DNA of 64,000 bases from a virus. The number at the start of each line of letters is the position of its first letter. Position 1 is the stretch's first letter. The DNA is taken from the IMG/VR virus record IMGVR_UViG_3300032020_000845, positions 1 to 64,000 of that record. One strand, written 5' to 3'. Made by a program: the position numbers and the translations under genes. Below are positions 1-64,000 of the stretch, piece by piece. Under the pieces are notes generated by a model. It was not told the origin of the DNA, ran no database searches, and was given only the letters and a program-made list of their open reading frames with translations.

Positions 1-2
1 TA

Positions 3-1067
3 TTACAGCAATTTGTTACATTACAAACTGTTGTAATATCTGATCCAGGAAGTTTTATGCCAGATAGAGGACAATGGGAAACCACAGCTCCTATAAGAGC
101 GTTGGCAGGAGGATCTCAAGCAAATGTTGATGCTGAAGCTATATGTGTTATGGTTACTCCTATTGGAAACGTTGCTGGGTGTTTTAACCCAAATACAGTA
201 ACAACGGGAGAAGATCAAGAAACAATTTCTTCATTAAAATTACGTGTAAAAAGCATCCTTAAAGGAAATAACGTTGGAACAAAAGCCGGTTATTATTCGT
301 TAGTAATGAATGATGTAAATGTTACTGATGCCTTAGTTATTGAAGCAGGTAGCGCATATGCTGAAAGGTCTTCTTTTGGAGCTGTTGATGTTTTAGTGAG
401 AGGTGGAGTACCTTCTCAAGCAATTGATGAAGTTATATATCATACTGGGTCTGAATATCATATATTTACTTATCAACCGGTTCATCTTTTTACTGAAAGT
501 GGAAGTTTTAATGCTATTGGAAGTGTTACTGGCAATTTAATTGAAGGGACTCATTATGTTATTTTAAAAGATGAGAGTATTTATAAAGGATCTGTTCGAG
601 GAAGAGATGAATTTTATTATATTGGAGTACTTACTGATGGAGAAATTATTACTATAACATATACATATAATTCATTGATCCCTACATTACAAGCATCTGT
701 TGAGGGAGATAGTGCAAAAATTGTAAGTTCGGATGTTTTGATTAAAGAGGCAAAAATAAGGTTAATAGATGTTACTGCTACTATTGAATTGTTTGCGGGA
801 TATGATATTACTGATGTAATTACAAATGTTCAAACTGCTATAGCAAATGCTTTGAATGATTATTTAATAGGGCAAGAAGTACAACAATCAGATATTATAA
901 CAGTAATTGCTACAGTAGAAGGAGTAGATGATGTTTTAGTTCCTCTTACAAAGTTTCAAGAAAGTTCTTCTACTGGAAATATTGTACAAGACTCAGATGG
1001 TAATTTGGTAATTCCTTGGGATTCATATGCTCAAAGTGGAACTATTACTGTTATCGTAAAAAGTTAA
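3..1067 (+). CDS. baseplate J-like protein (5' partial)
   Basis: The frame is open from base 3, so the gene enters from outside the window and the ATG at 57 is probably internal. The protein forms part of the wedge that joins the baseplate to the tail tube of contractile-tail phages. The sequence shows the family's pattern: an alanine/glycine-rich block (ALAGGSQANVDAEAI), a proline turn before FNP, then GEDQETISSLKLRV, matching the usual 'NP..tTGG.D.Es...lr.R' of gpJ proteins. The C-terminal third has the long beta-strand/helix pattern of that family. It is followed after 17 nt by a gpI-like gene, the normal J-I order. The family call is from motifs only. Confidence 0.85.
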   Translation, partial: LQQFVTLQTVVISDPGSFMPDRGQWETTAPIRALAGGSQANVDAEAICVMVTPIGNVAGCFNPNTVTTGEDQETISSLKLRVKSILKGNNVGTKAGYYSLVMNDVNVTDALVIEAGSAYAERSSFGAVDVLVRGGVPSQAIDEVIYHTGSEYHIFTYQPVHLFTESGSFNAIGSVTGNLIEGTHYVILKDESIYKGSVRGRDEFYYIGVLTDGEIITITYTYNSLIPTLQASVEGDSAKIVSSDVLIKEAKIRLIDVTATIELFAGYDITDVITNVQTAIANALNDYLIGQEVQQSDIITVIATVEGVDDVLVPLTKFQESSSTGNIVQDSDGNLVIPWDSYAQSGTITVIVKS

Positions 1068-1084
1068 AAAGAAGGAGAAAATAA

Positions 1085-2497
1085 TTGTCTACATCGTTTA
1101 ATACTTTTATTGAAAAATTACGTAGATCTTTAACAAGGTATTATTCTGTTTCTTATTCAAATGATACTCATCTATATTATATTTTACAAATATATGCTGC
1201 AGAATTTGCCTCTGGAAGCAGTGATCTTGAAGAAGCTCATAAAAATTTGAGTATTGATACTGCTAATACTCAAAAACTTTATGATAATTTTGGAACTTAT
1301 TTTGAACAACTTAAATATTTTTATCAAAATGCTAATGAAGATGTATATACTCCTATTTATTCATTAGTATCGGGTTCTGGTGGTTTCGCCGCTGTAACTG
1401 GATCTGGTTCTATTTCTAGTTATCGTAAAACAATTGATTTTTTAATGCAAGCGGCTATGAATGGAAGTACTGTGTATGCAATAAAAAGAGTTGGACATGC
1501 TTTTACTTTAGTGACTCCGGATATTAGAGAACCTTATAGAATATCAAGATGGAAATTAAAAACAGATGATGGTTCTATTTCGAGTGCAAGTTCTGGTTAT
1601 CCATATATAATTGGGGATGAAGATAAAAGTTGGAAAGACGGTGAATGGGATGGGGCATTACTTTTAGAATCTGGATCAAGTGATTTATGTCAAGTCCTTG
1701 AAAATTATTTAGATAATAAAATAAAATATTATCCAATAACACGTCCTGAACATATATTTTCTGTTGGAAATGAATATACAATTACCTTTAGTAAACTAGG
1801 CTCAAATACTAGACTATATGATAAATTAGAAAAGTGTTTTGCTGCAATTATTATTATTTGGTTACCTCAAGGGCAATCAGGACGAAAACCTGCAATTGAG
1901 AAAGCTTTAAATGATATGAAACCTGCCCATGTTAACTTAAACGTTGATTATGAAAATTATTATACAGCGCAAACAACAACTGAACAACTTAGTTCTGGCT
2001 CAAGTAGCTCTTTCCCTTATTCAAGTTATGACCATAATGTATTTTTGGTAGAATATGGGGCAGTAAAAAGTTTGGTTCCAACTATTAATGCTTCTTTTAG
2101 TGGTTCAACTACTAATATAACAGTTCCTGGAACTTATGGTTTTGTGAAATCGAGTGGATCTATTGTTAATAACATTTATACAAGTCCTATATTAGATTTA
2201 TCTGAGGTTGGCCCATTATATGCAAATTACGATTGGGCTTATGATTGGGTTGTTAATTTAGGATATGATTGCCGAATTTTAGTTGAAGCAAAATTATTCA
2301 ATAGTTTACCTCCATCTGGAAATTGGATTATAGTAAATGCGGGAGATGTTGTTTACTATTCAGATATAAAAAGATATTGTCAATATCGAGCGCATGTTTT
2401 TACTTTATTTACTGGAAGTTTTTCATTGCATCAATTTTCGATGAAACAATATTTAAGTAGTTCTTCTGATCCGTATTATACATCTGTGATTATATAA
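1085..2497 (+). CDS. tail protein gpI-like, baseplate-associated
   Basis: A 470-residue protein starting at TTG with an AAGGAGA ribosome site 8 nt upstream. Its position directly after baseplate J is that of P2 gpI / DUF2313 tail proteins. The segment NDMKPAHVNLNVDYENYY (about residues 276-293) matches the 'lkPAHv.l...Y' element that ends the conserved domain in that family. The C-terminal 170 residues are rich in Ser, Gly and Tyr and look like a beta-rich extension that could contact the fibres encoded next. It is longer than P2 gpI, so the domain beyond about residue 300 is unassigned. Function is inferred from order and this one motif. Confidence 0.6.
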   Translation: MSTSFNTFIEKLRRSLTRYYSVSYSNDTHLYYILQIYAAEFASGSSDLEEAHKNLSIDTANTQKLYDNFGTYFEQLKYFYQNANEDVYTPIYSLVSGSGGFAAVTGSGSISSYRKTIDFLMQAAMNGSTVYAIKRVGHAFTLVTPDIREPYRISRWKLKTDDGSISSASSGYPYIIGDEDKSWKDGEWDGALLLESGSSDLCQVLENYLDNKIKYYPITRPEHIFSVGNEYTITFSKLGSNTRLYDKLEKCFAAIIIIWLPQGQSGRKPAIEKALNDMKPAHVNLNVDYENYYTAQTTTEQLSSGSSSSFPYSSYDHNVFLVEYGAVKSLVPTINASFSGSTTNITVPGTYGFVKSSGSIVNNIYTSPILDLSEVGPLYANYDWAYDWVVNLGYDCRILVEAKLFNSLPPSGNWIIVNAGDVVYYSDIKRYCQYRAHVFTLFTGSFSLHQFSMKQYLSSSSDPYYTSVII

Positions 2498-2513
2498 TTA
2501 AGGAGGAGGAATA

Positions 2514-3545
2514 ATGACTTCAGATCCGTTATATAGTGGTCAAGGAAGTATATTTTTTGATGATCAATATGTTTATAAAGAAGATCTCAATAATATTGAA
2601 TATACTAAATTAAAAACAATTCGAAAATCCATAGCAGGTTGTTTAAGGCAAGCTGGAGTTGCTATTGATTCATTAACTGATTCAGCTTTAAAAGTTGCAT
2701 ATGTTGATGCTAAACATTTTACAGTCAATCCTGGAGTTGCTATTGATGCCCTTGGAAGATTGATCTATGTGCCTGAAAATACATCTGCGGATGGAAATAT
2801 TATTGATGATCCAGATTATCACCCAGTTTGGCCTAATAGGGAAACAATTGCGCATGGTAAAAGTCCAAGTGTGTTTACAAGATATTATGTTAACATTTAT
2901 TATAATACTCAATTAGATATTATAGAAACAGATGATAGTGGTGTTTCCCATTACACTCGTATATATGACAGTTACGAAATTAGTTGTGAGGATTTTCCAG
3001 CAGAGTCGGGAAGTTCTAAAGTAGGTCTATGTTTAGGCAGTTTTGAGGTTAATACTGAGGGAAATATTCGTTATGGAGAAATTACTGATTTACGTCCTTT
3101 TTTGCAAGTATTGTCTGAAATTGTAATTAATCCTTATGTGCCAAGTTCTCGAAGAATTTTTGCGCAATCAAATGTTGCAAGTTATTTATCAAATGCTGTA
3201 GCTGGAAACAATTATTGGGCAGTAACTGCAGGAAGTTATGCTCACCCAAAAGCGAATATTGGATATAAACATCGTACTGGTTCTACTGCAATGAATATAC
3301 GATTCTGTATTCCAGATTATTCTCAGGTTTCAACAAATGCATATGTTTATGCATATATTTATCAAGGGGCAGCTTTGGTTGTTTCTGGATCTATTAATAT
3401 AACTTCTAATTCTGAAATACATGATCTTTCTTTGAATATTTCTGGATTATCGACAAGTGCTATATATGACGTTAGAATTACTATGAGAACTTTTGTTGGT
3501 ACTGGTACTTTTTATATAAGAGATCTTGTTATTGATGTTAGTTAA
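2514..3545 (+). CDS. tail appendage/fibre-like paralogue 1
   Basis: The first of three tandem paralogues. It has an AGGAGGA site before the ATG. The N-terminal half (about residues 1-190) is shared by all three: an IFFDDQ-like start, a DLNNIE..K motif, a repeated PGVAIDS/NPGVAID element and a long segment ending at RPFL. The C-terminal about 110 residues form a variable beta-rich domain with GSTAMNIRF and alternating hydrophobics, similar to carbohydrate-binding beta sandwiches. Position after J and I suggests a baseplate appendage or receptor-binding protein. No chaperone or enzymatic motif is visible, and I recognise no named family. Confidence 0.55.
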   Translation: MTSDPLYSGQGSIFFDDQYVYKEDLNNIEYTKLKTIRKSIAGCLRQAGVAIDSLTDSALKVAYVDAKHFTVNPGVAIDALGRLIYVPENTSADGNIIDDPDYHPVWPNRETIAHGKSPSVFTRYYVNIYYNTQLDIIETDDSGVSHYTRIYDSYEISCEDFPAESGSSKVGLCLGSFEVNTEGNIRYGEITDLRPFLQVLSEIVINPYVPSSRRIFAQSNVASYLSNAVAGNNYWAVTAGSYAHPKANIGYKHRTGSTAMNIRFCIPDYSQVSTNAYVYAYIYQGAALVVSGSINITSNSEIHDLSLNISGLSTSAIYDVRITMRTFVGTGTFYIRDLVIDVS

Positions 3546-3554
3546 GGAGGAATA

Positions 3555-4577
3555 ATGACTTTAGATCCCATTTATAGTGGTCACGGAAGTATATTTTTTG
3601 AAGATCAACAAATTTTTTCTCAAGATTTAAATAATATTGAACATTCAAAACTTCGAATAATTCGAGAGTCTTTAGTAGCAATGATGTATCAGCCTGGAGT
3701 AGCTATTGATTCCCTTAGTGACACTGCTTTGAAAGTAATATATATTGATACTGAGCATTTTACAATTAATCCTGGAGTAGCTATTGATTCTTTTGGTAGA
3801 CTAATTTATGTTCCATCTGATACATCTGCAAGTGGAAGTACTACTACTGATCCTTACTATCACCCAGTTTGGCCTAGTCGTCAAAATATTGTTCATAATC
3901 AATTACCAGAAGCAGTTACTACATATTATGTTAACATTTACTATACTATGCAACAAGATATTGCAGAAACAGATGATAAAAAAGGGGCACATTATACTCG
4001 AGAATATGATAGTTATAGAATTGCTTGTGAAAATAGTATTCCAAGTGATGATAGTGATGGAATATGTTTAGCAAGTTTTCAAGTAGACACTGATGGAGAT
4101 ATTGTAGGAGGGAGTGGTAGTATTAATGATATACGTCCTCTTTTATTATTTGGTCTTCAAACAGCTGCTTTTAGTGCTCGAGAAGTTTTTAGACAAGCAA
4201 GTGTTGCAAGTAATGTAGTAAATAATGATGCTGGAAGTAATTCTTGGCAAGAAAGCTTATGTTTGGGGCCAGATCCTGTAAGTGTTCCAAAAGCAAGAGT
4301 ATCATTTATGTATTATGGAGAAACAACAATGAATGTTCATTTTTTAAAACTTGCTTTATCTGATTCTGGTTCTCTTTTAGTTAGTGTAGATAATAATACT
4401 GGTGGATCTGGGTCTTATGATTTTAATAATACTGGAAGTAATGATTATTATTCTTTTTCTTTTAGTTTGAACGCTGCTATGAATAAAGATATTTTTCATT
4501 ATATAACTATATATCTTGAAACATCTGTATGTAGTTCTGCTGCAATTGTTGGTGATACAGTTATTGATGTTATTTAG
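3555..4577 (+). CDS. tail appendage/fibre-like paralogue 2
   Basis: Second paralogue, with AAGGAGG ahead of the ATG, separated by only 9 nt from paralogue 1. The N-terminal half aligns residue for residue with its neighbours (FFEDQ, DLNNIEH.K, PGVAIDSLSDTALKV, NPGVAIDSFGRLIYVP). The C-terminal domain is different in sequence from that of paralogues 1 and 3, ending FHYITIYLE..VIDVI, so it probably recognises a different ligand or forms a different contact. A 111-nt block (3768-3878) is identical to one in paralogue 3. Role inferred from position; family unrecognised. Confidence 0.55.
   Translation: MTLDPIYSGHGSIFFEDQQIFSQDLNNIEHSKLRIIRESLVAMMYQPGVAIDSLSDTALKVIYIDTEHFTINPGVAIDSFGRLIYVPSDTSASGSTTTDPYYHPVWPSRQNIVHNQLPEAVTTYYVNIYYTMQQDIAETDDKKGAHYTREYDSYRIACENSIPSDDSDGICLASFQVDTDGDIVGGSGSINDIRPLLLFGLQTAAFSAREVFRQASVASNVVNNDAGSNSWQESLCLGPDPVSVPKARVSFMYYGETTMNVHFLKLALSDSGSLLVSVDNNTGGSGSYDFNNTGSNDYYSFSFSLNAAMNKDIFHYITIYLETSVCSSAAIVGDTVIDVI
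3768..3878 (+). repeat. 111-bp identical block, copy 1 (partner 4777-4887)
   Basis: By base-by-base comparison this stretch inside paralogue 2 is identical to 4777-4887 in paralogue 3, while flanking sequence differs clearly. It encodes the segment from NPGVAIDSFG to HPVWPS. Identity at third codon positions over 111 nt points to recent gene conversion or recombination rather than protein-level constraint. Confidence 0.9.
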
Positions 4578-4587
4578 GAGGTTTTAA

Positions 4588-5505
4588 ATGGCAATTAATG
4601 AAGGGTTAAAAAGTATATTTTTTGGGGATCAAGATGTTTATGAAGAAGACCTCAATAATATTGAATATACTAAAATTAGAACGTTCCGAAAATCTTTAGC
4701 TGCTTGTTTACAACAACCAGGGGTAGCTATTGAATCTCTTAGTGATCTTGCTTTAAAAGTTGTTAGTGGTTCAGTAAATCCTGGAGTAGCTATTGATTCT
4801 TTTGGTAGACTAATTTATGTTCCATCTGATACATCTGCAAGTGGAAGTACTACTACTGATCCTTACTATCACCCAGTTTGGCCTAGTTGTACATACGGTG
4901 GAGGAGGAGATTATGTTAACATTTATTATAATACTCAACAAGACATTATAGAAACAGACGATAGTGGCGTTTCTCACTATACTCGTATATATGATAGTTA
5001 TATAATTATTGCAGAAGGCTCTCTTCCAAGTAGTGATAGTGGAGGGATATGTTTGTCAAGTGGTGGAATTGATTGTCGCCCCCTTTTGAAATTAAAAGCA
5101 TCTGTTGTACCTTTATCTGTTGTGGATGAGGCTTGGATTAAAGCAGTTCAGGCTAGTTCTACTTTAAATCAAATATCTCCTGCTATATATTGGATAGATA
5201 CTCTTAGCGGTACGCGTAAAAAAGCAGAAGTAGCTTATAAACATATTGGTGGTTCTTCTATGGATATAACTTTTTCTGTTTATAATGCAAGTTCTCCAGG
5301 AACTTTTCAGGTTGATATATATGATTCATTGACAGAAGCTGTTGTTATTACAAATTCTGTGAATTTTTCGGCAGGAGCTGGACAATATACTTTATCTCTT
5401 CCAATATCTTCATTATCTACAACATCTTTATATTTTATACGTATTACTATAATTGCTGGAACTGGCACTACTTATATAAACTATGTTATTGTAAATATAA
5501 CATAA
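4588..5505 (+). CDS. tail appendage/fibre-like paralogue 3, mosaic with pruned loops
   Basis: Third and shortest paralogue (305 aa), with TAGGAGG before the ATG. Its N-terminus follows paralogue 1 (DVYEEDLNNIEYTKIRT), its middle carries the 111-nt block identical to paralogue 2, and the next part (VNIYYNTQQDIIETDDSGVSH) returns to paralogue 1. Three loops present in both siblings are replaced by short Gly/Ser runs: SGS in place of about nine residues, TYGGGG in place of about 17, and SSGG before RPLL. The C-terminal beta domain resembles that of paralogue 1. It is the last gene before a terminator. Confidence 0.55.
   Translation: MAINEGLKSIFFGDQDVYEEDLNNIEYTKIRTFRKSLAACLQQPGVAIESLSDLALKVVSGSVNPGVAIDSFGRLIYVPSDTSASGSTTTDPYYHPVWPSCTYGGGGDYVNIYYNTQQDIIETDDSGVSHYTRIYDSYIIIAEGSLPSSDSGGICLSSGGIDCRPLLKLKASVVPLSVVDEAWIKAVQASSTLNQISPAIYWIDTLSGTRKKAEVAYKHIGGSSMDITFSVYNASSPGTFQVDIYDSLTEAVVITNSVNFSAGAGQYTLSLPISSLSTTSLYFIRITIIAGTGTTYINYVIVNIT
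4777..4887 (+). repeat. 111-bp identical block, copy 2 (partner 3768-3878)
   Basis: Partner of the block in paralogue 2. Right after it, paralogue 3 changes to a short glycine-rich loop and then to sequence resembling paralogue 1, so this copy marks one crossover of a mosaic gene. Confidence 0.9.
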
Positions 5506-5595
5506 AAAAAGTTTAATTTTTGAAAGTTTTAGTGTATTTAATATTAAATGTTGGAGTGAGGTAATGTATAGTTATAAAATTTTAAATTACAATAT

Positions 5596-5630
5596 AAGCG
5601 TTAGTTGTTAAGGCTAATGCTTTTATTTTT
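5596..5630 (+). terminator. Rho-independent terminator after structural module
   Basis: A 9-bp stem (AAGCGTTAG at 5596-5604 with CTAATGCTT at 5614-5622, one G-T pair) with a 9-nt loop, followed by TTTTATTTTT. It lies in the 144-nt gap between the last tail paralogue and the first glycosyltransferase and marks the end of the structural transcription unit. Nothing else is evident in that gap except a possible weak promoter-like TGTATTTAATATT at about 5532. Confidence 0.75.
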
Positions 5631-5649
5631 ATAAAATTAGGAGGGTTTT

Positions 5650-6900
5650 GTGAAAATTGTTTATTTGTCGGATTCTCCTCAAATATCAAGTGGGTATGGC
5701 AAGATAGGAAAAGATTTACTTACAAGATTAAGAGCAAAGGGACACCAAATTATTATATTAGGAGGATCATTAAATCCTGGTCCTTTTCAACCTCAACCTT
5801 GGAATGGAATGGTTTTTTATCCAATTCATGGGTATGGAAATATTGAACATATTCGTCATATTTTGAAAGAACACAAACCGGACGTGATGCTTATAAATTC
5901 AGATCCACGACATTTACGTCATATTTTTGAAATTGATAATGAAATTAGGGGTATATGTCCTTTAGCTTTTTATCATTTATGGGACGATGCTCCTTTTCCT
6001 AAATTTAATACTATGTATTATCGTTCTACAGATACTATTATTGCTGGGTCTAAGTTTATTTATGATTTGCTAAAAGCTAATTATACTGACACTCCTGTTT
6101 TTTATGCTCCTATGGGAATAGATACAAAAGTATACGATATTCTTCCGAAGGAAAAGGTTCAAGAATTTAAAGCAAGTATTTTTAAAAATCAACCACAATT
6201 TGTAAATAAATTTATTGTTGGTTATGTTGGTAGAAATATATTTCGCAAAAGATTGTTAGATCTTTATCGTATATTTGCGAAATTTGCAAAAGATAAAGAA
6301 GATGTTTTATTGTTTTTACACTCAAGTCCATTTGACCCTGAAGGAAGTAATCTATTGTATCTCCAAAGCACTTTATATCCAAACCTTCCAGTTGTTATAA
6401 GTGATCCTCGAGGTCAAGATGATTCTTATTTAACACATTTATATAATATGTTTGATGTGAGTATTAATATTGCTTTTGCAGAAGGTTTTGGATTACCTTT
6501 AGCAGAATCAATGGCTTGTGGAACTCCTTGTATTTCAGCAAAGACTGTTGGCCCAAGTGGATTAATTACAGAAGAAAATGGGTGGCTTGTAGAACCTAAA
6601 TGTATTGCGCAATTTGGAAGTAATCTTGTTCCATTTATTGATCAACGTTTTGTGTTGGATGAAGATGTACTTTCTGCATTAACAGAAGCGTATATGAAAC
6701 ATGTTTTTTCAGATTCAAATAAAACATTATTAGAAGAAAAAGCTTCTAAATGTAGACAATATATTGTTGAAAATTATTCTGCAGATGCAATGACGGAGAA
6801 AGTTGAAGAAGCTTTAAAAGAAACAGTTATAAATTGGAAAAAATATCCAAAATATACAGTTACAACATTTCCACAAGAAATAAGTGAAGGAGGTAAGTAA
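5650..6900 (+). CDS. glycosyltransferase, GT4-like
   Basis: A 416-residue GT-B fold glycosyltransferase starting at GTG behind AGGAGGG. The N-terminal Rossmann half begins with KIVYLSDSPQISSGYGKIG, typical of the acceptor domain of GT4 enzymes. The donor-site signature EGFGLPLAESMACGTP sits near residues 277-292, with the E-x7-E spacing of GT4. No membrane segment or signal peptide is visible, so it should act in the cytoplasm on a nucleotide-sugar donor. It opens the 22-kb glycan island. Its last codons (WKKYPKYTVTTFPQEISEGGK) reappear in the scar at 7323. Donor and acceptor are unknown. Confidence 0.85.
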   Translation: MKIVYLSDSPQISSGYGKIGKDLLTRLRAKGHQIIILGGSLNPGPFQPQPWNGMVFYPIHGYGNIEHIRHILKEHKPDVMLINSDPRHLRHIFEIDNEIRGICPLAFYHLWDDAPFPKFNTMYYRSTDTIIAGSKFIYDLLKANYTDTPVFYAPMGIDTKVYDILPKEKVQEFKASIFKNQPQFVNKFIVGYVGRNIFRKRLLDLYRIFAKFAKDKEDVLLFLHSSPFDPEGSNLLYLQSTLYPNLPVVISDPRGQDDSYLTHLYNMFDVSINIAFAEGFGLPLAESMACGTPCISAKTVGPSGLITEENGWLVEPKCIAQFGSNLVPFIDQRFVLDEDVLSALTEAYMKHVFSDSNKTLLEEKASKCRQYIVENYSADAMTEKVEEALKETVINWKKYPKYTVTTFPQEISEGGK

Positions 6901-7072
6901 AGATGAAAATTCAGGATTGTTTGATTATTTCCAGAAAAAAAGAAGAGATGAACCAATGCTTGAAATTGGTAAAAATGAGAATGCTTTAATTGAAAGAAAC
7001 ATATTTATATCAGAGCCTTTGACTTTTTGGCAAAGGGTGAAATATCTTCTTTTTAATGACTCTATTTGGAAG
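6834..7072 (+). repeat. imperfect direct repeat, copy A (copy B 7349-7591)
   Basis: About 240 bp covering the last 22 codons of the first glycosyltransferase and most of the following small gene are repeated, with scattered substitutions and small indels, at 7349-7591. The divergence suggests an old tandem duplication. Copy A carries the frameshift; copy B has the intact small gene. Confidence 0.85.
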
Positions 7073-7150
7073 AACCCGCTAATACATAGGTATGCGGTTG
7101 TGATTAAACTGAAAAACTTTATCTACTCCTGGAGGCGTTTATGCTTATAG
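6903..7150 (+). pseudogene. frameshifted copy of the small protein at 7418
   Basis: The start matches the gene at 7418: MKIQDCLIISRK against MKIRDCLIISRK. After about codon 13 the reading frame ends quickly, and the continuing homology (DEPMLEIGKNENA.IERN, then PLTF.QR.KYLLFND) is found in another frame. The copy is 4 nt shorter than its partner at the junction near 6943, which accounts for the shift. The downstream copy is intact, so this one is probably decayed. A GTG at 6884 gives a long frame covering most of it, but its first 20 residues are then unrelated to the paralogue. Confidence 0.6.
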
Positions 7151-7326
7151 CAAAAAATGCTTTATGCCCAAAGTGTAAAGTCTCAGTTGTTGAATCTTCA
7201 AAATTAATTGGAGAACTTTGGGAATTTCCCTGCTGGGAATGTCCGAAGTGTGGAGATATTTGGGATTCATTAAGTGATATAAAAGGGTGTAAAGTATTGA
7301 TAGGAACTAAAGGAGGTAAAAAATGA
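7141..7326 (+). CDS. small zinc-ribbon protein
   Basis: A 61-residue protein with two CPKC knuckles about 26 residues apart (LCPKCKV and ECPKCGD), the usual four-cysteine zinc ribbon. The ATG has the site CTGGAGGC 5-10 nt upstream. It lies between the two copies of the duplicated segment and ends in GGKK, where its stop codon overlaps the ATG of the scar at 7323. Small phage zinc ribbons often bind nucleic acid or other proteins, but nothing here shows which. Confidence 0.6.
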   Translation: MLIAKNALCPKCKVSVVESSKLIGELWEFPCWECPKCGDIWDSLSDIKGCKVLIGTKGGKK

Positions 7327-7415
7327 ACAATAAAAAAACAGTTGTAAGTTGGAAAAAATATCCAAAATATACAATTACAACCTTTCCACAAGAAGTAAGT
7401 GAAGGAGGAAAGTAA
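7323..7415 (+). pseudogene. recombination scar: glycosyltransferase start fused to glycosyltransferase end
   Basis: A 30-residue open frame. The first eight residues, MNNKKTVV, and the 35 nt around them are identical to the start of the glycosyltransferase at 7657. The remaining 22 residues, SWKKYPKYTITTFPQEVSEGGK, match the last residues of the glycosyltransferase at 5650. The joint falls at AACAGTT, which occurs in both parents. It is best read as what was left after deletion of almost a whole glycosyltransferase pair within a tandem duplication. It keeps a good ribosome site, so the peptide may still be made, but it cannot be an enzyme. Confidence 0.75.
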
Positions 7416-7591
7416 AAATGAAAATTCGAGATTGCTTGATTATTTCTCGAAAGAAAAGAGGGATAGATGAACCAATGCTTGAAATTGGTAAAAATGAGAA
7501 TGCTGTAATTGAAAGGAATATATCTATATCGAAACCTTTAACTTTTTGTCAAAGGTTGAAATATTTGCTTTTTAATGATCCTCTTTGGAAA
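7349..7591 (+). repeat. imperfect direct repeat, copy B (copy A 6834-7072)
   Basis: Second copy of the duplicated segment. It begins within the scar frame at 7323-7415 and covers most of the intact small gene at 7418. Confidence 0.85.
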
Positions 7592-7660
7592 ATTCGTAAA
7601 GCACCAGCAGTAATAATGAGTAACTTTAGACTTGCTCTCCCCATCGGAGGTAAAAAATGA
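7418..7660 (+). CDS. small protein of unknown function (intact copy)
   Basis: An 80-residue protein with GGAGGA upstream of the ATG. I do not recognise it. It begins MKIRDCLIISRKKRG, has an acidic/polar middle (DEPMLEIGKNENAVIERN) and a PLTFCQRLKYLLFNDPLW stretch that could be an amphipathic helix. A near-identical but frameshifted relative lies at 6903. Its end overlaps the ATG of the next glycosyltransferase by 4 nt, so the two are probably translationally coupled. Confidence 0.5.
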   Translation: MKIRDCLIISRKKRGIDEPMLEIGKNENAVIERNISISKPLTFCQRLKYLLFNDPLWKIRKAPAVIMSNFRLALPIGGKK

Positions 7661-8817
7661 ACAATAAAAAAACAGTTGTATTCAGAGCAACAGTAGATAA
7701 TTTTTCAGGATATGGTACTGTAAGTAGAAATTTAATTCTTGCTTTTTATAAAAAGTATAAAGATTGTTTTAATATCGCTTTACAACCTCTTCAATGGTTA
7801 ACTGCTGGTGATATAGAAATTCCTCCAGAAGATTGTGAAATTCTTGATACTTTAAAAAGAAAACAATTTCCTCCAGAAGAGTCTATTCTTATTCATATGT
7901 CTATTCCTATTGAATTTCAATGGCCTCACAATTATAAAAAGTATTATGGATTTACAATGCTCGAAACTGATAAAATTACTCCTACATGGACTTATATTCT
8001 TAATCGTCTTGATGGTTGTTTGGTTCCAACTCCGTTTAACGTTAAGACTTTTATGGAAAGTGGTGTCAAAGTTCCTCTCACTATAATTCCATTTGGAGTT
8101 GATTTTAATATGTTTGCTTTGGACAAAGAACCTTTACTTTCAAAAGAAGACATTCCAACAAAGTTTAATTTCTTATGTTCTGGACAATGGACTTATGGAG
8201 ATCGTAAGAATATTGCTCAGACAATCTTGTCTTTCCTCAAGACATTTAGAACTAACAAGGAAGTTGGATTAATTGTGAAAGTATATAGTGTTGGAGCGGG
8301 AACCATGGACAAAATAAGTTGTACTGAAAAAATTAATAGTATTCGAAAACATTTAAAACTTAACCCAGACGAGGGTCCTAAAGTTTATTTAGTGCATGGA
8401 GCTTTGACAACAGAAGAAATGTCAAGATTGTATCATAATGCTCAAGTGTTTGTATTACCCAGTTCTGGAGAAGCTTTTGGAATGCCTTTAGTTGAAGCTC
8501 TTGCAAGCGGATTGCCTGTAATTACAACTGGTGGCACTGCTCCAAGTACCTTTTTGAACCCTGAGAAAACTACTCTTTTAAACTATAAATGGGTACAGTT
8601 AAGACCGGAGATGTATTGGCAACACGTATATGACCCAGGAATAATGGGTATGACGGAGCCTGATTGGAAGGATTTTGAGAAGCTAATGATAAGAGCTTAT
8701 GAAAAATATTCTATTGCAAAAAGTTTAGCCCTTGAACAGCGCCAGGAATTAATTGATCGACATTTAACATGGAATGAAAGTGCTGAGAGATTAGCATTGT
8801 TTTTGGATAATATATAA
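7657..8817 (+). CDS. glycosyltransferase, GT4-like
   Basis: A 386-residue GT-B glycosyltransferase. The N-terminus has VVFRATVDNFSGYGTVSRN, the glycine-rich acceptor loop. The segment FTMLETDKITPTWTYILN is typical of phage and bacterial GT4 proteins that wait for a two-component acceptor. The donor site SGEAFGMPLVEALASGLPVI lies near residues 268-287, with Glu residues spaced as in GT4. No export signal. The 35 nt around its start, including GGAGGTAAAAAATG, are duplicated at 7313-7347. Specificity unknown. Confidence 0.85.
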   Translation: MNNKKTVVFRATVDNFSGYGTVSRNLILAFYKKYKDCFNIALQPLQWLTAGDIEIPPEDCEILDTLKRKQFPPEESILIHMSIPIEFQWPHNYKKYYGFTMLETDKITPTWTYILNRLDGCLVPTPFNVKTFMESGVKVPLTIIPFGVDFNMFALDKEPLLSKEDIPTKFNFLCSGQWTYGDRKNIAQTILSFLKTFRTNKEVGLIVKVYSVGAGTMDKISCTEKINSIRKHLKLNPDEGPKVYLVHGALTTEEMSRLYHNAQVFVLPSSGEAFGMPLVEALASGLPVITTGGTAPSTFLNPEKTTLLNYKWVQLRPEMYWQHVYDPGIMGMTEPDWKDFEKLMIRAYEKYSIAKSLALEQRQELIDRHLTWNESAERLALFLDNI

Positions 8818-8827
8818 AAAAAATAAA

Positions 8828-9100
8828 ATGATAAAAAAATTTGTAAGAAAAATTTTATGTTGGATTGATTTTTGGTTTTATGCTCATTATGGTAAATCGT
8901 TGACTAAAATAAAGTATTTCAAAGAAGATGTACCAAATAAATATTGGGGTAAATGTTTACTTAATAATATAGAGATTGTCCCCTACCCTCTTATATTTGT
9001 TAGAGATCCTAAGACAATTGAAGTAACAGAACAAGACATAAAATGGGCAGAAGAGTTACTTCAGAAAAATGATTTTTTTAAAGAAGAAGAGGAAGGATAA
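8828..9100 (+). CDS. small basic protein, unknown
   Basis: A 90-residue protein without a recognisable family. The N-terminal 25 residues are basic and aromatic (KKFVRKILCWIDFWFYAHYGK), possibly a membrane-associating amphipathic helix. The rest is mixed charge and ends in an acidic tail (FKEEEEG). The ribosome site is weak (AAAAAAT before the ATG). It sits in the group of small genes that separates the second and third glycosyltransferases. Confidence 0.45.
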   Translation: MIKKFVRKILCWIDFWFYAHYGKSLTKIKYFKEDVPNKYWGKCLLNNIEIVPYPLIFVRDPKTIEVTEQDIKWAEELLQKNDFFKEEEEG

Positions 9101-9101
9101 A

Positions 9102-9326
9102 ATGAGTAAGACAATAGATGTGTGTGAGAACGTTTCTTTAACTAAGTTTTGGGGAGGCGATGAAGAAGGACAAATGGTTCAAATAACAGCTCCTGGAGAA
9201 TGTAGCCTTTCTTATGTTCAATTAACTCCAGAAGAAATGGATAGGTTATTAAATTGCTGGTTAAAATTTAAAAAAGAGTTTGGAAGAAATAAAAATAAAG
9301 ATAAAAATGACTATGTCAAAACTTAA
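9102..9326 (+). CDS. small phage protein, unknown
   Basis: I start this gene at the ATG at 9102, which follows GGAAGGATAAA, rather than at an earlier in-frame codon inside the preceding gene. The 74-residue product has TAPGECSLSYVQLTPEEMDRLL, resembling the small 'QLT..E...L...L' proteins common in phage early regions. There are no metal-binding or catalytic motifs. Function unknown. Confidence 0.5.
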   Translation: MSKTIDVCENVSLTKFWGGDEEGQMVQITAPGECSLSYVQLTPEEMDRLLNCWLKFKKEFGRNKNKDKNDYVKT

Positions 9327-9498
9327 ATTAATTCACGTCTATTTTGATGATGGAATTTTCTGGATTCGTCTCTTTGGGAAAGGTATATCAGTTGTTGATA
9401 AGAAAAAGTACCCTCCTCTTTTTAGTGAAAGATTTGGATATCGTAAGGTAGTTAGAATTGGTAAGTGGGGTATTGAGTGGCTAAAACAAATATATTAA
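9307..9498 (+). CDS. conserved small phage protein, unknown
   Basis: Starts at the ATG at 9307 (or 9313), overlapping the previous stop by about 20 nt. The about 63-residue product contains FWIRLFGKGISVVDKKKYPPLFSERFGYR.. then RIGKWGIEWLKQIY. From memory, the block 'FGYG..V.D....PLLFSERFGYR' recurs in small proteins of many phages, which is why I accept the gene despite its size. No function is known to me. Confidence 0.55.
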   Translation: MTMSKLKLIHVYFDDGIFWIRLFGKGISVVDKKKYPPLFSERFGYRKVVRIGKWGIEWLKQIY

Positions 9499-9517
9499 GA
9501 AAAATAAAAAAAATTAA

Positions 9518-10459
9518 ATGATTAAAATCCTTTCAAAACTTTTTCATAGTTCATATCAAAAAAATTTATCTAAGATTCCCAACACTTCATATTATCATAT
9601 TGTTGATAAAGATAATAAAGTTTGGGATAATCAAACTTTACAACCTTCGAATGTTTTTGCTATCTCTTCCGAAGAAGCATTAGCTAAACAGGAAAACTTT
9701 GATTTATTGCTTGTTGGGAGACATCCAGAAATTTTATCTTCCTATGAAGAAGGTTTTCGAAATCTTCCACGAATATTCGTAGAACAAACTCATCCATATA
9801 ACGAATGGAACATTTCTCATTGGAAAGAAAATCGTGCGAAATTTGTAGATTATACTGTTTTCATTACTAAATCAAATCTCAATGCTTGGGGCATGAAAGA
9901 GGACGATAAAAATTCAGTAATTTATCATGCTATTGATGTAAATGAATTTCCATCTTATGCAGGAGGAGAAAAATTCATCATGACTACTTGTAACGAATTT
10001 CCGAATCGCGATTGGTGTTGTGGTTATTTACTTTGGGTTAATTCGGTATGGGGTTTAAAAGATGTGAGGGTTTATGGTTATGGTAATAGGAATATTGGAG
10101 AAGCTGACAAAGGAACAATGCCCAATAATGAAATAAAAAAATTGTTGTCTAAATGTGGGGTTTATTTTAATCCTGCGACAGCTTCTCCAATACCAGTATC
10201 TACACTAGAGGCGATGGCTGTAGGTACTCCTGTCGTTTCTACTTATAATTGTGGAATGAAAGATATTTTACAAGATGGAGTGAATTCTTTAACTGCAAAT
10301 GATGCTCCTACTTTAAGAAAGAAGATTATTGAAATGTTAGAGAATCCTGGAAGGGCTAAGAAGATAGGAGAGAAAGGAAAAGAACTTGTAAGAGATATAT
10401 TCCCCCCAGAAAGATTCATCTATAAATGGGCAAAAGTTTTTGAAAGAGTAGTAAGATGA
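9518..10459 (+). CDS. glycosyltransferase, GT4-like, short
   Basis: A 313-residue GT-B type protein. The N-terminal half is divergent (EQTHPYNEWNISHW near residue 90). The C-terminal half has ASPIPVSTLEAMAVGTPVVST near residues 219-239, where the E of TLEAMAVG matches the donor-binding position of GT4, followed by the NxxxT / ENPGRAKKIGEKGKELV helix usual near the C-terminus. It is shorter than typical GT4 enzymes (350-400 aa), like several phage members. Cytoplasmic; substrate unknown. Confidence 0.8.
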   Translation: MIKILSKLFHSSYQKNLSKIPNTSYYHIVDKDNKVWDNQTLQPSNVFAISSEEALAKQENFDLLLVGRHPEILSSYEEGFRNLPRIFVEQTHPYNEWNISHWKENRAKFVDYTVFITKSNLNAWGMKEDDKNSVIYHAIDVNEFPSYAGGEKFIMTTCNEFPNRDWCCGYLLWVNSVWGLKDVRVYGYGNRNIGEADKGTMPNNEIKKLLSKCGVYFNPATASPIPVSTLEAMAVGTPVVSTYNCGMKDILQDGVNSLTANDAPTLRKKIIEMLENPGRAKKIGEKGKELVRDIFPPERFIYKWAKVFERVVR

Positions 10460-10665
10460 TAAACATTGATGTGATTAAATTTATTAAACATAATGCAATT
10501 AAAGATTATAATATTGGAAAGTTTCGAATTAAGAAAGGGGATAATATATTAAAAATTTGTTTTTCCGAAAATGACATACATAAAAGTAGAAAAGGAGTAT
10601 TACATTTAGATATATGGGGGTTAAAGTTAAGGCAATTAAAAAAGATTTTAGAGGAGGTAAAGTGA
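10456..10665 (+). CDS. small protein, unknown
   Basis: A 69-residue basic protein whose ATG overlaps the previous stop (ATGA). It contains an IKKGDNILKICFSENDIHKSRKG stretch that reads like a short beta hairpin, and it ends in a helix LRQLKKILEEVK. No family recognised. Its stop overlaps the GTG of the next gene. Confidence 0.4.
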   Translation: MINIDVIKFIKHNAIKDYNIGKFRIKKGDNILKICFSENDIHKSRKGVLHLDIWGLKLRQLKKILEEVK

Positions 10666-10874
10666 AATTTAAATTGAAAATCGAATTAGAGGCAGAAGCA
10701 GAAAGCGAAGAGAAACTTCGGCAGAATATAATGGAGCCTATGTTAGTTTTTGGGCAGGGAAAAATGACGAAAGAAGAGTTTTGGAATCGCTGGAAAAGGG
10801 AAAGGATTTGCGATTACGAATGGTATGGTTTATTTTTGACTGGTGATGATATACAAATAGAAGAAATTATATGA
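10662..10874 (+). CDS. small protein, unknown
   Basis: I choose the GTG at 10662 because GAGGAGG lies 5 nt upstream and the overlap with the preceding stop (GTGA) is the local style. An in-frame ATG at 10614 would add 16 residues without a ribosome site. The 70-residue product starts KFKLKIELEAEAESEEKLRQ and has two tryptophans in EEFWNRWKRERICDYEW. No family recognised. Confidence 0.45.
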   Translation: MKFKLKIELEAEAESEEKLRQNIMEPMLVFGQGKMTKEEFWNRWKRERICDYEWYGLFLTGDDIQIEEII

Positions 10875-10897
10875 GAAAAGTAAAATGAGGAGATAAG

Positions 10898-11419
10898 ATG
10901 AGTGAAGAAAAGATTAAAAAAGTTAATTTGACGTTTGAGGATTTACTTGACGATTATACAAATGTAAGTGTAAGAGCAGCACCAGGTGCAGATGTTGTGG
11001 TTGGTTCCTTTTACGATCTTCGTGTTTTCGAAGATGAAAGCATCGAAGAAATATGTTCAAATTATATAATTAATTGTTTGCCTGTGAATTTACATATGGT
11101 TGCAATAAAAGAATGGTGGCGTATTTTAAAACCAGGAGGTAAACTTTTTGTATTTTGTCCTGATGGAAATTTGATTTCAAAAAATTATGTAGATGGTTTA
11201 ATTAATATTATTGAATTTAATAAATTGTTATTTCAAAACAATAATCAAAACAGTATATACGCTGAATATGTACCTCGCTGTGCTTTTGATTTGCCAAGAT
11301 TAGTATTTTTATGTACATTTTATGGATTTGAGTTTGAGCAGACGGCTAAAAGACCTAATGCATATAAATATGAATTAGGGATAGAGTGTAAGAAAATCGA
11401 AACAAAATATCCTTATTAA
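10898..11419 (+). CDS. SAM-methyltransferase-like protein lacking motif I
   Basis: A 173-residue protein resembling the class I methyltransferases at 12466 and 17285 in its second half: the EWWRILKPGGKLFVFCPDG segment (residues about 68-86) is the post-II/motif III region, followed by the same late block ending in PNAYKYELG. The N-terminus lacks the LNLGCG..I.PG nucleotide-binding loop of its relatives and instead reads VRAAPGADVVVGSFYDL. It may not bind SAM, or may work with a partner. AGGAGAT precedes the ATG. Confidence 0.6.
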   Translation: MSEEKIKKVNLTFEDLLDDYTNVSVRAAPGADVVVGSFYDLRVFEDESIEEICSNYIINCLPVNLHMVAIKEWWRILKPGGKLFVFCPDGNLISKNYVDGLINIIEFNKLLFQNNNQNSIYAEYVPRCAFDLPRLVFLCTFYGFEFEQTAKRPNAYKYELGIECKKIETKYPY

Positions 11420-11420
11420 A

Positions 11421-11486
11421 ATAGCAGAAGAGATTGTGGGAGAAAGAGCCGAAGGTAAATTGAGAGTCTCGGTTCTCTTCTGCTAT
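11421..11486 (+). ncRNA. structured RNA element: 12-bp closing stem with inner hairpin
   Basis: ATAGCAGAAGAG (11421-11432) pairs perfectly with CTCTTCTGCTAT (11475-11486). Inside, AGCCGA (11447-11452) can pair with TCGGTT (11469-11474, one G-T pair) and stack directly on the outer stem. The element fills the only sizeable gap within the glycan operon and has no T-run after it, so it is not a standard terminator. It could be an RNase III site, a stabilising structure, a small RNA or a regulatory leader for the next gene. The fold is by inspection only. Confidence 0.5.
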
Positions 11487-11503
11487 AAATGTTATAAATC
11501 TTT

Positions 11504-12469
11504 ATGAAAATTATTACCACTTGCCCATTAGAATGGGCAGATACTGGTGTTTACTGGTATCTTAAAAATTTGGAATTTGTTAGTAATACTAAACATATTC
11601 CTTGGAATCAATTTCAGATTCAAGATGCTGATTTGGTTATTTCTTGTGGTATAGGAGAAGTAGATTTACTAAAGTTGAAAAGACAAAAAGTAAAAGTTGG
11701 AGTACTTTTTTGCTCTCCTTTAGCTCAAGCGCATATTGTTCCTTCTAGTCCCAATGGGGATTTGGATTCATTATTAAGATATGTAAATATGTTAAAAAGT
11801 GGAGATATTGATTATGTATTTTTAGCATCTAAACAATTAGCAGAACTTTTTAAAAATGACAAAATTATTTATTTACCTCCTCCTTTGCATTGGGAAGGAT
11901 TTCCTATTACAAAAATAGAAGACAGAAAAGGAATTGGATATTTTGGCACAATGGATAGACATAAAAATTTGGCTACAATGTTTGGAGCAGTTAAACATTC
12001 TGGAATTGAAGATCCTTTTATTATAACAGGTTCGGAAAAGATATCTATGTGTTCTTTTTTCTCACATTTATTTGATATGAAGAATATTTTTGTGTATCCG
12101 AGATTTTCAAGACCTGCTCTTTTTGAAATAATGAGTAAGGTGAAACTGGGTATCCAAATAGGTTTTTCGGAGTCTTTTTCTTATACTGTGTGGGAATCAG
12201 CAATGTTGGGAGTTCCAAGTATTGTTAGTCCAAGTATATGGTGGTATTGTGATGATCCTTTTCTTAAAAGTTATTGTATGGTTCAAAATCTTGATGACCC
12301 AATTTTGATTGGAGAAAAAATTAAAAACCTTTATCTTCTTGCTTCTATGAATAAAGATTGTGATGGTTCTGCCATATATGTTGAATTATGTAAAGTAGCT
12401 AAAAAAGTTGCTATTGAAACGATGAATAAAAATAATCAAATGATTCAAGAAATTTTTGAAAAGTTATGA
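11504..12469 (+). CDS. GT-B glycosyltransferase-like protein
   Basis: A 321-residue protein, paralogous to the one at 13868. Shared features are an LFCSPL.Q segment near residue 70, an RKGIGYFGTMDRHKNL block near residue 145 that opens the donor domain, and GFSESFSYTVWESAMLGVPSIVS near residues 220-242, which matches the GT4 'E.f...llEama.G.Pvi' donor site. No SD is seen: the start lies 17 nt after the stem of the RNA element at 11421. Its stop overlaps the next ATG (ATGA). Specificity unknown. Confidence 0.7.
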   Translation: MKIITTCPLEWADTGVYWYLKNLEFVSNTKHIPWNQFQIQDADLVISCGIGEVDLLKLKRQKVKVGVLFCSPLAQAHIVPSSPNGDLDSLLRYVNMLKSGDIDYVFLASKQLAELFKNDKIIYLPPPLHWEGFPITKIEDRKGIGYFGTMDRHKNLATMFGAVKHSGIEDPFIITGSEKISMCSFFSHLFDMKNIFVYPRFSRPALFEIMSKVKLGIQIGFSESFSYTVWESAMLGVPSIVSPSIWWYCDDPFLKSYCMVQNLDDPILIGEKIKNLYLLASMNKDCDGSAIYVELCKVAKKVAIETMNKNNQMIQEIFEKL

Positions 12470-12945
12470 AACTAAATTTAGGTTGTGGTAGTGAAATTTT
12501 ACCAGGATTTATAAATGTTGACGGTAGAAATCTTCCAGGAATAGATAAAGTTTCAGATATTAGGGATTTATCCTGGGTAAAAAATGATTCTTGCGAAGTA
12601 GTTAGAATGTCTCATATAATAGAGCATTTTAAAGAAAGTGAAATAATTAATATTTTAAAAGAATGTTTTAGGATTTTAGAAAATCAGGGAATACTTGAAA
12701 TTTATTGTCCTGATGCTAAGAAAATTGCTGCAGATTACGTAGAGGAAAAAATAGATTGTGGGGAATTTTCTAGATTGTTATTTGGCAATCAGGATTATAT
12801 AGAAAATCTTCATAAAGAGGCGATTGATAGGCTCCGGTTAGATAATATGGTAAAAGAAGTTGGGTTCGAGATTGTTGGAAGAAATCCTAGACCGAATGCT
12901 TACCTTTATGATTTGGGAAGCCAAGTAAAGAAGATTATAAAATGA
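12466..12945 (+). CDS. class I SAM-dependent methyltransferase
   Basis: A 159-residue small methyltransferase. Motif I is LNLGCGSEILPGFINVDG (residues 3-20), the form found in predicted methyltransferases of glycan clusters. It is followed by the acidic SDIRDL loop and SHIIEHF (motif II/DxxxEH region). The late block PNAYLYDLG is shared with the protein at 10898. It probably methylates a sugar or a glycan precursor. Starts on ATGA overlap and ends on ATGA overlap, so it is tightly coupled to the glycosyltransferases around it. Confidence 0.75.
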   Translation: MKLNLGCGSEILPGFINVDGRNLPGIDKVSDIRDLSWVKNDSCEVVRMSHIIEHFKESEIINILKECFRILENQGILEIYCPDAKKIAADYVEEKIDCGEFSRLLFGNQDYIENLHKEAIDRLRLDNMVKEVGFEIVGRNPRPNAYLYDLGSQVKKIIK

Positions 12946-13871
12946 AAATTTTTATTTCAGGGCCTTTGCATTCGCCAAATCAGAATGGTTTACTTATTGC
13001 AAGAGCTTTTCGAGAAATAGGGCATGAAGTTTTGACATATCCTATTGGAGCTCCTTCAGTAGATATTGTTGAAATGGTTAAACAATATAATCCGGCTTTT
13101 GTTTTACAGTGTGGAGGAAGAACTGTTTCTCCTTTACATTTATTGCCTTTAAGACAACTAGGATATAAGTTGGTTTTGTGGTATCCGGATGCGTATGGGC
13201 CAACCGCTCCTCCTGATATTGAATTTTTTAAACAGGTAAAAGGAAAATTTGATCTAATTTTGGTTGCAGTAAAAGGAATAGTTCCTCAACTTGAAGGTTT
13301 TGCTACAAAAGTTGTATGGGGACCTCAATATTATGATCAAACTTACTATAAACCAACTATTGAAAGATTGGATCCAAGATGTGAAATATATAATGTCTGT
13401 TTTATCGGACATAATAATGGAGGCATTTCTCCAGATCGAAATATTTACATTCCTAAATTGTATGAAAAGCATAGAATAAAAGTTATTGGGAGAGGTTTTG
13501 ATGTTCCTAGTATTGTTATAGAAACTAAAGAAATTGCAAATATATATAGAAATTCGAAAATTGCATTGAACTTTATTACCAAAATTAATAAATGTTCTTT
13601 ACAAATGTCTGATCGTATTTATAAGATTTTGGGTTGCTGTTCGTTTTGTTTGACCCAACCAATTCCTGGATTAGAACAATTGTTTCAAGATGGAAAACAT
13701 TTAGTAGTTTTTGATGGCTACGAAGATCTTTGTAGTAAAATCGAATATTATTTAAAACATGAAGAAGAAAGAGAAAAAATTGCAAAACAAGGACAACAAG
13801 AAGTTTTAGAGAAACATACTATTAGTACTAGAGTTCGCGAGTATTTAAAAGAAATTGAGAAAATATTATGA
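12942..13871 (+). CDS. CgeB-like glycosyltransferase
   Basis: A 309-residue protein of the spore-maturation CgeB / Glyco_trans_1_2 type. It has the N-terminal HSPNQNGLLIARAFREIGHEV acceptor-side motif, LVLWYPDAYGP near residue 80, and the C-terminal signature FQDGKHLVVFDGYEDL followed by KIEYYLKHEEEREKIAKQGQ, which is diagnostic of this family. Four such paralogues occur in the island (also 23364, 24305, 26286). Cytoplasmic GT-B enzyme; donor unknown. ATGA overlaps on both sides. Confidence 0.8.
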   Translation: MKIFISGPLHSPNQNGLLIARAFREIGHEVLTYPIGAPSVDIVEMVKQYNPAFVLQCGGRTVSPLHLLPLRQLGYKLVLWYPDAYGPTAPPDIEFFKQVKGKFDLILVAVKGIVPQLEGFATKVVWGPQYYDQTYYKPTIERLDPRCEIYNVCFIGHNNGGISPDRNIYIPKLYEKHRIKVIGRGFDVPSIVIETKEIANIYRNSKIALNFITKINKCSLQMSDRIYKILGCCSFCLTQPIPGLEQLFQDGKHLVVFDGYEDLCSKIEYYLKHEEEREKIAKQGQQEVLEKHTISTRVREYLKEIEKIL

Positions 13872-14803
13872 ATAAAATTATTGCTATCATTCCTCAAAAG
13901 TGTTTAGGGTTTGGTGGAGCTTTTTCGGTTTATGAGGGGTTAAGTCTTTTATCAGAAGTGGAATTACAAACGTTTGAAACCTTTAATCCAACAGTTGATA
14001 CAAAATTAGTTATTGGATTTGGATGGTCTCCTCCAAGAAAAGAAGGATTTAATTACAAAACAAGTTTTCTTTTTTGCTCTCCAATTCTTCAATGCGAATT
14101 TAGTAATGAATTAAATTTATTAAATGGGAAAATTCAGGAAGTAAATAAAGGTATTTTAGATTATTTATTTTTACTTCATAAACCAGATGCGGATGCTTTA
14201 AGCTCTATTTGGGGAGAAAAAATTATACATCTTCTTCCGTTATTTAACAAAAAATTACCAGAACCTCAATTTGAAAGTCGAAGAGGAATATGTTGTGTGG
14301 GCATGGCCCGCGGTAATAAAAATTATTATAATCAGGCTTTAGCAGTTGCTATTTCAGCATATGAAGATCAAGAATTATATACATTTGGGGATAAACCCGA
14401 ATTGTTTCATTTAAGTAAATCTCTTTTTAAACAAGATTGGAATTGGTTTGATTGGAAATCTAATGATGAATATTATAATATACTTAGAAGAATGAAATTA
14501 GGACTTCAGGTTTCTCTTGCAGAAAGTTTTTGTTATTTTGTACTGGAACTTGCAATGCTTAAAATACCTTCGATTGTTAGTAAAACAGTTAGTTGGTATG
14601 CTGATGATCTTGATTTAAATGATAATTGTGTTGTTGAAAATTCTAATGATCCTATTGAAATAAGAGATAGAATAAATAATATTTTAGACCATCCAGATAC
14701 TTATAGTGCTATTTGTGAAAGAAGTTATTTTGTTGCTCAAAGGATATTAAAAGATAATTTAGAAAAAACACAAAAAATTTTAGAGGATTTGATTAATGAT
14801 TAA
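13868..14803 (+). CDS. GT-B glycosyltransferase-like protein
   Basis: A 311-residue paralogue of the protein at 11504. Shared landmarks are FLFCSPILQCEF, the ESRRGICCVGMARGNKN block that opens the donor domain (about residue 136), and SLAESFCYFVLELAMLKIPSIVS (about residues 217-239). The second Glu of the GT4 E-x7-E pair is present (E..L and LELAM). It overlaps its neighbours at both ends. The divergence between the two paralogues suggests different acceptors in one assembly line. Confidence 0.7.
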   Translation: MNKIIAIIPQKCLGFGGAFSVYEGLSLLSEVELQTFETFNPTVDTKLVIGFGWSPPRKEGFNYKTSFLFCSPILQCEFSNELNLLNGKIQEVNKGILDYLFLLHKPDADALSSIWGEKIIHLLPLFNKKLPEPQFESRRGICCVGMARGNKNYYNQALAVAISAYEDQELYTFGDKPELFHLSKSLFKQDWNWFDWKSNDEYYNILRRMKLGLQVSLAESFCYFVLELAMLKIPSIVSKTVSWYADDLDLNDNCVVENSNDPIEIRDRINNILDHPDTYSAICERSYFVAQRILKDNLEKTQKILEDLIND

Positions 14804-15800
14804 TATAGTTATCCTTTCCCAGGCTGACTTTGCCGGTAGTGCTTATCAAGCAGCTTGTGCAATAAATTCTGTAAAAAAATTTAATGTGAGATGTGTTTCA
14901 ATGTCTAAGCATCCATTTGATTTTCCTCACGATATTATAATTCCTTGCCATCAAGATTCTCATAAAGGAACTTTTGCTAAAGAGTGCGAAAACTACGAAG
15001 AAGTAATGCAATTACTTAATGATGCAGATTTGATTCATCTGTGGAATGATATAGATCAGGATCCAAAATATATGGATTTTGAAAAAGGGGGAATAAATAT
15101 TCCATTAGGAAAACCAATAGTAGTAACTATGACGGGCTCTTTATATCGAAATGAACACGTTCGTTTAAATACAATTATAAAAGAAAGAGGGTATAAACTT
15201 GTAGTTCAAAATCCGATGTTACGATTTTTAGATGAGATAGAATCAGTTTTTATACCACATGCTGTAGATACTGAATTTTTACAGCCACTACAAAGAAATA
15301 ATGAAAAAATAACTTTAGGTGTTTATTTTGGTCATTATTATGCAACTGTGGGAGAAGATAGGAATTTTTTAATGTCTTGTATAAAAGATAAAAACATTAA
15401 TGTAATAGACCATTTATCAAGAAAAATTCTTTGGAAAGAACATATTGAGTTTATAAAAAATTGCGATATTCTTTATCACGGAATTAAGATAAGTGAAATT
15501 GTGAAATATATAGGAAGGTCATCATTGGAGGCAATGGCAATGGGCATTCCTGTAATAACGTTTGTTAATGAACAAAAAGCTATTGAATTATCTGAAGGAA
15601 AAATAGGAAGTTATATTCCTATTTATAATACAAAACTTGAACAATTAAAAAATCATTTAGATGAACTAATTAAAAATTTAGATTTAAGAATTGGGTTAGG
15701 TATTGACGGTAGAAAATGGGTTGAAAGACATTTCTCCTACAAAACAGTTGGAGAACAATATTCTAAAATATATGAAGAGGTATTGAATGGAATTGTTTGA
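14796..15800 (+). CDS. glycosyltransferase, GT4-like
   Basis: A 334-residue GT-B protein beginning NIVILSQADFAGSAYQAACAIN, a normal GT4 N-terminus. The middle has IVVTMTGSLYRN and a PHAVDTEFLQP donor-domain entry, the usual 'ip.GvD...F.p'. The donor site is IGRSSLEAMAMGIPVITF near residues 240-257, and the C-terminus has DGRKWVERHFSYKTVGEQYSKIYEE, the typical closing helix. It overlaps the previous gene by 8 nt and the next by 14 nt. Confidence 0.82.
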   Translation: MINIVILSQADFAGSAYQAACAINSVKKFNVRCVSMSKHPFDFPHDIIIPCHQDSHKGTFAKECENYEEVMQLLNDADLIHLWNDIDQDPKYMDFEKGGINIPLGKPIVVTMTGSLYRNEHVRLNTIIKERGYKLVVQNPMLRFLDEIESVFIPHAVDTEFLQPLQRNNEKITLGVYFGHYYATVGEDRNFLMSCIKDKNINVIDHLSRKILWKEHIEFIKNCDILYHGIKISEIVKYIGRSSLEAMAMGIPVITFVNEQKAIELSEGKIGSYIPIYNTKLEQLKNHLDELIKNLDLRIGLGIDGRKWVERHFSYKTVGEQYSKIYEEVLNGIV

Positions 15801-16518
15801 TAGTTTTATAGGTAAGATGTGGGTTTTTGATAAAGAAGAGATTGCAAAAGCAAGTCTTGCTGTTAGATTAAGTATGGGAGATTATATAAGTAATAAAATT
15901 AAAGCGGGTGGTTATGAACAAGATAATCTTGAAATTGTAGGAAAGTATTTACAATTAGGGTCTACTTGTGTGATTGCAGGCGCTAATATAGGAATGTATT
16001 CTGTTTTTACATCTCAAAAAGCTAATAAGGGAATTGTTTATTCGTTCGAACCTAATTTTGAAATTTATAAAGTTCTTGCACAAAATTCGATATTGTATAA
16101 AAATATAAAACCTTTTAATTTTGGTTTACATAATAAAAATAGTATTATAAATTATAGAGGATTAAATTTTAAGGTTGTTGTTGGAGATGAATTTTTACAA
16201 CATTTAGACAAAGTAGATTTTATTAAGATAGATGTTGATGGGGCAGAAGTAGGAGTTATCCAAGGTTTACAAGAACTTATTAAAAGAAGTCCGAACTTGT
16301 TAATGCTTTGTGAATTTAGTAAAGTTCATTATGAACTTTCTGGTTTTACTATGGATCAATTCTTTGATTTAATTGAAAGTTTAAGATTTCAGTATGGTAG
16401 AATTTATAAAGGAACTATTGATTTGAAGAATGCTAAAAATCAATTAATGCTAGTTGCTGCAAACCAACATTGGAATTTACTTTTATGGAAAGGAATAGAA
16501 CCTTTTTGGGAAGTATAA
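15787..16518 (+). CDS. FkbM-family methyltransferase, motif I altered
   Basis: A 243-residue FkbM-type SAM methyltransferase. The family signature VDFIKIDVDGAEVGVIQGLQ lies near residues 147-166, after a GANIGMYSVF helix and an FEPNFEIYKVLAQN segment. The motif I aspartate found in the adjacent paralogue (CIDVGANVG) is absent here (CVIAGANIG), which may weaken SAM binding. FkbM enzymes typically O-methylate sugars or glycans. A tandem paralogue follows at 16543. Confidence 0.75.
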   Translation: MELFDSFIGKMWVFDKEEIAKASLAVRLSMGDYISNKIKAGGYEQDNLEIVGKYLQLGSTCVIAGANIGMYSVFTSQKANKGIVYSFEPNFEIYKVLAQNSILYKNIKPFNFGLHNKNSIINYRGLNFKVVVGDEFLQHLDKVDFIKIDVDGAEVGVIQGLQELIKRSPNLLMLCEFSKVHYELSGFTMDQFFDLIESLRFQYGRIYKGTIDLKNAKNQLMLVAANQHWNLLLWKGIEPFWEV

Positions 16519-16542
16519 AATAAAATTACAAAGGAGAATTAA

Positions 16543-17283
16543 GTGGAATTAGTTGATACTTTTGTAGGAAAAATGTGGCTTCTAGATAAAAACGATGAAG
16601 CTAAAAAAGATGAAAAGGTTAGAGTAGGCAGTGGTTATTTTGTAAGTCAGCGTATTAAACAAGGGGATTATGAAAATAAGGAACTTGAAATTGTTAAATC
16701 TTATTTAAAACCTGGAATGACTTGTATAGATGTAGGGGCAAATGTAGGTGTATATTCAGTTTTGGCTGCCCAAAAAGTAGGAGACGGAATTGTTTATGCG
16801 TTTGAACCTGTTTTTGGTATTTATGAAGTTCTTGCTAGAAATTCAACTCTTTATAAAAATATTCGTCCTTTTGATGTTGGATTAAATAATAAAGCAGGTA
16901 TTACTTATTTTAAAGGTATTAAAGAGTTAGATTTAAATGTAGTTGTTGGAGACGCTCTTTTGCAGGATGTTGAGAAAGTAGATTTTATTAAAGTTGATGT
17001 AGATGGAGCTGAGCCAGGGGTAGTTGAAGGTCTCCAGAATCTTATTAGTAGAAGTCCTAAATTGGTAATGATGTGTGAACTTAGCAAAGTGCATTACGAG
17101 TTAGCTGGTTTTACTGAACTACAGTTTTTTAATTTAGTTGAGAAATTAGGATTTCAATACGGTAGAATGTTTAATGGTCAAGTTGATTTAAGATCTTGTA
17201 AACAATTAATGAATGTATCTGCGGCAAGAGCATGTAATATACTTTTGTGGAAAAATGTTGATCCTTTTGTGAAAGGAATGTAA
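16543..17283 (+). CDS. FkbM-family methyltransferase
   Basis: A 246-residue paralogue of the preceding gene, starting at GTG after AAGGAGAA. It has an intact motif I (CIDVGANVGVYSV), FEPVFGIYEVLARN and the FkbM hallmark VDFIKVDVDGAEPGVVEGLQ. It likely O-methylates a hydroxyl on a sugar or glycan built by the neighbouring glycosyltransferases. The pair arose by tandem duplication; this copy looks fully equipped for catalysis, the upstream copy less so. Confidence 0.82.
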   Translation: MELVDTFVGKMWLLDKNDEAKKDEKVRVGSGYFVSQRIKQGDYENKELEIVKSYLKPGMTCIDVGANVGVYSVLAAQKVGDGIVYAFEPVFGIYEVLARNSTLYKNIRPFDVGLNNKAGITYFKGIKELDLNVVVGDALLQDVEKVDFIKVDVDGAEPGVVEGLQNLISRSPKLVMMCELSKVHYELAGFTELQFFNLVEKLGFQYGRMFNGQVDLRSCKQLMNVSAARACNILLWKNVDPFVKGM

Positions 17284-17284
17284 A

Positions 17285-17776
17285 ATGGAAAAAAAGTTAA
17301 ATTTAAATTTGGGGTGTGGAGATCAAATACTCCCTGGATTTTTGAATGTAGATGCTAATTCTAATAAAGATGTTGTTTTTGATGATGTTGTTTTTCTTAT
17401 AAACTTTTCTGATAATGGCACGGATATGATTTATGCCGCTCATGTTCTTCAATGTATTTTTCCGCGAAGTAGGGTTTTGATTGCTTTGGAAAATTGGTAT
17501 AAGGTGTTAAAACCTGGTGGGCATATTATTATTGAAGTGCCTGATATAGTACCTGTGACTAAGGCTTATCTTGAAGGAAAAGTGCCTATTGAGACCTTTA
17601 TTCAGGGAATTTATGGCGTGGATAAAGATGGTATAAGACAAACAATATGTTTTAGTTTTGACTACCTAAAAAAATTATTAGAAGAAGTTGGCTTTAAGAA
17701 TATAAAAAGAATTGATCAGCCTTCATATAGTCGTCATTGTAAAGAGACTAATATTTGTGTTGAGGCTGAAAAATGA
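17285..17776 (+). CDS. class I SAM-dependent methyltransferase
   Basis: A 163-residue methyltransferase, related to the one at 12466: LNLNLGCGDQILPGFLNVDA at residues 5-24 is motif I, AAHVLQCI marks motif II, and WYKVLKPGGHIIIEVPD is the post-II/III strand. The C-terminal GFKNIKRIDQPSYSRH is the usual final strand and loop. A methyltransferase acting on a glycan intermediate is the most likely role. Stop overlaps the next ATG. Confidence 0.78.
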   Translation: MEKKLNLNLGCGDQILPGFLNVDANSNKDVVFDDVVFLINFSDNGTDMIYAAHVLQCIFPRSRVLIALENWYKVLKPGGHIIIEVPDIVPVTKAYLEGKVPIETFIQGIYGVDKDGIRQTICFSFDYLKKLLEEVGFKNIKRIDQPSYSRHCKETNICVEAEK

Positions 17777-18834
17777 AAATTCTTGTAATATCGTCAGGTA
17801 ATATTACTCAATTAGCTAAATACCCGCAACACTTTGCTAAAATGGGTCACGAATGTGTTTTTATAAATCCAGCTTGGCAAAATGTTTTATGTGGGAAAAC
17901 TGCAGAAGAAGAGTTTGGAGGATTGCATATAAGGTTTTATACATGGAAAGATTTTGCTTTGAATAGGGTGTGGGAAAAAGAAAAGTTTGATGTAATTTTT
18001 GGTACTCAGCATGGAGCTTCAATAGAGACTTTGCATTATCAAGAAATGCTAAAAATACCAGCTTTATTGCAGATTTTGGATATTGCTGAAGGATCTGATC
18101 TTGCTCAAAATTTTCCTCAAGAGTATCAAAGATTATGTATGACTCAAAAATCTTATTTAGAAGCTTATAAAAGAATAAATTATTTGACAGGAATAAATCC
18201 TGCGATTCCAAAGCAAATTAAAAAGTTAATTGGAAGAGAAGATTGTTTTTGTGCTTTTTATCCTGTTGATACTGCTTTGTATGATTCTGTTCCTGAACAA
18301 AAAACTGAAGATTTTGTTTTTATAGTTAGTCGTTTAACACCTTTTAAATGTGTAGATTTAGCAATTAAAGCTTGTGCTTATGCTAAAAAGAAATTGGTTA
18401 TTGCTTCTGATGGAGGATTGAGAAAGGAGTTAGAAAAATTAGTAAAAGATTTAGGCTCGGATGTAGAATTTCTTGGATATATTCAGGATAAACAAAAAGC
18501 AGAACTAATGAAAAAATGCAAGCTCCATATATTCACGCAACAATGGGCGGAAGCACCTTGTGTTCCAAGCGCAGAAGCTTTGTATTGTGGAAAGCCTTCA
18601 ATTATTTTTGATTACCCAGATCAGAGAGCGATTGAAGGAAATTGTTCTTATTACGTAACTCCTGGAGATTGGGAAGAAATGGGAAGATATATAAATTGGA
18701 TATGGGCTCATTATGATGAAGCAAAAGAACAAGCTTTTAGAGGAAGCAAATGGGTAAAAGAAAATTTGTCTCCTAATATAGTTGCGCAACAAATTTTAAA
18801 TATTTTGGAAGAGGTTGCAAAAAAATGTTATTAA
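17773..18834 (+). CDS. glycosyltransferase, GT4-like
   Basis: A 353-residue GT4-type enzyme. The N-terminus is KILVISSGNITQLAKYPQHF, the donor domain opens with FVFIVSRLTPFKCVDLAIKA (about residues 177-196), a very typical GT4 segment, and the donor site is AEAPCVPSAEALYCGKPSII. It closes with KWVKENLSPNIVAQQIL. It overlaps the following MetE-type gene by 10 nt, so the methionine-synthase genes are in the same transcript as the glycosyltransferases. Confidence 0.85.
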   Translation: MKILVISSGNITQLAKYPQHFAKMGHECVFINPAWQNVLCGKTAEEEFGGLHIRFYTWKDFALNRVWEKEKFDVIFGTQHGASIETLHYQEMLKIPALLQILDIAEGSDLAQNFPQEYQRLCMTQKSYLEAYKRINYLTGINPAIPKQIKKLIGREDCFCAFYPVDTALYDSVPEQKTEDFVFIVSRLTPFKCVDLAIKACAYAKKKLVIASDGGLRKELEKLVKDLGSDVEFLGYIQDKQKAELMKKCKLHIFTQQWAEAPCVPSAEALYCGKPSIIFDYPDQRAIEGNCSYYVTPGDWEEMGRYINWIWAHYDEAKEQAFRGSKWVKENLSPNIVAQQILNILEEVAKKCY

Positions 18835-19793
18835 CTACGACTGTAGGAAGCTTTCCTAAGCCAGATTATCTTGTTAGAGCAAGAAATCTTTTCAGTCAGA
18901 AAAAGATTTCTTTAGAGGAACTGGAAAAGTTAGAGAAGAAGGCGACTTTTGAGGTTATAAAACTTCAGGAAAGAATTGGATTAGATATTTTAGTTCACGG
19001 GGAGATGGAAAGAGGAGATATGGTTACTTATTTTGCTGAGAGATTGGAAGGATTTACCATTAGCGGTTTGGTTCGTTCTTATGGAAATAGATATTACAAA
19101 AAGCCGATTGTGTTATCAGAGATAAAAAGAAAAGCTCCCATAACCTTGGAGATGTTTGAATATGCTTCTAGTCTAACTGAAAAACCGGTTAAGGGGATGT
19201 TGACTGGCCCTTATACCATGTGCGATTGGTCTTTCAACGAATACTATCCTACTCGAAGGGATTTAGTTTTGAAATTAGCAGAGATTATTCACCAGGAGGT
19301 GGTAGATTTAGATAAAGTTGGAGCCCAATATATTCAAATAGATGAACCCGCAATTTCGACTAGACTGGATGAGATTGATTTAGCTATTGAAGGGATGAAG
19401 ATAGTTACTGATGGAATAAAGGCCAAGACCATATCTCATATCTGCTATGGAGATTTCCGAACCATTTATCCAAAAATTCTGGAATTTGCTGTTGACCAAT
19501 TGGATCTGGAATTTGCCAATAATAATTTTTCCAATTTAGATATTTTTAAAAATCCTCCCTTCACTAAAGAGATTGCAGTAGGAGTTATAGATGTACATAG
19601 CCATATAATTGAAAATAAAGAAGAGGTCAAAAAGAATATTAGAAAAGTGCTGGAAGTTTTTCCTAAAGAAAACGTTTATATTGATCCAGATTGTGGCCTC
19701 AAGACTAGAACATTAGAGGAAGCGGAAGAAAAGCTTAAAGTAATGGTTGAGGCGGTGAAAGAAATAAGGAAGGAGTTAGGAATAAAATGTTGA
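18825..19793 (+). CDS. core-MetE-type methionine synthase (C-terminal-domain only)
   Basis: A 322-residue cobalamin-independent methionine-synthase-like protein consisting only of the catalytic TIM barrel, like archaeal MetE and bacterial core MetE, and about half the length of E. coli MetE. Visible motifs are TVGSFPKP (6-13), GEMERGD (about 59), MLTGPYTM, QIDEPA and DPDCGLKTR. The zinc ligands of the family are all present: the HIC pair near 205-207, Glu in LEFAN near 229, Cys in DPDCG near 290. It transfers a methyl group to homocysteine; the donor of core enzymes may be methylcobalamin or a protein-bound methyl rather than methyl-THF. Sampled GC is higher (37-47%) than in neighbours, suggesting transfer. 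Confidence 0.85.
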   Translation: MLLTTTVGSFPKPDYLVRARNLFSQKKISLEELEKLEKKATFEVIKLQERIGLDILVHGEMERGDMVTYFAERLEGFTISGLVRSYGNRYYKKPIVLSEIKRKAPITLEMFEYASSLTEKPVKGMLTGPYTMCDWSFNEYYPTRRDLVLKLAEIIHQEVVDLDKVGAQYIQIDEPAISTRLDEIDLAIEGMKIVTDGIKAKTISHICYGDFRTIYPKILEFAVDQLDLEFANNNFSNLDIFKNPPFTKEIAVGVIDVHSHIIENKEEVKKNIRKVLEVFPKENVYIDPDCGLKTRTLEEAEEKLKVMVEAVKEIRKELGIKC

Positions 19794-20770
19794 TTACGAC
19801 AGTAGTAGGAAGTTATCCTAAAATTTCTTCTGATAAAACAGCTTTGAATTTGAGGAATTCTTTAAATAGGTTTGATAAGGGAGAATTATCAGAGGAAGAT
19901 TTGAAAGTGATCTATGATAGAGTTATTTTAAGGGTGGTTCAGGAACAAGAAGAAATCGGAATTGATGTAGTAACTGATGGTCAGATTCGATGGGAAGATC
20001 TTTTTGATGGGGTGAGCCAAAGTTCTTGCGGATGTAAAAGAGGATCTTTGGTAAGATTTTTTGATAATAATTTCTATTATAGAACTCCAATAGTAATGAG
20101 TTATATGGATCGTTTGCAGGCCAGGGATTTTGAAGGATATAATCGGATAGTGGATGATTTTATATTTTTAAGAAAATGTTCAGCTGTGAGAGTAAAGGCG
20201 GTGGTTCCAGGTCCTATGACTTTTGTGGCTTTGGTTGAGGATAAGATGTTTAACAATAGGTTGGAATTGATGAAGGATTATTCTCGATTTTTATGTAGAT
20301 TGTCGAGAAAGTTAGATAGGCTTGGAGCATTTTATATTCAATTGGATGAGCCTATTTTTGGGTTTGATTGTGAAATGGTTCCATATTTTGAATATTTGAA
20401 GAGTATTGAGGAAATAAGAGGTGGGATGAAAGCAAGATTGTTTGTGCATACATATTTTGGGAAGTTTCATCACTTGTGGTTGGGTAGTTTAGATATTGAC
20501 GGTTTGGGCGTGGATGTTGTTAGTGATCCCAAAAGTTTAGAAAATTTATTAGACTTAGACTTTAGGAAGATTATAGTTTTAGGCTGCATTGATGCCAGGA
20601 CAACCAAGATGGAAAATGAGAAAGAGGTGGTTAAAATTGTAGGTAAGGTGGTAGAGAAGTTTGGAAAAGAAAATGTTTGGTTAAGTCCTTCGTGTGGTCT
20701 TGAGTTTATTCCTCATGATATAGTAATAAAGAAGTTGGAGTTGTTGAAGAGAGTAGCAATGATATTTTAG
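19787..20770 (+). CDS. MetE-like paralogue with degenerate zinc site
   Basis: A 327-residue second MetE-type barrel, overlapping the first by 7 nt, with AAGGAG upstream. It keeps VVGSYPK, DGQIRWEDLFD, VPGPMTF, QLDEPIFG and SPSCGLEF. At the metal site the HxC pair reads HTY (about 221-223), the Glu is Asp (about 243) and only the last Cys (about 303) is clearly kept. It may bind a different metal or acceptor, or serve as a partner subunit, as the N-terminal half of full MetE is a metal-free relative of the C-terminal half. The adjacent pair might together stand in for a full enzyme. Confidence 0.75.
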   Translation: MLITTVVGSYPKISSDKTALNLRNSLNRFDKGELSEEDLKVIYDRVILRVVQEQEEIGIDVVTDGQIRWEDLFDGVSQSSCGCKRGSLVRFFDNNFYYRTPIVMSYMDRLQARDFEGYNRIVDDFIFLRKCSAVRVKAVVPGPMTFVALVEDKMFNNRLELMKDYSRFLCRLSRKLDRLGAFYIQLDEPIFGFDCEMVPYFEYLKSIEEIRGGMKARLFVHTYFGKFHHLWLGSLDIDGLGVDVVSDPKSLENLLDLDFRKIIVLGCIDARTTKMENEKEVVKIVGKVVEKFGKENVWLSPSCGLEFIPHDIVIKKLELLKRVAMIF

Positions 20771-20803
20771 AAGGAAATTGTGATTAACCAAAAAAAGAGG
20801 TAA

Positions 20804-21388
20804 ATGATATATTGTTCTGTTGAAGAATTTTTAAAAGCAATATTGGAAAAACCTTTTGAAGAAGGTTGGGATGAGAACGGAGAGCCTCCTTTTTGTAAGT
20901 TATGTCAAGAAGTTTTTGAGATAATAAAACCCTTTAATACTTTTTTAGAAATAGGTCTAGGTTTTGGAGATTTTTCATTATATTTATTAAGCCAGCACAA
21001 AAAAGTTGAAATGTTGGATGTTAAAGAAGATACTTTGATATCTATGAAAAAGATTTGTGAAGAAAGAAATTATAATTATGTTTTTCATCATCAAGATATA
21101 ACCAATCCAAAGATATCTAAAATCTATGATGTGGTAATTGCAATTGAGGTTATTGAACACATTAAGGATTACAAAAAAGCTATTTTTAATATGATGAAAT
21201 TAGCGAAGCATAAAGTTATTTTGACTACCCCAGTTTTAGGAAGTTTTTATAGTTTAGATCATAAACATGTTTTTTCAGAATCTGATTTTAAATTTATTAA
21301 TAAGGCCTATAAAATTAAACGTATTATAACAAAGAAGAAAGATATTTCAACTAGTAAAAGAGCTTTTTTAATTGAGATTAATATTTAA
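20804..21388 (+). CDS. class I SAM-dependent methyltransferase
   Basis: A 194-residue methyltransferase with FLEIGLGFGDFSLYL as motif I (about residues 47-61), VEMLDVKEDTL after it, and IAIEVIEHIKDYKKA as the motif II helix typical of Methyltransf_11/23 proteins. The ATG follows AAAAAGAGGTAA. It reopens the AT-rich glycan cluster after the two MetE-type genes. The target is unknown; context favours a sugar. Confidence 0.78.
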   Translation: MIYCSVEEFLKAILEKPFEEGWDENGEPPFCKLCQEVFEIIKPFNTFLEIGLGFGDFSLYLLSQHKKVEMLDVKEDTLISMKKICEERNYNYVFHHQDITNPKISKIYDVVIAIEVIEHIKDYKKAIFNMMKLAKHKVILTTPVLGSFYSLDHKHVFSESDFKFINKAYKIKRIITKKKDISTSKRAFLIEINI

Positions 21389-21397
21389 GGAGAAAAT

Positions 21398-22651
21398 ATG
21401 GGTAAGTTTAAGTTGCTTGAAAAAGCTTCGATGGAATTTGAAAAAAAGTTAGGTTTAGTTTTTCCTGAACCTGAACCTGAGATTAAAGAAATCCCTAAAA
21501 ATAAAAGACCTTCGGATAGAAAAAGAATACCTGTTTGTTGGCCCTCAATTACTGCTTTAGAAAAAGAATATGTTTTTAGAGTTGTTAATGATGGTTGGGT
21601 TTCTTCTTTAGGTCCTGAAGTTAAAAAATTTGAAAAAGAATATGCAGAAAAGTTTGGAGTTAAATATGCAATATCTTGTACTAATGGAACCGAAGCTCTT
21701 CATTTAGCAGTTGCTTCTTTAGGTATCGGTCCTGGAGATGAAGTTATTCTTCCAACATTTACAATGGTTGCCTCTATAAATTCTGTTCTTTATATGGGAG
21801 CAACTCCTATATTAGTAGATGCTGATGATCATTTAAATATAGATGTAAAACAAATTGAGCAAAAAATAACTAAAAATACTAAAGCCATTATGCCAGTACA
21901 TATTTATGGGTGCCCTTGTGATATGACTGAAATAATGAGATTGGCTAAAAAGTATAATTTGAGGGTGATTGAGGATGTTGCAGAAAGTCATGGCTCATTT
22001 TATAAAGGAAAAATTACAGGGAGTATCGGAGATGTTGGGTGTTATTCTTTTTATGCAAATAAAATCATCACTTGTGGAGAAGGTGGGATGTTAACTACTA
22101 ATAATGAGGAACTTGCAGAAAGAATTAGGACTTTAATGAACCACGCTTTTAGTCTCGAGCGTCATTTTTGCCATAGACTCGTGGGTTTTAATTGTAGAAT
22201 GACTGCTCTGCAAGCGGCTCTTGGCAGAGCTCAATTAAAAAGATTTGATAAGATATTGGCGAAAAAAGAACAATTACGCAATAGATATATTCAAAATTTA
22301 CGTATTTCCCCAAGAATTTATATTCCTAATAGGGATCCAGAAGAAGGAATAAAATCTGTTTGTTGGATGTTTGGAGTGCAAATAATTGAAGATTATTTTC
22401 CTGTTAAAGGGAATATAAAAAATAAAGTTAGAAATTTATTAGCTAAAAGAGGAATAGAAACAAGAAACTTTTTTGTTCCAATGCATTTACAACCCATTCA
22501 ATATAAAAGATTTGAAGGGCAAAGATATCCTATATCTGAATCATTAATGGAGTCTGGATTTTACTTGCCGTCTGCAGTGGATTTAAATGTGGATGAAATA
22601 GATTATGTTTGTGAGCATTTATTAGATATTGTGGAAGGAATAAAGATATGA
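21398..22651 (+). CDS. DegT/DnrJ/EryC1/StrS sugar aminotransferase
   Basis: A 417-residue PLP-dependent aminotransferase that converts a keto-sugar nucleotide to an amino sugar. The core shows SCTNGTEALHLAVASLGIGPGDEV split over the cofactor phosphate site, VIEDVAESHGS with the PLP-N1 Asp, and the catalytic Lys in FYANKIITCGEGGM (about residue 222). The first 50 residues are an extra charged leader. Length fits the family (370-400) plus that leader. It tells us the island makes at least one amino sugar. No dehydratase or epimerase is seen in this window, so the keto-sugar must come from the host or from elsewhere in the genome. Confidence 0.9.
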   Translation: MGKFKLLEKASMEFEKKLGLVFPEPEPEIKEIPKNKRPSDRKRIPVCWPSITALEKEYVFRVVNDGWVSSLGPEVKKFEKEYAEKFGVKYAISCTNGTEALHLAVASLGIGPGDEVILPTFTMVASINSVLYMGATPILVDADDHLNIDVKQIEQKITKNTKAIMPVHIYGCPCDMTEIMRLAKKYNLRVIEDVAESHGSFYKGKITGSIGDVGCYSFYANKIITCGEGGMLTTNNEELAERIRTLMNHAFSLERHFCHRLVGFNCRMTALQAALGRAQLKRFDKILAKKEQLRNRYIQNLRISPRIYIPNRDPEEGIKSVCWMFGVQIIEDYFPVKGNIKNKVRNLLAKRGIETRNFFVPMHLQPIQYKRFEGQRYPISESLMESGFYLPSAVDLNVDEIDYVCEHLLDIVEGIKI

Positions 22652-23367
22652 TTGAATTATTAGATCCTTCTCTTAAAATAAATTTAGATTATATTGCTAT
22701 TGATTACTTATTAGTTGGTATTTGTGAAAAAAGTCATGGTTTGGAGGGGGCGGAGGGTCTTATGAAATCTCATTATATGCTAGATTACCCTTGGCTTTTT
22801 TTGCATACTCCAATAACGCCAAAAAGTAAAGTTCTTGATGCTGGGTGCGGCAGGGGAGTTTTTCAGATTTTTTTAGCTAATAAATGTGAATTATATACTG
22901 TAGATAGAAGGGGGTTTCATATCGAAGAATGGTCAAAAGAAAAAGAAAAACAATTCAATGTAAAATTAAATTTTTCTTGTCAAGATTTAAAAAATACAAA
23001 TTATGAAGATAATTTTTTCGATCATATAGTGTCTTGTAGTTCTTTGGAACATAATTCATTTGAGGATGCAAAACTTATATTTAAAGAATTAGAAAGAATT
23101 TTAAAGCCTGGAGGAAGAATTGTTTTTACCTTAGTTGCTTGGAGAGAATTTAAGGTTTTATATGGAAATGCGAAAGACCCTATTATTATGTGTTATACTG
23201 ATGAAAAAATAAAAGAATTGATTGAAGGAACAAATTTAAAGTTATTGAGTGATGAAAATAATTTTGACCAATTTGAAGATCTTATTAAGAAGTTTTGCAA
23301 AGAATATCCAATGTATGGGGCTGATTATATACCAGTTGGAGTAGTTTTTCAAAAGGATAATGTATGA
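22648..23367 (+). CDS. class I SAM-dependent methyltransferase
   Basis: A 239-residue methyltransferase. Motif I is VLDAGCGRGVFQIFL (about residues 68-82), followed by the acidic-loop TVDRRGFH and the Methyltransf_11 segment HIVSCSSLEHNSFEDA...ELERILKPGGRIVFTL. It is the largest of the non-FkbM methyltransferases here and has an N-terminal helical extension. ATGA overlap with the aminotransferase suggests it acts on the same sugar, for example N- or O-methylation; that is inference. Confidence 0.8.
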   Translation: MIELLDPSLKINLDYIAIDYLLVGICEKSHGLEGAEGLMKSHYMLDYPWLFLHTPITPKSKVLDAGCGRGVFQIFLANKCELYTVDRRGFHIEEWSKEKEKQFNVKLNFSCQDLKNTNYEDNFFDHIVSCSSLEHNSFEDAKLIFKELERILKPGGRIVFTLVAWREFKVLYGNAKDPIIMCYTDEKIKELIEGTNLKLLSDENNFDQFEDLIKKFCKEYPMYGADYIPVGVVFQKDNV

Positions 23368-24308
23368 AAATACTATTAATTATAAAAACAGATAATTCTT
23401 TTTCTAATGGTATTCGCATATGGGAATCTTTAGTACGTTTAGGACATGAAGTACATGCCGTTTCTTTTGGAAAATCAATAGAGGAATATTGTTCAAAGTA
23501 TAAAAAATTTAATCCAGATTTTGTATTTCAAATAGGAATAGGCCCTCTAAAGGGTGATCTTAGTATGCAACAAGGATTGAAAGATTTGGAAGCAAAACTG
23601 GTATTGTGGTACCCAGATGCTTATTGGTTGTTTCAAGAGCCATCAAGATCTTATTTTTTAGATGCTTTTAATATATTTGATTTATTTCTTGTTACCATGA
23701 GAGGACATGTAGAAGTTGCTATTCCTTATACAAATAAAGTTGTTTGGGCTCCTCATTATTTTGATTCAACTTTTTTTAAAACAGATAAAGTTTTGGAACA
23801 AGAAAATGATGTTATTTTTGTAGGAGGTAAAACTGAAGCATCTCCTCAGAGAGAAGAATATTTAAAAGATGTTGAAAAGGAAGGCTATAAGTTAGAAGTT
23901 ATTGGGTATGGTTTTAATATTAATAACAAAAGAACTCATGCTGATTGGAATGGGGAGCATATTGCTTCCGTTTATAAAAATTCTAAAATAGGGTTGAATA
24001 TAATTTCAGGAGGTATACTAAATTGCGATTTGCAATTTTCTGCAAGAGTATATCAAACAATGGGATGTGGATGTTTTCTTTTAACTGAATATATTCCAAA
24101 TATTGAAGAACTTTTTACTCCAAAAAAGCACCTTGATGTATTTTATACTAAAGAAGAAATGTTAGAAAAGATTGATTATTATTTAAAACATCCTGAAATT
24201 AGAGAAGAAGTTGCAAAACAAGGACAAGAGGAAGTTTTGAAAAATCATGATATTGACATTCGCATAAACCAATATTTAGAAATAATTAGAAAGGAATTAC
24301 ACATATGA
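23364..24308 (+). CDS. CgeB-like glycosyltransferase
   Basis: A 314-residue CgeB/Glyco_trans_1_2 protein. KLVLWYPDAYW near residue 80, KVVWAPHYFDSTFF near residue 125, and the C-terminal FTPKKHLDVFYTKEEMLEKI with HPEIREEVAKQGQEEV are the family landmarks. It is a close paralogue of the next gene (24305), sharing QFSARVYQTMGCGCFLLTEY. The two probably arose by tandem duplication and diverged. Cytoplasmic; donor and acceptor unknown. Confidence 0.8.
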   Translation: MKILLIIKTDNSFSNGIRIWESLVRLGHEVHAVSFGKSIEEYCSKYKKFNPDFVFQIGIGPLKGDLSMQQGLKDLEAKLVLWYPDAYWLFQEPSRSYFLDAFNIFDLFLVTMRGHVEVAIPYTNKVVWAPHYFDSTFFKTDKVLEQENDVIFVGGKTEASPQREEYLKDVEKEGYKLEVIGYGFNINNKRTHADWNGEHIASVYKNSKIGLNIISGGILNCDLQFSARVYQTMGCGCFLLTEYIPNIEELFTPKKHLDVFYTKEEMLEKIDYYLKHPEIREEVAKQGQEEVLKNHDIDIRINQYLEIIRKELHI

Positions 24309-25258
24309 GAATCTTGGTAATAGCAAAAAGATTTAAAAGTACTAATGGAAGTTTAAATGCATATCAAAGTGGTATTCGGATTTCTGAAGAGTTAAAAAGA
24401 CAAAAACATGAAGTTGCTACTTTTTTCTATAATTCTAAAATAGCTGATATAAAGAAAAATTATTTGGAATTTCAACCGCATTTTGTTTTTCAGACTGGTG
24501 GAGTAAATAGAAGTTTTGATATTGCAAAATGTTTAAAAAGTTTAGGCGCAAAAATTGTGTTGTGGCATCCAGATGCTTATTTTCTTTTGCAAAAAGATTC
24601 TAAAAAGTTATTTTTAGAAGTATTTGACATAGTTGATTTGTTTATAACTACTATGAAAGGGCATGTAGAAATTGCAAAACCTTATACTGATAAAGTAGTT
24701 TGGAGTCCTCACTTTTTTGATCATACTTATTATAAATCTGATAAAAATTTATCAAAAGCGCATGACGTAATTTTTGTAGGAAATAAAACTCCTTGTTCTC
24801 TTCAACGTAAAGGATATTTTGAAAGTATAGTTAAAGACAATTATAAGTTAGCTATTGTAGGTTGGGGATTTGACCGGCTTGGAGGTGTTATTAACTATGG
24901 CGGGGAATTTATTGCAGATTATTACAAAAGTTCTAAAATTGGTTTAAATATTATTTCTGGAGAAGACCTGAATTATAATTTACAATTTTCAGTTCGTGTT
25001 TATCAAGTGATGGGTTGTGGGTGTTTTTTACTTACAGAATATATTCCAGGAATTGAGGAACTTTTTATTCTTAAAAAACATCTTGATGTGTTTCATACTA
25101 AAGAGGAAATGTTAGAGAAAATTAAGTATTATTTGGAACATGAAGAAGAAAGAAATAAAATTGCAGCGCAGGGACAAAAAGAAGTTTTTGATAAATACAC
25201 AATTGACAAAAGTGTTCATAGATACCTTTCTATTATTCAGGAGAGATTGGAGTTATGA
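24305..25258 (+). CDS. CgeB-like glycosyltransferase
   Basis: A 317-residue tandem paralogue of the preceding gene. The matching blocks are KIVLWHPDAYFL, KVVWSPHFFDHTYY, QFSVRVYQVMGCGCFLLTEY and KKHLDVFHTKEEMLEKIKYYL, while the N-terminal acceptor half differs more, as expected when paralogues use one donor but different acceptors. ATGA overlap at both ends. Confidence 0.8.
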   Translation: MRILVIAKRFKSTNGSLNAYQSGIRISEELKRQKHEVATFFYNSKIADIKKNYLEFQPHFVFQTGGVNRSFDIAKCLKSLGAKIVLWHPDAYFLLQKDSKKLFLEVFDIVDLFITTMKGHVEIAKPYTDKVVWSPHFFDHTYYKSDKNLSKAHDVIFVGNKTPCSLQRKGYFESIVKDNYKLAIVGWGFDRLGGVINYGGEFIADYYKSSKIGLNIISGEDLNYNLQFSVRVYQVMGCGCFLLTEYIPGIEELFILKKHLDVFHTKEEMLEKIKYYLEHEEERNKIAAQGQKEVFDKYTIDKSVHRYLSIIQERLEL

Positions 25259-26289
25259 AAATTGGAACAATAGGATATTCTAATGCTTCTGGATTAGGGG
25301 TAATGTTGAAATTTTTTAGGAAACATCTCGAGATGGATAGTCAACTTGTTATAGATTGGGAAGCAAAAGGAATGAATTTAGAAGACTTAGGTTGTAAGTA
25401 TGTTGTGACTTCTAAGGAATATCCGAGTATAGAAACTCTTGAGGAGTTTATAAGTTTTAAACCCGATGTAGCTTTGATAATAGAGTATCCATTTTGTTGG
25501 GACTATTTAAAAATTTTAAAAGAAAAAGGAATTAAGATTGTTTATATTCCTATGTTGGATAGTGTGGGATTAAATGTTCTTGAACTATGTAAAGATTTTG
25601 TAGATTTGTGGCTTTGTGTTACTAAACATAGTTATAAACTAATTCAATTAAAAGGATGGAAATGTTGTTATTTACCATATCCTGTTGATACAAATTATTT
25701 CAAATTTGAAAATAGAAAATTATGTGAAAAGAATTTAACATTTCTTCATAATGCTGGATATTGTAATCCAAGAAAGGGTACAGATTTAGTTTTTGCTGCT
25801 TACTTAAAATTGAAAGAAAAAATTCCTAATATATCCTTGATTGTGAATTCTCAAGTACCTATGCCTTTTGTGGAAGGCCCCGATATTAGAATACATAATA
25901 CTAAAGAGTTATCTGATTTATATAGGGGAGGTAATATTTATTTAGCTCCTTCAAGAAAAGAAGGATTAGGACTTCCTATTTATGAAGCAATGGCATATGG
26001 TTTTCCTGTGATTACAACAAATGCTCCTCCAATGAATGAAGTGGTAACTGATGAAAGGCTGTTAGTAAAAGTTGAAAATTTTGGGGAAGGTTTGTTTAGT
26101 ATAATAGGAGGAATTGCTTTTGAACCAAGTTTAGATAATTTGGTTTTAAAAATGGAACATATAGTAAATGCTGATTTAGATGCTATATCGAAAGCAAGTA
26201 GAAAAGTTATTGAAGAAAAATTTTCCTGGAATATTTTGAAATCAGAATATTTGAATGTTTTTCAAAAAGTAGTTGATGGGAAATTATGA
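25255..26289 (+). CDS. glycosyltransferase, GT4-like
   Basis: A 344-residue GT4-type enzyme. The donor domain opens with LTFLHNAGYCNPRKGTDLVF (about residues 159-178), and the donor site SRKEGLGLPIYEAMAYGFPVI (about 231-251) is a textbook E-x7-E. The C-terminal helix is EEKFSWNILKSEYLNVFQ. The N-terminal half has YIPMLDSVGLNVLELC. It is overlapped by CgeB-like genes on both sides. Confidence 0.85.
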   Translation: MKIGTIGYSNASGLGVMLKFFRKHLEMDSQLVIDWEAKGMNLEDLGCKYVVTSKEYPSIETLEEFISFKPDVALIIEYPFCWDYLKILKEKGIKIVYIPMLDSVGLNVLELCKDFVDLWLCVTKHSYKLIQLKGWKCCYLPYPVDTNYFKFENRKLCEKNLTFLHNAGYCNPRKGTDLVFAAYLKLKEKIPNISLIVNSQVPMPFVEGPDIRIHNTKELSDLYRGGNIYLAPSRKEGLGLPIYEAMAYGFPVITTNAPPMNEVVTDERLLVKVENFGEGLFSIIGGIAFEPSLDNLVLKMEHIVNADLDAISKASRKVIEEKFSWNILKSEYLNVFQKVVDGKL

Positions 26290-27275
26290 AAATATTAGTA
26301 TTTGCTTATTGTAATAAACCTTATCAAAATGGTCTTTTAATTGCTAGAGAAATGAAAACTCTTGGGCATGAAGTTTTAGTTAAATGTTTGGTTGAAAAAG
26401 AAAGGTGTCTACCATATTCTCATCCTTTAAAACCTGGATCTGCTAAATATGTATATGAACAGCAGATGTTTGAATTTGCGAAACAGTTTAACCCCGATTA
26501 TTTATTTGTGACTGGTACAGGGGTAGAGCCTAAAGAGTTTTTTGAAGGAATCTCTAAATTAGGAATAAAGTTAGTATTGTGGAATGCGGACGCTTATGTT
26601 CCAGATAAAGATAAAGGGTATTGGGATAGATATAAAGGGGTGTTTGATTTGATTATAACTTCTGTGGAAGGTATGGCAAAAGTTTTAGAGGATTATGCGA
26701 AGAGTGTTACATTTTTACCTCAGTATTATGATAATGTTTATTATAAGCCAACTATTAAAAGGTTAGATGCAGAACATGAAATTTATGACATATGTTTTAT
26801 TGGAAATACTCAAAGGGGACGGGGAATTTTTGCAAGAGAGAATTGTATTAAAGCTCTAAACAAGTTTTGTAAAGTAACAGTTTTTGGGAATGTATCTGGG
26901 GTTTCTTCTAAGGCAGAACTTTATGGTACAGAGATGGCTAATGTTTATAGGCAGTCTAAAATTACATTTGATACCCTGCACGTAATAAAAAAGGATTTAG
27001 GTTGGAAAATTTCGGATAGAATTTTTAAAGCTATGGGTTGTGGCTGTTTTTTCATTTGTCCTCCAATGCAGGGACTTGAACAATTTTTTACTCCGGGAAA
27101 ACATTTAGTAATTTATGATGGAAGTGTTGAAGATTTAGAATTAAAAGTTAAATATTATTTAGAATATGAAGATGAAAGAGAAAAAATAGCAAAACGTGGT
27201 TATGAAGAAATTATGAAAAATCATACTATTGGTGTTAGAGTAAATCAATATTTGGATGTGATGGGAAGAATATGA
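26286..27275 (+). CDS. CgeB-like glycosyltransferase
   Basis: A 329-residue CgeB-type protein, closest by eye to the one at 12942: both have the QNGLLIARE/A start, FLPQYYDN/D..YYKPTI.RLD, DICFIGN and KHLVIYDGS-type ends. The C-terminal KVKYYLEYEDEREKIAKRGYEE is the family signature. It overlaps the methylene-THF reductase-like gene by 4 nt, placing that gene firmly within the glycan operon. Confidence 0.8.
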   Translation: MKILVFAYCNKPYQNGLLIAREMKTLGHEVLVKCLVEKERCLPYSHPLKPGSAKYVYEQQMFEFAKQFNPDYLFVTGTGVEPKEFFEGISKLGIKLVLWNADAYVPDKDKGYWDRYKGVFDLIITSVEGMAKVLEDYAKSVTFLPQYYDNVYYKPTIKRLDAEHEIYDICFIGNTQRGRGIFARENCIKALNKFCKVTVFGNVSGVSSKAELYGTEMANVYRQSKITFDTLHVIKKDLGWKISDRIFKAMGCGCFFICPPMQGLEQFFTPGKHLVIYDGSVEDLELKVKYYLEYEDEREKIAKRGYEEIMKNHTIGVRVNQYLDVMGRI

Positions 27276-28045
27276 AATTATTTTCGAGTTTTACGAAAGT
27301 TATAGAAATTATTCCTCCTTCGGGTAAAGATATGAACTCGTTTTTTAAGAGTATTAAGGTATTGAAAGAAACAGGTGTTAAGGTGGTTAGTGTTGTATCT
27401 AATCCTATGGCACAACCAAAATTGCCCGCTTTGTATATTGCTCAATATTTGATATCAGAAGGATTTAAAACAATTGTTCATTATCCTCTTTCTGGAAGGT
27501 CTGAAGTTATAGTGAAATCTGATATGCTTCAGGCAGTATCAATGGGAGTAGATGTTATGCTTATTTTATCTGGAGATCCTCATGGAATAACGTTTGAATC
27601 TGGTATGAATATATTAGATGCTATTAAATTTGTAAGATCGCATAATATTTTAGTTGGGGTCGCCGCAAACCCTAATAAAATAAACCATGAGCATTTAAAA
27701 GCCAAAGTAGATGCTGGTGCAAATTATTTTCAAACTCAACCAGTGTTTACAATAGATTGTGCATTAAAGTTTTTGAAAGAAATAGAACAATACAATTTAC
27801 CTGTGTTAATAGGTATAGTGGTTCCAAAATCTAAAAAACATCTAGAAAGATTATTACAAATTCCTGGAGTGGTTATACCAAAAGAATATTTGAAAAGTTT
27901 TGAACAAATAAATACAGAAGAAGATTTTATGACAAATGCTTTTGCGCGCGCGAATAAAATTATTGAAACGATTAAAGAAATGACAGCTGGAGTTTATTTG
28001 TCTATGCCTCAGTCTATGTTTAGATATATAGGAGAGAAAATATAA
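27272..28045 (+). CDS. methylene-tetrahydrofolate reductase-like protein (MetF-like)
   Basis: A 257-residue TIM-barrel protein with MetF landmarks: VIEIIPPSGKDMN at residues 10-22 (family 'FE..PPkg'), VVSVVSNPMA, MLILSGDPHG near residue 98-107 (family 'L.GD'), GVAANPNK, and KVDAGANYFQTQPVF near residue 143-157. It is shorter than E. coli MetF (296). It should reduce methylene-THF to methyl-THF, or catalyse a related folate step, feeding the MetE-type proteins encoded 7 kb upstream in the same operon. It is the last gene of the island. Confidence 0.78.
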   Translation: MKLFSSFTKVIEIIPPSGKDMNSFFKSIKVLKETGVKVVSVVSNPMAQPKLPALYIAQYLISEGFKTIVHYPLSGRSEVIVKSDMLQAVSMGVDVMLILSGDPHGITFESGMNILDAIKFVRSHNILVGVAANPNKINHEHLKAKVDAGANYFQTQPVFTIDCALKFLKEIEQYNLPVLIGIVVPKSKKHLERLLQIPGVVIPKEYLKSFEQINTEEDFMTNAFARANKIIETIKEMTAGVYLSMPQSMFRYIGEKI

Positions 28046-28071
28046 AAATAAAACAAAAGAGTTGGGGTTTA

Positions 28072-28091
28072 TTTGTGTATAATATATAAAT
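28072..28091 (+). promoter_or_regulatory. recurring phage promoter, copy 1
   Basis: TTTGTGTATAATATATAAA, with the -10 hexamer TATAAT at 28078-28083. The same 16-18 nt string occurs upstream of four other genes (30073, 48141, 53921 variant, 55068). No convincing -35 box is found 17 nt upstream. The ribosome site AAGGAGG lies about 20 nt after it, so the leader would be short. Confidence 0.75.
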
Positions 28092-28114
28092 GATAAGAAA
28101 AAGGAGGAAGAAAT

Positions 28115-28258
28115 ATGAATAAGTTAATTTTGTTATTTGTTGGACTTTTGACTATTTGTCCCAACCTTTACTTCTTCTTCTTTCTTTTCCTTCTTTTCCT
28201 TTTCTTGTCTTTTTCTTTGTTGTGCAATAGACCTAGAAAAGGGCTAGGAACAAGATAA
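28115..28258 (+). CDS. small hydrophobic protein with lipoprotein-type start
   Basis: A 47-residue frame behind the recurring promoter and AAGGAGGAAG. The first 12 residues, MNKLILLFVGLL, are the signal-peptide start of the dockerin-like lipoprotein at 48185, and the DNA is nearly identical. After that the sequence becomes a 60-nt pyrimidine-rich tract that reads as a run of Phe and Leu, ending CNRPRKGLGTR. It may be a real membrane peptide, or a promoter-plus-signal cassette whose original cargo has been lost. Confidence as a gene is moderate to low. Confidence 0.4.
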   Translation: MNKLILLFVGLLTICPNLYFFFFLFLLFLFLSFSLLCNRPRKGLGTR

Positions 28259-28288
28259 TAAATGTATTTTAAAAATAGGAGTTTTGAA

Positions 28289-28585
28289 ATGGATGGTAGA
28301 GAGTTTTTAGATTCTATTATAAAAAGTGGTGAAGAAGTTTTTATTACCCTTAAGCCAACATCAATAGGAGAGATTAGAGTTGTAAGGGGGACAATTATTT
28401 GGAGTGATGAAGATACAATAGGTATTAAATTTGTTATAGAAGAAAAAGATGGGACTTATGATAGTTCTCTTTCTGCCTTACCTGTTGTAAACATTAGGAA
28501 AAAAATTGTTTTATGTTATAAATCTGCTATTGAAAATATTGATGGTGGATGGGAAAAAGTAGTAAAAGAAGAAGAGTTATTTTAA
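28289..28585 (+). CDS. small protein, unknown
   Basis: I start this at the ATG at 28289, which has TAGGAG 7 nt upstream; an in-frame ATG at 28262 has no ribosome site. The 98-residue product looks like a small beta barrel: GEEVFITLKPTSIGEIRVVRGTI then WSDEDTIGIKFV, a strand pattern like Sm/PRC-type folds. It ends 3 nt before the helicase gene, and the two are probably co-translated. No family recognised. Confidence 0.5.
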   Translation: MDGREFLDSIIKSGEEVFITLKPTSIGEIRVVRGTIIWSDEDTIGIKFVIEEKDGTYDSSLSALPVVNIRKKIVLCYKSAIENIDGGWEKVVKEEELF

Positions 28586-28588
28586 AGT

Positions 28589-30070
28589 ATGGAAAAGTAT
28601 AAAGTAAAGATAAGTCCAGTATACTCTCAACTTATCCCTCTCAGTCCTTCTAAGGAAATTTTTGATTACCTTTATGACCTCCTTGCTTATGAGGTTCAAA
28701 ATAGTTTTTTTATAAAAGCGTCTTCAAAAAATCGTTATATTTCAAAAGAATGGGATGGAAAACAGCATTTGTTTTCTAGATTAACTGGAACATTTTTAAC
28801 GGGACATTTACCATTAGTATTAGAAGCTTTGGATTCAAATTCTATTTCTTATGAAATAGAAGATTTGAGACCTGTTTATGAAAAGGGAAAACCTCTCGAG
28901 TTAGTTGGAGTTGAAAAAAGAGGTTATCAAGAAAAAGCGGTTGAAGTTATTTTAAAACACAAAAGAGGACGTATTTGGGCAAGAGTTAGAAGCGGCAAAA
29001 CTATAATAATGATAATGACTTATGCTCGTTTAAATATTGCCCCCTTTGTTATTATTTGTCAAAGTATTGATATTGCTTATCAAACAAAAGAAAAGTTTCA
29101 AAAGTTTCTTCCTCAAGTTCCTGTTGGAATAGTAGGGGATGGTCAATGTGATATTAAGTTAGATGGAGTGACTATTATAACAATACAATCTGCGGTTGCA
29201 TCTTATGATAAAAAGTATAAACTTAATTCTGGGGAAAGAAAAGAAAAGTCTTTCGAAAAACTTATTGAAAAAAAGTATGTAAGAGAATTAATTACAAATG
29301 CAAAGTTTGTTTGGGTAGATGAGTGTCATCATACGGCGAGCAGTAGTCATCGATTTGTTTTAGTTCAGATCCAAAACGCTGAATATATTGTGGGTGGAAG
29401 CGGCACCTTGTTTCGAGAAGATAACACAGATCTTCTTATAGAAGGATTAATAGGGCCTTTAATTTATGAAATTAATTATTCCGATTTAATTGAGGGCGGT
29501 TATTTAGTTGCTCCTACTATTCATATGATTAAACTGCCCCGAAATATTGAACCATCAAACGATAGTTATTCAACAATTTATAAAGAATGTGTTGTAGAAA
29601 ATAAATATCGTAATACTATTATAAGTAATGTTGTAAAGAATTTGATAGAACGAAATAAATCATCTATGGTCTTGGTATCAAAGATAAAGCATGGAGAAAT
29701 TCTTCAAGAGTTAATTCCTGGAGCTTTATTTTTAAAAGGAAATGATGCTTCCGATTTTCGAACAAAGACATTTAAAGATTTACAAAATAAGAGGCTATTA
29801 TGTCTAATTACCACTTTGGGAGACGAGGGGGTTGATATTCCTAATTTGGATGCTGTGGTAATTGCTGCTGGCGGAAAATCAGCAATAAAGGTATTCCAAA
29901 GGCTTCGATGTATGACTCCATACAAAACAGCGGCTGAAGAGAAGAAAAGTGCTATAGTAGTGGATTTCATTGATAATTACAAGTATTTACGAGCACATAG
30001 TTTTAAACGAAGACGTTTATACAAATCAGAACCTTCTTTCAAAATAGTAGAAAAAGATGCTCTACCCTAA
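28589..30070 (+). CDS. UvsW-like superfamily 2 DNA helicase
   Basis: A 493-residue SF2 helicase. Motif I reads RVRSGKT (about residues 132-138), motif II is VDECHH (about 244), motif III is GGSGTLFR, and motif VI is QRLRCMTP. The N-terminal 100 residues match the small UvsW/RAD25-like accessory domain (WDGK.HLF.R, then RGYQEKAV as the Q-like entry). Phage UvsW proteins unwind branched DNA and R-loops during recombination-dependent replication, and this protein is accompanied by RecA and PolA in the same genome. The first glycine of the classic Walker A is not present. Confidence 0.85.
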   Translation: MEKYKVKISPVYSQLIPLSPSKEIFDYLYDLLAYEVQNSFFIKASSKNRYISKEWDGKQHLFSRLTGTFLTGHLPLVLEALDSNSISYEIEDLRPVYEKGKPLELVGVEKRGYQEKAVEVILKHKRGRIWARVRSGKTIIMIMTYARLNIAPFVIICQSIDIAYQTKEKFQKFLPQVPVGIVGDGQCDIKLDGVTIITIQSAVASYDKKYKLNSGERKEKSFEKLIEKKYVRELITNAKFVWVDECHHTASSSHRFVLVQIQNAEYIVGGSGTLFREDNTDLLIEGLIGPLIYEINYSDLIEGGYLVAPTIHMIKLPRNIEPSNDSYSTIYKECVVENKYRNTIISNVVKNLIERNKSSMVLVSKIKHGEILQELIPGALFLKGNDASDFRTKTFKDLQNKRLLCLITTLGDEGVDIPNLDAVVIAAGGKSAIKVFQRLRCMTPYKTAAEEKKSAIVVDFIDNYKYLRAHSFKRRRLYKSEPSFKIVEKDALP

Positions 30071-30072
30071 GA

Positions 30073-30091
30073 TTTTGTGTATAATATATAA
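30073..30091 (+). promoter_or_regulatory. recurring phage promoter, copy 2
   Basis: TTTTGTGTATAATATATAA, with TATAAT at 30080-30085, starting just after the helicase stop codon. It drives the small membrane protein at 30114 and probably the exported protein at 30250. The string is identical to copy 1 over GTGTATAATATATAAATGAT. Confidence 0.8.
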
Positions 30092-30113
30092 ATGATATAA
30101 AGGAGGTAGTAAA

Positions 30114-30230
30114 ATGAAAAACTATGATACGTGGTATAAAAAATTTTTAATAGTTGTTGGGATAATTATAATAGTTGTGTGGGGAGGATATATAGTAGGT
30201 TTATTAATCGGACCAATAATATTGAAATAA
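30114..30230 (+). CDS. single-pass small membrane protein
   Basis: A 38-residue protein with AAGGAGGTAG upstream. After MKNYDTWYKKF comes one hydrophobic segment of about 24 residues rich in Ile, Val and Gly (LIVVGIIIIVVWGGYIVGLL). It lies directly behind a recurring promoter and before an exported protein. Function unknown; small membrane proteins of this type in phages include superinfection-exclusion and lysis-timing proteins. Confidence 0.5.
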   Translation: MKNYDTWYKKFLIVVGIIIIVVWGGYIVGLLIGPIILK

Positions 30231-30249
30231 TAAACAAAGGAGACAAAAA

Positions 30250-30942
30250 ATGAAAAGAGTTTTTTTAATGTTGGTAGCAATTATTTTTGTATGTATTTTT
30301 TTCCAATTTTTTAACTCAGAATCGGTTGCTGATACTCGTGATAAATATTGTGTTGGAGATACTCTTTATCATTTAGCTGGAAACCCTGCTGCTTTATTAT
30401 ATAGTAACGTTCTTGGTAAAGGGGGCAAGAAAATTTACTTAGTTGGGGGAGATGACAAAATAATAATTAGGGAGTTTTACAACTATGACTCAAGTTCAAT
30501 AGTAGGTGACTTTCATATAACAAATCTTGGCTCTCTTGGAGGATTTTATGTAAAAATTATTTCTTCTGGGGATGATTCTGTTTTGTATGGTTTTATATAT
30601 ATTGACGATTTCCTCGGACTTAAATTAACGAAAGACTCACCTGAACAAAAAGAAGAGCAACAAAAACAAAAAGAAGAGCAACAAATACTAGTTGATGCTA
30701 AAAGACTCAAAGAAAGACTCAAAGAGTTGCAGGTGAAATATGGAACAAAGTTTGGAAAACTTATTTTTGAAAATCAGATTGTGTTGAATATGAATAAGGA
30801 AATGGTTAGAGAAAGTTGGGGAAGTCCAGAGAGAATTAATAAAACTGTTAATAGATATGGGGCACATGAACAATGGGTTTATACTAATTATTATCTCTAT
30901 TTCGATGATGGTATTTTAACAACTTGGCAATCGTTCCGTTAA
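30250..30942 (+). CDS. exported protein with coiled coil and BamE/SmpA-like end
   Basis: A 230-residue protein with AAGGAGAC before the ATG and a signal peptide (KRVFLMLVAIIFVCIFF, about residues 2-18). The mature part has a beta-rich domain, then a Glu/Gln/Lys coiled coil with the repeat QKEEQQKQKEEQQ (about 141-153), and a C-terminal part MNKEMVRESWGSPERIN..WVY..YLYFDDGIL that resembles the small BamE/SmpA-type domain found in many envelope proteins. It should sit in the periplasm or envelope of the host. It shares a promoter with the membrane peptide upstream. Confidence 0.6.
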   Translation: MKRVFLMLVAIIFVCIFFQFFNSESVADTRDKYCVGDTLYHLAGNPAALLYSNVLGKGGKKIYLVGGDDKIIIREFYNYDSSSIVGDFHITNLGSLGGFYVKIISSGDDSVLYGFIYIDDFLGLKLTKDSPEQKEEQQKQKEEQQILVDAKRLKERLKELQVKYGTKFGKLIFENQIVLNMNKEMVRESWGSPERINKTVNRYGAHEQWVYTNYYLYFDDGILTTWQSFR

Positions 30943-30997
30943 GGAGGAAAAATAAAGAAAATCATTAGACAAATAAAAAGTAAAGAGGAGTGAAAAA

Positions 30998-31147
30998 ATG
31001 ATTTTAGGGGTTATAGAAGTAATAGTAATAGGAGTGTTGATAATAGGTAGTGTGGGAACATCAATACTAGGAATTATAAGTTATTTTTATTGGAAAGAAA
31101 AGGAGAATTTTATTGTAGAATATATTGCTCAAAATGTAAACGATTGA
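30998..31147 (+). CDS. small membrane protein overlapping the endonuclease start
   Basis: A 49-residue frame with AAGAGGAG before the ATG. It is almost entirely a long hydrophobic helix (ILGVIEVIVIGVLIIGSVG) followed by a YFYWKEKENF tail. It overlaps the proposed start of the next gene by 58 nt. The 20 nt TAGACAAATAAAAAGTAAAG just upstream are also found at 33429-33448, at the end of another gene, so the translation start appears to have been copied in. Confidence 0.4.
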   Translation: MILGVIEVIVIGVLIIGSVGTSILGIISYFYWKEKENFIVEYIAQNVND

Positions 31148-31593
31148 CTATACATCGTCAACTTTTATCGATTAAACAAGAAGAAAAATCACATAATCGT
31201 GAGTCCTTACCTTTTTGGCTTGTGAAAAAGGTTAGAAAAATATATAACGACAAAGATGCATTTGATGATTCTGTCCCCGCATATGTTAAAAGCAAAATTG
31301 AAGTAGATCATCGAGAACCAACTATTAGAAATCCTGCTCCAGGCTACCCTTCTAAAAATGCCTCAAATAAAGAATTTGAAAATCGTTATATGTTATTAAC
31401 TCGACAAAATAATCTACGCAAATCTCGTGCTTGTGAACATTGTAAAAGAACTGGAAAACGGGCAGCTTCAAGAGACGGTGTTAAACACTGGTATGAAGGG
31501 GTAGAAAAGTATGATTCAAAAATAGGATGTATTGGTTGTTTTTGGGCATATCCTGAAAAATGGAGAGAATCGGTGAATGATAAAAAGAGGTAA
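31090..31593 (+). CDS. probable HNH-type restriction endonuclease
   Basis: A 167-residue protein that I read as a type II restriction endonuclease of the HNH superfamily. It has CSKCKR near the N-terminus, the KIEVDHREPTIRNPAPGY core with the conserved Asp-His (about residue 74-77), an RY.LLTRQNNLRKSRACEHC segment, and a late CIGCFWAYPEKW. Its stop lies 5 nt before the start of a DNA methyltransferase, the usual R-M arrangement. The start is uncertain: TTG at 31090 has no good ribosome site, and part of its N-terminus overlaps another small frame. A homing or other HNH nuclease is the alternative. Confidence 0.6.
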   Translation: MERKGEFYCRIYCSKCKRLTIHRQLLSIKQEEKSHNRESLPFWLVKKVRKIYNDKDAFDDSVPAYVKSKIEVDHREPTIRNPAPGYPSKNASNKEFENRYMLLTRQNNLRKSRACEHCKRTGKRAASRDGVKHWYEGVEKYDSKIGCIGCFWAYPEKWRESVNDKKR

Positions 31594-31597
31594 ATTT

Positions 31598-32512
31598 ATG
31601 TCGTGTACTATTTTAAATGGTTGTATATTAGAACAATCAACAAAAATAGAAAATGATTCAATAGATTTTATCCTTACAGATCCCCCATATAGTATAAGCA
31701 AAGATTTTAAGCCTGTTTGGAGAGATAAAGATGGAAATGATCTTAACACAATTCATGATCACCAATTTGATAGAAATTTTATTGATAAGTGGGATACTAC
31801 GGAAGATTTTGCACATCAATTAGATATGTGGGCTGAAATATGGGGAAAGAAATTACGTAGAAATGGGAGTATAGTAGTTTTTACAGGAGATAGACATATA
31901 TCTCATCTTTGGGAAGCATTAGAGAAACATAATATTACTCCTAAAAGAGTAATTACTTGGCGTAAACCTGCGGCAGTGCCTTTTAACCGAAAGGTTTTAA
32001 TGCTTAGTGGGTGTGAATTTTTAGTCTATGGAATTAAAGAAGAAGGTGTAGGGAAGAAAAAGAAAATTTTTAACGCTGATTTAAAAGTAGGAAGTATACA
32101 AGAAATATTTATTGCTGCAGATAAGGCAGGAACTATTCTTAACAAATATATGCAAAGATTTTATGGGAAAAAATCTCTTTCGGAAATTATACAAATAGCT
32201 GAAATAGAAATAAAAGAAAAATTAGATGCTATATTACAAAATGAGATTGTGAGATTGTGCGTCCCAAATATTATTACATATTCTGGAGGTCTTGGTAAAA
32301 ATCGAATTCATCCTACTGAAAAGCCTGTAAAAATATTAAAATATTTAATAAGTATTTTTTCTAATGAAGGAGATATAATTTTAGATACATTTGCAGGAAG
32401 TGGGAGCACCGGGGAAGCGGCTCTGTCTCTTAATCGTAATATAATTCTTATAGAACGTGATAGAAATCTTTGTGGAAAAATAGAAAATCGTTTGGAAAAA
32501 TATAAAAAATAA
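31598..32512 (+). CDS. DNA methyltransferase, DPPY type
   Basis: A 304-residue N6-adenine/N4-cytosine methyltransferase. The catalytic motif IV DFILTDPPYS is near residue 24-33 and the SAM motif FAGSGSTGEAALS is near residue 264-276, so the catalytic motif precedes motif I (class beta order). NRIHPTEKPV is the typical pre-motif I element. I choose the ATG at 31598, 7 nt after AGAGG, over one at 31577 inside the nuclease gene. With the neighbouring nuclease it likely forms a restriction-modification pair; alone it could simply mask the phage DNA. Confidence 0.85.
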   Translation: MSCTILNGCILEQSTKIENDSIDFILTDPPYSISKDFKPVWRDKDGNDLNTIHDHQFDRNFIDKWDTTEDFAHQLDMWAEIWGKKLRRNGSIVVFTGDRHISHLWEALEKHNITPKRVITWRKPAAVPFNRKVLMLSGCEFLVYGIKEEGVGKKKKIFNADLKVGSIQEIFIAADKAGTILNKYMQRFYGKKSLSEIIQIAEIEIKEKLDAILQNEIVRLCVPNIITYSGGLGKNRIHPTEKPVKILKYLISIFSNEGDIILDTFAGSGSTGEAALSLNRNIILIERDRNLCGKIENRLEKYKK

Positions 32513-32533
32513 ACTAAAAGGAGGTGATAAGAC

Positions 32534-32722
32534 ATGACAAATAATCAAGATCGTGAAATAAAGATAGTGGATTATTCTAATGGTAAAAGTGTAGTTGAGC
32601 GTGTTAAAGGGGTGTCCCATGTAAGAAGCGGACAAGAAGTTTCAGAAGAACAAATTGCGAAATGGATAAATGAGGGAATAACTGTAATTCGTCGCAAAGC
32701 GTCTGAAACAAGAGTATATTAA
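32534..32722 (+). CDS. small protein, unknown
   Basis: A 62-residue protein with the ideal site AGGAGGTGA upstream. The sequence has a KIVDYSNGKSVVERVKG strand pair and a helix VSEEQIAKWINEGITVIRRK. The pattern is like small phage head- or DNA-associated proteins, but no family is recognised. It is the last gene before a terminator. Confidence 0.5.
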   Translation: MTNNQDREIKIVDYSNGKSVVERVKGVSHVRSGQEVSEEQIAKWINEGITVIRRKASETRVY

Positions 32723-32793
32723 CATTAGAAATTATAATTTTAAGTTAAGTACTATAACGAAGAAAAGTCAAGTAAAGTGATTAATGTTCAAAT

Positions 32794-32812
32794 CTTTGAG
32801 AAGAACTCAAAG
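32794..32812 (+). other. small hairpin ahead of terminator
   Basis: CTTTGAG (32794-32800) and CTCAAAG (32806-32812) form a perfect 7-bp stem with the loop AAGAA. It sits 4 nt before the terminator stem, giving two stacked hairpins at the 3' end of the transcript. Confidence 0.6.
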
Positions 32813-32816
32813 AATG

Positions 32817-32850
32817 AGCGGATAACTTTTTTGCGTTATCCGCTTTTTAT
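32817..32850 (+). terminator. strong Rho-independent terminator
   Basis: AGCGGATAAC (32817-32826) pairs perfectly with GTTATCCGCT (32835-32844), with an 8-nt loop, followed by TTTTT and TATTTAT. It ends the transcription unit of the endonuclease/methyltransferase region. The 171-nt gap 32723-32893 contains this terminator and the hairpin before it, and no gene that I can support. Confidence 0.9.
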
Positions 32851-32893
32851 TTATAAATAAGTATTGAAGATGTAAATAAAATAAGGGCTAAAA

Positions 32894-33439
32894 ATGCAAA
32901 TTGATCCAATAGAATACGATTTACTTCTTTACACCTTAGAAAAGCAGCAGAAGGAAATTAAACGCCTTAGAAACCGAGCTGACTTTGAGGAACCTAAGGT
33001 GTTTACTACAAAGAACCAGAAGCATATAGAGCTGTCTATTCCTACGGACAACTGGACTTGCCAGCACTTCATTCGTTATTTTCTACAGCGATACAGAGCA
33101 GCATATGGTAAAAATTATTCTATGCAACCTTCAGCCTTTAAATTGGAGGCGTTTAAGATCACTCATTTTTGGCAAAGGCATAAAGATTTAACTAAAACAC
33201 AATTTAAAGACATGATTGATTGGTTGTTTGAAACCGTAAACGAGAATTATGAACTTAAAATGGGATTAATGACAAATGACAAACAATTAGAAAATTTTAA
33301 AAAATCTGCAACCAAAAATAAAAAAGATGAGTATAATATAAATGAAGAAGAGTTGAGAGAGGCTATTAAGAAACAGCCAAAGGTAGATATGACCACAAAG
33401 GAAGTAATGGAAAAGTTAAGAAAAGCAATAGACAAATAA
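32894..33439 (+). CDS. unknown protein, replication-region
   Basis: A 181-residue protein with AAGGGC before the ATG. The N-terminal 25 residues form a coiled-coil helix (LLYTLEKQQKEIKRLRNR). The middle, WTCQHFIRYFLQRYRAAYGKNY followed by a helix-rich WQRHKDLTKTQFKDMIDWLFE, resembles phage proteins that precede helicase loaders, but I cannot name a family. The C-terminus is Lys-rich and charged. Position upstream of the DnaC-like gene suggests a replication role. Confidence 0.5.
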   Translation: MQIDPIEYDLLLYTLEKQQKEIKRLRNRADFEEPKVFTTKNQKHIELSIPTDNWTCQHFIRYFLQRYRAAYGKNYSMQPSAFKLEAFKITHFWQRHKDLTKTQFKDMIDWLFETVNENYELKMGLMTNDKQLENFKKSATKNKKDEYNINEEELREAIKKQPKVDMTTKEVMEKLRKAIDK

Positions 33440-33460
33440 AAAGTAAAGGAAGGAAAAAAA

Positions 33461-33764
33461 ATGGAAAGACTTAAAGCTAAAAAAGGTTTAAAAGGGGGGC
33501 CCTGCGGTAATAATTCCTCTATCAGAAAGTGAGCCGGATAGATTGTTTTTTAATGATGTTGTTGACAAGCTTTATGGTCGTGATGTAAGAACTGAAAAAG
33601 AACTTAGTAAGGCATTTAACATTATGTGTAATTTACAAGACCATATGTTACTAGATGCCAAGTTAAACAAGGCTAAACTTGACCCCAACAATTCTAAAGA
33701 ACTACACACATTTCATGCAAAAGTTATTGCGAAGTATTGGCGTTCAAAAGATAAGGAAAGTTAA
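33461..33764 (+). CDS. small protein interrupted by +1 frameshift at a G6 tract
   Basis: The ATG at 33461 follows GGAAGGAAAAAA. It reads MERLKAKKGLKGG and then, after AAAGGGGGGCCC (33491-33502), runs into a stop at 33528-33530. The +1 frame from the same tract reads PAVIIPLSESEPDRLFFND and continues open to 33764, in good coding style. With five Gs the whole would be one about 100-residue protein. Either the sequence has one extra G, the gene is phase-variable, or a programmed frameshift is used. No family recognised; the downstream part is helical. Confidence 0.55.
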
Positions 33765-33778
33765 AAGGAGGTGAAATA

Positions 33779-34009
33779 ATGAAAAAGCGAAAAGATAATT
33801 TTCAAGCGATAGGAAAAGCGATTGAAGCTCTTATAAAACAATACAAAGGAGAAGTTTGTTTTGTAGGATCCTTCTTCGTTTTTGATAAGGATGGAGAAGT
33901 TGTGGACGATAGAATGTTTGCTCATGGTACAAAGGATGGTATAAAAATATCTTTAGATTCTCTTAACGAAGAAGTTGCAAAAGAGAAAGATGATTTCATT
34001 AACTGGTAA
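33779..34009 (+). CDS. small protein, unknown
   Basis: A 76-residue protein with AAAAGGAGGTGA upstream of the ATG. It starts with a basic helix (KKRKDNFQAIGKAIEALIKQY) and then strands EVCFVGSFFVFDKDGEVVDD. Acidic C-terminus. It resembles in size and style the many single-domain proteins of phage early regions. Function unknown. Confidence 0.5.
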   Translation: MKKRKDNFQAIGKAIEALIKQYKGEVCFVGSFFVFDKDGEVVDDRMFAHGTKDGIKISLDSLNEEVAKEKDDFINW

Positions 34010-34022
34010 ATAAAGGAGGAAT

Positions 34023-34397
34023 ATGCCCTCTCAATTTAAAAATCTTGACCAAATTGCTCGAATTACATTTATACACACAACAGATTTTGAATCTGCTTTT
34101 AGTAAAGAAGATTTGCAAAGTGAAGAGTTTTTGGAAGAACAACGGAAAGAATTTCTTGAAGAAGGAAAGGTTTTAACTCTTGATGAAGTTAAGAAACATT
34201 ATGAAGGTCCTTTACGAACAGGTTGGATACTTATTTTATGGGTAGATAGAGAAAGGATAGAAACTTTATTGGATCGGAATTATATAAAACACATTCAAGA
34301 AATGAAACATTTGAATGAACAAGAAAAAAATGCTTTAATTAAAGAAGTGCAGAAAGTACTTGGACTTAATGGAATAAATCCAGATCCAGAAAGTTAA
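34023..34397 (+). CDS. unknown protein
   Basis: A 124-residue protein preceded by AAAGGAGGA. It contains a highly acidic middle (SKEDLQSEEFLEEQRKEFLE) and a WILILWVDRERIETLLDRNY segment, then a long helix. I recognise no family. It precedes the DnaC-like loader by 22 nt, so it may be part of the replication operon. Confidence 0.5.
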   Translation: MPSQFKNLDQIARITFIHTTDFESAFSKEDLQSEEFLEEQRKEFLEEGKVLTLDEVKKHYEGPLRTGWILILWVDRERIETLLDRNYIKHIQEMKHLNEQEKNALIKEVQKVLGLNGINPDPES

Positions 34398-34419
34398 AAA
34401 TAATGAATAGAAGGAATTT

Positions 34420-35169
34420 ATGTATTCAATTCAAGACATAGAAAAATTAAAAACAAAAATTTTAGACAACTGCCCAGAGTGTAAAGGTAAAGGCCGTTAT
34501 ATGACTCCAACTGGTTTTGTTTTATGTAAATGTATTGATGAATTCAGACGTTATATCGATATGGTTAACGCGAATATTCCTAAAAGTTTTTGGGATCTTG
34601 AGTTAGATTTCAAATATTTTACGCAGAAATTTAGGGATGAAAATAAACCTTCTTTAAATACTATCTCTGACTATTTAAGTCATTTACCTGATGCAATTAA
34701 AACTGGTGCTGGATTATATATTTATGGTTCTTATGGCGTAGGAAAGAGTTTTATTGGATGCTCCATTTTGAAAAAAGCATTAGAACAAAAGTTTAAAGCA
34801 TATTTTATTTTGCTTTCTGAATTAATTAATTTAGCTCATAGGGCTTTGAGGGATGATGAAATAAGGGCATTTCTTGATTATATGATAATGGAAGTAGATT
34901 TTTTATTAGTTGACGAAATAGATAAAAAATACAAGACGGATCTGATTGATGCTCTTTTAGATGAGGCGTTCAAAAAAAGGTATTATTCGGGCAAGCCTTT
35001 TATTGTTACTTCAAATGATAGTCCTACAAAGGTTTTAGACGGCTTTGGAAGAAGTGTTTGTGAAATTTTTTCAGAAAGAATAATTGAAGTTCCATTAGTT
35101 GGTGAAAGTTTTCGCCCTGAGATTTTAGAAGAAATCAAGAAAGGTTTATTAGGAGGTAAAGATGAATAG
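34420..35169 (+). CDS. DnaC-like helicase loader ATPase
   Basis: A 249-residue AAA+ protein. Walker A is GSYGVGKS (about residues 103-110), Walker B is FLLVDEID (about 161-168), sensor 1 is FIVTSNDS, and there is a C-terminal arginine region. The N-terminus has CPECKGKGRY and LCKC, a zinc-binding module seen in phage DnaC-like proteins. It should load the DnaB-type helicase encoded at 37096 onto single-stranded DNA. Its last 42 nt plus the following ribosome site are duplicated at 35420. Confidence 0.85.
   Translation: MYSIQDIEKLKTKILDNCPECKGKGRYMTPTGFVLCKCIDEFRRYIDMVNANIPKSFWDLELDFKYFTQKFRDENKPSLNTISDYLSHLPDAIKTGAGLYIYGSYGVGKSFIGCSILKKALEQKFKAYFILLSELINLAHRALRDDEIRAFLDYMIMEVDFLLVDEIDKKYKTDLIDALLDEAFKKRYYSGKPFIVTSNDSPTKVLDGFGRSVCEIFSERIIEVPLVGESFRPEILEEIKKGLLGGKDE
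35119..35160 (+). repeat. 42-bp gene-end repeat, copy 1 (partner 35420-35461)
   Basis: The end of the loader gene (EILEEIKKGLLGGK) with its AGGAGGTAAA occurs again, with one mismatch, at 35420-35461. The gene at 35162 lies between the copies, as if inserted with a duplicated translation start region. Confidence 0.85.
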
Positions 35170-35389
35170 CCTTGTAATAAAACCAGAAGGTTGGGAATGT
35201 AATATTGAAGAATGTCCCCCAGGATTTTTTGTGTATAAGGGGGAGTTATGTCTTAAAACGGAATATGGAGATTGTGAGGCATATTGTTGTAGTGGAGAAA
35301 AGTTTGTGGGTGAAGGTGGAGGAAGAGAGACAACAAGAAATAAGTTAATAGTTCAGCCTTGTATTGCAGTTTGGGAAGAAAATAATTAA
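35162..35389 (+). CDS. small cysteine-rich protein, unknown
   Basis: A 75-residue protein. Six to seven cysteines (WECNIEECPPGFFVY, ELCLKTEYGDCEAYCCSG, QPC) are spread over the chain and could bind a metal. Proteins with 'ECPPGFFV..GELC.KTEYG..EAYC..GE.F.GG' are common in phages, in my memory, but their role is not known to me. The ATG overlaps the end of the loader gene by 8 nt. Confidence 0.6.
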   Translation: MNSLVIKPEGWECNIEECPPGFFVYKGELCLKTEYGDCEAYCCSGEKFVGEGGGRETTRNKLIVQPCIAVWEENN

Positions 35390-35419
35390 ACAAGGATATG
35401 CAATGAAAGCCATTTCATA

Positions 35420-35461
35420 GAGATTTTAGAAGAAATTAAGAAAGGTTTATTAGGAGGTAAA
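35420..35461 (+). repeat. 42-bp gene-end repeat, copy 2 (partner 35119-35160)
   Basis: One base differs from copy 1. It is not inside a gene: it provides only the AGGAGGTAAAG ribosome site for the next gene at 35464, so the coding-looking part is a fossil of the loader gene end. Confidence 0.85.
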
Positions 35462-35463
35462 GA

Positions 35464-35898
35464 ATGAATATTTCAATAAAGGATTTTGGAAAAGATCATT
35501 GGTCTACATTTGCTTATATTGAAACTCTTTGCGTTGATAGCCCAAATTCGGAGGGTGTTGGAGTCATTAATGGGAGGAGAATGCGTTGCGATACAGATCG
35601 ACATCCGTTACTTGTTGGAGGACTGTATTCGTTTGCTGATGAGAAATATCCCACTAGACTTCGAGAAGGTAAAGAGTTATCAAATCATGATGATTGGGAT
35701 TGTCTTGAAGATTTAGAAAGAGAAGGTTTACTTGAAATTATTTCCTTAATAAACGGTTTTGTAAAGCTCACTGAAAAGGGCATAAAGATCGCCGGAGAAC
35801 TTAGAGGGCACAAGGCTAGAGGAGGAACATTTTCAACTTTTGTTCCTTCATGTATAGGAGAAAAGAAAGATGATGAAACCTCTGAAGGAAAAGTTTAG
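35464..35898 (+). CDS. conserved phage protein with winged-helix-like region
   Basis: A 144-residue protein. The N-terminal half includes DHWSTFAYIETLCVD and MRCDTDRHP, the latter half a DWDCLEDLEREGLLEI..NGFVKLTEKG segment that looks like a helix-turn-helix plus wing, 'L...Gll......v.LTekG'. That pattern is common in DNA-binding winged helices, but the protein as a whole is of unknown function. It uses the copied ribosome site at 35450. Confidence 0.55.
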   Translation: MNISIKDFGKDHWSTFAYIETLCVDSPNSEGVGVINGRRMRCDTDRHPLLVGGLYSFADEKYPTRLREGKELSNHDDWDCLEDLEREGLLEIISLINGFVKLTEKGIKIAGELRGHKARGGTFSTFVPSCIGEKKDDETSEGKV

Positions 35899-36109
35899 GA
35901 CATATTACATCATACATGTTAATTGTGAACATGGTGGATGTGGATGTCACGAAGAAGCAAGGACAAACCTTCCCCATAGTATATTTGGTGGTTTGAGATG
36001 TAGTTATTGTCATAAAATCTTAGGGATATTTGATTGGAGAATATTGGATAAAGTTAAAGCTCGAGGAGATGTAGAAGCTCTTGGTATTTTTTATCGAAAG
36101 GAGAAGTGA
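35870..36109 (+). CDS. small zinc-binding protein
   Basis: A 79-residue protein that overlaps the previous gene by 29 nt. Cysteines and histidines are paired as HVNCEHGGCGCHEE and RCSYCHK, enough for one or two zinc sites. Function unknown. The ATG has GGAGAAAAGAAAG upstream. Confidence 0.5.
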   Translation: MMKPLKEKFRTYYIIHVNCEHGGCGCHEEARTNLPHSIFGGLRCSYCHKILGIFDWRILDKVKARGDVEALGIFYRKEK

Positions 36110-36547
36110 TTGGAAGATAAATTTAAAAAAGAATTTGTGGAAAAGTTAGTGGCTGAAGCATTACTTCCTCTTACTAAGGCTAACAATTGGTTAATGAAAG
36201 CAGAAAGTATAATGTTTAAGCATAGGTGGAACATGGTTGATGGTAAAAGTGATATAAGGAGAACTTTGGAAGAGTTTGAGGATAATTTGGAAAAAGCTTG
36301 GAAAGAGCAATATGAAAAATATGGAGTAGATCATGTTTTTAAATTGCCATTAAATGTTTACAAGGAAGTATGTGAGAAATTTATAAATGAACCTGGACTG
36401 AAAATTATTAAAGATTTTGTTCATAAAGCTACTAAAAACCCGTGGATGTATATTACGGATCCTCGGGATAACCCTTATATTTTAGCTGTTGGGGCATTGA
36501 TTAAAACATATAATATTAAAAATGTGGAATTAGAAAAAAATGTTTGA
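36110..36547 (+). CDS. helical protein, unknown
   Basis: A 145-residue protein starting at TTG behind AAGGAGAAG, immediately after the previous stop. It is mainly helical (LVAEALLPLTKANNWLMKAE, then IRRTLEEFEDNLEKAWKEQY). No motif is recognised. It overlaps the MT-A70 gene by 8 nt. Confidence 0.5.
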   Translation: MEDKFKKEFVEKLVAEALLPLTKANNWLMKAESIMFKHRWNMVDGKSDIRRTLEEFEDNLEKAWKEQYEKYGVDHVFKLPLNVYKEVCEKFINEPGLKIIKDFVHKATKNPWMYITDPRDNPYILAVGALIKTYNIKNVELEKNV

Positions 36548-37094
36548 AAAATTATATTCAAAAAAATTTGATGTTATATTAGCAGATCCGCCTTGGGAAT
36601 ATAGTGCTTGGCAAGATGCTCCTAAGAAATGGAGAGGTATTGCAGCGTCAACACATTATGAAACAATGAAATTAGAAGATATTAAAAATCTTCCAGTTCA
36701 AACTCTTTGTAAAGAAGATTGCACTTTATTTTTATGGGCTACTTGTCCCAACATCCCATTTGCTTTAGAAGTAATTAAGGCTTGGGGATTTACTTATAAA
36801 ACTGTTGCTTTTGTATGGATTAAAGAAAATAGGAAGTCTAAAGGGTTATTTTTGGGATGTGGACATTATACAAGAGCAAATGCAGAGTTATGTTTATTAG
36901 CAACAAAAGGACATCCTAAAAAAATGTCTTCGAGTGTTCGTCAAGTAATTATGTCTCCGGTAAGGGAGCATTCTCGGAAACCTGATGAACAATATGACAG
37001 AATTGGTCAATTGTTTAGTGGAGATAAATTAGAATTATTTGCAAGGTATCAACGTGGGGATTGGTTTTCTTGGGGAAAAGAAGTAAAAGGTTAG
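36540..37094 (+). CDS. MT-A70 family adenine methyltransferase
   Basis: A 184-residue N6-adenine methyltransferase. The MT-A70 hallmarks are FDVILADPPWEYSAW (about residues 10-24, catalytic DPPW), LFLWATCP, GHYTRANAELCLLATKG (motif I region) and REHSRKPDEQYDRI. Phage members methylate DNA, often to evade host restriction; members of this family that act on RNA are mainly eukaryotic. It lies directly upstream of the replicative helicase. It is the second DNA methyltransferase of the window. Confidence 0.88.
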   Translation: MFEKLYSKKFDVILADPPWEYSAWQDAPKKWRGIAASTHYETMKLEDIKNLPVQTLCKEDCTLFLWATCPNIPFALEVIKAWGFTYKTVAFVWIKENRKSKGLFLGCGHYTRANAELCLLATKGHPKKMSSSVRQVIMSPVREHSRKPDEQYDRIGQLFSGDKLELFARYQRGDWFSWGKEVKG

Positions 37095-37095
37095 T

Positions 37096-38487
37096 ATGAC
37101 AAAATTTAATGATGTTGAAACTGAAAGGATTATTCTTGGTTATTTGTTTAAAGATACTGTTTATATAGAAGAGGCCGTTACTAAAATAGCTGTTTCAACA
37201 TTTTATGACGAAAATCATAAAAAGTTGTTTGATTTAATAAGCAGGTATTTTAGAAAGCACCATAAAGTATTATCTCGAGATATTTTAGAAAGATTTTTAA
37301 AGAAAAATGAAAAAGAGTTTCCTGTAGATTTTCAAATATCTTTGTTGTTATTATATGATGATATTTCAAAAATTCAAATAGATGATTCTGGATTTAGGTT
37401 TTATCTTAATGAATTAAAAGAATTAGAAATTAAACGTGAATTATATAAAACTGCTTCTGATGTTATTGATGACTTGGGTAGTGATAAAGAAGTAGAAGAA
37501 TCATTAGCAAATGTTACAGAAAGAATTTTACATATTAAAACACTTGATTCTTCGGAAGGGGTTACACGTAAATTACTTTATGGAAATACTGATGAACGTT
37601 GGGAAGCATATTTAGATAGAAAAAATCATCCTGAAAAGTATAGAGGAATTCCTTATGGAATGAAAGACCTTGATGAAGTAACTGGAGGTCTTTTTCCTTC
37701 AAAGCTTGGAATGGTCTTCGGGAGAATGAAGCGGGGCAAGTCGCGTTGGTTATTTAATGTTGGATGTAATGTTTCTGATTTAGGATATCGAGTTATGTAT
37801 GTTACCATTGAAATGGAATTGGCAATTCTTCAATTAATGTGGGAAAGTAGATACACAGGGATTACTCTTAATGATTTAAGAGATGCTAAATTAACTGAGT
37901 ATGAAGAAAAAATTTATCAAGATGCTTTAAATCAACTTAAAGAAAAAAAGTGTCCTTTTTCTGTTGTTGATATAGCTCGTGGAACAACTCCGTCGATGGT
38001 TGATTATGAAGTTATGTTGCATCAAAAAGTATTTGGAATCAAACCTGATGTTGTTATAATTGATTATGCGAACTTAATGAGACCAGATGAACGATTTGTT
38101 AAAGATCGATCAGAAAAGTATGATAATGTGTTTCGTGGATTGAAAGAAGTTGCGAGGGCTCATAATGTGTCTATTTTGACAGCAGCTCAACAAAATCGGA
38201 AATCAATAGATGTTCGAAGGGAAGAAGTAGATACTGAACATGTTGCTCTGTCAGATATGGCTGCAGCGCATTGTGATGTTGTGTTTAACATATGGCATGG
38301 AATGACTCCTGCAGAGGAATTTGCAATGCAACTAGCAAAACGAGTATATCTGAAGATTGTTGCAAGTCGTTATAGTGAATCAAAGACTATTGAATTGTTT
38401 GCTGATTTTAGTGTAAATTTTATAGGAGATTTAGAGAAATTGCAAGAAATTTGGAAAAAAGTAAGAAGAAATGATCAAGAATTTTAA
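37096..38487 (+). CDS. dnaB: DnaB-like replicative helicase
   Basis: A 463-residue hexameric replicative helicase. The N-terminal helical domain starts ETERIILGYLFKD, as in DnaB 'E..vLG.ll'. The RecA-like domain begins with IPYGMKDLDEVTGGLFPSKLG, Walker A is GRMKRGKS (about residues 208-215), the H1a-like YVTIEM follows, and Walker B is VVIIDYANLM. AAQQNR is the H4-type segment. It unwinds the replication fork with the loader at 34420. It is typical in length. Confidence 0.9.
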   Translation: MTKFNDVETERIILGYLFKDTVYIEEAVTKIAVSTFYDENHKKLFDLISRYFRKHHKVLSRDILERFLKKNEKEFPVDFQISLLLLYDDISKIQIDDSGFRFYLNELKELEIKRELYKTASDVIDDLGSDKEVEESLANVTERILHIKTLDSSEGVTRKLLYGNTDERWEAYLDRKNHPEKYRGIPYGMKDLDEVTGGLFPSKLGMVFGRMKRGKSRWLFNVGCNVSDLGYRVMYVTIEMELAILQLMWESRYTGITLNDLRDAKLTEYEEKIYQDALNQLKEKKCPFSVVDIARGTTPSMVDYEVMLHQKVFGIKPDVVIIDYANLMRPDERFVKDRSEKYDNVFRGLKEVARAHNVSILTAAQQNRKSIDVRREEVDTEHVALSDMAAAHCDVVFNIWHGMTPAEEFAMQLAKRVYLKIVASRYSESKTIELFADFSVNFIGDLEKLQEIWKKVRRNDQEF

Positions 38488-38499
38488 AAGGAGGTAGAA

Positions 38500-38838
38500 A
38501 TGAAATTGAAAATTTCTTATGCTACAACGGGTCCTTGGAAGGACGGTTTAGAAAAGAAAGCTTATCCAGAAGGATATAGGTTTTATATTTCTGTAGAAGA
38601 CAAGGGAAATGCTCCTACAAATCTCATTTTTGTTTATGAATATGATAGGGAAATGTTTTTTGGTGGAAATGATTATACGGGAGAATCTTCAATATATAAG
38701 TCTGGGGTTTTTTCAAATTTTGAAGAGTTAGAAATTGCAGAAAAAAGGTTATTGAAAAAAATTGCTTTGTGGTATGAGCAATTTAAGGTTGAAGATTCAA
38801 ATGGAACAGTATTACTTCCAAAATGTGTGCAATTATGA
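38500..38838 (+). CDS. unknown protein
   Basis: A 112-residue protein with AAAAGGAGGT upstream of the ATG. Beta-rich start (KLKISYATTGPWKDGL), aromatic middle (FVYEYDREMFFGGNDYTGES), then a helix LEIAEKRLLKKIALWYEQF. No family recognised. Confidence 0.45.
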   Translation: MKLKISYATTGPWKDGLEKKAYPEGYRFYISVEDKGNAPTNLIFVYEYDREMFFGGNDYTGESSIYKSGVFSNFEELEIAEKRLLKKIALWYEQFKVEDSNGTVLLPKCVQL

Positions 38839-38883
38839 ATATTTTAATAAAAAGATGACCAAGAATTTTAAGAAGGAAATAAA

Positions 38884-39108
38884 ATGAAAGCAGTTTGTGA
38901 AGCACATATAGCAATTATATATGAATATAATGATGATAGAATTTTATATAGAGAATTAAATGCTTATTGTCCAAAATTTTTAGATGAAATTAAAAGGAGT
39001 GAAAAAATAGAAATGCTAATAAGACTTCCTACTAAAGAAGAGGAGACGAGGTATAAAGACATATATTTAAAAAGAGAAATAAAAAAGGAGAATAAAGATG
39101 TTGTATAG
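38884..39108 (+). CDS. unknown small protein
   Basis: A 74-residue protein. Its ribosome site region (AAGAATTTTA.GAAGGAAATAAAATG) is a diverged copy of that before 38500, so the start was probably duplicated. The product has EYNDDRILYRELNAYCPKF and a Glu/Lys-rich end. No family recognised. Confidence 0.4.
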   Translation: MKAVCEAHIAIIYEYNDDRILYRELNAYCPKFLDEIKRSEKIEMLIRLPTKEEETRYKDIYLKREIKKENKDVV

Positions 39109-39298
39109 AGCAACAGATTATGAAGCTGCGAACAGGGGAGAAGCGGATGTTGAACATTATTATTGTAGTATGGTATGTGCCGAAGCGGCAGGATTTAAGG
39201 ATGAAGATTGCGAAGAATTATTTACGGAAGATGTAGAACCCGTGGAAATTTATTCGTGTGAAGAATGCGGAGAAGAGGTAGAAGTAGAGGATAAATAA
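39098..39298 (+). CDS. small acidic cysteine-containing protein
   Basis: A 66-residue, strongly acidic protein overlapping the previous gene by 11 nt, with AAAAGGAGAA upstream. Cysteine pairs occur as HYYCSMVCAEAAG and YSCEECGEEVE, consistent with a small zinc finger ('CgeEve.ed'). Function unknown. Confidence 0.5.
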   Translation: MLYRATDYEAANRGEADVEHYYCSMVCAEAAGFKDEDCEELFTEDVEPVEIYSCEECGEEVEVEDK

Positions 39299-39309
39299 AA
39301 GGAGGAAGA

Positions 39310-39444
39310 ATGTGTAAAGAAAAAATAATCGATAAATTACTTATAGATCATGATGTCTGGGAATGTGGATATACACGCAGCCAACTGGAAGGTTGTTCTA
39401 AAGATTATCTAAAAAAATGGTTAGAGGATTTAGAGGAGGAGTAA
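39310..39444 (+). CDS. 44-residue protein, unknown
   Basis: A short frame after AAAGGAGGAAG, starting at 39310. It contains DVWECGYTRSQLEGCSKDYL and ends LEDLEEE. I accept it because of the strong ribosome site and tight spacing between its neighbours. Function unknown. Confidence 0.4.
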   Translation: MCKEKIIDKLLIDHDVWECGYTRSQLEGCSKDYLKKWLEDLEEE

Positions 39445-39446
39445 GA

Positions 39447-39521
39447 ATGTTGGAGATTCTTATATTTTGTGTGCTTGTATTTTTAATAATGCGGTGGGGC
39501 AGTCCATCAAGTAAATTATAA
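39447..39521 (+). CDS. 24-residue membrane peptide
   Basis: A very short frame (MLEILIFCVLVFLIMRW..) that is essentially one hydrophobic helix, preceded by GAGGAGTAAG. It fills the gap between two genes exactly, in the style of tiny phage membrane peptides, but could also be spurious. Confidence 0.3.
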   Translation: MLEILIFCVLVFLIMRWGSPSSKL

Positions 39522-39530
39522 GGAGTAAGA

Positions 39531-39992
39531 ATGTTGAGAGTGATTTTAGACGTCAACGGCGACAGGATCGGTGAATTCCACATACTAAACGTTGGCATTC
39601 ACGGTGATGGCAAAAGACAGAAGAGAAAATATAGGGTTCAATACTTCAGAGAACTATTACCTCATGTCAGAGAAGCACTCTCGATAAAAGAGGGAGAGGA
39701 GTTTCAAATTTTAGACTCGAAGTTTTCGGTTATTCATTATAGAGAGGATGGAGCATTAGTTCTAGTTAAAAAAGTGTTAGATGAGTTTTTTAATCCTAAC
39801 AGGTTGATTAAGAAGAGGAACAGTGAAGGGAGTAAGAATGAAAAGAATAAGGGAGTAGAAAATAGAATTTGTGGGAATTGTAATGATTATTATGTTTGTA
39901 AATCAGATAGTAAAGTAAGAGAAGAAAAGTATTTGCCCAAAAATAAGAAAGGTTGTAAAGAGTGGATAAGAAAGGAGGCGCGAAGTGAGTAA
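39531..39992 (+). CDS. unknown protein with C-terminal cysteine motif
   Basis: A 153-residue protein with AAGGAGTAAG upstream. The N-terminal 85 residues are beta-rich (VILDVNGDRIGEFHILNVGI) and use visibly more GC-rich codons than their neighbours. A linker rich in Lys/Asn leads to RICGNCNDYYVCKS..GCKEW, a small four-cysteine metal site. No family recognised. Confidence 0.5.
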   Translation: MLRVILDVNGDRIGEFHILNVGIHGDGKRQKRKYRVQYFRELLPHVREALSIKEGEEFQILDSKFSVIHYREDGALVLVKKVLDEFFNPNRLIKKRNSEGSKNEKNKGVENRICGNCNDYYVCKSDSKVREEKYLPKNKKGCKEWIRKEARSE

Positions 39993-40146
39993 GAGTATGG
40001 GAGATAGAAAGGTAATGAGTTTTACCGATCTACGAAATCTTTTGTCAAGTATTGCTTTTCTCGATATGTCAGTACTCGACATAGTTGTAGAGGCGGAGAG
40101 AAGATTTGGAAAAAGGGATAAGATCGGAAAACCAGGAAGGAGATAA
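39985..40146 (+). CDS. 53-residue protein, unknown
   Basis: A short frame starting at GTG, with AAAGGAGG 6 nt upstream, overlapping the previous stop. It reads as an amphipathic helical peptide (FTDLRNLLSSIAFLDMSVLD..VEAERRFGKRDK). Ribosome site and tight packing support it; no function can be given. Confidence 0.4.
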   Translation: MSKSMGDRKVMSFTDLRNLLSSIAFLDMSVLDIVVEAERRFGKRDKIGKPGRR

Positions 40147-40150
40147 TGAG

Positions 40151-40444
40151 ATGGAAATAAAGGTTGGAACAAAGATAAAATTTCCAGAAGAAAAACAAAG
40201 ATATACTGTTCAATGTTATAATGAAAGGTATGTTATATGCACTAAACCACTTAATTGTTTAAAAACAGTTTTATATACAATAATAGATTTTAAAGAAAAT
40301 ATAAGGGGAGCAGAAGATTTAGTTCTTTGTATGGGTTTTGAAACTAAAGAAGGATGTCAAGAAGCATTGGAAAGATTGATAACAGGAGTATCTGAAGTTT
40401 CTTATAGGAATAGAATACCATTATCTATTGAATCTTTATCGTGA
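40151..40444 (+). CDS. unknown small protein
   Basis: I start at the ATG at 40151, which has AAGGAG 8 nt upstream; a longer version from 40106 would overlap the previous gene. The 97-residue product opens EIKVGTKIKFPEEKQRYTV, like a small SH3-type barrel, then a helix CQEALERLITG. Such small 'VGTKI.F' proteins are common in phages. Unknown function. Confidence 0.45.
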   Translation: MEIKVGTKIKFPEEKQRYTVQCYNERYVICTKPLNCLKTVLYTIIDFKENIRGAEDLVLCMGFETKEGCQEALERLITGVSEVSYRNRIPLSIESLS

Positions 40445-40456
40445 GATAAAACAAAA

Positions 40457-41095
40457 ATGAAAGATTTTTCTAAAAAAATAAATTTAGCAGACCTTATATC
40501 TCAAATTGATATAGTGACTTTGATAGAAGAATATGGAGTGGGTTTAGAGTCTTCGGGAGATAATTTTATAGCTTTATGTCCTTTTCATCCAGATAATAAG
40601 ACAAAAAGTTTCTTTGTCTGTCCTTCTACAAATACTTGGCATTGTTTTGGATGTAAAAAAGGCTCGAGTGTTTTTGATTTTGTGATGGAAATGGAACATA
40701 AACCTTTTTGGGAAGCTGTGCATTTTTTAGCTGAGAAAATAGGATATGTAAATGTTTTTTCTTTAGATACTTTGAAACAAAGATTAGAAAGATTACACTC
40801 TGAAAAAAATAAAAACGGAATATCTGAATTTCGTAAAATTCGTGAGCATATTGAGAACTTAATATATACAAAAATTAAAGAAAATTATACTTTTACAAAG
40901 AATTTGTCTTTTCAAGATTATGATAAAAAGTTAAGAGATTTATGGAAGTGGTATGATGAGGGACAACGTTGGTTTGATTTACAAATATGTCATTATAAAA
41001 GTGGAGAAAATATTGATTTGAGTTTTTTGACTAAAAAATTACAATCTTTTTATTCGAAATTTTTAGAAAAATTTGAATGTCTTCCTTCAAATTAG
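40457..41095 (+). CDS. stand-alone CHC2 zinc-finger (primase-like) protein
   Basis: A 212-residue protein whose first 100 residues are the zinc-binding domain of bacterial DnaG-type primase: LCPFHPDNKTKSFFVCP.. TWHCFGCKKGSSVFDFV with the CHC2 ligands (about residues 41-66) and a following 'e...f.eAv..La...g' helix pair. There is no Toprim catalytic domain; the C-terminal 110 residues are helical and unfamiliar. It may recognise the priming site for a separate catalytic subunit outside this window, or act as a regulator. Confidence 0.8.
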   Translation: MKDFSKKINLADLISQIDIVTLIEEYGVGLESSGDNFIALCPFHPDNKTKSFFVCPSTNTWHCFGCKKGSSVFDFVMEMEHKPFWEAVHFLAEKIGYVNVFSLDTLKQRLERLHSEKNKNGISEFRKIREHIENLIYTKIKENYTFTKNLSFQDYDKKLRDLWKWYDEGQRWFDLQICHYKSGENIDLSFLTKKLQSFYSKFLEKFECLPSN

Positions 41096-41562
41096 TGTAT
41101 TATAAGAATAGGAGATGTTATGAAAAAAGAAGTAACGGCTTTTTAGTAGATGGGTACAAATTTGTTGTGGATAATAAATGTTCCTCTTTAGGATGTTATT
41201 ATGGGGAAGATGATTGGACTGTTGAAGTTATTGCTGAAGATTTAGAAACTCTTCAAAAGTTAGCGATAGAAGAGATTGTAAAAAGTCGAGTTTGGGAAGA
41301 CGGAAAAAGACTTTATAAAATAACTTATTTAGAGTATAATGGAAGCAAGTATGTTGTAACTGAAGATGCATGTTCTCGAGAAGAAACTCAAAAAGTGTTT
41401 GGAGAAATTATTAAGTCGCAATATTATAAAGGGTTAATGAAATTACGCAAAGAAAACGATAAAGAGGAAGAAAGTAGAAAACAGAAACAATTGGATAAAG
41501 AAAAAGAATTGCAAGAAAAGAAACTTTATAAGGATTTAAAAAAGAAGTATGAAAAAGACTAA
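41077..41562 (+). CDS. unknown protein with charged C-terminal helix
   Basis: A 161-residue protein overlapping the previous gene by 19 nt. The first 90 residues look like a beta-rich domain (DDWTVEVIAEDLETLQKLA); the last 40 are an extreme Lys/Glu helix. The start is uncertain: a good AGGAG site at 41110 points to an ATG at 41120 in another frame that stops after eight codons, so the 5' end may be frameshifted. No family recognised. Confidence 0.45.
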   Translation: MSSFKLVYYKNRRCYEKRSNGFLVDGYKFVVDNKCSSLGCYYGEDDWTVEVIAEDLETLQKLAIEEIVKSRVWEDGKRLYKITYLEYNGSKYVVTEDACSREETQKVFGEIIKSQYYKGLMKLRKENDKEEESRKQKQLDKEKELQEKKLYKDLKKKYEKD

Positions 41563-41598
41563 TTTTGAAAGTATTATTAAATTTTGGGGTGAAAAGTT

Positions 41599-42066
41599 AT
41601 GAAATGTTGTTTTGGAGGACTGTGTAGAGAATCTGAATATGTTAGTGTTGGAAAGGGCGTGTGCAGTTTTTTAATATTAGATTTAGGAGTATTACATCGT
41701 ACTGTTAGTATGGAGAAAGATGAATTGGTGTTAGATTTTACATCTCTTCTTTTGTTGTTGGAATTTATATTGTTAAATCCTTATTTATTTAAACATTTTT
41801 ATTCTCTTGAAGTATATGGATCTAATAATGATGTTTTAAAATATCTTAAACAAAATAAAGTTCCTGCGAAAATTAGATCTTTGAAGGAAATGGTGATGTC
41901 TTTTATTAAACAAAACCCATATGTAAAAGTTAGTTTTTTGAAAATTTCTAAAGAAACGAATCCGATATTTTTTAAAGTTGCTAGTTTGCCAATTGATATG
42001 AAAATGTCAGAATATGTTAAAAGTTTGATGGAGGTTATTAGTGATCCAAATAAAAATCAGGAATAA
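41599..42066 (+). CDS. unknown protein
   Basis: A 155-residue protein with an N-terminal cysteine cluster (KCCFGGLCRESEYV) and a hydrophobic centre (FTSLLLLLEFILLNPYLF). It does not look exported. I recognise no family. The end overlaps the sigma-factor gene by 26 nt, so the two are probably made together. Confidence 0.45.
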   Translation: MKCCFGGLCRESEYVSVGKGVCSFLILDLGVLHRTVSMEKDELVLDFTSLLLLLEFILLNPYLFKHFYSLEVYGSNNDVLKYLKQNKVPAKIRSLKEMVMSFIKQNPYVKVSFLKISKETNPIFFKVASLPIDMKMSEYVKSLMEVISDPNKNQE

Positions 42067-42652
42067 TTTTTTTGAAATTCCAAAGATACCTCTCCAAAAT
42101 GATTCATTAACTAAGATTGATTGGCTTGCCAATCAATTTTACAAAACAGAAGATAGCTACTATATAAATACACTAATTTGTATTGCTATTCCATATATGC
42201 GAAAGGTTGCAAGTTCTTTTTGTAGAAATACTGAAGATGCTAAAGAGTTATGCCAAGAATTAAAAATAGATTTATTAAGATTACTTCGTAAATGGAAACC
42301 AAAAGAGAAAATGCGTTTTAATTATATAATGCGGCGGCAATTTTATAATTTTTCTTGTAATTTTATTAGAAAATTAAAGAAAGTTTCATTTGTTGATGTT
42401 GAATTATTTCAACAGGAATTGCTAGACACAAATGATTTTATGAAAGATTATGAAATAACAGATTTAGTTAAAAAATTGCTGAGTTTAGTGGATGATAAAA
42501 CAAAACAAATTCTTACTTTATTTTTAAGTGGTGTTACCACTTATGAGCAAATAGGAAAAGAACTTAGTGTCACTGGTGTAACGGTACGTAATAGAATATT
42601 AGGATGTAAACCTTTGATATTAAAAATATTAAGAGAGGGAAAAAATGTATAA
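42041..42652 (+). CDS. sigma-70-family RNA polymerase sigma factor
   Basis: A 203-residue ECF-sized sigma factor, starting at GTG with GGAGG 6 nt upstream. Region 2 runs from about residue 40 to 110 (IPYMRKVASSFCRNTEDAKELCQE.. RFNYIMRRQFYNFSCNFIRK), where DAKELCQE replaces the usual 'DaeDl.Qe'. Region 4 is near residue 145-195 (LLSLVDDKTKQILTLFLSG.TTYEQIGKELSVTGVTVRNRI), a normal helix-turn-helix. It would direct host RNA polymerase to phage promoters; the recurring TTTGTGTATAATATAT element is a candidate target, which is inference. Confidence 0.75.
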   Translation: MIQIKIRNNFFEIPKIPLQNDSLTKIDWLANQFYKTEDSYYINTLICIAIPYMRKVASSFCRNTEDAKELCQELKIDLLRLLRKWKPKEKMRFNYIMRRQFYNFSCNFIRKLKKVSFVDVELFQQELLDTNDFMKDYEITDLVKKLLSLVDDKTKQILTLFLSGVTTYEQIGKELSVTGVTVRNRILGCKPLILKILREGKNV

Positions 42653-43055
42653 AGTCGTTAAAGAAGTTAAATGGGACGCCGCTCATAGATTATTAAATTA
42701 TGATGGTCTCTGTTCACATATTCATGGTCATTCTTTCAGAGCTCTTTTTACATATGAGTGTAGTATTCTTAATAAAGATGGGATGGCTATTGATTTTAAT
42801 ACCATAAAAAATAAAATTCAAAAATGGGTTGATGAGTATTGGGATCATGCTTTTATGTTAAATAGTAAAGATCCTCTTGTAAAGATTTTAAGTAAATATG
42901 AGGATAGAATTTGGATTATGCAAGGAAATCCAACGGCTGAAAATATGGCTAATTTTTTATTTATGAAATTTAAGTATACATTTCTAGAAGTTAATTTAAG
43001 GAGTGTTGAAGTTTTTGAAGGGCCGAAATCAAGTGCTATATATGAAGAAGGATAA
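42645..43055 (+). CDS. queD: 6-carboxy-tetrahydropterin synthase QueD
   Basis: A 136-residue QueD. Zinc histidines are seen in WDAAHRL (His14) and HIHGHS (His27, His29). The catalytic Cys23 sits four residues before His27, as in family members (C-x3-HGH). WDHAFML and PTAENMANFLF, with the conserved PT.EN, complete the active site. It converts dihydroneopterin triphosphate to 6-carboxytetrahydropterin, the second step toward preQ0. It starts a tight operon with the other pathway genes and overlaps the sigma factor gene by 8 nt. Confidence 0.92.
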   Translation: MYKVVKEVKWDAAHRLLNYDGLCSHIHGHSFRALFTYECSILNKDGMAIDFNTIKNKIQKWVDEYWDHAFMLNSKDPLVKILSKYEDRIWIMQGNPTAENMANFLFMKFKYTFLEVNLRSVEVFEGPKSSAIYEEG

Positions 43056-43065
43056 GGAGAAAATA

Positions 43066-43866
43066 ATGATCGAAGAACAATTACCTGATATTCAAGCGTC
43101 AAAAGATATTCGTGAAGTGCATTTACATCGAGTTGGAGTTGAAAATGTTAGTTTTCCTATATTAGTAACAAAAAAAGAAAAAAGACAGTATCAAACAACT
43201 CAAGCAACTATTTCAATGTATGGAGATCTTGAAAAAGAAATAAAGGGAATTGATATGAGTCGTTTTCTTGAGGTTCTAATGCAATATCGTTATAAAGTAA
43301 TGAATTCAAAGAAATTAAAAAAGTTTTTAAAAGAATTAAAAAGCAGACTTAAAACAAGAGATGCTTATGTTGTTGTTAGTTTTAAATATTTCATTCCCAA
43401 AGAATCTCCTATAAAAAAAGTGAAAGGAATTCAAGGGTATGATTGTTCTTTTGTTGCTCGTTTGACTTCCGACAAATATGATTTTTATCTTGAGGTAGCT
43501 GTTCCAATAACTACTTTATGCCCTTGTAGTAAAGAAATAAGTAAGTATGGGGCTCATAATCAAAGAGCGGTTGTAATAGCTCGTATAACATTTTCAGAAA
43601 AGCCTTTGTGGATTGAAGATATTGTTTCTTTATTAGGATCAATGGGCAGTTGTGATATTTATCCTGTGTTAAAAAGACCGGATGAAAAATTTGTTACAGA
43701 AAAAGCATTTAAAAATCCAAAGTTTGTGGAGGACGTTGCTCGAGATACTGCTCTTGCGTTGAATAAAATATCTAGTGTTGAAGGATACAGCATTAAGGTA
43801 ATGTCATTTGAAAGTATCCATACACACAATGCTGTTGCATATTTTAAAAAAAATTGGAGTTTTTAG
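43066..43866 (+). CDS. folE2: GTP cyclohydrolase IB (FolE2/MptA type)
   Basis: A 266-residue enzyme starting at the ATG 43066 after AAGGAGAA. The signature CPCSKEISKYGAHNQR (about residues 152-167) with the metal/catalytic cysteines and histidine, together with KGIDMSRFLEVL, LKRPDEKFVTEKAF, VEDVARD and SIHTHNA, identifies GCYH-IB. It makes the dihydroneopterin triphosphate used by QueD. Most phage 7-deazaguanine clusters I know use the unrelated FolE (type IA). One glutamate that I believe lies before the SCDIY segment in relatives reads Gly here (LLGSMGSCD), so activity should be tested. Confidence 0.92.
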   Translation: MIEEQLPDIQASKDIREVHLHRVGVENVSFPILVTKKEKRQYQTTQATISMYGDLEKEIKGIDMSRFLEVLMQYRYKVMNSKKLKKFLKELKSRLKTRDAYVVVSFKYFIPKESPIKKVKGIQGYDCSFVARLTSDKYDFYLEVAVPITTLCPCSKEISKYGAHNQRAVVIARITFSEKPLWIEDIVSLLGSMGSCDIYPVLKRPDEKFVTEKAFKNPKFVEDVARDTALALNKISSVEGYSIKVMSFESIHTHNAVAYFKKNWSF

Positions 43867-44492
43867 TGGAAGTACCTTCTATTTTTTTTGGAGTGGATGA
43901 AGTAGGTGTAGGTTGTTTAGCTGGTCCTGTTGTTGCGGGAGCTGTTGTATGGCAGAATTCTTATGCTTGGAATATAGTGGGTTTAAATGATTCTAAAAAA
44001 TTAACTTTGAAACAGCGCGAAAAAGTTTTTCAGCAATGTAAGGAATTAAATATTGTATTTGCAACAGGATCTGCTGATGTTAATGAAATAGAAAAATTGA
44101 ACATTTATCATGCAACTAGATTAGCAATGAAAAGGGCAATCGATTTAGTGATTCCTCGAAGGCCAACAATTCCAAGTATTGGTTTGATTGATGGCAAGGG
44201 ATATATAGAAGGTTTAGAGATAGAACAAAAATGGATAGTAAAAGGAGATGAAAAAGAGCCCGCGATTATGATGGCCTCTATTGTTGCTAAAGTATTGAGA
44301 GATAGATATATAAAAAGTTTGGTTGATCAGTTTCCTGAATATGAAGTATATGGTTGGAGAACTAATATTGGTTATGGAACAAAAAAACATCTTGAAGCAA
44401 TTAAAAAATATGGTTTAACGCCTTTTCATAGGAAAACTTTTCAACCAATTAAGCAATGGTTGGAGGAGGGAATAATAAATGCCGCAAACTAA
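43866..44492 (+). CDS. rnhB: ribonuclease HII
   Basis: A 208-residue RNase HII. I start at the GTG 43866, with GGAG 6 nt upstream and a 1-nt overlap with the preceding TAG. FFGVDEVGVGCLAGPVVAGAV (about residues 6-26) carries the first catalytic Asp-Glu, and LIDGKG and MMASIVAKVLRDR carry the others. The usual GRG(P)LAGP motif reads GVGCLAGP, so the arginine that helps read the RNA-DNA junction is lost. It removes ribonucleotides or primers from DNA. Its place inside a deazaguanine operon is unusual. Confidence 0.88.
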   Translation: MEVPSIFFGVDEVGVGCLAGPVVAGAVVWQNSYAWNIVGLNDSKKLTLKQREKVFQQCKELNIVFATGSADVNEIEKLNIYHATRLAMKRAIDLVIPRRPTIPSIGLIDGKGYIEGLEIEQKWIVKGDEKEPAIMMASIVAKVLRDRYIKSLVDQFPEYEVYGWRTNIGYGTKKHLEAIKKYGLTPFHRKTFQPIKQWLEEGIINAAN

Positions 44493-45210
44493 AACATTAG
44501 ATATTAGTGAGATTTTTTGTTCGATACAAGGAGAAGGAATTTATACTGGAGTTCCCTCAATTTTTATAAGACTTCAGGGATGTTCTAGTCATTGTATTTG
44601 GTGTGATACTAATTTTGGGCAAAATAAAAACTTAGGGAAAAGAATGACAAATGAAGAAATTTTGAACAAAATTTCTGAATATAAATATATAAATCATATT
44701 GTAATCACAGGAGGAGAACCGACTGAACAAATGGAAGGTTTAAGAGCTTTTTTATCCTTCCTTTCGGCTCATTTTTTTGTAACCGTTGAAACAAATGGAA
44801 CAATAAATCCTTTTGATTTTGACCCTTATGCTTACGTAGATAAATGGGTTAGTTTATGGTCTGTAAGTCCAAAACTTCAATCAGCAAAAGCAAAACGTAA
44901 GTATAATTTTTGTGCTATAGAGGCTATGCTTTTGCATAAAGCTCAGTTGAAGTTTGTAATTAGTGATGAGAAAGATATTGAAGAAATGTTTGAGTTATTA
45001 CAAAGGTTTATGAAGGTTCCCCCTGTAATTATTGTTCAACCAAACGGACAGGAAGAAGGAAAGACATGTTCTCCTGAGGAATATTCAAAACGAGCTGATT
45101 GGTTAGTTAATATTTTGTTGGATAAATATATTGATTATTTTGATAAATATGATATTAGGATAATGCTTCAAACACATAAAGTAATTTGGGGCAATAAAAG
45201 AGGAATGTAA
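44479..45210 (+). CDS. queE: 7-carboxy-7-deazaguanine synthase QueE
   Basis: A 243-residue radical-SAM enzyme. The start has ISEIFCSIQGEG.YTGVPSIFIRLQGC, highly typical of QueE, followed by the CX3CX2C cluster (Cys35, Cys39, Cys42). VITGGEPTEQ is the SAM-binding GGE motif, and VETNGT and SPKLQ follow. It converts carboxytetrahydropterin to 7-carboxy-7-deazaguanine. It overlaps its neighbours by 14 nt and 1 nt. Confidence 0.93.
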   Translation: MPQTKTLDISEIFCSIQGEGIYTGVPSIFIRLQGCSSHCIWCDTNFGQNKNLGKRMTNEEILNKISEYKYINHIVITGGEPTEQMEGLRAFLSFLSAHFFVTVETNGTINPFDFDPYAYVDKWVSLWSVSPKLQSAKAKRKYNFCAIEAMLLHKAQLKFVISDEKDIEEMFELLQRFMKVPPVIIVQPNGQEEGKTCSPEEYSKRADWLVNILLDKYIDYFDKYDIRIMLQTHKVIWGNKRGM

Positions 45211-45689
45211 TGAAAACAGAAAAAATATCTTGGAACTATTATTTTCAATTAATTAATAAGCTTATAGAAATAATATCGGTTCATGTGGAAGAAAAGTTTG
45301 ATCTTGTTGTGGGTATTTCGCGTGGAGGTCTTATTCCTGCTATGCTGATGTCTCAAGATTGGAATGTTCCTTTAGATGTAATAGTAACAAGATTTTATGA
45401 CAAAAAGAACCAGCGCTCTATGTTGAAAGTTGGAAATCCTTCATACTTATGTTTTAAAGATATTAATTTTGATAGTAAAATATTAATTGTTGATGACCTT
45501 GTTGATAGTGGAAAGACTATGAAGGCTGTTGTTGATTTATACAAAAAAAAGGGTTTCAAGAACATTAGGACAGCTGTATTGATTTATAAACGAAGTTCTG
45601 AATTTGACCCAAGATATTTTGCCGCTGGTGCAGATGAAGATACTTGGATTGAGTTTCCATATGAACGATTTGAAGGAGATATAAAATGA
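45210..45689 (+). CDS. Gpt-like purine phosphoribosyltransferase
   Basis: A 159-residue type I phosphoribosyltransferase. The PRPP loop is ILIVDDLVDSGKTMKAV (about residues 91-107), and VVGISRGGLIPA is the PPi loop. The C-terminal AGADEDTWIEFPYE matches the xanthine-guanine phosphoribosyltransferase ending 'dTWi.fPWe'. It transfers ribose 5-phosphate to guanine/xanthine-like bases. Located between QueE and QueC with a 1-nt and 4-nt overlap, it could salvage guanine released by base exchange, or act on a 7-deazaguanine base. That is inference. Confidence 0.8.
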   Translation: MKTEKISWNYYFQLINKLIEIISVHVEEKFDLVVGISRGGLIPAMLMSQDWNVPLDVIVTRFYDKKNQRSMLKVGNPSYLCFKDINFDSKILIVDDLVDSGKTMKAVVDLYKKKGFKNIRTAVLIYKRSSEFDPRYFAAGADEDTWIEFPYERFEGDIK

Positions 45690-46372
45690 GTGAGGCAATT
45701 TTTCTTTTAAGTGGTGGTTTAGATTCTACTACATTGTTTGTTTTTATATTAGAAAAAGGTTGGGCGCTTTATCCTTTAAGTATTAATTATGGTCAAAAAC
45801 ATTCTGTTGCAGAAATAGCTTCAGCAACGCGCCTTTGGGCAAGATATCAACATAAATATGGAGAAAAGAAAGTAGGAGACTTAAAAATTTTAAATTTTAA
45901 TTTATCTCAAATAGGACATAGTGCATTAACTGATAAAAATTGGAAAGTTCCAAACAATATGAAAGATCAAATTAAAACTGTAGTTCCTTTTCGAAATACT
46001 ATGTTAATGACATTAGCTGCTGCTTATGGAGAGTCTTTAGGTTTAAGTCCTATAAATATTTTTATGACTCCTGTAAAAGAAGATTTTGCGTCATATAGAG
46101 ATTGTCGTAAACCTTTCTTTACTTGTTTAGAAAAAACATTAAGTTTAGGATCTACTTATGGCGTAGATGTTCACATTTATACACCGTTTGTTGAAAACAC
46201 AAAAGCAGAAATTATTGATATAGGTACTAAATTGGATGTTCCATATCATTTAACTTATTCTTGTTATGAAGGAACTCAACCCTCTTGTGGTAAATGTCCT
46301 GCGTGTATTGAAAGATTAGAAGCATTTAAAGCAAATGGTTTATCTGATCCTTTAGAATATAGAAAGGAGTAA
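45686..46372 (+). CDS. queC: 7-cyano-7-deazaguanine synthase QueC
   Basis: A 228-residue ATP-dependent enzyme that turns carboxy-deazaguanine into preQ0 (through the amide). The PP-loop is FLLSGGLDSTTLF (residues 6-18), INYGQKH follows, and VPFRNTMLMTLAAAYGE is the QueC-type core. The C-terminal zinc cysteines are SCYEGTQPSCGKCPACIER. A normal-length QueC; QueC-type enzymes that stop at the amide (ADG) exist in some phages and could not be told apart by eye. Confidence 0.92.
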   Translation: MSEAIFLLSGGLDSTTLFVFILEKGWALYPLSINYGQKHSVAEIASATRLWARYQHKYGEKKVGDLKILNFNLSQIGHSALTDKNWKVPNNMKDQIKTVVPFRNTMLMTLAAAYGESLGLSPINIFMTPVKEDFASYRDCRKPFFTCLEKTLSLGSTYGVDVHIYTPFVENTKAEIIDIGTKLDVPYHLTYSCYEGTQPSCGKCPACIERLEAFKANGLSDPLEYRKE

Positions 46373-46376
46373 AGTT

Positions 46377-46940
46377 ATGAAATTTAAATTTTTGGATAAA
46401 GAAATAAAATATGATGGATCTCAATTGCATTCTCATTTTAATTATGAGAATGGTCTTGAAGGGAATAGCATTTCTTGTTTTTTTGGGCCTGCGGAAGTTA
46501 AAGAACATTTGGTAGATTGCGAAGATAAATTAAAAAATGATTTTATTAATAGTGCATATATGATGCATTTTATAATTGAAATTTTTGAGGCTTCTTTGAG
46601 AGAAGCAGTTGTATGGCAAAGATTATTTATTGCTCAAATTGCCGCTTTTTTAAAGAAATGTTGTTTGGTGTCTCATGTTGCTTATCGAGGAGATGATATT
46701 TTTATTGATAATAAAAAATTGTCTGTTTCGATTGCAACAAAATCTCCAGTTTCATGTCTTATTCACGTTGGATTAAATATTGAGGTAGGAGATGAATGTC
46801 CTGTTCTTGCTGTTGGATTTAATGATTTTGATGATTATGGGTATGCTTTAAGAGACGTTGCTCATATGTTGATGGCTGCCTTTGTGGAAGAATTTGAGGA
46901 TATTCAGAAAGCTTGTTATAAGGTGAAAGGAGTACAATGA
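46377..46940 (+). CDS. DUF366-family protein
   Basis: A 187-residue protein that I recognise as DUF366: KFLDKEIKYDGSQLHSHF at the start, FFGPAEVKEHLVDCED, MMHFIIEIFEASLREAVVWQRL, and KLSVSIATKSPVSCLIHVGLN. The conserved His, Asp and Glu residues suggest an enzyme. DUF366 is known mostly from archaea, and its function was unknown to me. Here it follows QueC by 4 nt and overlaps the next gene, so it is very probably part of the deazaguanine pathway, perhaps tailoring preQ0 or its precursor. I cannot link it to a named Dpd tailoring family without a search. Confidence 0.75.
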   Translation: MKFKFLDKEIKYDGSQLHSHFNYENGLEGNSISCFFGPAEVKEHLVDCEDKLKNDFINSAYMMHFIIEIFEASLREAVVWQRLFIAQIAAFLKKCCLVSHVAYRGDDIFIDNKKLSVSIATKSPVSCLIHVGLNIEVGDECPVLAVGFNDFDDYGYALRDVAHMLMAAFVEEFEDIQKACYKVKGVQ

Positions 46941-47299
46941 AGCCTTTTATAGTTGCAATAGATTTTGATGGAACAATCGTTGAAGATAAATATCCTAATA
47001 TTGGTCCTTTAAAGGAAAATGCTGTTTCTTGTATTAAATTATTGAAAGAATTGGGGTGTTATATTATAGTAACATCTTGTCGCACAAGTCCAAATAGAAC
47101 TTCAAGTGTAACTGAGAGAAGTTTACAAAGACAAATTATGCAAAAATTTTTAAGAGAAAATGATATTCCTTATGATTGGGTTGATGATGGTACTCAAGGT
47201 AAAGTAGTTGCTGACATTTATGTTGACGATCGTGCTATTAGATTTGAAAATAATTGGGATGAAATTGTTAGAATAATAAATTTAATGTTAGGAGAGTAA
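46937..47299 (+). CDS. HAD-superfamily phosphatase-like protein
   Basis: A 120-residue short HAD protein. Motif I is IDFDGTIVED (residues 8-17), motif II is IIVTSCRTSPN, and the late acidic pair is DIYVDDRAIRF. It lacks a cap domain, as in the small BT0820-type hydrolases that are frequent in phages. It could dephosphorylate a nucleotide or pterin intermediate. Directly downstream of and overlapping DUF366, in the same operon. Confidence 0.8.
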   Translation: MKPFIVAIDFDGTIVEDKYPNIGPLKENAVSCIKLLKELGCYIIVTSCRTSPNRTSSVTERSLQRQIMQKFLRENDIPYDWVDDGTQGKVVADIYVDDRAIRFENNWDEIVRIINLMLGE

Positions 47300-47300
47300 A

Positions 47301-47780
47301 ATGTTAAATTGGTTTTTAAATTTTCTTTATAAATTTACATTTCCAAGAAATATAAAATGCTCATTGATTCGTTCAGACGCTAAAATTCCAACTCAAGCGT
47401 ATGAATATGACGCTGGGTGGGATTTATATGCAGTTGAAGATATTATAATTCCTTTTGGTTGGTGTAAAGAAGTACATACTGGGGTATGTTTTGAAATTCC
47501 TCCTGGGTGGGTAGGTATAGTTTCTACTCGTAGTAGTTATGGAAAAAAGGGCAGAGCTGCACACCATGGAATTATTGACCCTGGATATAGGAATGAGGTG
47601 TCTATTTTTATTCGAAATAGTGTTCAGTATACACATAAAGTGGAATCTATTAACATTTTAAAAGGGGATAAGGTTGCCCAAATTCTTTTTTTTAAATTAC
47701 CGAAAGTCAATTTAATTCAAGTTGGGCGGCTTTCGGAAAGTGAAAGAGGAAAGAAAGGACACGGCAGTAGTGGTAGATAA
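47301..47780 (+). CDS. dut: dUTP diphosphatase
   Basis: A 159-residue trimeric dUTPase. Motif 1 is YDAGWDLYA, motif 2 is STRSSYGKKG, motif 3 is GIIDPGYRNEV, motif 4 is KGDKVAQILF and motif 5 is ERGKKGHGSSGR, so all five are present. The N-terminal 18 residues (NWFLNFLYKFTF) are extra and hydrophobic. It keeps dUTP low and supplies dUMP, which fits with the uracil-glycosylase domain on the phage polymerase. It closes the deazaguanine operon. Confidence 0.93.
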   Translation: MLNWFLNFLYKFTFPRNIKCSLIRSDAKIPTQAYEYDAGWDLYAVEDIIIPFGWCKEVHTGVCFEIPPGWVGIVSTRSSYGKKGRAAHHGIIDPGYRNEVSIFIRNSVQYTHKVESINILKGDKVAQILFFKLPKVNLIQVGRLSESERGKKGHGSSGR

Positions 47781-47813
47781 AACAACTACATTTATTTGTT
47801 TAAAGGAGGGAAT

Positions 47814-48029
47814 ATGGTTTTAGATGATCTTATTCCAGAATTAGAATTGGATATTATTCCAGCAGAAGATGGAGAGCTTCAAGTTGAGTTAATGCATAAA
47901 GAATTTTTTAAATATTTGAAGGAAAACGAAATTCTGGATTTAGATATAAATTTTATTACATCGCGAGAGTTGAAGGGGTTTGTTGAAAACCTTTATGAGA
48001 AATATAAACTTTATAAAGTCAATAATTAG
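47814..48029 (+). CDS. small acidic protein, unknown
   Basis: A 71-residue protein. I start at the ATG 47814, which follows AAAGGAGGG. It opens VLDDLIPELELDIIPAEDGELQVEL and closes with a helix LKGFVENLYEKYKLYK. No family recognised. Confidence 0.5.
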   Translation: MVLDDLIPELELDIIPAEDGELQVELMHKEFFKYLKENEILDLDINFITSRELKGFVENLYEKYKLYKVNN

Positions 48030-48050
48030 ATAAGACATTGAGGAGAAACA

Positions 48051-48137
48051 ATGTTAAAAGGTTTTATAGATTATTTGCTTATTGTATTGTGGATTAGTTT
48101 TATTCTTTATTTTTGGTATGAATGGCTTCGAGAGTAA
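48051..48137 (+). CDS. 28-residue membrane peptide
   Basis: A very short frame after GAGGAGAAAC. One hydrophobic helix (YLLIVLWISFILYFWY) with charged ends (MLKGFID.. EWLRE). It lies directly before a recurring promoter. It could be a small membrane protein or spurious. Confidence 0.35.
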   Translation: MLKGFIDYLLIVLWISFILYFWYEWLRE

Positions 48138-48140
48138 ATA

Positions 48141-48160
48141 TTTGTGTATAATATATTAAA
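48141..48160 (+). promoter_or_regulatory. recurring phage promoter, copy 3
   Basis: TTTGTGTATAATATATTAAA, with TATAAT at 48147-48152. It stands 25 nt before the start of the dockerin-like lipoprotein and begins the exported-protein cluster. Confidence 0.8.
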
Positions 48161-48184
48161 ATGAATGGGAAAAGAGGTGAAGAA

Positions 48185-48481
48185 ATGAAGAAGTTAATTT
48201 TGTTATTCGTTGGTCTTTTGATTGTATTATTCAGTTTTAGTTGTTCCAAATGTTCCACCTGTCCTGGAGGAGATATGTGTGGAGATGTTAATGGTGATGG
48301 TCAAGTAAACCGGAAGGATTGGATTTCTTTGTCGAATTATCTATTTAATGGCGGTTCTATGGTTTGCCTAACCTGCGCAGATGTCAATTCTGATCATAAG
48401 ATAGACATGGAGGACGCTACTATTTTGTCACATTATTTGCTTGATGGAGAACCCGTACTTAATTGCTCGTTAGAAGAATAA
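48185..48481 (+). CDS. dockerin-like lipoprotein, small
   Basis: A 98-residue exported protein. I start at the ATG 48185, after AAGAGGTGAAG. The signal peptide MKKLILLFVGLLIVLFSFSC ends in a lipobox-like FSC. The mature part carries two calcium-loop repeats as in type I dockerins: CGDVNGDGQVNRKDWISLSNYL and ADVNSDHKIDMEDATILSHYLL (DxNxDGx..x..D pattern). Dockerins bind cohesins or fold as calcium-stabilised modules. The start of the signal peptide is repeated at 28115. Confidence 0.75.
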   Translation: MKKLILLFVGLLIVLFSFSCSKCSTCPGGDMCGDVNGDGQVNRKDWISLSNYLFNGGSMVCLTCADVNSDHKIDMEDATILSHYLLDGEPVLNCSLEE

Positions 48482-48552
48482 GAAGCTAAAAAAGAAAGTT
48501 ATTAGGATTAGAACAAAGTAGTAATAGAAGAGATATAAAAGGAGGAAGTAAA

Positions 48553-49086
48553 ATGAAGTTCACAAAAATTTTGTTAGCAGTAGTTTTAGTTGGTTTTATG
48601 TGGTTATCAGCCTTTGGATTTGATCCTCCAAAGGGATTGAAATGGAATATGGCATTCGTTGAAGTTGATTCTGTTTTGCAATTAAAATTGAAACCTTTAG
48701 GTGAGTTCCGAGGGTATCATATTTTTTCTTGTGGAAATATGTTATTTGGGTTTTTAAATACAAACAAATTAGCAGTTGTCAGGGCAGATACTTTCTTTTA
48801 CGAAAATTCACTTGAAAATGCAAACAAGTTTATTGATAGTTTAGAAAATGTGTATGGAGATACCGTCCTTGTTTTTGGTGAAATTGGAATAGAAGAAGAT
48901 CTATATTTTAAATTTGATATTGTTAAAAGGTATTTTTTTGTGGATGCGGACACTTCACAACTTTTAGTAGTTAGGTCAGATAAATCTTCAAATACTCTTT
49001 CTTGGATAAGAGTACAATATGAATCTCCTCTTTTTGTACAATTAAAAGAAAAGGATAGAAAAAAAGAAATTAATTTTGGGAGATAA
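48553..49086 (+). CDS. exported protein, unknown
   Basis: A 177-residue protein with AAAAGGAGGAAG before the ATG and a signal peptide (KFTKILLAVVLVGFMWLSAFG, cleavage probably after AFG). The mature domain is beta-rich, with FRGYHIFSCGNMLFGFL and VYGDTVLVFGEIGIEEDLYFKF. It ends in a Lys/Arg-rich tail. It lies between the two dockerin-like lipoprotein genes and may be part of the same exported set. No family recognised. Confidence 0.6.
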   Translation: MKFTKILLAVVLVGFMWLSAFGFDPPKGLKWNMAFVEVDSVLQLKLKPLGEFRGYHIFSCGNMLFGFLNTNKLAVVRADTFFYENSLENANKFIDSLENVYGDTVLVFGEIGIEEDLYFKFDIVKRYFFVDADTSQLLVVRSDKSSNTLSWIRVQYESPLFVQLKEKDRKKEINFGR

Positions 49087-49115
49087 ATATTAAAATGAAA
49101 GAAAAGGAGGATAAA

Positions 49116-50177
49116 ATGTTAAAGTTTAGTTCTCTGGTATTAGTGTTGTTATTGATGTTTATTCCTAATTGTTCTAAAAATCCGGTTATTTCTCAGGTTG
49201 AACCGAAAACAGATATAACAACTTACAGGTTGATTACTGATCCATACATGAGAATCGAAACTGATACTGTTTTTGTTATCGATACTATTTTCACTACAGA
49301 CACTGCTATCGTTGCTATTGATACAATTGCTACAATGAGAGGGGATCTAGATTTAGATGGAGATGTTGATTGGGACGATTGGGGTAGCTTAAGTGAGCTT
49401 TTAACGTATCCCAAAGTACCCTATGGAAAAAACATAGATGTGAATGGAGATGGTAGAATAGATAATGGCGACTTAGTGTATTTGGGAAATTACTTGCAAG
49501 GAACGGTCATGGTCTACATCTATGACACGACTATTATTTTCGACACGGCCTTTGTTCCAGATACTGTATTTCAGTCATACGTTGTTGTTATTGTTGATAC
49601 TATTTTTATAGCTGATACCGCTTTTGTTATTGATACTGTTATTAATACTACTTTGATTGCTACAATGCGTGGAGATTTAGATTTAGATGGAGATGTAGAT
49701 TGGGATGATTACAGTGATTTAAGTGAACTCTTATCTTATCCTAACGTACCTTATATAAAAAGTGCGGATGTAAATGGTGATAATAAAGTAAATAATAACG
49801 ATCTGGTATATCTAGGGAAATATTTACAAGGAACAGGACCAGCACCAATATCGGATACGTCCTTTGTTTATGATACTATTTTTATTCCAGATACGATATT
49901 TGTTTTTGATACTACTTTCATTTCAGATACGTCCTTTGTTTTAGACACTGTTTTTACGATTGACACTGTTATAGTTGTTGATACTGTTTTTAGTGTTATC
50001 GATACTATTATCGTAGAAGGGCAAGCCCCGATCTCTGATATGATTTTTATATACGATACTACCTTTACTCAGAACGTGAGGTTTGTTCTAGACACTCTTT
50101 TTGTCGCAGACACTATTTTTACATATGAGAAGAATGTTCATAGTATAAAGGATAAGAAAGAAAGACTCAGGAGATAA
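49116..50177 (+). CDS. lipoprotein with two dockerin-like modules and Asp-Thr repeats
   Basis: A 353-residue exported protein; I start at the ATG 49116 after AAAGGAGG. The signal peptide ends LLMFIPNC, a lipobox-like Cys. Two near-identical dockerin-like modules follow: MRGDLDLDGDVDWDDW with DVNGDGRIDNGDLVYLGNYL, and MRGDLDLDGDVDWDDYSDL with DVNGDNKVNNNDLVYLGKYL. Before, between and after them lie about 20 imperfect hexapeptides of the form DT-x-F-x-x (for example DTSFVYDTIFIPDTIFVFDT), likely forming extended beta structure that projects the modules. It should be surface-anchored in the host. Function unknown. Confidence 0.75.
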   Translation: MLKFSSLVLVLLLMFIPNCSKNPVISQVEPKTDITTYRLITDPYMRIETDTVFVIDTIFTTDTAIVAIDTIATMRGDLDLDGDVDWDDWGSLSELLTYPKVPYGKNIDVNGDGRIDNGDLVYLGNYLQGTVMVYIYDTTIIFDTAFVPDTVFQSYVVVIVDTIFIADTAFVIDTVINTTLIATMRGDLDLDGDVDWDDYSDLSELLSYPNVPYIKSADVNGDNKVNNNDLVYLGKYLQGTGPAPISDTSFVYDTIFIPDTIFVFDTTFISDTSFVLDTVFTIDTVIVVDTVFSVIDTIIVEGQAPISDMIFIYDTTFTQNVRFVLDTLFVADTIFTYEKNVHSIKDKKERLRR

Positions 50178-50180
50178 AAA

Positions 50181-50363
50181 ATAAATAGAAAAGACGTAAT
50201 CGGATATATTATCCACATATTAAAAAAGATATTTTCGCGTAAATATCGTCGATATTTACAGTATGTTGACTTGCAAGCAAAGATTGCTAAAATGGAACAT
50301 ATGATAGAGTTGAAGTTAGATCCATTTAAAGCAGTTAAAAAAATTGATGAAAAGAATTGGTGA
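50181..50363 (+). CDS. small protein with apparent ATA start
   Basis: An open frame of 60 codons (NRKDVIGYIIHILKKIFSRK.. then YVDLQAKIAKMEHMIELKLD) without a standard start at its 5' end. AGGAG lies at 50169-50173 and ATA at 50181 stands at the ideal distance. The product looks like a membrane-proximal basic helix and a coiled coil. It overlaps the next gene's ATG (TGATG). It may start at AUA, at a later TTG or ATG, or be a gene with a mutated start. Confidence 0.4.
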   Translation: MNRKDVIGYIIHILKKIFSRKYRRYLQYVDLQAKIAKMEHMIELKLDPFKAVKKIDEKNW

Positions 50364-51091
50364 TGATAAAAGATAAGAATTTTATAAATACCATTGAAAC
50401 ATACGAATCTATTAAGAAAATTATTAAGCCTGGTGATGTAATAAATCAATCAAATAGTCCAGAATGGTGGCAATTTTGGTTAGCATTTACTCATTTAGCA
50501 ATTAAATGGTATCAAAGGGAATTATTTGGAAGCAATTCTATTTGGAAAGATACTCATAGTATGTTATATTTAGATGAGAATAATACTTTTTCTGTTGAAT
50601 TTCCAAAAGTTGTGATGAAACCTCTTCGAGATTATTATTTATCAGATTTTACTATTTATAGAATGGACCTGACCAATCTAAACGAAATATGTGTTGAGAT
50701 CTTAAGGGATACTGCTTTGCAAATGATTGGGGAGGATTACGATGTTGGACAACTATTAGATATTGGAATAAACGAGATATTAGGATATCATTTTCAACGG
50801 AAGTTAAGTCTTTTTGATTTTGGAAGAAAAAGAAAGGTCTGTAGTGTGGGGGTTAGAATTTGTTTTGAAAATCTCGGAAATCAAGTTAGGACACCATTTG
50901 GGAAATCAACAAAACCTGGTAAATGGCTGTTCCACGATTTGAATCCAAGCATGTGGACTAAAAGAGAAATTGAGGAATATAGAGGAACAGATGTGGAAGC
51001 AACATCTCCAGCACATTTTGCTAATTCTAATTATTTTTGTAATGAGTTTAGATTAATTGCTAAGTTTAGTAAAGGAAAACAAATACTTTAA
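50363..51091 (+). CDS. permuted papain-like (YiiX/NlpC-P60) hydrolase
   Basis: A 242-residue protein with the layout of the YiiX-type permuted papain-like fold. GDVINQSNSPEWWQF near residue 25 is the entry strand, the likely catalytic histidine is in WKDTHSMLYLDEN (about residue 63), and the likely cysteine is in KVCSVGVRICFEN (about residue 157). ALQMIGEDYDVGQLL fits the 'G..YD...l' helix of the family. Members are predicted amidases/peptidases, some acting on cell walls or lipids. No export signal. The start could also be a TTG at 50357. Confidence 0.6.
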   Translation: MIKDKNFINTIETYESIKKIIKPGDVINQSNSPEWWQFWLAFTHLAIKWYQRELFGSNSIWKDTHSMLYLDENNTFSVEFPKVVMKPLRDYYLSDFTIYRMDLTNLNEICVEILRDTALQMIGEDYDVGQLLDIGINEILGYHFQRKLSLFDFGRKRKVCSVGVRICFENLGNQVRTPFGKSTKPGKWLFHDLNPSMWTKREIEEYRGTDVEATSPAHFANSNYFCNEFRLIAKFSKGKQIL

Positions 51092-51096
51092 AAATT

Positions 51097-53613
51097 ATGA
51101 GTTGTAATAAGTGTTCTTTATTTAAAAATTGTAAACATCCTTGTGTTCAAGGCGTTGGTTCTATTCCTGCAAATATAATGTTAATTGGAGAGGCCCCGGG
51201 CGAAGAAGAAGACAAGAGAGGCACTCCTTTTATCGGACTTGCAGGTAAACGCCTTGATATTATTTTGAAGGAGGCTGGATTACATAGAAATGATTTATAC
51301 ATAAGTAATTTGGTAAAATGCAGACCTCCTAATAATAGAGACCCAGAACCTGAAGAAATAAAAGCTTGTTCTCCCTATCTCGAAAAAGAAATTAAAGAAG
51401 TAAAACCTAAAATTATTGTTCCTTTGGGAGACCCTGCTCTTCAATATATATTAGGTCTTGAATTAATTACAAAATATGCTGGAACAAGGTATTGGAGTGA
51501 AAAATATAATTGTTGGGTAATGCCTACTTTTCATCCCGCTTATATTTGTAGAATTTTGGGAATGCAGGGAGTAATGGTTGATCATTTAAAGAATGTTTTA
51601 GAATGGTTAAGAAATCCGGTAGAACCAGATCCTCCTAAATATGTTATTGTAAACACAATAGAAAAAGCTAAAACTCTTTTTGAGAGATTAAATAGTGTTG
51701 ATGCTTTTTCTTTTGATTTAGAAACAAGTGGTTTAAATTCTCGAAAGTATAAAATTTTATGTTGCAGTTTTTCTTGGAAGGAAGGAACCGGAGTTGTCCT
51801 TCCTATATTACAACAACATTGTGGAGAGTTTTGGGGATTAGAAGAAAAAAAATGGATAATGGAACAATTAAAAAAAGTATTAGAAAGCAACATTGGTAAA
51901 ATTGGACAGAATTTATCCTTTGATATTCAATTTTTAAAAACTTATGGAATTGAATTAAATAATTTTATGTCTGATACAATGCTCGCCCATCATCTTCTTG
52001 ATGAGAATGTGGGAAGGAAAGGACATGGATTAGACACTATGGTTCTTCGTTATTTTCCCCATATGGGAAAATATGATGAGAGACTATTAAAATATTTACC
52101 TACTAAAAATACTTCTTATGCAGTAATTCCAAATGATGTTCTTTGGAAATATTCTGCAACTGATGCTGACGCTACTTTTCGTTGTTATAAAAAGTTTAAC
52201 CCTGAACTTGAAAATCAAGGCCTTATGCCTTTGTTTACCAAAATTGTTATCCCTTTTCAAAAGGTTTTATTAGAAACTGAATATCATGGTGTAAAACTTG
52301 ATGTTAAACGTCTTAAAGAATTGGAAAAAGAATATTTAAAACGATTGAAAGAAATTGAAAAAGAATTTCGAACAACAAAAGTAGTTGGAATGGTAGAAAA
52401 AATATTATATAGTAAAGCAATAAATAAAATTGAAAAGCGGTATGATCTTTTGAAAACAAAGCCTAAAATGATAACTAAAGAAAAATATATACAAAAATAT
52501 ACAAAGCCTATTACATTTAATTTAAGATCGTCTCCGCATTTACAAATATTGTTATTTGATGTTCTTAAATTTAAACCTGTAAAAAAGACTAAAAAGGGGG
52601 GTCTTTCTACTGATAAAACTGTTTTGGATGAATTGTCAGAGATGTCTCCGGAATTAACTAAATTAAAAGAACATAGAGATTTAAGTAAACTTTATAGTAC
52701 TTATGTAGTAGGAATGCTTGAGAGGGTAGATGAAAATGAAAGAATTCATACGGATTATCATGTGGATGGTACTGTAACGGGTAGACTTTCAAGTACAAAT
52801 CCAAATCTTCAGAATATTCCGCGTGATAGTGATATTAAAGAATGTTTTATTGCTTCTCCTGGGTGTGTGTTAATAGAAATTGATTCAAAACAAGCTGAAT
52901 ATAGATGTTGGGCTCATTATTCTAATGATCCAAAAATGATTGCAACAATTAAGTCTGGAGTAGATGTTCATAACCAGATGGCTTCAGAGTGTTTTGGTAA
53001 GAAAATAGAAGAAGTTACAAAAGAAGAAAGACAAAAAGCGAAGGGGTCCGTTTTTGGGTTAATGTTTGGAAGAGGCTCTAAAAGTCTTGCAGCAGAACAC
53101 GAAATGACTGAAGAAGAAGCAGAACATATTAGGAGTGTGTTTTTTGATCGTTATCCTAAGGCAAAAGATTGGATATATGGAATTAAAAAAGTGGCCCAAA
53201 CCTATGGTAAAGTAACTAATGCTTTTGGACGAATTAGAAGACTTCCTGCAGCTCAAATTCCTTGGAGTGAGGATATGGAAAAACATGACAGAAAGGATAG
53301 AAGCGAAGCAATGCGCCAAGCTGTCAACTCTCCAATCCAATCGATGGCGTCTGATATTACTGCTTTAACTGCTTATCGTATATATAAAAAATTAAAACAA
53401 ATAAATAGTAAAACAAAATTAGTCCTTACTGTACATGATTCTTTAGTTTATGAAGTTCTGAAAGAAGAAAAAGATATTTTTATTCAAATAGTAAAGGAAG
53501 CCGTCTCTCGTAGTTATAATACATTAAGTGGCCCTATCAAAGTTCCAATAGAATTTGATATTACTATCGGAGAAAGATGGAGAAAATTGGTAGAATTAAG
53601 CAAATATGTATAA
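51097..53613 (+). CDS. polA: family A DNA polymerase with N-terminal uracil-DNA glycosylase domain
   Basis: An 838-residue replicative polymerase. Residues 1-190 are a family 4 uracil-DNA glycosylase: CNKC, LIGEAPGEEEDKRGTPFIGLAG, NLVKCRPPNNRDPEPEE, and the late FHPAY; the four iron-sulfur cysteines seem present. Next comes a 3'-5' exonuclease with FDLETSGLNS (about 207) and an NLSFDIQFL segment (exo II type). The polymerase has motif A EIDSKQAEYR (about 594), motif B KAKGSVFGLMFGRG with Phe at the nucleotide-selecting site, and motif C VHDSLVYEV (about 778). UDG-PolA fusions occur in SPO1-like phages. Confidence 0.9.
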   Translation: MSCNKCSLFKNCKHPCVQGVGSIPANIMLIGEAPGEEEDKRGTPFIGLAGKRLDIILKEAGLHRNDLYISNLVKCRPPNNRDPEPEEIKACSPYLEKEIKEVKPKIIVPLGDPALQYILGLELITKYAGTRYWSEKYNCWVMPTFHPAYICRILGMQGVMVDHLKNVLEWLRNPVEPDPPKYVIVNTIEKAKTLFERLNSVDAFSFDLETSGLNSRKYKILCCSFSWKEGTGVVLPILQQHCGEFWGLEEKKWIMEQLKKVLESNIGKIGQNLSFDIQFLKTYGIELNNFMSDTMLAHHLLDENVGRKGHGLDTMVLRYFPHMGKYDERLLKYLPTKNTSYAVIPNDVLWKYSATDADATFRCYKKFNPELENQGLMPLFTKIVIPFQKVLLETEYHGVKLDVKRLKELEKEYLKRLKEIEKEFRTTKVVGMVEKILYSKAINKIEKRYDLLKTKPKMITKEKYIQKYTKPITFNLRSSPHLQILLFDVLKFKPVKKTKKGGLSTDKTVLDELSEMSPELTKLKEHRDLSKLYSTYVVGMLERVDENERIHTDYHVDGTVTGRLSSTNPNLQNIPRDSDIKECFIASPGCVLIEIDSKQAEYRCWAHYSNDPKMIATIKSGVDVHNQMASECFGKKIEEVTKEERQKAKGSVFGLMFGRGSKSLAAEHEMTEEEAEHIRSVFFDRYPKAKDWIYGIKKVAQTYGKVTNAFGRIRRLPAAQIPWSEDMEKHDRKDRSEAMRQAVNSPIQSMASDITALTAYRIYKKLKQINSKTKLVLTVHDSLVYEVLKEEKDIFIQIVKEAVSRSYNTLSGPIKVPIEFDITIGERWRKLVELSKYV

Positions 53614-53647
53614 CTGGAAAATTTTTGTTTGAATTAATGGAGGTAAA

Positions 53648-53887
53648 GTGAAATATATACAACATAATCCACAATTTATTAATGGCTACCCAGCTCCTTG
53701 TGAGGTTAATGGCCAAGATGTTATCAGTTCTCCAGTTTCTGTTCCGGTATGGGAGACAGTTTACAGGGACGGGGGGATTATAGATTTACCATCTGATGAG
53801 GTTTTTAAAAATTATCCTCGCACACGAAAGAGGATTAAGGTTTTTGATGGTTATAGATGTTTAGGTTGTGGAATAATTATTAAATAA
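53648..53887 (+). CDS. small zinc-binding protein, unknown
   Basis: A 79-residue protein starting at GTG after GGAGGTAAA. The middle is Pro/Val-rich (PAPCEVNGQDVISSPVSVPVWETVY), the C-terminus is RCLGCGIIIK, half of a zinc knuckle. No family recognised. It is followed by a variant of the recurring promoter. Confidence 0.5.
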   Translation: MKYIQHNPQFINGYPAPCEVNGQDVISSPVSVPVWETVYRDGGIIDLPSDEVFKNYPRTRKRIKVFDGYRCLGCGIIIK

Positions 53888-53920
53888 TGTTGGGAAAAAT
53901 TTATTAACATTTTTAAAATT

Positions 53921-53940
53921 TAAGTGTATATTATATTAAA
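53921..53940 (+). promoter_or_regulatory. recurring phage promoter, variant copy 4
   Basis: TAAGTGTATATTATATTAAA, differing from the other copies mainly in the -10 (TATATT at 53927-53932 in place of TATAAT) and the first T. It stands 24 nt before the DUF932 gene. Confidence 0.6.
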
Positions 53941-53963
53941 CGTAAAGTTAAGGAGGTAAAGTT

Positions 53964-55052
53964 ATGTATAACGAGTTAAGTTTTGCCACAGAAAAGGAAC
54001 ATGTAGCTGTAAAAGACATGTCTGAGGCTTTTAAAGCAGTTGAAGAGTTCAAAGCATTCCCTCAAAAAACTTCCCTTTCCGATGTTCAAGTTTCATTAAA
54101 TGGCGGAGCTAATTTAACCGTCGGTAGTGATTCCAGAAAAATGACACAATGGAGTCTTCAGTCTCTTTGTAGGATTTTAGGAATTCCCGATCCCTTTGCT
54201 CGTAAGATTCCAGTTGATTTATTACAGGAAAATATTTCTCGGTTGCTTCGAGAAAAATCGGAGGGAGTTGTCTCTCTTCTTGTTGGAAAAGAAAATGAAG
54301 TTGTTAATATTGTTTGTGCAGCTTATAAACCTTTTTATAATGAAACCTTTTTGAGTAAGATTAGTGAGCTTTTTAAAGACAAGCCGGTTGAATGGGAATC
54401 GATGAGAATTGGTCCTCGTGGTTTTGACCTTAATGTAATTGATCCGTCAATGAAACCATTGGAACCGCAAGTTGGAGATATTACTAAAATTGGTTTTCAA
54501 ATTATGAATTCTGATACTGGATTTCGTGATGCTGTTGCTAATCTTTATCTTTTCAGACTTACTTGTGTAAATGGAGCTACTTTGACTGAGGATTGGGGAG
54601 TTGTGCGAAGGAGAGCAAATAGAAACATTTCTCTTGATAAAGATTTTGGTTATTTTATGGATGGTGTTAAGCATTTAAAAGCTAACTTTGGAAGATTAGG
54701 TAAAGTGTATAATAAGATGCCTGAAACTAATTTGACAGATTTTCAAGTAGAGAGTGTTTGGAAAGCAACCAATCGTATTGCGGGACCAGAACAAGCGGAC
54801 GCAGTTATTGAGAAAGATGAAAATGGAAGGAAAGCTATTATACATTCGGTTACTGCAAAAAGAGCTCATAATAGACAATTGTTTGTTGAAGAACTTAAAG
54901 AACCTTCTCCTACTGATGTAAATTCTTATGGCACTTATAACAGAATAACTGATGCTAGTAAACAATATAAGTGGCAGCAAGCTCTTCAATTACAAAGAAT
55001 TGGTGGTAGAATAATATCGATGCTTACTGAACAATTTATGAGTAATAATTAG
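53964..55052 (+). CDS. DUF932 family phage protein
   Basis: A 362-residue protein with AAGGAGGTAAAG upstream. The pattern MTQWSLQSLCRILGIPDPFARKIP, FYNETFLSKI, WESMRIGPRGFDLNVIDP and GFQIMNSDTGFRDAVANLYLFRLTCVNGATL is that of DUF932 (phage/plasmid-like protein), which often sits near recombination genes. Its biochemical function is unknown to me. It has its own promoter and a clear strong ribosome site, so it is probably made in quantity. A second promoter follows right after it. Confidence 0.75.
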   Translation: MYNELSFATEKEHVAVKDMSEAFKAVEEFKAFPQKTSLSDVQVSLNGGANLTVGSDSRKMTQWSLQSLCRILGIPDPFARKIPVDLLQENISRLLREKSEGVVSLLVGKENEVVNIVCAAYKPFYNETFLSKISELFKDKPVEWESMRIGPRGFDLNVIDPSMKPLEPQVGDITKIGFQIMNSDTGFRDAVANLYLFRLTCVNGATLTEDWGVVRRRANRNISLDKDFGYFMDGVKHLKANFGRLGKVYNKMPETNLTDFQVESVWKATNRIAGPEQADAVIEKDENGRKAIIHSVTAKRAHNRQLFVEELKEPSPTDVNSYGTYNRITDASKQYKWQQALQLQRIGGRIISMLTEQFMSNN

Positions 55053-55067
55053 CACATACCTCCTAAA

Positions 55068-55090
55068 TTTTGTGTATAATATATTATAAA
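55068..55090 (+). promoter_or_regulatory. recurring phage promoter, copy 5
   Basis: TTTTGTGTATAATATATTA then TAAA, with TATAAT at 55075-55080. The ribosome site GAGGAGG follows immediately, so transcripts would have a very short leader before the ATG at 55104. Confidence 0.8.
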
Positions 55091-55103
55091 GAGGAGGTAT
55101 AGT

Positions 55104-55646
55104 ATGGCAGAAAAGGTTTTAGCTAAAGATGCTGAGATAAATAGTGTCTATTTGACACGCGGAGGTAAACAGGTAGATGCTAAAGGGAAAGAGAGTTTAT
55201 GGGGATTTCATCCTGTGCGTGTCCTTCGCAAAGAATTTCAAAAGGATGAAATTATAAAAGTGGCAGTTCTTACTCCTTGGGATACTGAATTGCCATTAGA
55301 CCCTAATTATCCGTTAGAGGTAACAGATTTGCAAACGTTACCAGCTGAAAGTACTTCTATATTGACAGATCGTAAAGTTTCTTTTGATGATGAAGCTCCT
55401 CCAGAATATATTGAGAAGTTAAAAACTACAAAGAAGGAAGAACAGGTTCGTGAAGATCCACACAAAGACAATAAAAGTATAGTTGTTGAAGAATTGAAAA
55501 AGGGAACGCCTCTGAAACAGATTGTGGAAAAGGTAGAAGGAATGGATTATCACGCTGTTTATAGTTATGTTTCGCAATTGAAAAAGAACGGAGTATACAA
55601 AATTCAAAAAGTTGGAAAGGGAATATTTAAAATAGTGGAGGGATAA
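55104..55646 (+). CDS. unknown protein with C-terminal winged-helix-like region
   Basis: A 180-residue protein directly behind promoter copy 5. The N-terminal 90 residues are beta-rich (SLWGFHPVRVLRKEFQKDEIIKVAVLTPWDTELPL); a charged linker follows (TTKKEEQVREDPHKDNK). The C-terminal 60 residues look like a small winged helix: IVVEELKKGTPLKQIVEKVEG..YHAVYSYVSQLKKNGVYKIQKVGKGIFKI. It may bind DNA. Family unknown. Confidence 0.5.
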   Translation: MAEKVLAKDAEINSVYLTRGGKQVDAKGKESLWGFHPVRVLRKEFQKDEIIKVAVLTPWDTELPLDPNYPLEVTDLQTLPAESTSILTDRKVSFDDEAPPEYIEKLKTTKKEEQVREDPHKDNKSIVVEELKKGTPLKQIVEKVEGMDYHAVYSYVSQLKKNGVYKIQKVGKGIFKIVEG

Positions 55647-55648
55647 AG

Positions 55649-55765
55649 ATGACGTGTCCAAAGTGTGGATCTAAAATGACTCAAGGTTCAAGTCACGCCG
55701 ATTATGGACATTCTCAATGGGAATGTCATAATTGTGGATATTGCGAAGTAATTACGGAGGAATAA
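55649..55765 (+). CDS. 38-residue zinc-ribbon peptide
   Basis: A short frame with TGGAGGGATAA upstream. It has a full four-cysteine ribbon: TCPKCGSKM near the start and WECHNCGYCEV near the end, with Gly/His/Ser in between. The motif itself supports this being a real protein despite its length. Function unknown. Confidence 0.6.
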   Translation: MTCPKCGSKMTQGSSHADYGHSQWECHNCGYCEVITEE

Positions 55766-55766
55766 A

Positions 55767-56078
55767 ATGAGCGTTCTTATTATGAGATATAAAAATCAAA
55801 AGGAAAAGGAATGTATAAAGATTTCTGGAGTAGACTTTGGTAGTTATTTGGAAATAGTGGAAGAAAATCGAAAATTTATTTTGTGTAAGAGATCTGGTTA
55901 CTTGGGTTGGATAGGTATAGGAATGCAACATTATTATCCGCCAAAGTTTTTATTATTTGAGAAAGAGATGGTGCAGGATACTGTGAAAGATTGTTTAGGA
56001 AGAAGTTTCAAATATAATCGAAAAACAAAAAAGCAAGTTATGAAAAAAGCTATGAAAGCTTTGAAAGAAGGAGAATAA
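55767..56078 (+). CDS. small protein, unknown
   Basis: A 103-residue protein with GGAGGAATAAA upstream. It has KCIKISGVDFGSYLEIVEENRKFILCKRSG, beta-rich, and an aromatic GMQHYYPPKF; the end is strongly basic (KYNRKTKKQVMKKAMKALKE). No family recognised. It precedes the kinase-DpdA pair by 16 nt. Confidence 0.45.
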   Translation: MSVLIMRYKNQKEKECIKISGVDFGSYLEIVEENRKFILCKRSGYLGWIGIGMQHYYPPKFLLFEKEMVQDTVKDCLGRSFKYNRKTKKQVMKKAMKALKEGE

Positions 56079-56094
56079 ATTTAGGAGGAAATAC

Positions 56095-56625
56095 ATGAAA
56101 ATTCTATTAGTAGGATCTCACGGAACTGGAAAATCTACTTTAGCAAAAGAAATTCAAAGAGTTTTTCCACCTCCTTTTTATATTATTGATAATATTCATC
56201 GTGATGCAAAAGCGAATGGATTTGAAATAAACAAAACTGATGATGTAATTAGCCAAATAGAAACGGTTCGAAGATATCTGCGAGAAATAGGAGTAAAGGA
56301 TAATTTTGTTTCTGTAGATAGTATAATACGACAAACCGCATATGCAATATGTAATAATTTACCCGAACCTGTTATTGGTTTAATGAAAGAGTTATGCTAT
56401 GTTGAAAGAGCTTATTTTGCAAATATTATTTTCTATTTTCCAATAGATTTTTCTTTAGTGAAAGATGGTATTAGAGATGAAGATATTGAGTTTCAAAAAA
56501 AGATTGATGTTGAGATTGTAAATTTGTTGAACATTTATTATTGGAATATGTGTCATACAGTAACAGGAACAGTTTCACAACGAAGTGATAAAGTTGTTAA
56601 AATACTTGAACTTTGTAAGAGGTAG
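56095..56625 (+). CDS. P-loop nucleotide-kinase-like ATPase
   Basis: A 176-residue protein with Walker A GSHGTGKST (residues 7-15) and the layout of the AAA_28/NadR-type P-loop kinases: PFYIIDNIHRDAKANGF as acceptor loop, DNFVSVDSIIRQ with a Walker-B-like Asp, and YFPIDFSLVKDGIRDED as lid. These proteins are often taken for nucleotide or nucleoside kinases. The next gene, the DpdA-like transglycosylase, begins immediately after its stop, so a link to modified-base metabolism is possible but not shown. Confidence 0.65.
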   Translation: MKILLVGSHGTGKSTLAKEIQRVFPPPFYIIDNIHRDAKANGFEINKTDDVISQIETVRRYLREIGVKDNFVSVDSIIRQTAYAICNNLPEPVIGLMKELCYVERAYFANIIFYFPIDFSLVKDGIRDEDIEFQKKIDVEIVNLLNIYYWNMCHTVTGTVSQRSDKVVKILELCKR

Positions 56626-57444
56626 ATGCAAGTGAAAGTTTGTCATATTGTTCCAACAAGTTATATTGAAGTTTGTAATCGAAACTCCTTTATGCATCTT
56701 TTAATTGCTCAAGAAGTTTTGAACAACGAAAAATATAGAGAAGCATATTTGGATAGAAGTTTGAAAGGGGATTTTCTTATAATGGATAATGGGGCATTTG
56801 AATATGGAGATGCTGCTTCTCTTGGAGATATTATTAAAGCTACAGAATTAGTTCAAGCACGTGAATTAGTTTTACCTGATTGTTATCTTGATGGAGGAGT
56901 AACTACTGTAAGAGTTATCAACGCTTTGAAAGCATTAATGAAATATAAATTATTAGAAAAGTTTAAAGAACCAATTTATTTAATGGCTGTTCCTCAGGGA
57001 AAAACAGAAAAGGAATATATGAAATGTTTTTCGGAAATATTGTCTATTGATGAAATTGCCACTATTGGATTTTCATATGGAGCAATAGGTAAATCATTTG
57101 AAGGATATAATCTCCCTCAATGTCTTTTAAGACCAATGGCGATTAGTTACTTAAATCAACATTTTGATTTAAAAAATTCAGGCAAAGATTTTCATTGTTT
57201 AGGTATTGGAGGACATCCTATTGAGATTAACTTTTTGAAACGTTTTGGATTTATTAGAAGTGTTGATTCTTCAAAAGCATTTGTATGTGCTGTAAAAGGG
57301 ATTGATATTACTAAAGTTTTACCAGCTCATTATATCTCTCCTGAAAGACCTGCAGATTACTTTGATATTCAGGTTTCAGAAAATATTGTAACACTTGCTT
57401 TGAAAAATATAAAAACGATGGAAAAGTATAATAATGAGGAGTAA
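56626..57444 (+). CDS. dpdA: DpdA-like DNA 7-deazaguanine transglycosylase
   Basis: A 272-residue protein of the TGT/DpdA superfamily as found in phages. DNGAFEYGDA (about residues 53-62), ELVLPDCYLDGGVTTVR (about 84-100), LMAVPQGKTEKEY, GFSYGA and HCLGIGGHPIEI..FIRSVDSSKA match phage DpdA proteins, whose Asp residues act in base exchange. It should swap guanine in DNA for a 7-deazaguanine made by the FolE2/QueD/QueE/QueC operon at 42.6-46.4 kb. It is shorter than tRNA TGT and lacks its C-terminal zinc site, as expected for DpdA. Confidence 0.78.
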   Translation: MQVKVCHIVPTSYIEVCNRNSFMHLLIAQEVLNNEKYREAYLDRSLKGDFLIMDNGAFEYGDAASLGDIIKATELVQARELVLPDCYLDGGVTTVRVINALKALMKYKLLEKFKEPIYLMAVPQGKTEKEYMKCFSEILSIDEIATIGFSYGAIGKSFEGYNLPQCLLRPMAISYLNQHFDLKNSGKDFHCLGIGGHPIEINFLKRFGFIRSVDSSKAFVCAVKGIDITKVLPAHYISPERPADYFDIQVSENIVTLALKNIKTMEKYNNEE

Positions 57445-57446
57445 AA

Positions 57447-57650
57447 ATGAGTAAAGTACAAATAGAAGCAAAACATAGACCAGCTTGTATTTATTGTGGT
57501 AAAAGAACAGATTTATTAATGTCAGCACATCGGAATGAAGTTGGTAATATGGTTGGGTGGATATTTGTGTGTGAAGAAGATTTCGAAAAGGTAGCTGGTC
57601 AAGATATAGTTATTGAATTTAATAAAGATAAGGGAACAAGAGTAGTGTAA
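57447..57650 (+). CDS. small zinc-finger-like protein
   Basis: A 67-residue protein with GAGGAGTAAA upstream, 2 nt after the DpdA-like gene. CIYCGKRTDLLMSAHRNEVGNMVGWIFVCEEDF has a CxxC plus His/Cys, enough for one zinc site. It is possibly co-translated with the transglycosylase. Function unknown. Confidence 0.5.
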   Translation: MSKVQIEAKHRPACIYCGKRTDLLMSAHRNEVGNMVGWIFVCEEDFEKVAGQDIVIEFNKDKGTRVV

Positions 57651-57671
57651 AGTAAATATTAGGAGATAAAA

Positions 57672-58706
57672 ATGACAAAAAAAGGGAAAAGTGAAATTCC
57701 TACTGATCCAAATGAATTTAAGGAATATATCAGAAAAAAGTATAAAGATAAAATAAGAAACTTAGAATCTACTAGTAAAACGGAAAAAGCTTATTCTACT
57801 GGAATTATTACTGTTGACATTGCTTCTGGTATTGGAGGATTTCCTCGGGGTAATATGATTGAAATTTTTGGTCCTGAAAGTAGTGGTAAAAGTCTTTTAG
57901 TTTTACAAGCAATGGGACACGCCCAAAAGAAATATAATAAACCTTCAGTTTATTTTGACCTTGAATATGGAACTCCGAAAGAGTGGATGAAAATTTATGG
58001 TATAAATACAGATATGATTGAAGCAGTTGGTCAAGTAAGCGCTGAAGAAGCTTTTGATATGGCGTTAGACTTCGTTTGTAGCGGCTTGTATGCCTATGTA
58101 GTCATTGATTCTGTTGTAGGATTAGTTCCCCAAGCAGAAATTGAAGGGACAATGGAAGATCAACAAATGGCTGCTCTTGCTCGTATAATGGGTAAAGGGT
58201 TACGGAAAATTGCTCCAGAATTGAATAAGACAGAAACTTGTTTAATTTTTGTGAATCAAGTAAGAGATGCTGTTGGAGTTATGTGGGGAGATCCAGAAAA
58301 AACTCCTGGTGGCAGAGCTTTAAAATTTTATGCTGCTCAACGATATAAAGTCAAAAAGATTTTGAAGTCGGATGTGAAAACTGGAGATTTACTTATTGGA
58401 CATAGTATTGATGTATGTGTTGTTAAAAATAAATTAGCTCCTCCAAAAAGACGTGGACAGTTTCCTATTCTTTATGAAAAAGGAGTTGACTTTGAATTAT
58501 TGCTTTTCGAAGAGGGTATTGGTAAAGGAGTAATACGTAGAGCCGGAAATAAGTATTCTCTTGTTGCAGATGAAAAGGTTAATGCAAATAGTAAAGATGC
58601 TTTTATTGAATTATTAAAGGATCCGGTGATGTATGATTTGGTGTATAATAAGATCTGGGAAAAGAGAAACGATATATTACAACAAAAGGATGTGGAGGAT
58701 TTTTAA
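57672..58706 (+). CDS. recA: RecA recombinase
   Basis: A 344-residue RecA. Motifs are STGIITVDIASGIGGFPRGN, Walker A GPESSGKSLL (about residues 65-74), VYFDLEYGTPKEW, VVIDSVVGLVPQAEIEG (Walker B and the switch), LARIMGKGLRKI, and the L2-region CLIFVNQVRDAVGVMWGDPEKTPGGRALKFYA. It mediates strand exchange in phage recombination and recombination-dependent replication, with UvsW, SSB-like and half-Rad50 proteins encoded in the same window. AGGAGATA precedes the ATG. Confidence 0.95.
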   Translation: MTKKGKSEIPTDPNEFKEYIRKKYKDKIRNLESTSKTEKAYSTGIITVDIASGIGGFPRGNMIEIFGPESSGKSLLVLQAMGHAQKKYNKPSVYFDLEYGTPKEWMKIYGINTDMIEAVGQVSAEEAFDMALDFVCSGLYAYVVIDSVVGLVPQAEIEGTMEDQQMAALARIMGKGLRKIAPELNKTETCLIFVNQVRDAVGVMWGDPEKTPGGRALKFYAAQRYKVKKILKSDVKTGDLLIGHSIDVCVVKNKLAPPKRRGQFPILYEKGVDFELLLFEEGIGKGVIRRAGNKYSLVADEKVNANSKDAFIELLKDPVMYDLVYNKIWEKRNDILQQKDVEDF

Positions 58707-58708
58707 AT

Positions 58709-58987
58709 ATGAATAATTCAGTTCCTAATACTCAGGAATTAGAAAAAATTAGTTTTAGTGGATTTGTTTTTGTGGTGAGTGTTAATATGTGGGTTGTTAG
58801 ATTTTCTTCTGAAGATGAATGGACAGCAATTCCTCGAGATGTTTTAGAACCTAACAAATACTTAGAACAAATTATATCTTTTGAGACATTGATTGGAAGA
58901 CTTTTTATATCAGGATATAGAGGAACGGCGGAAATACTTTTGAAACAAATAGAAGATAGTAAAGAAAGAGATCATTACAAAGGTTAA
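58709..58987 (+). CDS. unknown small protein
   Basis: A 92-residue protein directly after RecA. The N-terminal part is beta-rich (SGFVFVVSVNMWVVRFSSEDEWTAIP). The ribosome site is GGAGG inside the end of recA. No family recognised. Confidence 0.45.
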   Translation: MNNSVPNTQELEKISFSGFVFVVSVNMWVVRFSSEDEWTAIPRDVLEPNKYLEQIISFETLIGRLFISGYRGTAEILLKQIEDSKERDHYKG

Positions 58988-59000
58988 AGGAGAAAGTAAA

Positions 59001-59120
59001 ATGAATTGGCCAAAAGCTTGTGCAAATATGGTTCTCATTGGTGGAGTAGTACTTGTTACTTTATTATTACATAATCCAAAATGTTTGTGGGCTCTTCTAT
59101 TTCTTATTATATGGAATTGA
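59001..59120 (+). CDS. 39-residue membrane peptide
   Basis: A short frame after AAAGGAGAAAG. Two hydrophobic stretches (MVLIGGVVLVTLLL and CLWALLFLIIW) separated by HNPK make a plausible hairpin membrane peptide. The ribosome site is good. Function unknown. Confidence 0.45.
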   Translation: MNWPKACANMVLIGGVVLVTLLLHNPKCLWALLFLIIWN

Positions 59121-59134
59121 TAAAGGAGGAACAA

Positions 59135-59524
59135 ATGTTTATTAAGAAGGATGTTACTCTTGAAAGATTAAAAGTAACTGTTCAAAAGGTGTTAACAGGA
59201 CACGTTTTAATGACTACAGAATTGGAATCATGTAGAAACGAAGTTATTAATGATTTGGTTTTTCGGTTAAAAGCAGAACTTATGGCAGAGAAATTAGAAG
59301 ATAGAAAGCAAACGGTTACTTTTGAGTTTCCGAAATCGTGGTGGCAACATTTTAAACAAGAATACTTTCCAAAATGGTTATTAAACAGATTTCCGGTTAA
59401 GCTCACATCTTGTGAGAAAACAGTTATATTTAAACGTTATGCAACTTATCCAGAACTTCCCGTAGTTTTTCCAGAGACTGGGAGAGTTGTTTTTAAAGAA
59501 TATGTAATTAAGAAGGAACAATAA
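59135..59524 (+). CDS. conserved phage protein, unknown
   Basis: A 129-residue protein; I start at the ATG 59135, which follows AAAGGAGGA. The segment VTFEFPKSWWQHFKQEYFPKWLLNRFPVK is an aromatic/basic pattern recurring in small phage proteins, with the YFPKWL..RFPVK part familiar to me. The final third returns to beta structure (TVIFKRYATYPELPVVFPETG). Function unknown. Confidence 0.55.
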   Translation: MFIKKDVTLERLKVTVQKVLTGHVLMTTELESCRNEVINDLVFRLKAELMAEKLEDRKQTVTFEFPKSWWQHFKQEYFPKWLLNRFPVKLTSCEKTVIFKRYATYPELPVVFPETGRVVFKEYVIKKEQ

Positions 59525-59818
59525 ATGTCTTTAAAAATTGTTAAAATTACTAAAGGATATGGACGTAGAATTGGAAGTACTTTTGCTTACCAATGTTTTT
59601 GGGATTTTCTCCCAACTATATTAGAGGCGGAAATTGAAATTGATTTGGATAAAGAAGAAGATAAAGAGAAACTAAAAAAAATTAGTGCTCAATTATTTCA
59701 GGCGGCAAGAGCTCTCACAAACGCTGATATAAAAGCAACTAAAGAGAAAGATATTGAGTTTGCTAAATCTTTGGAAAAAATATTAGAAAAGGTGAATAAT
59801 GATCAAAGCACAAGTTGA
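59525..59818 (+). CDS. small protein, unknown
   Basis: A 97-residue protein. The first 45 residues (KIVKITKGYGRRIGSTFAYQCFWDFLPTILEAEIEID) look like a small globular domain; then comes a charged helix. It starts 1 nt after the previous stop and overlaps the next gene by 20 nt, so the three genes 59135-60374 are probably one unit near RecA and SSB. Confidence 0.5.
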   Translation: MSLKIVKITKGYGRRIGSTFAYQCFWDFLPTILEAEIEIDLDKEEDKEKLKKISAQLFQAARALTNADIKATKEKDIEFAKSLEKILEKVNNDQSTS

Positions 59819-60374
59819 AAATATTCCTTGGCTTGCAGAATTAGAAGAATTGCAAGAAAGATTTGAAAAGATATCTCCTTTAAACTATTCTGAAATAAAA
59901 GAAGAATTGGATGGTTATGTTGTTAAATTAGACCCTGATCCAAGTTCAAAAGGTTTAGACAGTTTAAATAAAAAAATAGCTGATGTTGATAGTTTTATAA
60001 GTAGGGTTGTTACTATTTTAACTAATGCAATAGCTAATGAAAATAAATTTGAATCTTTTTTTAGTGATGTAGTTGTATTTTATAATAAACATTTGAGAAT
60101 TCAGTTAAGACAAAAAGAAGTTGCAGATCTTTCGAATCAAAAGTTGCAACAAGCGGCTGCTGAAGAAAGAATAGAAGATATTGGAAGACTTAAATATGCT
60201 GTTGAGAAAACTTTAAATGATGCAAAAACACACACGAAGATATGTAAAGAGAAATTGGATAATTTAGATAAAACAAATAAAAATATTTCACGTCAAATAA
60301 CTGTGATACAAACGCAGTTAGAGGTGGGAGAAATTCAAAGAAAAGTAAGTGGAAGATTTAAAGATAGTTTTTAG
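59799..60374 (+). CDS. coiled-coil protein, unknown
   Basis: A 191-residue, almost fully helical protein. Long heptad-like stretches occur at about residues 10-25 and 100-185 (LRQKEVADLSNQKLQQAAAEERIEDI split over helices). Similar short coiled-coil proteins are found near SSB in phages. The end is basic (KVSGRFKDSF). No catalytic motif is seen. Confidence 0.5.
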   Translation: MIKAQVENIPWLAELEELQERFEKISPLNYSEIKEELDGYVVKLDPDPSSKGLDSLNKKIADVDSFISRVVTILTNAIANENKFESFFSDVVVFYNKHLRIQLRQKEVADLSNQKLQQAAAEERIEDIGRLKYAVEKTLNDAKTHTKICKEKLDNLDKTNKNISRQITVIQTQLEVGEIQRKVSGRFKDSF

Positions 60375-60387
60375 AAAGGAGAAAAAG

Positions 60388-60726
60388 ATGGCAGTGAAGA
60401 GTAAGAAAGAAATTAAGGAATGTATTAAGAAGTTGAAATTACTCAGAACGGGTATTCCTCATCATGATATCTTTGGAGGTGATAATTGGAAGGACATCGA
60501 TATTAAAATTGGTGTTCTTGAAAAATGTATAGAAGTCTGTTGTGATTACGATGGGATTGAAGATAAACTTCATGATAAATTAGATGAAATCGATATGGAA
60601 GGCGGAGATTGTTTTGATAGTCCGTATGTAAAAGCTTACGATTGGATCCTCGGGAATACAGATGACGAGTTAGTTTCTGATGATGATATAAAGATATTTT
60701 GTAAGAATAAGAAGAAAAAGAAATAA
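60388..60726 (+). CDS. small charged protein, unknown
   Basis: A 112-residue protein; I start at the ATG 60388 after AAAGGAGAAA. Three cysteines and several Asp-rich turns (DDELVSDDDIKIF) are seen, and it ends in five lysines. No family recognised. Confidence 0.45.
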   Translation: MAVKSKKEIKECIKKLKLLRTGIPHHDIFGGDNWKDIDIKIGVLEKCIEVCCDYDGIEDKLHDKLDEIDMEGGDCFDSPYVKAYDWILGNTDDELVSDDDIKIFCKNKKKKK

Positions 60727-60738
60727 GGAGGTAATGAA

Positions 60739-60954
60739 GTGAGAAAACAAAATGGTATAGTTTATTTAATTACTTTTATAATGGGAATATTGGGACAAGT
60801 AGTATTAAGATTTGTTTCAATTTGGGTATTTTGGAATTTAGTAGTAACTAAATTGTTTAAAGTTCCCTCTTTAAACATTCTTAATATTATATTAATACTC
60901 TTTGCTTGGTTTTTAGTTTCAATAAAATTAAATATTAACTTTAAGAAAAATTAA
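60739..60954 (+). CDS. two-pass membrane protein
   Basis: A 71-residue protein starting at GTG with AAGGAGGTAATG upstream. Two hydrophobic segments, about residues 6-32 and 42-65, are separated by VTKLFKVPS. It lies between cytoplasmic DNA-metabolism genes. Function unknown. Confidence 0.55.
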   Translation: MRKQNGIVYLITFIMGILGQVVLRFVSIWVFWNLVVTKLFKVPSLNILNIILILFAWFLVSIKLNINFKKN

Positions 60955-60967
60955 AGGAGGTGTAATA

Positions 60968-61438
60968 ATGGTTATTAAGGGTGAAGTAGAGAAAAATGTC
61001 TGGTTAGATACCGACGGATCATTCACTGCTAAACTGATTAATGTAGAAGAAAAACAGTTTGCATTTGACCCTGCTCTTCAATTTACTTTTGAAATACTTG
61101 TTGATTCTACTAATGAAGGGAAACAAGTTACAGGGCTCACCAGTAAAAGAGTAACGCCAGACAATAAAACAGCAAAATGGATTAAGGCTCTTGATCCGAA
61201 CTTTGATCCTGAGATTGGAAGGACTTTTGATTTTGATTATCTTAAGGAAAAGGTTTGTCGCATTTTGGTTGAACAGAACAAAGAGTATTTCAATGTGGTA
61301 AAGTGTAGAGCTCTAAAGCCGGAAGAGTTAGTCATTTTAGAAAAAGTAAAGAAACCAACTCCAGCGCCTGTAGAAAAGAAAGAAGAGAAAAAGGAAAAGC
61401 CTAAAACTACTCCAGCTGATGCTGACATTGATTTTTAA
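60968..61438 (+). CDS. single-stranded-DNA-binding-like protein
   Basis: A 156-residue protein with AAAGGAGGTG upstream. The N-terminal 110 residues have the strand pattern of an OB-fold-like phage DNA-binding domain (DGSFTAKLINVEEKQFAFDPALQFTFEIL). A long Pro/Lys/Glu linker (PAPVEKKEEKKEKPK) leads to an acidic hydrophobic tip DADIDF, the organisation of bacterial SSB tails (D-D-I-P-F) that bind partner proteins. It is thus a candidate phage SSB, ending in its own terminator. Confidence 0.6.
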   Translation: MVIKGEVEKNVWLDTDGSFTAKLINVEEKQFAFDPALQFTFEILVDSTNEGKQVTGLTSKRVTPDNKTAKWIKALDPNFDPEIGRTFDFDYLKEKVCRILVEQNKEYFNVVKCRALKPEELVILEKVKKPTPAPVEKKEEKKEKPKTTPADADIDF

Positions 61439-61448
61439 TAATGAATTT

Positions 61449-61483
61449 GGAGAGAGTAGTAATCCTACTCTCTCCTTGTTTTG
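61449..61483 (+). terminator. strong Rho-independent terminator
   Basis: GGAGAGAGTAG (61449-61459) pairs perfectly with CTACTCTCTCC (61465-61475), with a 5-nt loop, followed by TTGTTTTG. It ends the SSB-like transcript. The 3' side of the stem is only 11 nt from the next start codon at 61487. Confidence 0.9.
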
Positions 61484-61486
61484 ATT

Positions 61487-62620
61487 ATGAAAATTAAAAA
61501 ATTACAAATTAAGAATTTTCAATCTCATAAAGACACAACTTTAGCATTTGATGAGGGATTGAATGTTATAGTTGGATCTACCAATACTGGAAAATCTGCT
61601 ATTTTAAGGGCTTTGAAAAAGGTGATAAGAGACACTCCAAGTGGAAATAATTTTGTGAATGTAGATGAGAAAGAATGTGTTATTAATGTTACAACCGAAA
61701 ATGATACTATAACACGTAGGATCGCCGTGTCTTCTAATGGAGATACTAAGACAAATGAGTATATTTTGAATGGTGTGCTGTTTGCTAAGTTTGGAAAAGA
61801 AGTTCCTATTGAGATTATAAATGCATTAAGAATGTCTGAAATTGATTTTGATACAATTAAATTGGATTTAAATTTTGCAGATCAACTCGAAGGTCCTTTT
61901 TTATTGACATCTCCTCCTTCTTTAAAAGCAAAAGTTTTAGGAAAGTTAACTGGCGTTGACGTTTTAGACCGTTCTATTATTCAGACAAATAAATATTTGA
62001 GACAATTGTCTGGAGAAATTAAAAATTATACTGGAGAAATACAAAAATTAGAAAAAGAGTTGTCTGAGTTTATTGATATACAAAAATGTGATGAAGAGTT
62101 AAATAATTTAAAACAGTTACTAAATAAAGTTGAACAAGATATTTTGTTGTTAGAAAAATTGCAAATTCTAAAGCTTAATTTAGATGCTGTAGTAACACAA
62201 GGTAAACGAGTTAAAAAAGATGTTGAAAAACTTGGAATAGTTGATACGATTACTTTTGATGATATTGAAAAGACTTTTGTTTTATTTCAAAAAACAAATG
62301 ATTTAAATGTTCAGATAAAGGATATTGATATTAAAGAAAAACGATTACAAATTGAGTTAGAACGTTTTCAGAGTATTCAAGAAATTGATTTTAGTGTTGT
62401 TGAATCTGTTGTGGTTCAGTTAGAAAGAACTGTTAGTTTAGAAAATGAGTTAGTAATTTTTGATGAAATAAAAACTTGTGAGAAGGGCATTGAAAATTTA
62501 AATATGCTTATCGGAACAAAAGTTAAAGAATTAAAAATGTTTTTAGAAATACTAAAAGTTTGTCCAACTTGTGGGCAAGAGTTATCCAATAATGTTATAA
62601 ATGAAATAGTAAAGGAGTAA
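61487..62620 (+). CDS. Rad50/SbcC-like ATPase, N-terminal half with zinc hook
   Basis: A 377-residue protein resembling the first half of a Rad50/SbcC/gp46 protein. KIKKLQIKNFQSHKDTTLAFDEGLNVI.GSTNTGKSAIL holds Walker A (about residues 30-37). Coiled coil occupies about residues 175-345. A hook-type CPTCG (about residue 357-361) lies close to the end. The C-terminal half with the signature and Walker B motifs is absent, and no gene after it in the window supplies it. The ATG 61487 has no SD and sits behind a terminator stem; a TTG at 61481 is an alternative. Confidence 0.75.
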   Translation: MKIKKLQIKNFQSHKDTTLAFDEGLNVIVGSTNTGKSAILRALKKVIRDTPSGNNFVNVDEKECVINVTTENDTITRRIAVSSNGDTKTNEYILNGVLFAKFGKEVPIEIINALRMSEIDFDTIKLDLNFADQLEGPFLLTSPPSLKAKVLGKLTGVDVLDRSIIQTNKYLRQLSGEIKNYTGEIQKLEKELSEFIDIQKCDEELNNLKQLLNKVEQDILLLEKLQILKLNLDAVVTQGKRVKKDVEKLGIVDTITFDDIEKTFVLFQKTNDLNVQIKDIDIKEKRLQIELERFQSIQEIDFSVVESVVVQLERTVSLENELVIFDEIKTCEKGIENLNMLIGTKVKELKMFLEILKVCPTCGQELSNNVINEIVKE

Positions 62621-62621
62621 A

Positions 62622-62993
62622 ATGAGATTCAAAAAATTATTAATTCATGAAGTTTATACTGTAGGTGCTTTGGAAAGTAGTAATTTTGAGGTGAGAACTA
62701 TTATAGGAAGAAAAAGTTTTGCAAAAAATCATTATGTTAAATATGTAAATATTATTGGAGAGTCTAAAATAATAAAATGGAAAAGTTTTCAAAAATGGAT
62801 TCATAGAAAATCAGTTAAGTGGCTAGGATTTTATAATTCTAAAAAGAAAATATTTATAACTTTAACAAAACTTGCTGAACTTATGGTAAAACCTATAACT
62901 AGATCCTTTGATTATTATAGTATGTGTAAAAATTTAGTAATAGTAATTCCTATGGAAAATCAAGAAAATGAGGTAAAAAATGAGAGAAGATAA
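62622..62993 (+). CDS. basic protein, unknown
   Basis: A 123-residue Lys-rich protein with AAAGGAGTAAA upstream, 1 nt after the ATPase gene. Mixed beta/alpha pattern (KKLLIHEVYTVGALESSNFEVRTII). No family recognised. Its end overlaps the next gene by 14 nt. Confidence 0.45.
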   Translation: MRFKKLLIHEVYTVGALESSNFEVRTIIGRKSFAKNHYVKYVNIIGESKIIKWKSFQKWIHRKSVKWLGFYNSKKKIFITLTKLAELMVKPITRSFDYYSMCKNLVIVIPMENQENEVKNERR

Positions 62994-63204
62994 GAAAAGA
63001 AAACCAAAAAAGACTTTTACAAAGAAACGAGGATTACTTTGCATGGTTTGTAGAAGTGTAATTTGTTCTTGGGAACGTCATGATTTTCGTGCTTGTGTGT
63101 GCGGTGCAATTTTTGTTGATGGTGGCGATGACTATTTTCGGTGTGGAGGGACTGGAATAGAAAATCGTGAATATAAGGACGTAATTGTTCAATTTTTAAA
63201 GTAA
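62980..63204 (+). CDS. small zinc-ribbon-like protein
   Basis: A 74-residue protein with GAGGTAAAAA upstream. A very basic N-terminus (KKRKPKKTFTKKR) precedes LCMVCRSVICSW, FRACVCGAIFVDGGDDYFRCGG, which provides four or more cysteines for a zinc site. The 'C.CGaifvDGG.DY.R' pattern is one I recall from conserved phage proteins of unknown role. Confidence 0.6.
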   Translation: MREDKKRKPKKTFTKKRGLLCMVCRSVICSWERHDFRACVCGAIFVDGGDDYFRCGGTGIENREYKDVIVQFLK

Positions 63205-63222
63205 AATATAAAAGGAGTAAAA

Positions 63223-63549
63223 ATGAGAATTGAATTAAAAGAATCTGAAAAATTATATCCTTTAGGAACTGAGGATTTAGATACTACTCTTCACTTAACT
63301 ACTTGGATAGGAACCGGGACAATGAAATGGTTTTTTGCAGTTATGGTAGGAGATGCATTTTCTCGTCCTTATTGGGACGATTCTAAACGTTCAAATACAA
63401 CCCCTGTCCATAAGGTTTTAGCAATTTTTGATAATAAAGAAGAAGCAAGAAGTTTTATGTTGAATAATATACAACCAGATATTTATTTGAGTTTTGGATG
63501 GATAATAACAGACGAAAAAGAAAATGCAAATACTGTCGAAAAAAAGTAA
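63223..63549 (+). CDS. unknown protein
   Basis: A 108-residue protein with AAAGGAGTAAA upstream. Tryptophan-containing beta-rich sequence (LHLTTWIGTGTMKWFFAVMVGDAFSRPYW) followed by a helix EEARSFMLNN. No family recognised. The next gene begins within its last 26 nt. Confidence 0.45.
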   Translation: MRIELKESEKLYPLGTEDLDTTLHLTTWIGTGTMKWFFAVMVGDAFSRPYWDDSKRSNTTPVHKVLAIFDNKEEARSFMLNNIQPDIYLSFGWIITDEKENANTVEKK

Positions 63550-64000
63550 AGAAAACGTTTTTGAAAAAGCTTTGTCTTTAATTCAAGATAAAGAAAAACG
63601 AAATTGGGTTAAAAAGGTATTAACTACTTTTCCTGAGTATTTTTGGACTCAAGCAGCTAGTACTACTGGAAAATATCATCCCAATTGTGTTAATGTTAAA
63701 AGCGGTTTATTAATTCATACAAAAAGGGTAACGTGGTTTGCTCTTATATTTATTCGGGCATTTGGTCTTGAATCCTTAGATCAAGATGATATTATTGCTG
63801 CTTGCATTTTACACGATGGATGGAAAGGAGGAAAAGGATGTGGAGAAAGAACTACAAGTTATCAAAATTATTTAGATCATCCAATATTAGTTGAAAAATT
63901 TTATAGGCAATCTTTTCCGGAAGAAAAACTAGAAAATTGGCAACAAAGAATTTTTGATTTAATAAAATATCATATGGGACCTTGGACGCCAGATTTAGTA
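63524..64000 (+). CDS. HD-domain phosphohydrolase (3' partial)
   Basis: An open frame from the ATG 63524 that runs past the window edge (159 codons visible). A histidine in GLLIHTKRV (about residue 67), the HD pair in ACILHDGWKGG (about residue 97), and KYHMGPW (about residue 151) give the H...HD...H metal site of HD-domain proteins. Phage members are thought to act on nucleotides or nucleotide signals. The start is weakly supported because it overlaps the preceding gene and has only a poor ribosome site. Confidence 0.7.
   Translation, partial: MQILSKKSKENVFEKALSLIQDKEKRNWVKKVLTTFPEYFWTQAASTTGKYHPNCVNVKSGLLIHTKRVTWFALIFIRAFGLESLDQDDIIAACILHDGWKGGKGCGERTTSYQNYLDHPILVEKFYRQSFPEEKLENWQQRIFDLIKYHMGPWTPDLV

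Follow-up and report, generated by a model that had tools for sequence, protein, structure and literature searches.

Introduction

Split MetE, a folate-dependent methionine synthase of archaea and some bacteria, has been described as an enzyme of two proteins, both of which, in Pyrococcus, were cited as forming a complex (Price et al. 2021, PMC7857596). Methyl-folate was predicted as its methyl donor, Sulfobacillus was given as a bacterial case, and seven MetE residues (S433, E484, D599, H641, C643, E665 and C726 of the E. coli enzyme) were named in the same work. The core-MetE and MesA-D enzymes are also half-size MetE barrels, need no folate subunit and have a corrinoid protein or MesX (DUF1852) as their partner (Deobald 2020, PMC7005905; Price 2021, PMC7857596). 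As to viruses, the Lake Baikal virus VP_139 carries MetK, a SAH nucleosidase and three methyltransferases (PMC7678222).

Here we analysed a 64-kb stretch of viral DNA (the window), the first part of a 106,979-bp linear IMG/VR virus record (virus G000), in which two MetE-like genes and a MetF-like gene lie within a glycan operon. Each gene is named below by its start position. An earlier note on this DNA had read the locus as a phage-borne methyl-supply line with two core-MetE-type synthases, possibly using cobalamin-bound methyl. The methyl-supply reading is kept here as the probable one, with a single split MetE in place of the two core enzymes.

Results

Organization of the locus

A block of tail genes (57..5505, + strand) stands directly 5' of a same-strand run of genes from 5650 to 28045, which constitutes the glycan operon and includes the MetE pair and metF. 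The features are as follows:

57-1067, +, baseplate protein (phrog_6 match)
1085-2497, +, gene between the baseplate protein and the tail-fibre-like paralogues, upstream of the operon
2514, 3555 and 4588, +, three paralogous tail-fibre-like proteins (putative tail-fibre role)
5650..18834, +, upstream part of the operon (Pfam scans; syntenic in the related virus G002)
5650, 7657, 9518, 11504, 12942, 13868, 14796 and 17773, +, glycosyltransferase ORFs of the upstream part (Pfam scans)
10898, 12466, 15787 (FkbM), 16543 (FkbM) and 17285, +, methyltransferase ORFs of the upstream part (Pfam scans)
18825..19793, +, metE-C, predicted catalytic (zinc/homocysteine) subunit of split MetE, 322 aa (PF01717, NF003317, residues)
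19787..20770, +, metE-N, predicted folate-binding-type non-catalytic subunit of split MetE, 327 aa (PF08267 above PF01717, AF2 model)
20804..27275, +, downstream part of the operon (Pfam scans; syntenic in G002)
20804 and 22648, +, methyltransferase ORFs of the downstream part (Pfam scans)
21398, +, DegT aminotransferase (Pfam scans)
23364, 24305, 25255 and 26286, +, glycosyltransferase ORFs of the downstream part (Pfam scans)
27272..28045, +, metF, predicted compact stand-alone methylenetetrahydrofolate reductase (MTHFR), 257 aa (PF02219, residues, AF2)

By Pfam scans the operon contains twelve glycosyltransferase-like ORFs, seven SAM-methyltransferase-like ORFs, of which two are FkbM, and a single DegT aminotransferase, which agrees with the glycosyltransferases and seven methyltransferases counted before. 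The glycosyltransferase-like 11504 and 14796 score below the Pfam cut-off, the methyltransferase 12466 only at it, and the G002 orthologue of 12466 also matches 10898 in BLAST. The three ORFs of interest are present on the + strand, and the run of overlapping genes described in the earlier note was confirmed: 18825 overlaps the 17773 glycosyltransferase by 10 nt and 19787 by 7 nt, and 27272 overlaps 26286 by 4 nt. The location of these genes on a phage is indicated by the baseplate protein and by the synteny with G002 and terminase-bearing relatives. The Rfam scan of the window yielded no riboswitch and no other family. Elsewhere in the phage, DNA-methyltransferase-like ORFs (31577, 36540) and, among folate-linked genes, folE2 and a ThyX-like ORF (96566) were noted, the DNA-methyltransferase-like and ThyX-like ones as read from the sequence.

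Identity of the MetE pair

The profile scores of 18825, 19787 and 27272 are all beyond chance similarity. 18825 gave 296.6 bits with PF01717 (cut-off 21) and 447.5 bits with NF003317, the NCBIfam family of stand-alone methionine synthases (cut-off 406), while 19787 gave 91 bits with PF08267 versus 82.5 bits with PF01717; the homology of the pair to MetE was thus borne out. Residues S9, E60, D173, H205, C207, E229 and C290 of 18825 align, in this order, to the seven E. coli residues listed above, and all seven zinc/homocysteine residues agree with those of the cellular C-halves. In 19787 the zinc positions are occupied by H, Y, D and C; since a Tyr replaces the equivalent of Cys643, the zinc set is incomplete, and the His at the zinc-ligand position occurs in no cellular N-half examined. 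The structure matches of its AF2 model (pLDDT 90.1) are MetE structures. With 322 and 327 aa both proteins are within the size expected of split MetE subunits (<=400 aa each), and their genes are adjacent, but the order is C-N, reversed relative to the cellular loci. PHROG 25791, a full-length MetE family, matches both halves and may stem from contaminant records.

The profiles, the seven residues, the arrangement of the cellular relatives and the model of 19787 argue for one two-subunit enzyme rather than two core enzymes, and 18825 and 19787 are, as far as their sequences tell, the subunits that together make up one split MetE. This assignment predicts a heteromeric 18825/19787 complex and the use of methyl-folate. 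The earlier proposal of two independent core-MetE enzymes fed by cobalamin-bound methyl could draw on the fact that each protein is a half-size MetE barrel, but in 19787 the zinc Cys is missing and the protein resembles an N domain, the halves form a conserved split-MetE pair, and neither a corrinoid-protein family nor MesX (DUF1852) was matched among the operon proteins scanned. Nothing points to cobalamin, and we disfavour this proposal as extremely improbable.

Cellular relatives and origin of the pair

In a scan of 84,980 species genomes, 18825 had 80 close relatives. Of these 80 loci, 73 also contain a 19787-like gene, nearly always directly upstream of the C-half (N then C). Two cellular loci listed by the script as C-N turned out to be overlapping stop-to-stop frames with no true reversed order. 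In 39 of the 80 the fetched stretch contained an MTHFR domain, which was usually part of a BHMT-MTHFR fusion a short way downstream; thus the two activities are linked in cells, too, in about half of the loci.

18825 is 77-78% identical to proteins of Zixibacteria and is nested inside this group in a quick tree (SH-aLRT 96). 19787 is 44-46% identical to the Zixibacteria N-halves and is nearest to them in the tree, yet it sits on a long branch and its placement is weak. Cellular pairs with C-halves 74-77% identical have N-halves 59-64% identical, whereas the comparison of the phage with the Zixibacteria locus L007 gave 77% for C and 45% for N. Since about 60% would be expected, either 19787 evolved faster in the phage or it came from another donor. 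The MetE pair has a GC3 of 0.31, whereas the other phage genes that were measured, among them metF, lie at 0.14-0.21; the GC of the pair is 0.35 on the phage against 0.41-0.56 overall in the Zixibacteria loci. These values suggest a fairly recent and partly adapted acquisition, so that the pair appears to have been recently acquired by the phage; the donor of the catalytic subunit is, judging by the tree and the identities, a Zixibacteria lineage. Full-length MetH was absent from 8 of the 10 Zixibacteria genomes checked (completeness unknown), including G003, G004 and G076 near the donor, and split MetE may therefore be the main methionine synthase in those Zixibacteria. The ancestry of the genes and, weakly, dockerin-like lipoproteins suggest that the host of the virus is probably also a member of Zixibacteria.

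The MetF protein

27272 matched PF02219 with 71.2 bits (cut-off 24), and its residues E12, D102 and Q156 are invariant across the phage and cellular rows of the alignment. By motif position we take these to be the catalytic E28, D120 and Q183 of E. coli MTHFR. The AF2 model (pLDDT 90.6) has the Thermus and E. coli MTHFR as its best structure matches, with TMq up to 0.86 to the Thermus enzyme. The profile and the model thus upheld the MetF homology, and 27272 is a divergent predicted MTHFR which keeps the catalytic residues. The divergence is considerable: the nearest cellular (Zixibacterial) MTHFR domains are about 27% identical, and the branch leading to the protein is very long (about 4 changes per site). 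In 119 genomes of the Zixibacteria phylum its best matches lay mostly in open frames about as long as the BHMT fusion (about 610-650 aa), and the usual stand-alone MetF size (about 315 aa) was not the main one among them. Since the best matches are in frames of fusion size, 27272 may descend from a fusion that lost its BHMT part.

Such a divergent MetF, perhaps together with the MetE pair, could serve something other than the methylation of homocysteine, for example the synthesis of the glycan or of nucleotide sugars, where a different acceptor would receive 5-methyl-THF. The low identity and the long branch would fit this, as would the presence of MetF without MetE in G002 and the fast-evolving 19787 with its unusual His. 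However, MetF keeps E12, D102 and Q156, and a changed acceptor is unlikely for 18825, which has all seven zinc/homocysteine residues and 78% identity to cellular enzymes. We consider this alternative improbable.

Related viruses

Relatives were collected by a terminase search, which yielded G001 and G002, then G005, G006 and G007; several of these records are fragments. G002 (168 kb) has the glycan operon in common with G000 almost gene by gene, and both G002 and G007 retain the order of tail genes followed by the glycosyltransferase operon. The MetF orthologue of G002 is 63% identical to 27272 and is the last gene of the operon before the helicase, as in G000; the comparison of the two metF genes (dN 0.24, dS 0.70, dN/dS about 0.35) indicates purifying selection. 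In G002 the orthologues of the two genes flanking the pair follow each other directly, with an ATGA overlap and no MetE between them. In the more distant relatives G006 and G007, part of the glycosyltransferase set is present together with nucleotide-sugar genes, a single methyltransferase was recognised in each, and MetF and MetE are both absent. The glycosyltransferase region is missing from G001 and G005, both of which are fragments. Thus, in the five related virus records, several of them fragments, the MetE pair was found in none and MetF in G002 only, and in a sample of four viruses MetF accompanies only the two operons rich in methyltransferases, those of G000 and G002. The recurrence in related phages that had been looked for holds for MetF, at the same operon position and under purifying selection, but the MetE pair is so far a one-off.

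Since MetF occurs in G002 without the MetE pair, and G006 and G007 have neither, MetF is, on this comparison, the older member of the operon and the pair apparently a later addition, which is not essential to the operon as G002 does without it. Composition favours an insertion in G000 over a loss in G002.

The high identity to Zixibacteria, the lack of the pair in G002 and a GC3 unlike that of the neighbours would also be seen if host chromosome had been joined to phage in an assembly chimera or by cellular contamination. But both flanking genes are orthologous to neighbouring G002 genes and the coding overlaps are intact; the gene order is reversed with respect to the cellular loci, with no fusion gene and no other chromosomal neighbours; and the GC has moved part of the way towards that of the phage. 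Such an artefact is disfavoured and hardly credible.

The genes may, on the other hand, boost methionine, SAM and one-carbon metabolism in general, for translation or for further uses of SAM, phage DNA methylation among them, their site in the glycan operon being a chance insertion. The DNA-methyltransferase-like ORFs, folE2 and the ThyX-like ORF would suit such a role, and so would the probably recent insertion of the MetE pair with its deviating GC3. Against it, two viruses have retained MetF as the closing gene of the glycan operon, with 63% identity between the two proteins, and the gene is missing from the two relatives with a single recognised methyltransferase per operon. We regard a general booster as unlikely, though less so than a different methyl acceptor.

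Other viral records

Single-sequence scans of IMG/VR with all three proteins gave nothing, and alignment-based scans with MetE-C and with MTHFR domains gave no other virus; a scan with the alignment of the two phage MetF proteins recovered G002 only. All of these scans need exact short motifs, so that distant viral copies may escape them. None of the GenBank phages searched convincingly carried metE or metF. The GenBank 'phage' matches to MetE were judged to be contamination, as they were either short records with no annotation or contigs of bacterial chromosomes entered as phage; MT835862, an unverified and unannotated 16-kb clone, was discounted, and the 'yitJ' of Microcystis phage MaAM05 looks bacterial, as it lies among aspS, coaE, gatA, purF, purL and speE. 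The literature search returned no paper on phage metE or metF with glycans and none on a phage MTHFR with a methionine synthase; two matches to the string 'metF' were unrelated to viral genes. The view that no phage system coupling these functions had been described is in line with these searches as to MTHFR and methionine synthase; viral genes of the SAM cycle are known (PMC7678222).

Discussion

The reading that we consider probable is that the phage carries a methyl-supply module within its glycan operon, in which MetF and split MetE provide methionine, and thereby SAM, for the glycan methyltransferases. MetF would reduce 5,10-methylene-THF to 5-methyl-THF, with which split MetE, 18825 as the catalytic and 19787 as the folate-binding subunit, would convert homocysteine to methionine without cobalamin. 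The MetK of the host would make SAM from methionine, the seven methyltransferases of the phage would use this SAM to modify the glycan that the glycosyltransferases next to them assemble, and the SAH formed would be recycled to homocysteine by host enzymes. In G002, MetF alone would feed the MetE of the host. The phage proteins showed no recognisable motif of a MetK or a SAH hydrolase, so the cycle must be completed by the host.

Enzyme activity, complex formation, the glycan as the methyl sink and the benefit to the phage are presumed in this scheme; the glycan is suggested as the sink by the genetic linkage and by the restriction of MetF to operons with many methyltransferases in a small sample of four viruses. 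That the phage does not close the cycle, that G002 has no MetE pair and that 19787 diverged fast count against the methyl-supply reading. Of the supply line for glycan methylation suggested in the earlier note, the homology, the methyltransferase-rich operon and the plausible role thus remain, and the version with two core-MetE enzymes and cobalamin is given up. A further and more tentative suggestion, which we hold to be rather doubtful, is that the operon, lying close to the tail genes, makes a glycan rich in methyl groups on the tail fibres of the phage, and that first MetF and then a complete folate-dependent methionine synthase came in to offset the drain that methylation of this virion glycan puts on the SAM pool of the host.

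If the supply reading is right, viral steering of the SAM cycle would extend to its methyl-donor end, to 5-methyl-THF and homocysteine remethylation, and would be tied to a concrete candidate sink, the methyltransferase-rich glycan operon. As far as these searches show, this would be the first split methionine synthase on a virus. Related phages with neither gene, with MetF alone and with MetF plus MetE offer a natural comparison by which it could be asked whether methyl supply limits viral glycan modification.

Compared with the known systems, the phage pair resembles split MetE of the Pyrococcus PF1268/PF1269 type in its two adjacent half-size proteins (<400 aa), a PF01717 zinc half and a partner that scores higher with PF08267; it differs in being phage-borne, in its C-then-N order, in the fast-diverged N subunit and in having no BHMT-MTHFR fusion alongside. 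With core-MetE and MesA-D it shares the half-size barrel, but unlike them it has a folate subunit. The metE-N/metE-C/BHMT-MTHFR locus of Zixibacteria (e.g. L007) links the same activities and has a closely similar catalytic subunit, whereas the phage MetF is a separate 257-aa protein of about 27% identity, 6.5 kb off and with no BHMT domain. Lake Baikal VP_139 (PMC7678222) likewise combines methyltransferases with genes acting on the SAM cycle; there these are MetK and SAH removal, while here they are MTHFR and homocysteine remethylation, tied to a glycan operon. Finally, phage operons for glycans and methyltransferases beside tail genes have, like that of G000, glycosyltransferases, FkbM methyltransferases and a sugar aminotransferase behind the tail genes, and the G000 operon differs from them in that it includes one-carbon genes.

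Zinc positions of P0002

The four zinc positions of P0002 (window 19787-20770), the non-catalytic N subunit of the split MetE, are occupied by H, Y, D and C. Histidine stands at the position of the zinc ligand H641 in this phage protein; of 72 cellular N-halves compared, not one has it there.

Glycan operon and metF region in the related virus G002

The orthologue of the methyltransferase gene 20804 in G002 contains an in-frame TGA (L094:3250-3950, G002 about 123,249-123,949) and is readable as a 125-aa remnant. Thus the G002 methyltransferase right beside the MetE site appears to be broken. The G002 glycan operon also holds two ORFs, recognized by eye from zinc-ribbon and repeat motifs, which are absent from the window:

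G002 126845-127618, homing-endonuclease-like ORF
G002 129068-129772, homing-endonuclease-like ORF

Soon after metF the window encodes a helicase, the G002 counterpart of which shows 75% identity:

28589-30070, XPB-like/ResIII helicase

Other records

GenBank MW495066 (Microcystis phage MaAM05) carries aspS, coaE, gatA, purF, purL and speE, and because of these genes it looks like a piece of bacterial chromosome deposited under a phage name. The related fragment G001 contains a repeat ORF:

G001 71543-72844, ORF in which GNQ(I/V)xNQ(I/V) forms a long repeat

Deazaguanine genes and lipoprotein-like ORFs with dockerin domains

Further gene products of the window were the following:

42645-46372, QueD-like, FolE2, radical-SAM QueE-like and QueC
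48161-48481, lipoprotein-like ORF with a dockerin type I domain (PF00404)
49095-50177, lipoprotein-like ORF with the same domain

The first four make up a deazaguanine (preQ0) set, which suggests that the phage DNA is modified; FolE2 has a second role at the start of folate synthesis. Within this set, QueE is the least conserved in G001/G002 (about 26%). Dockerin type I domains, as in the two lipoprotein-like ORFs, are uncommon for a phage.
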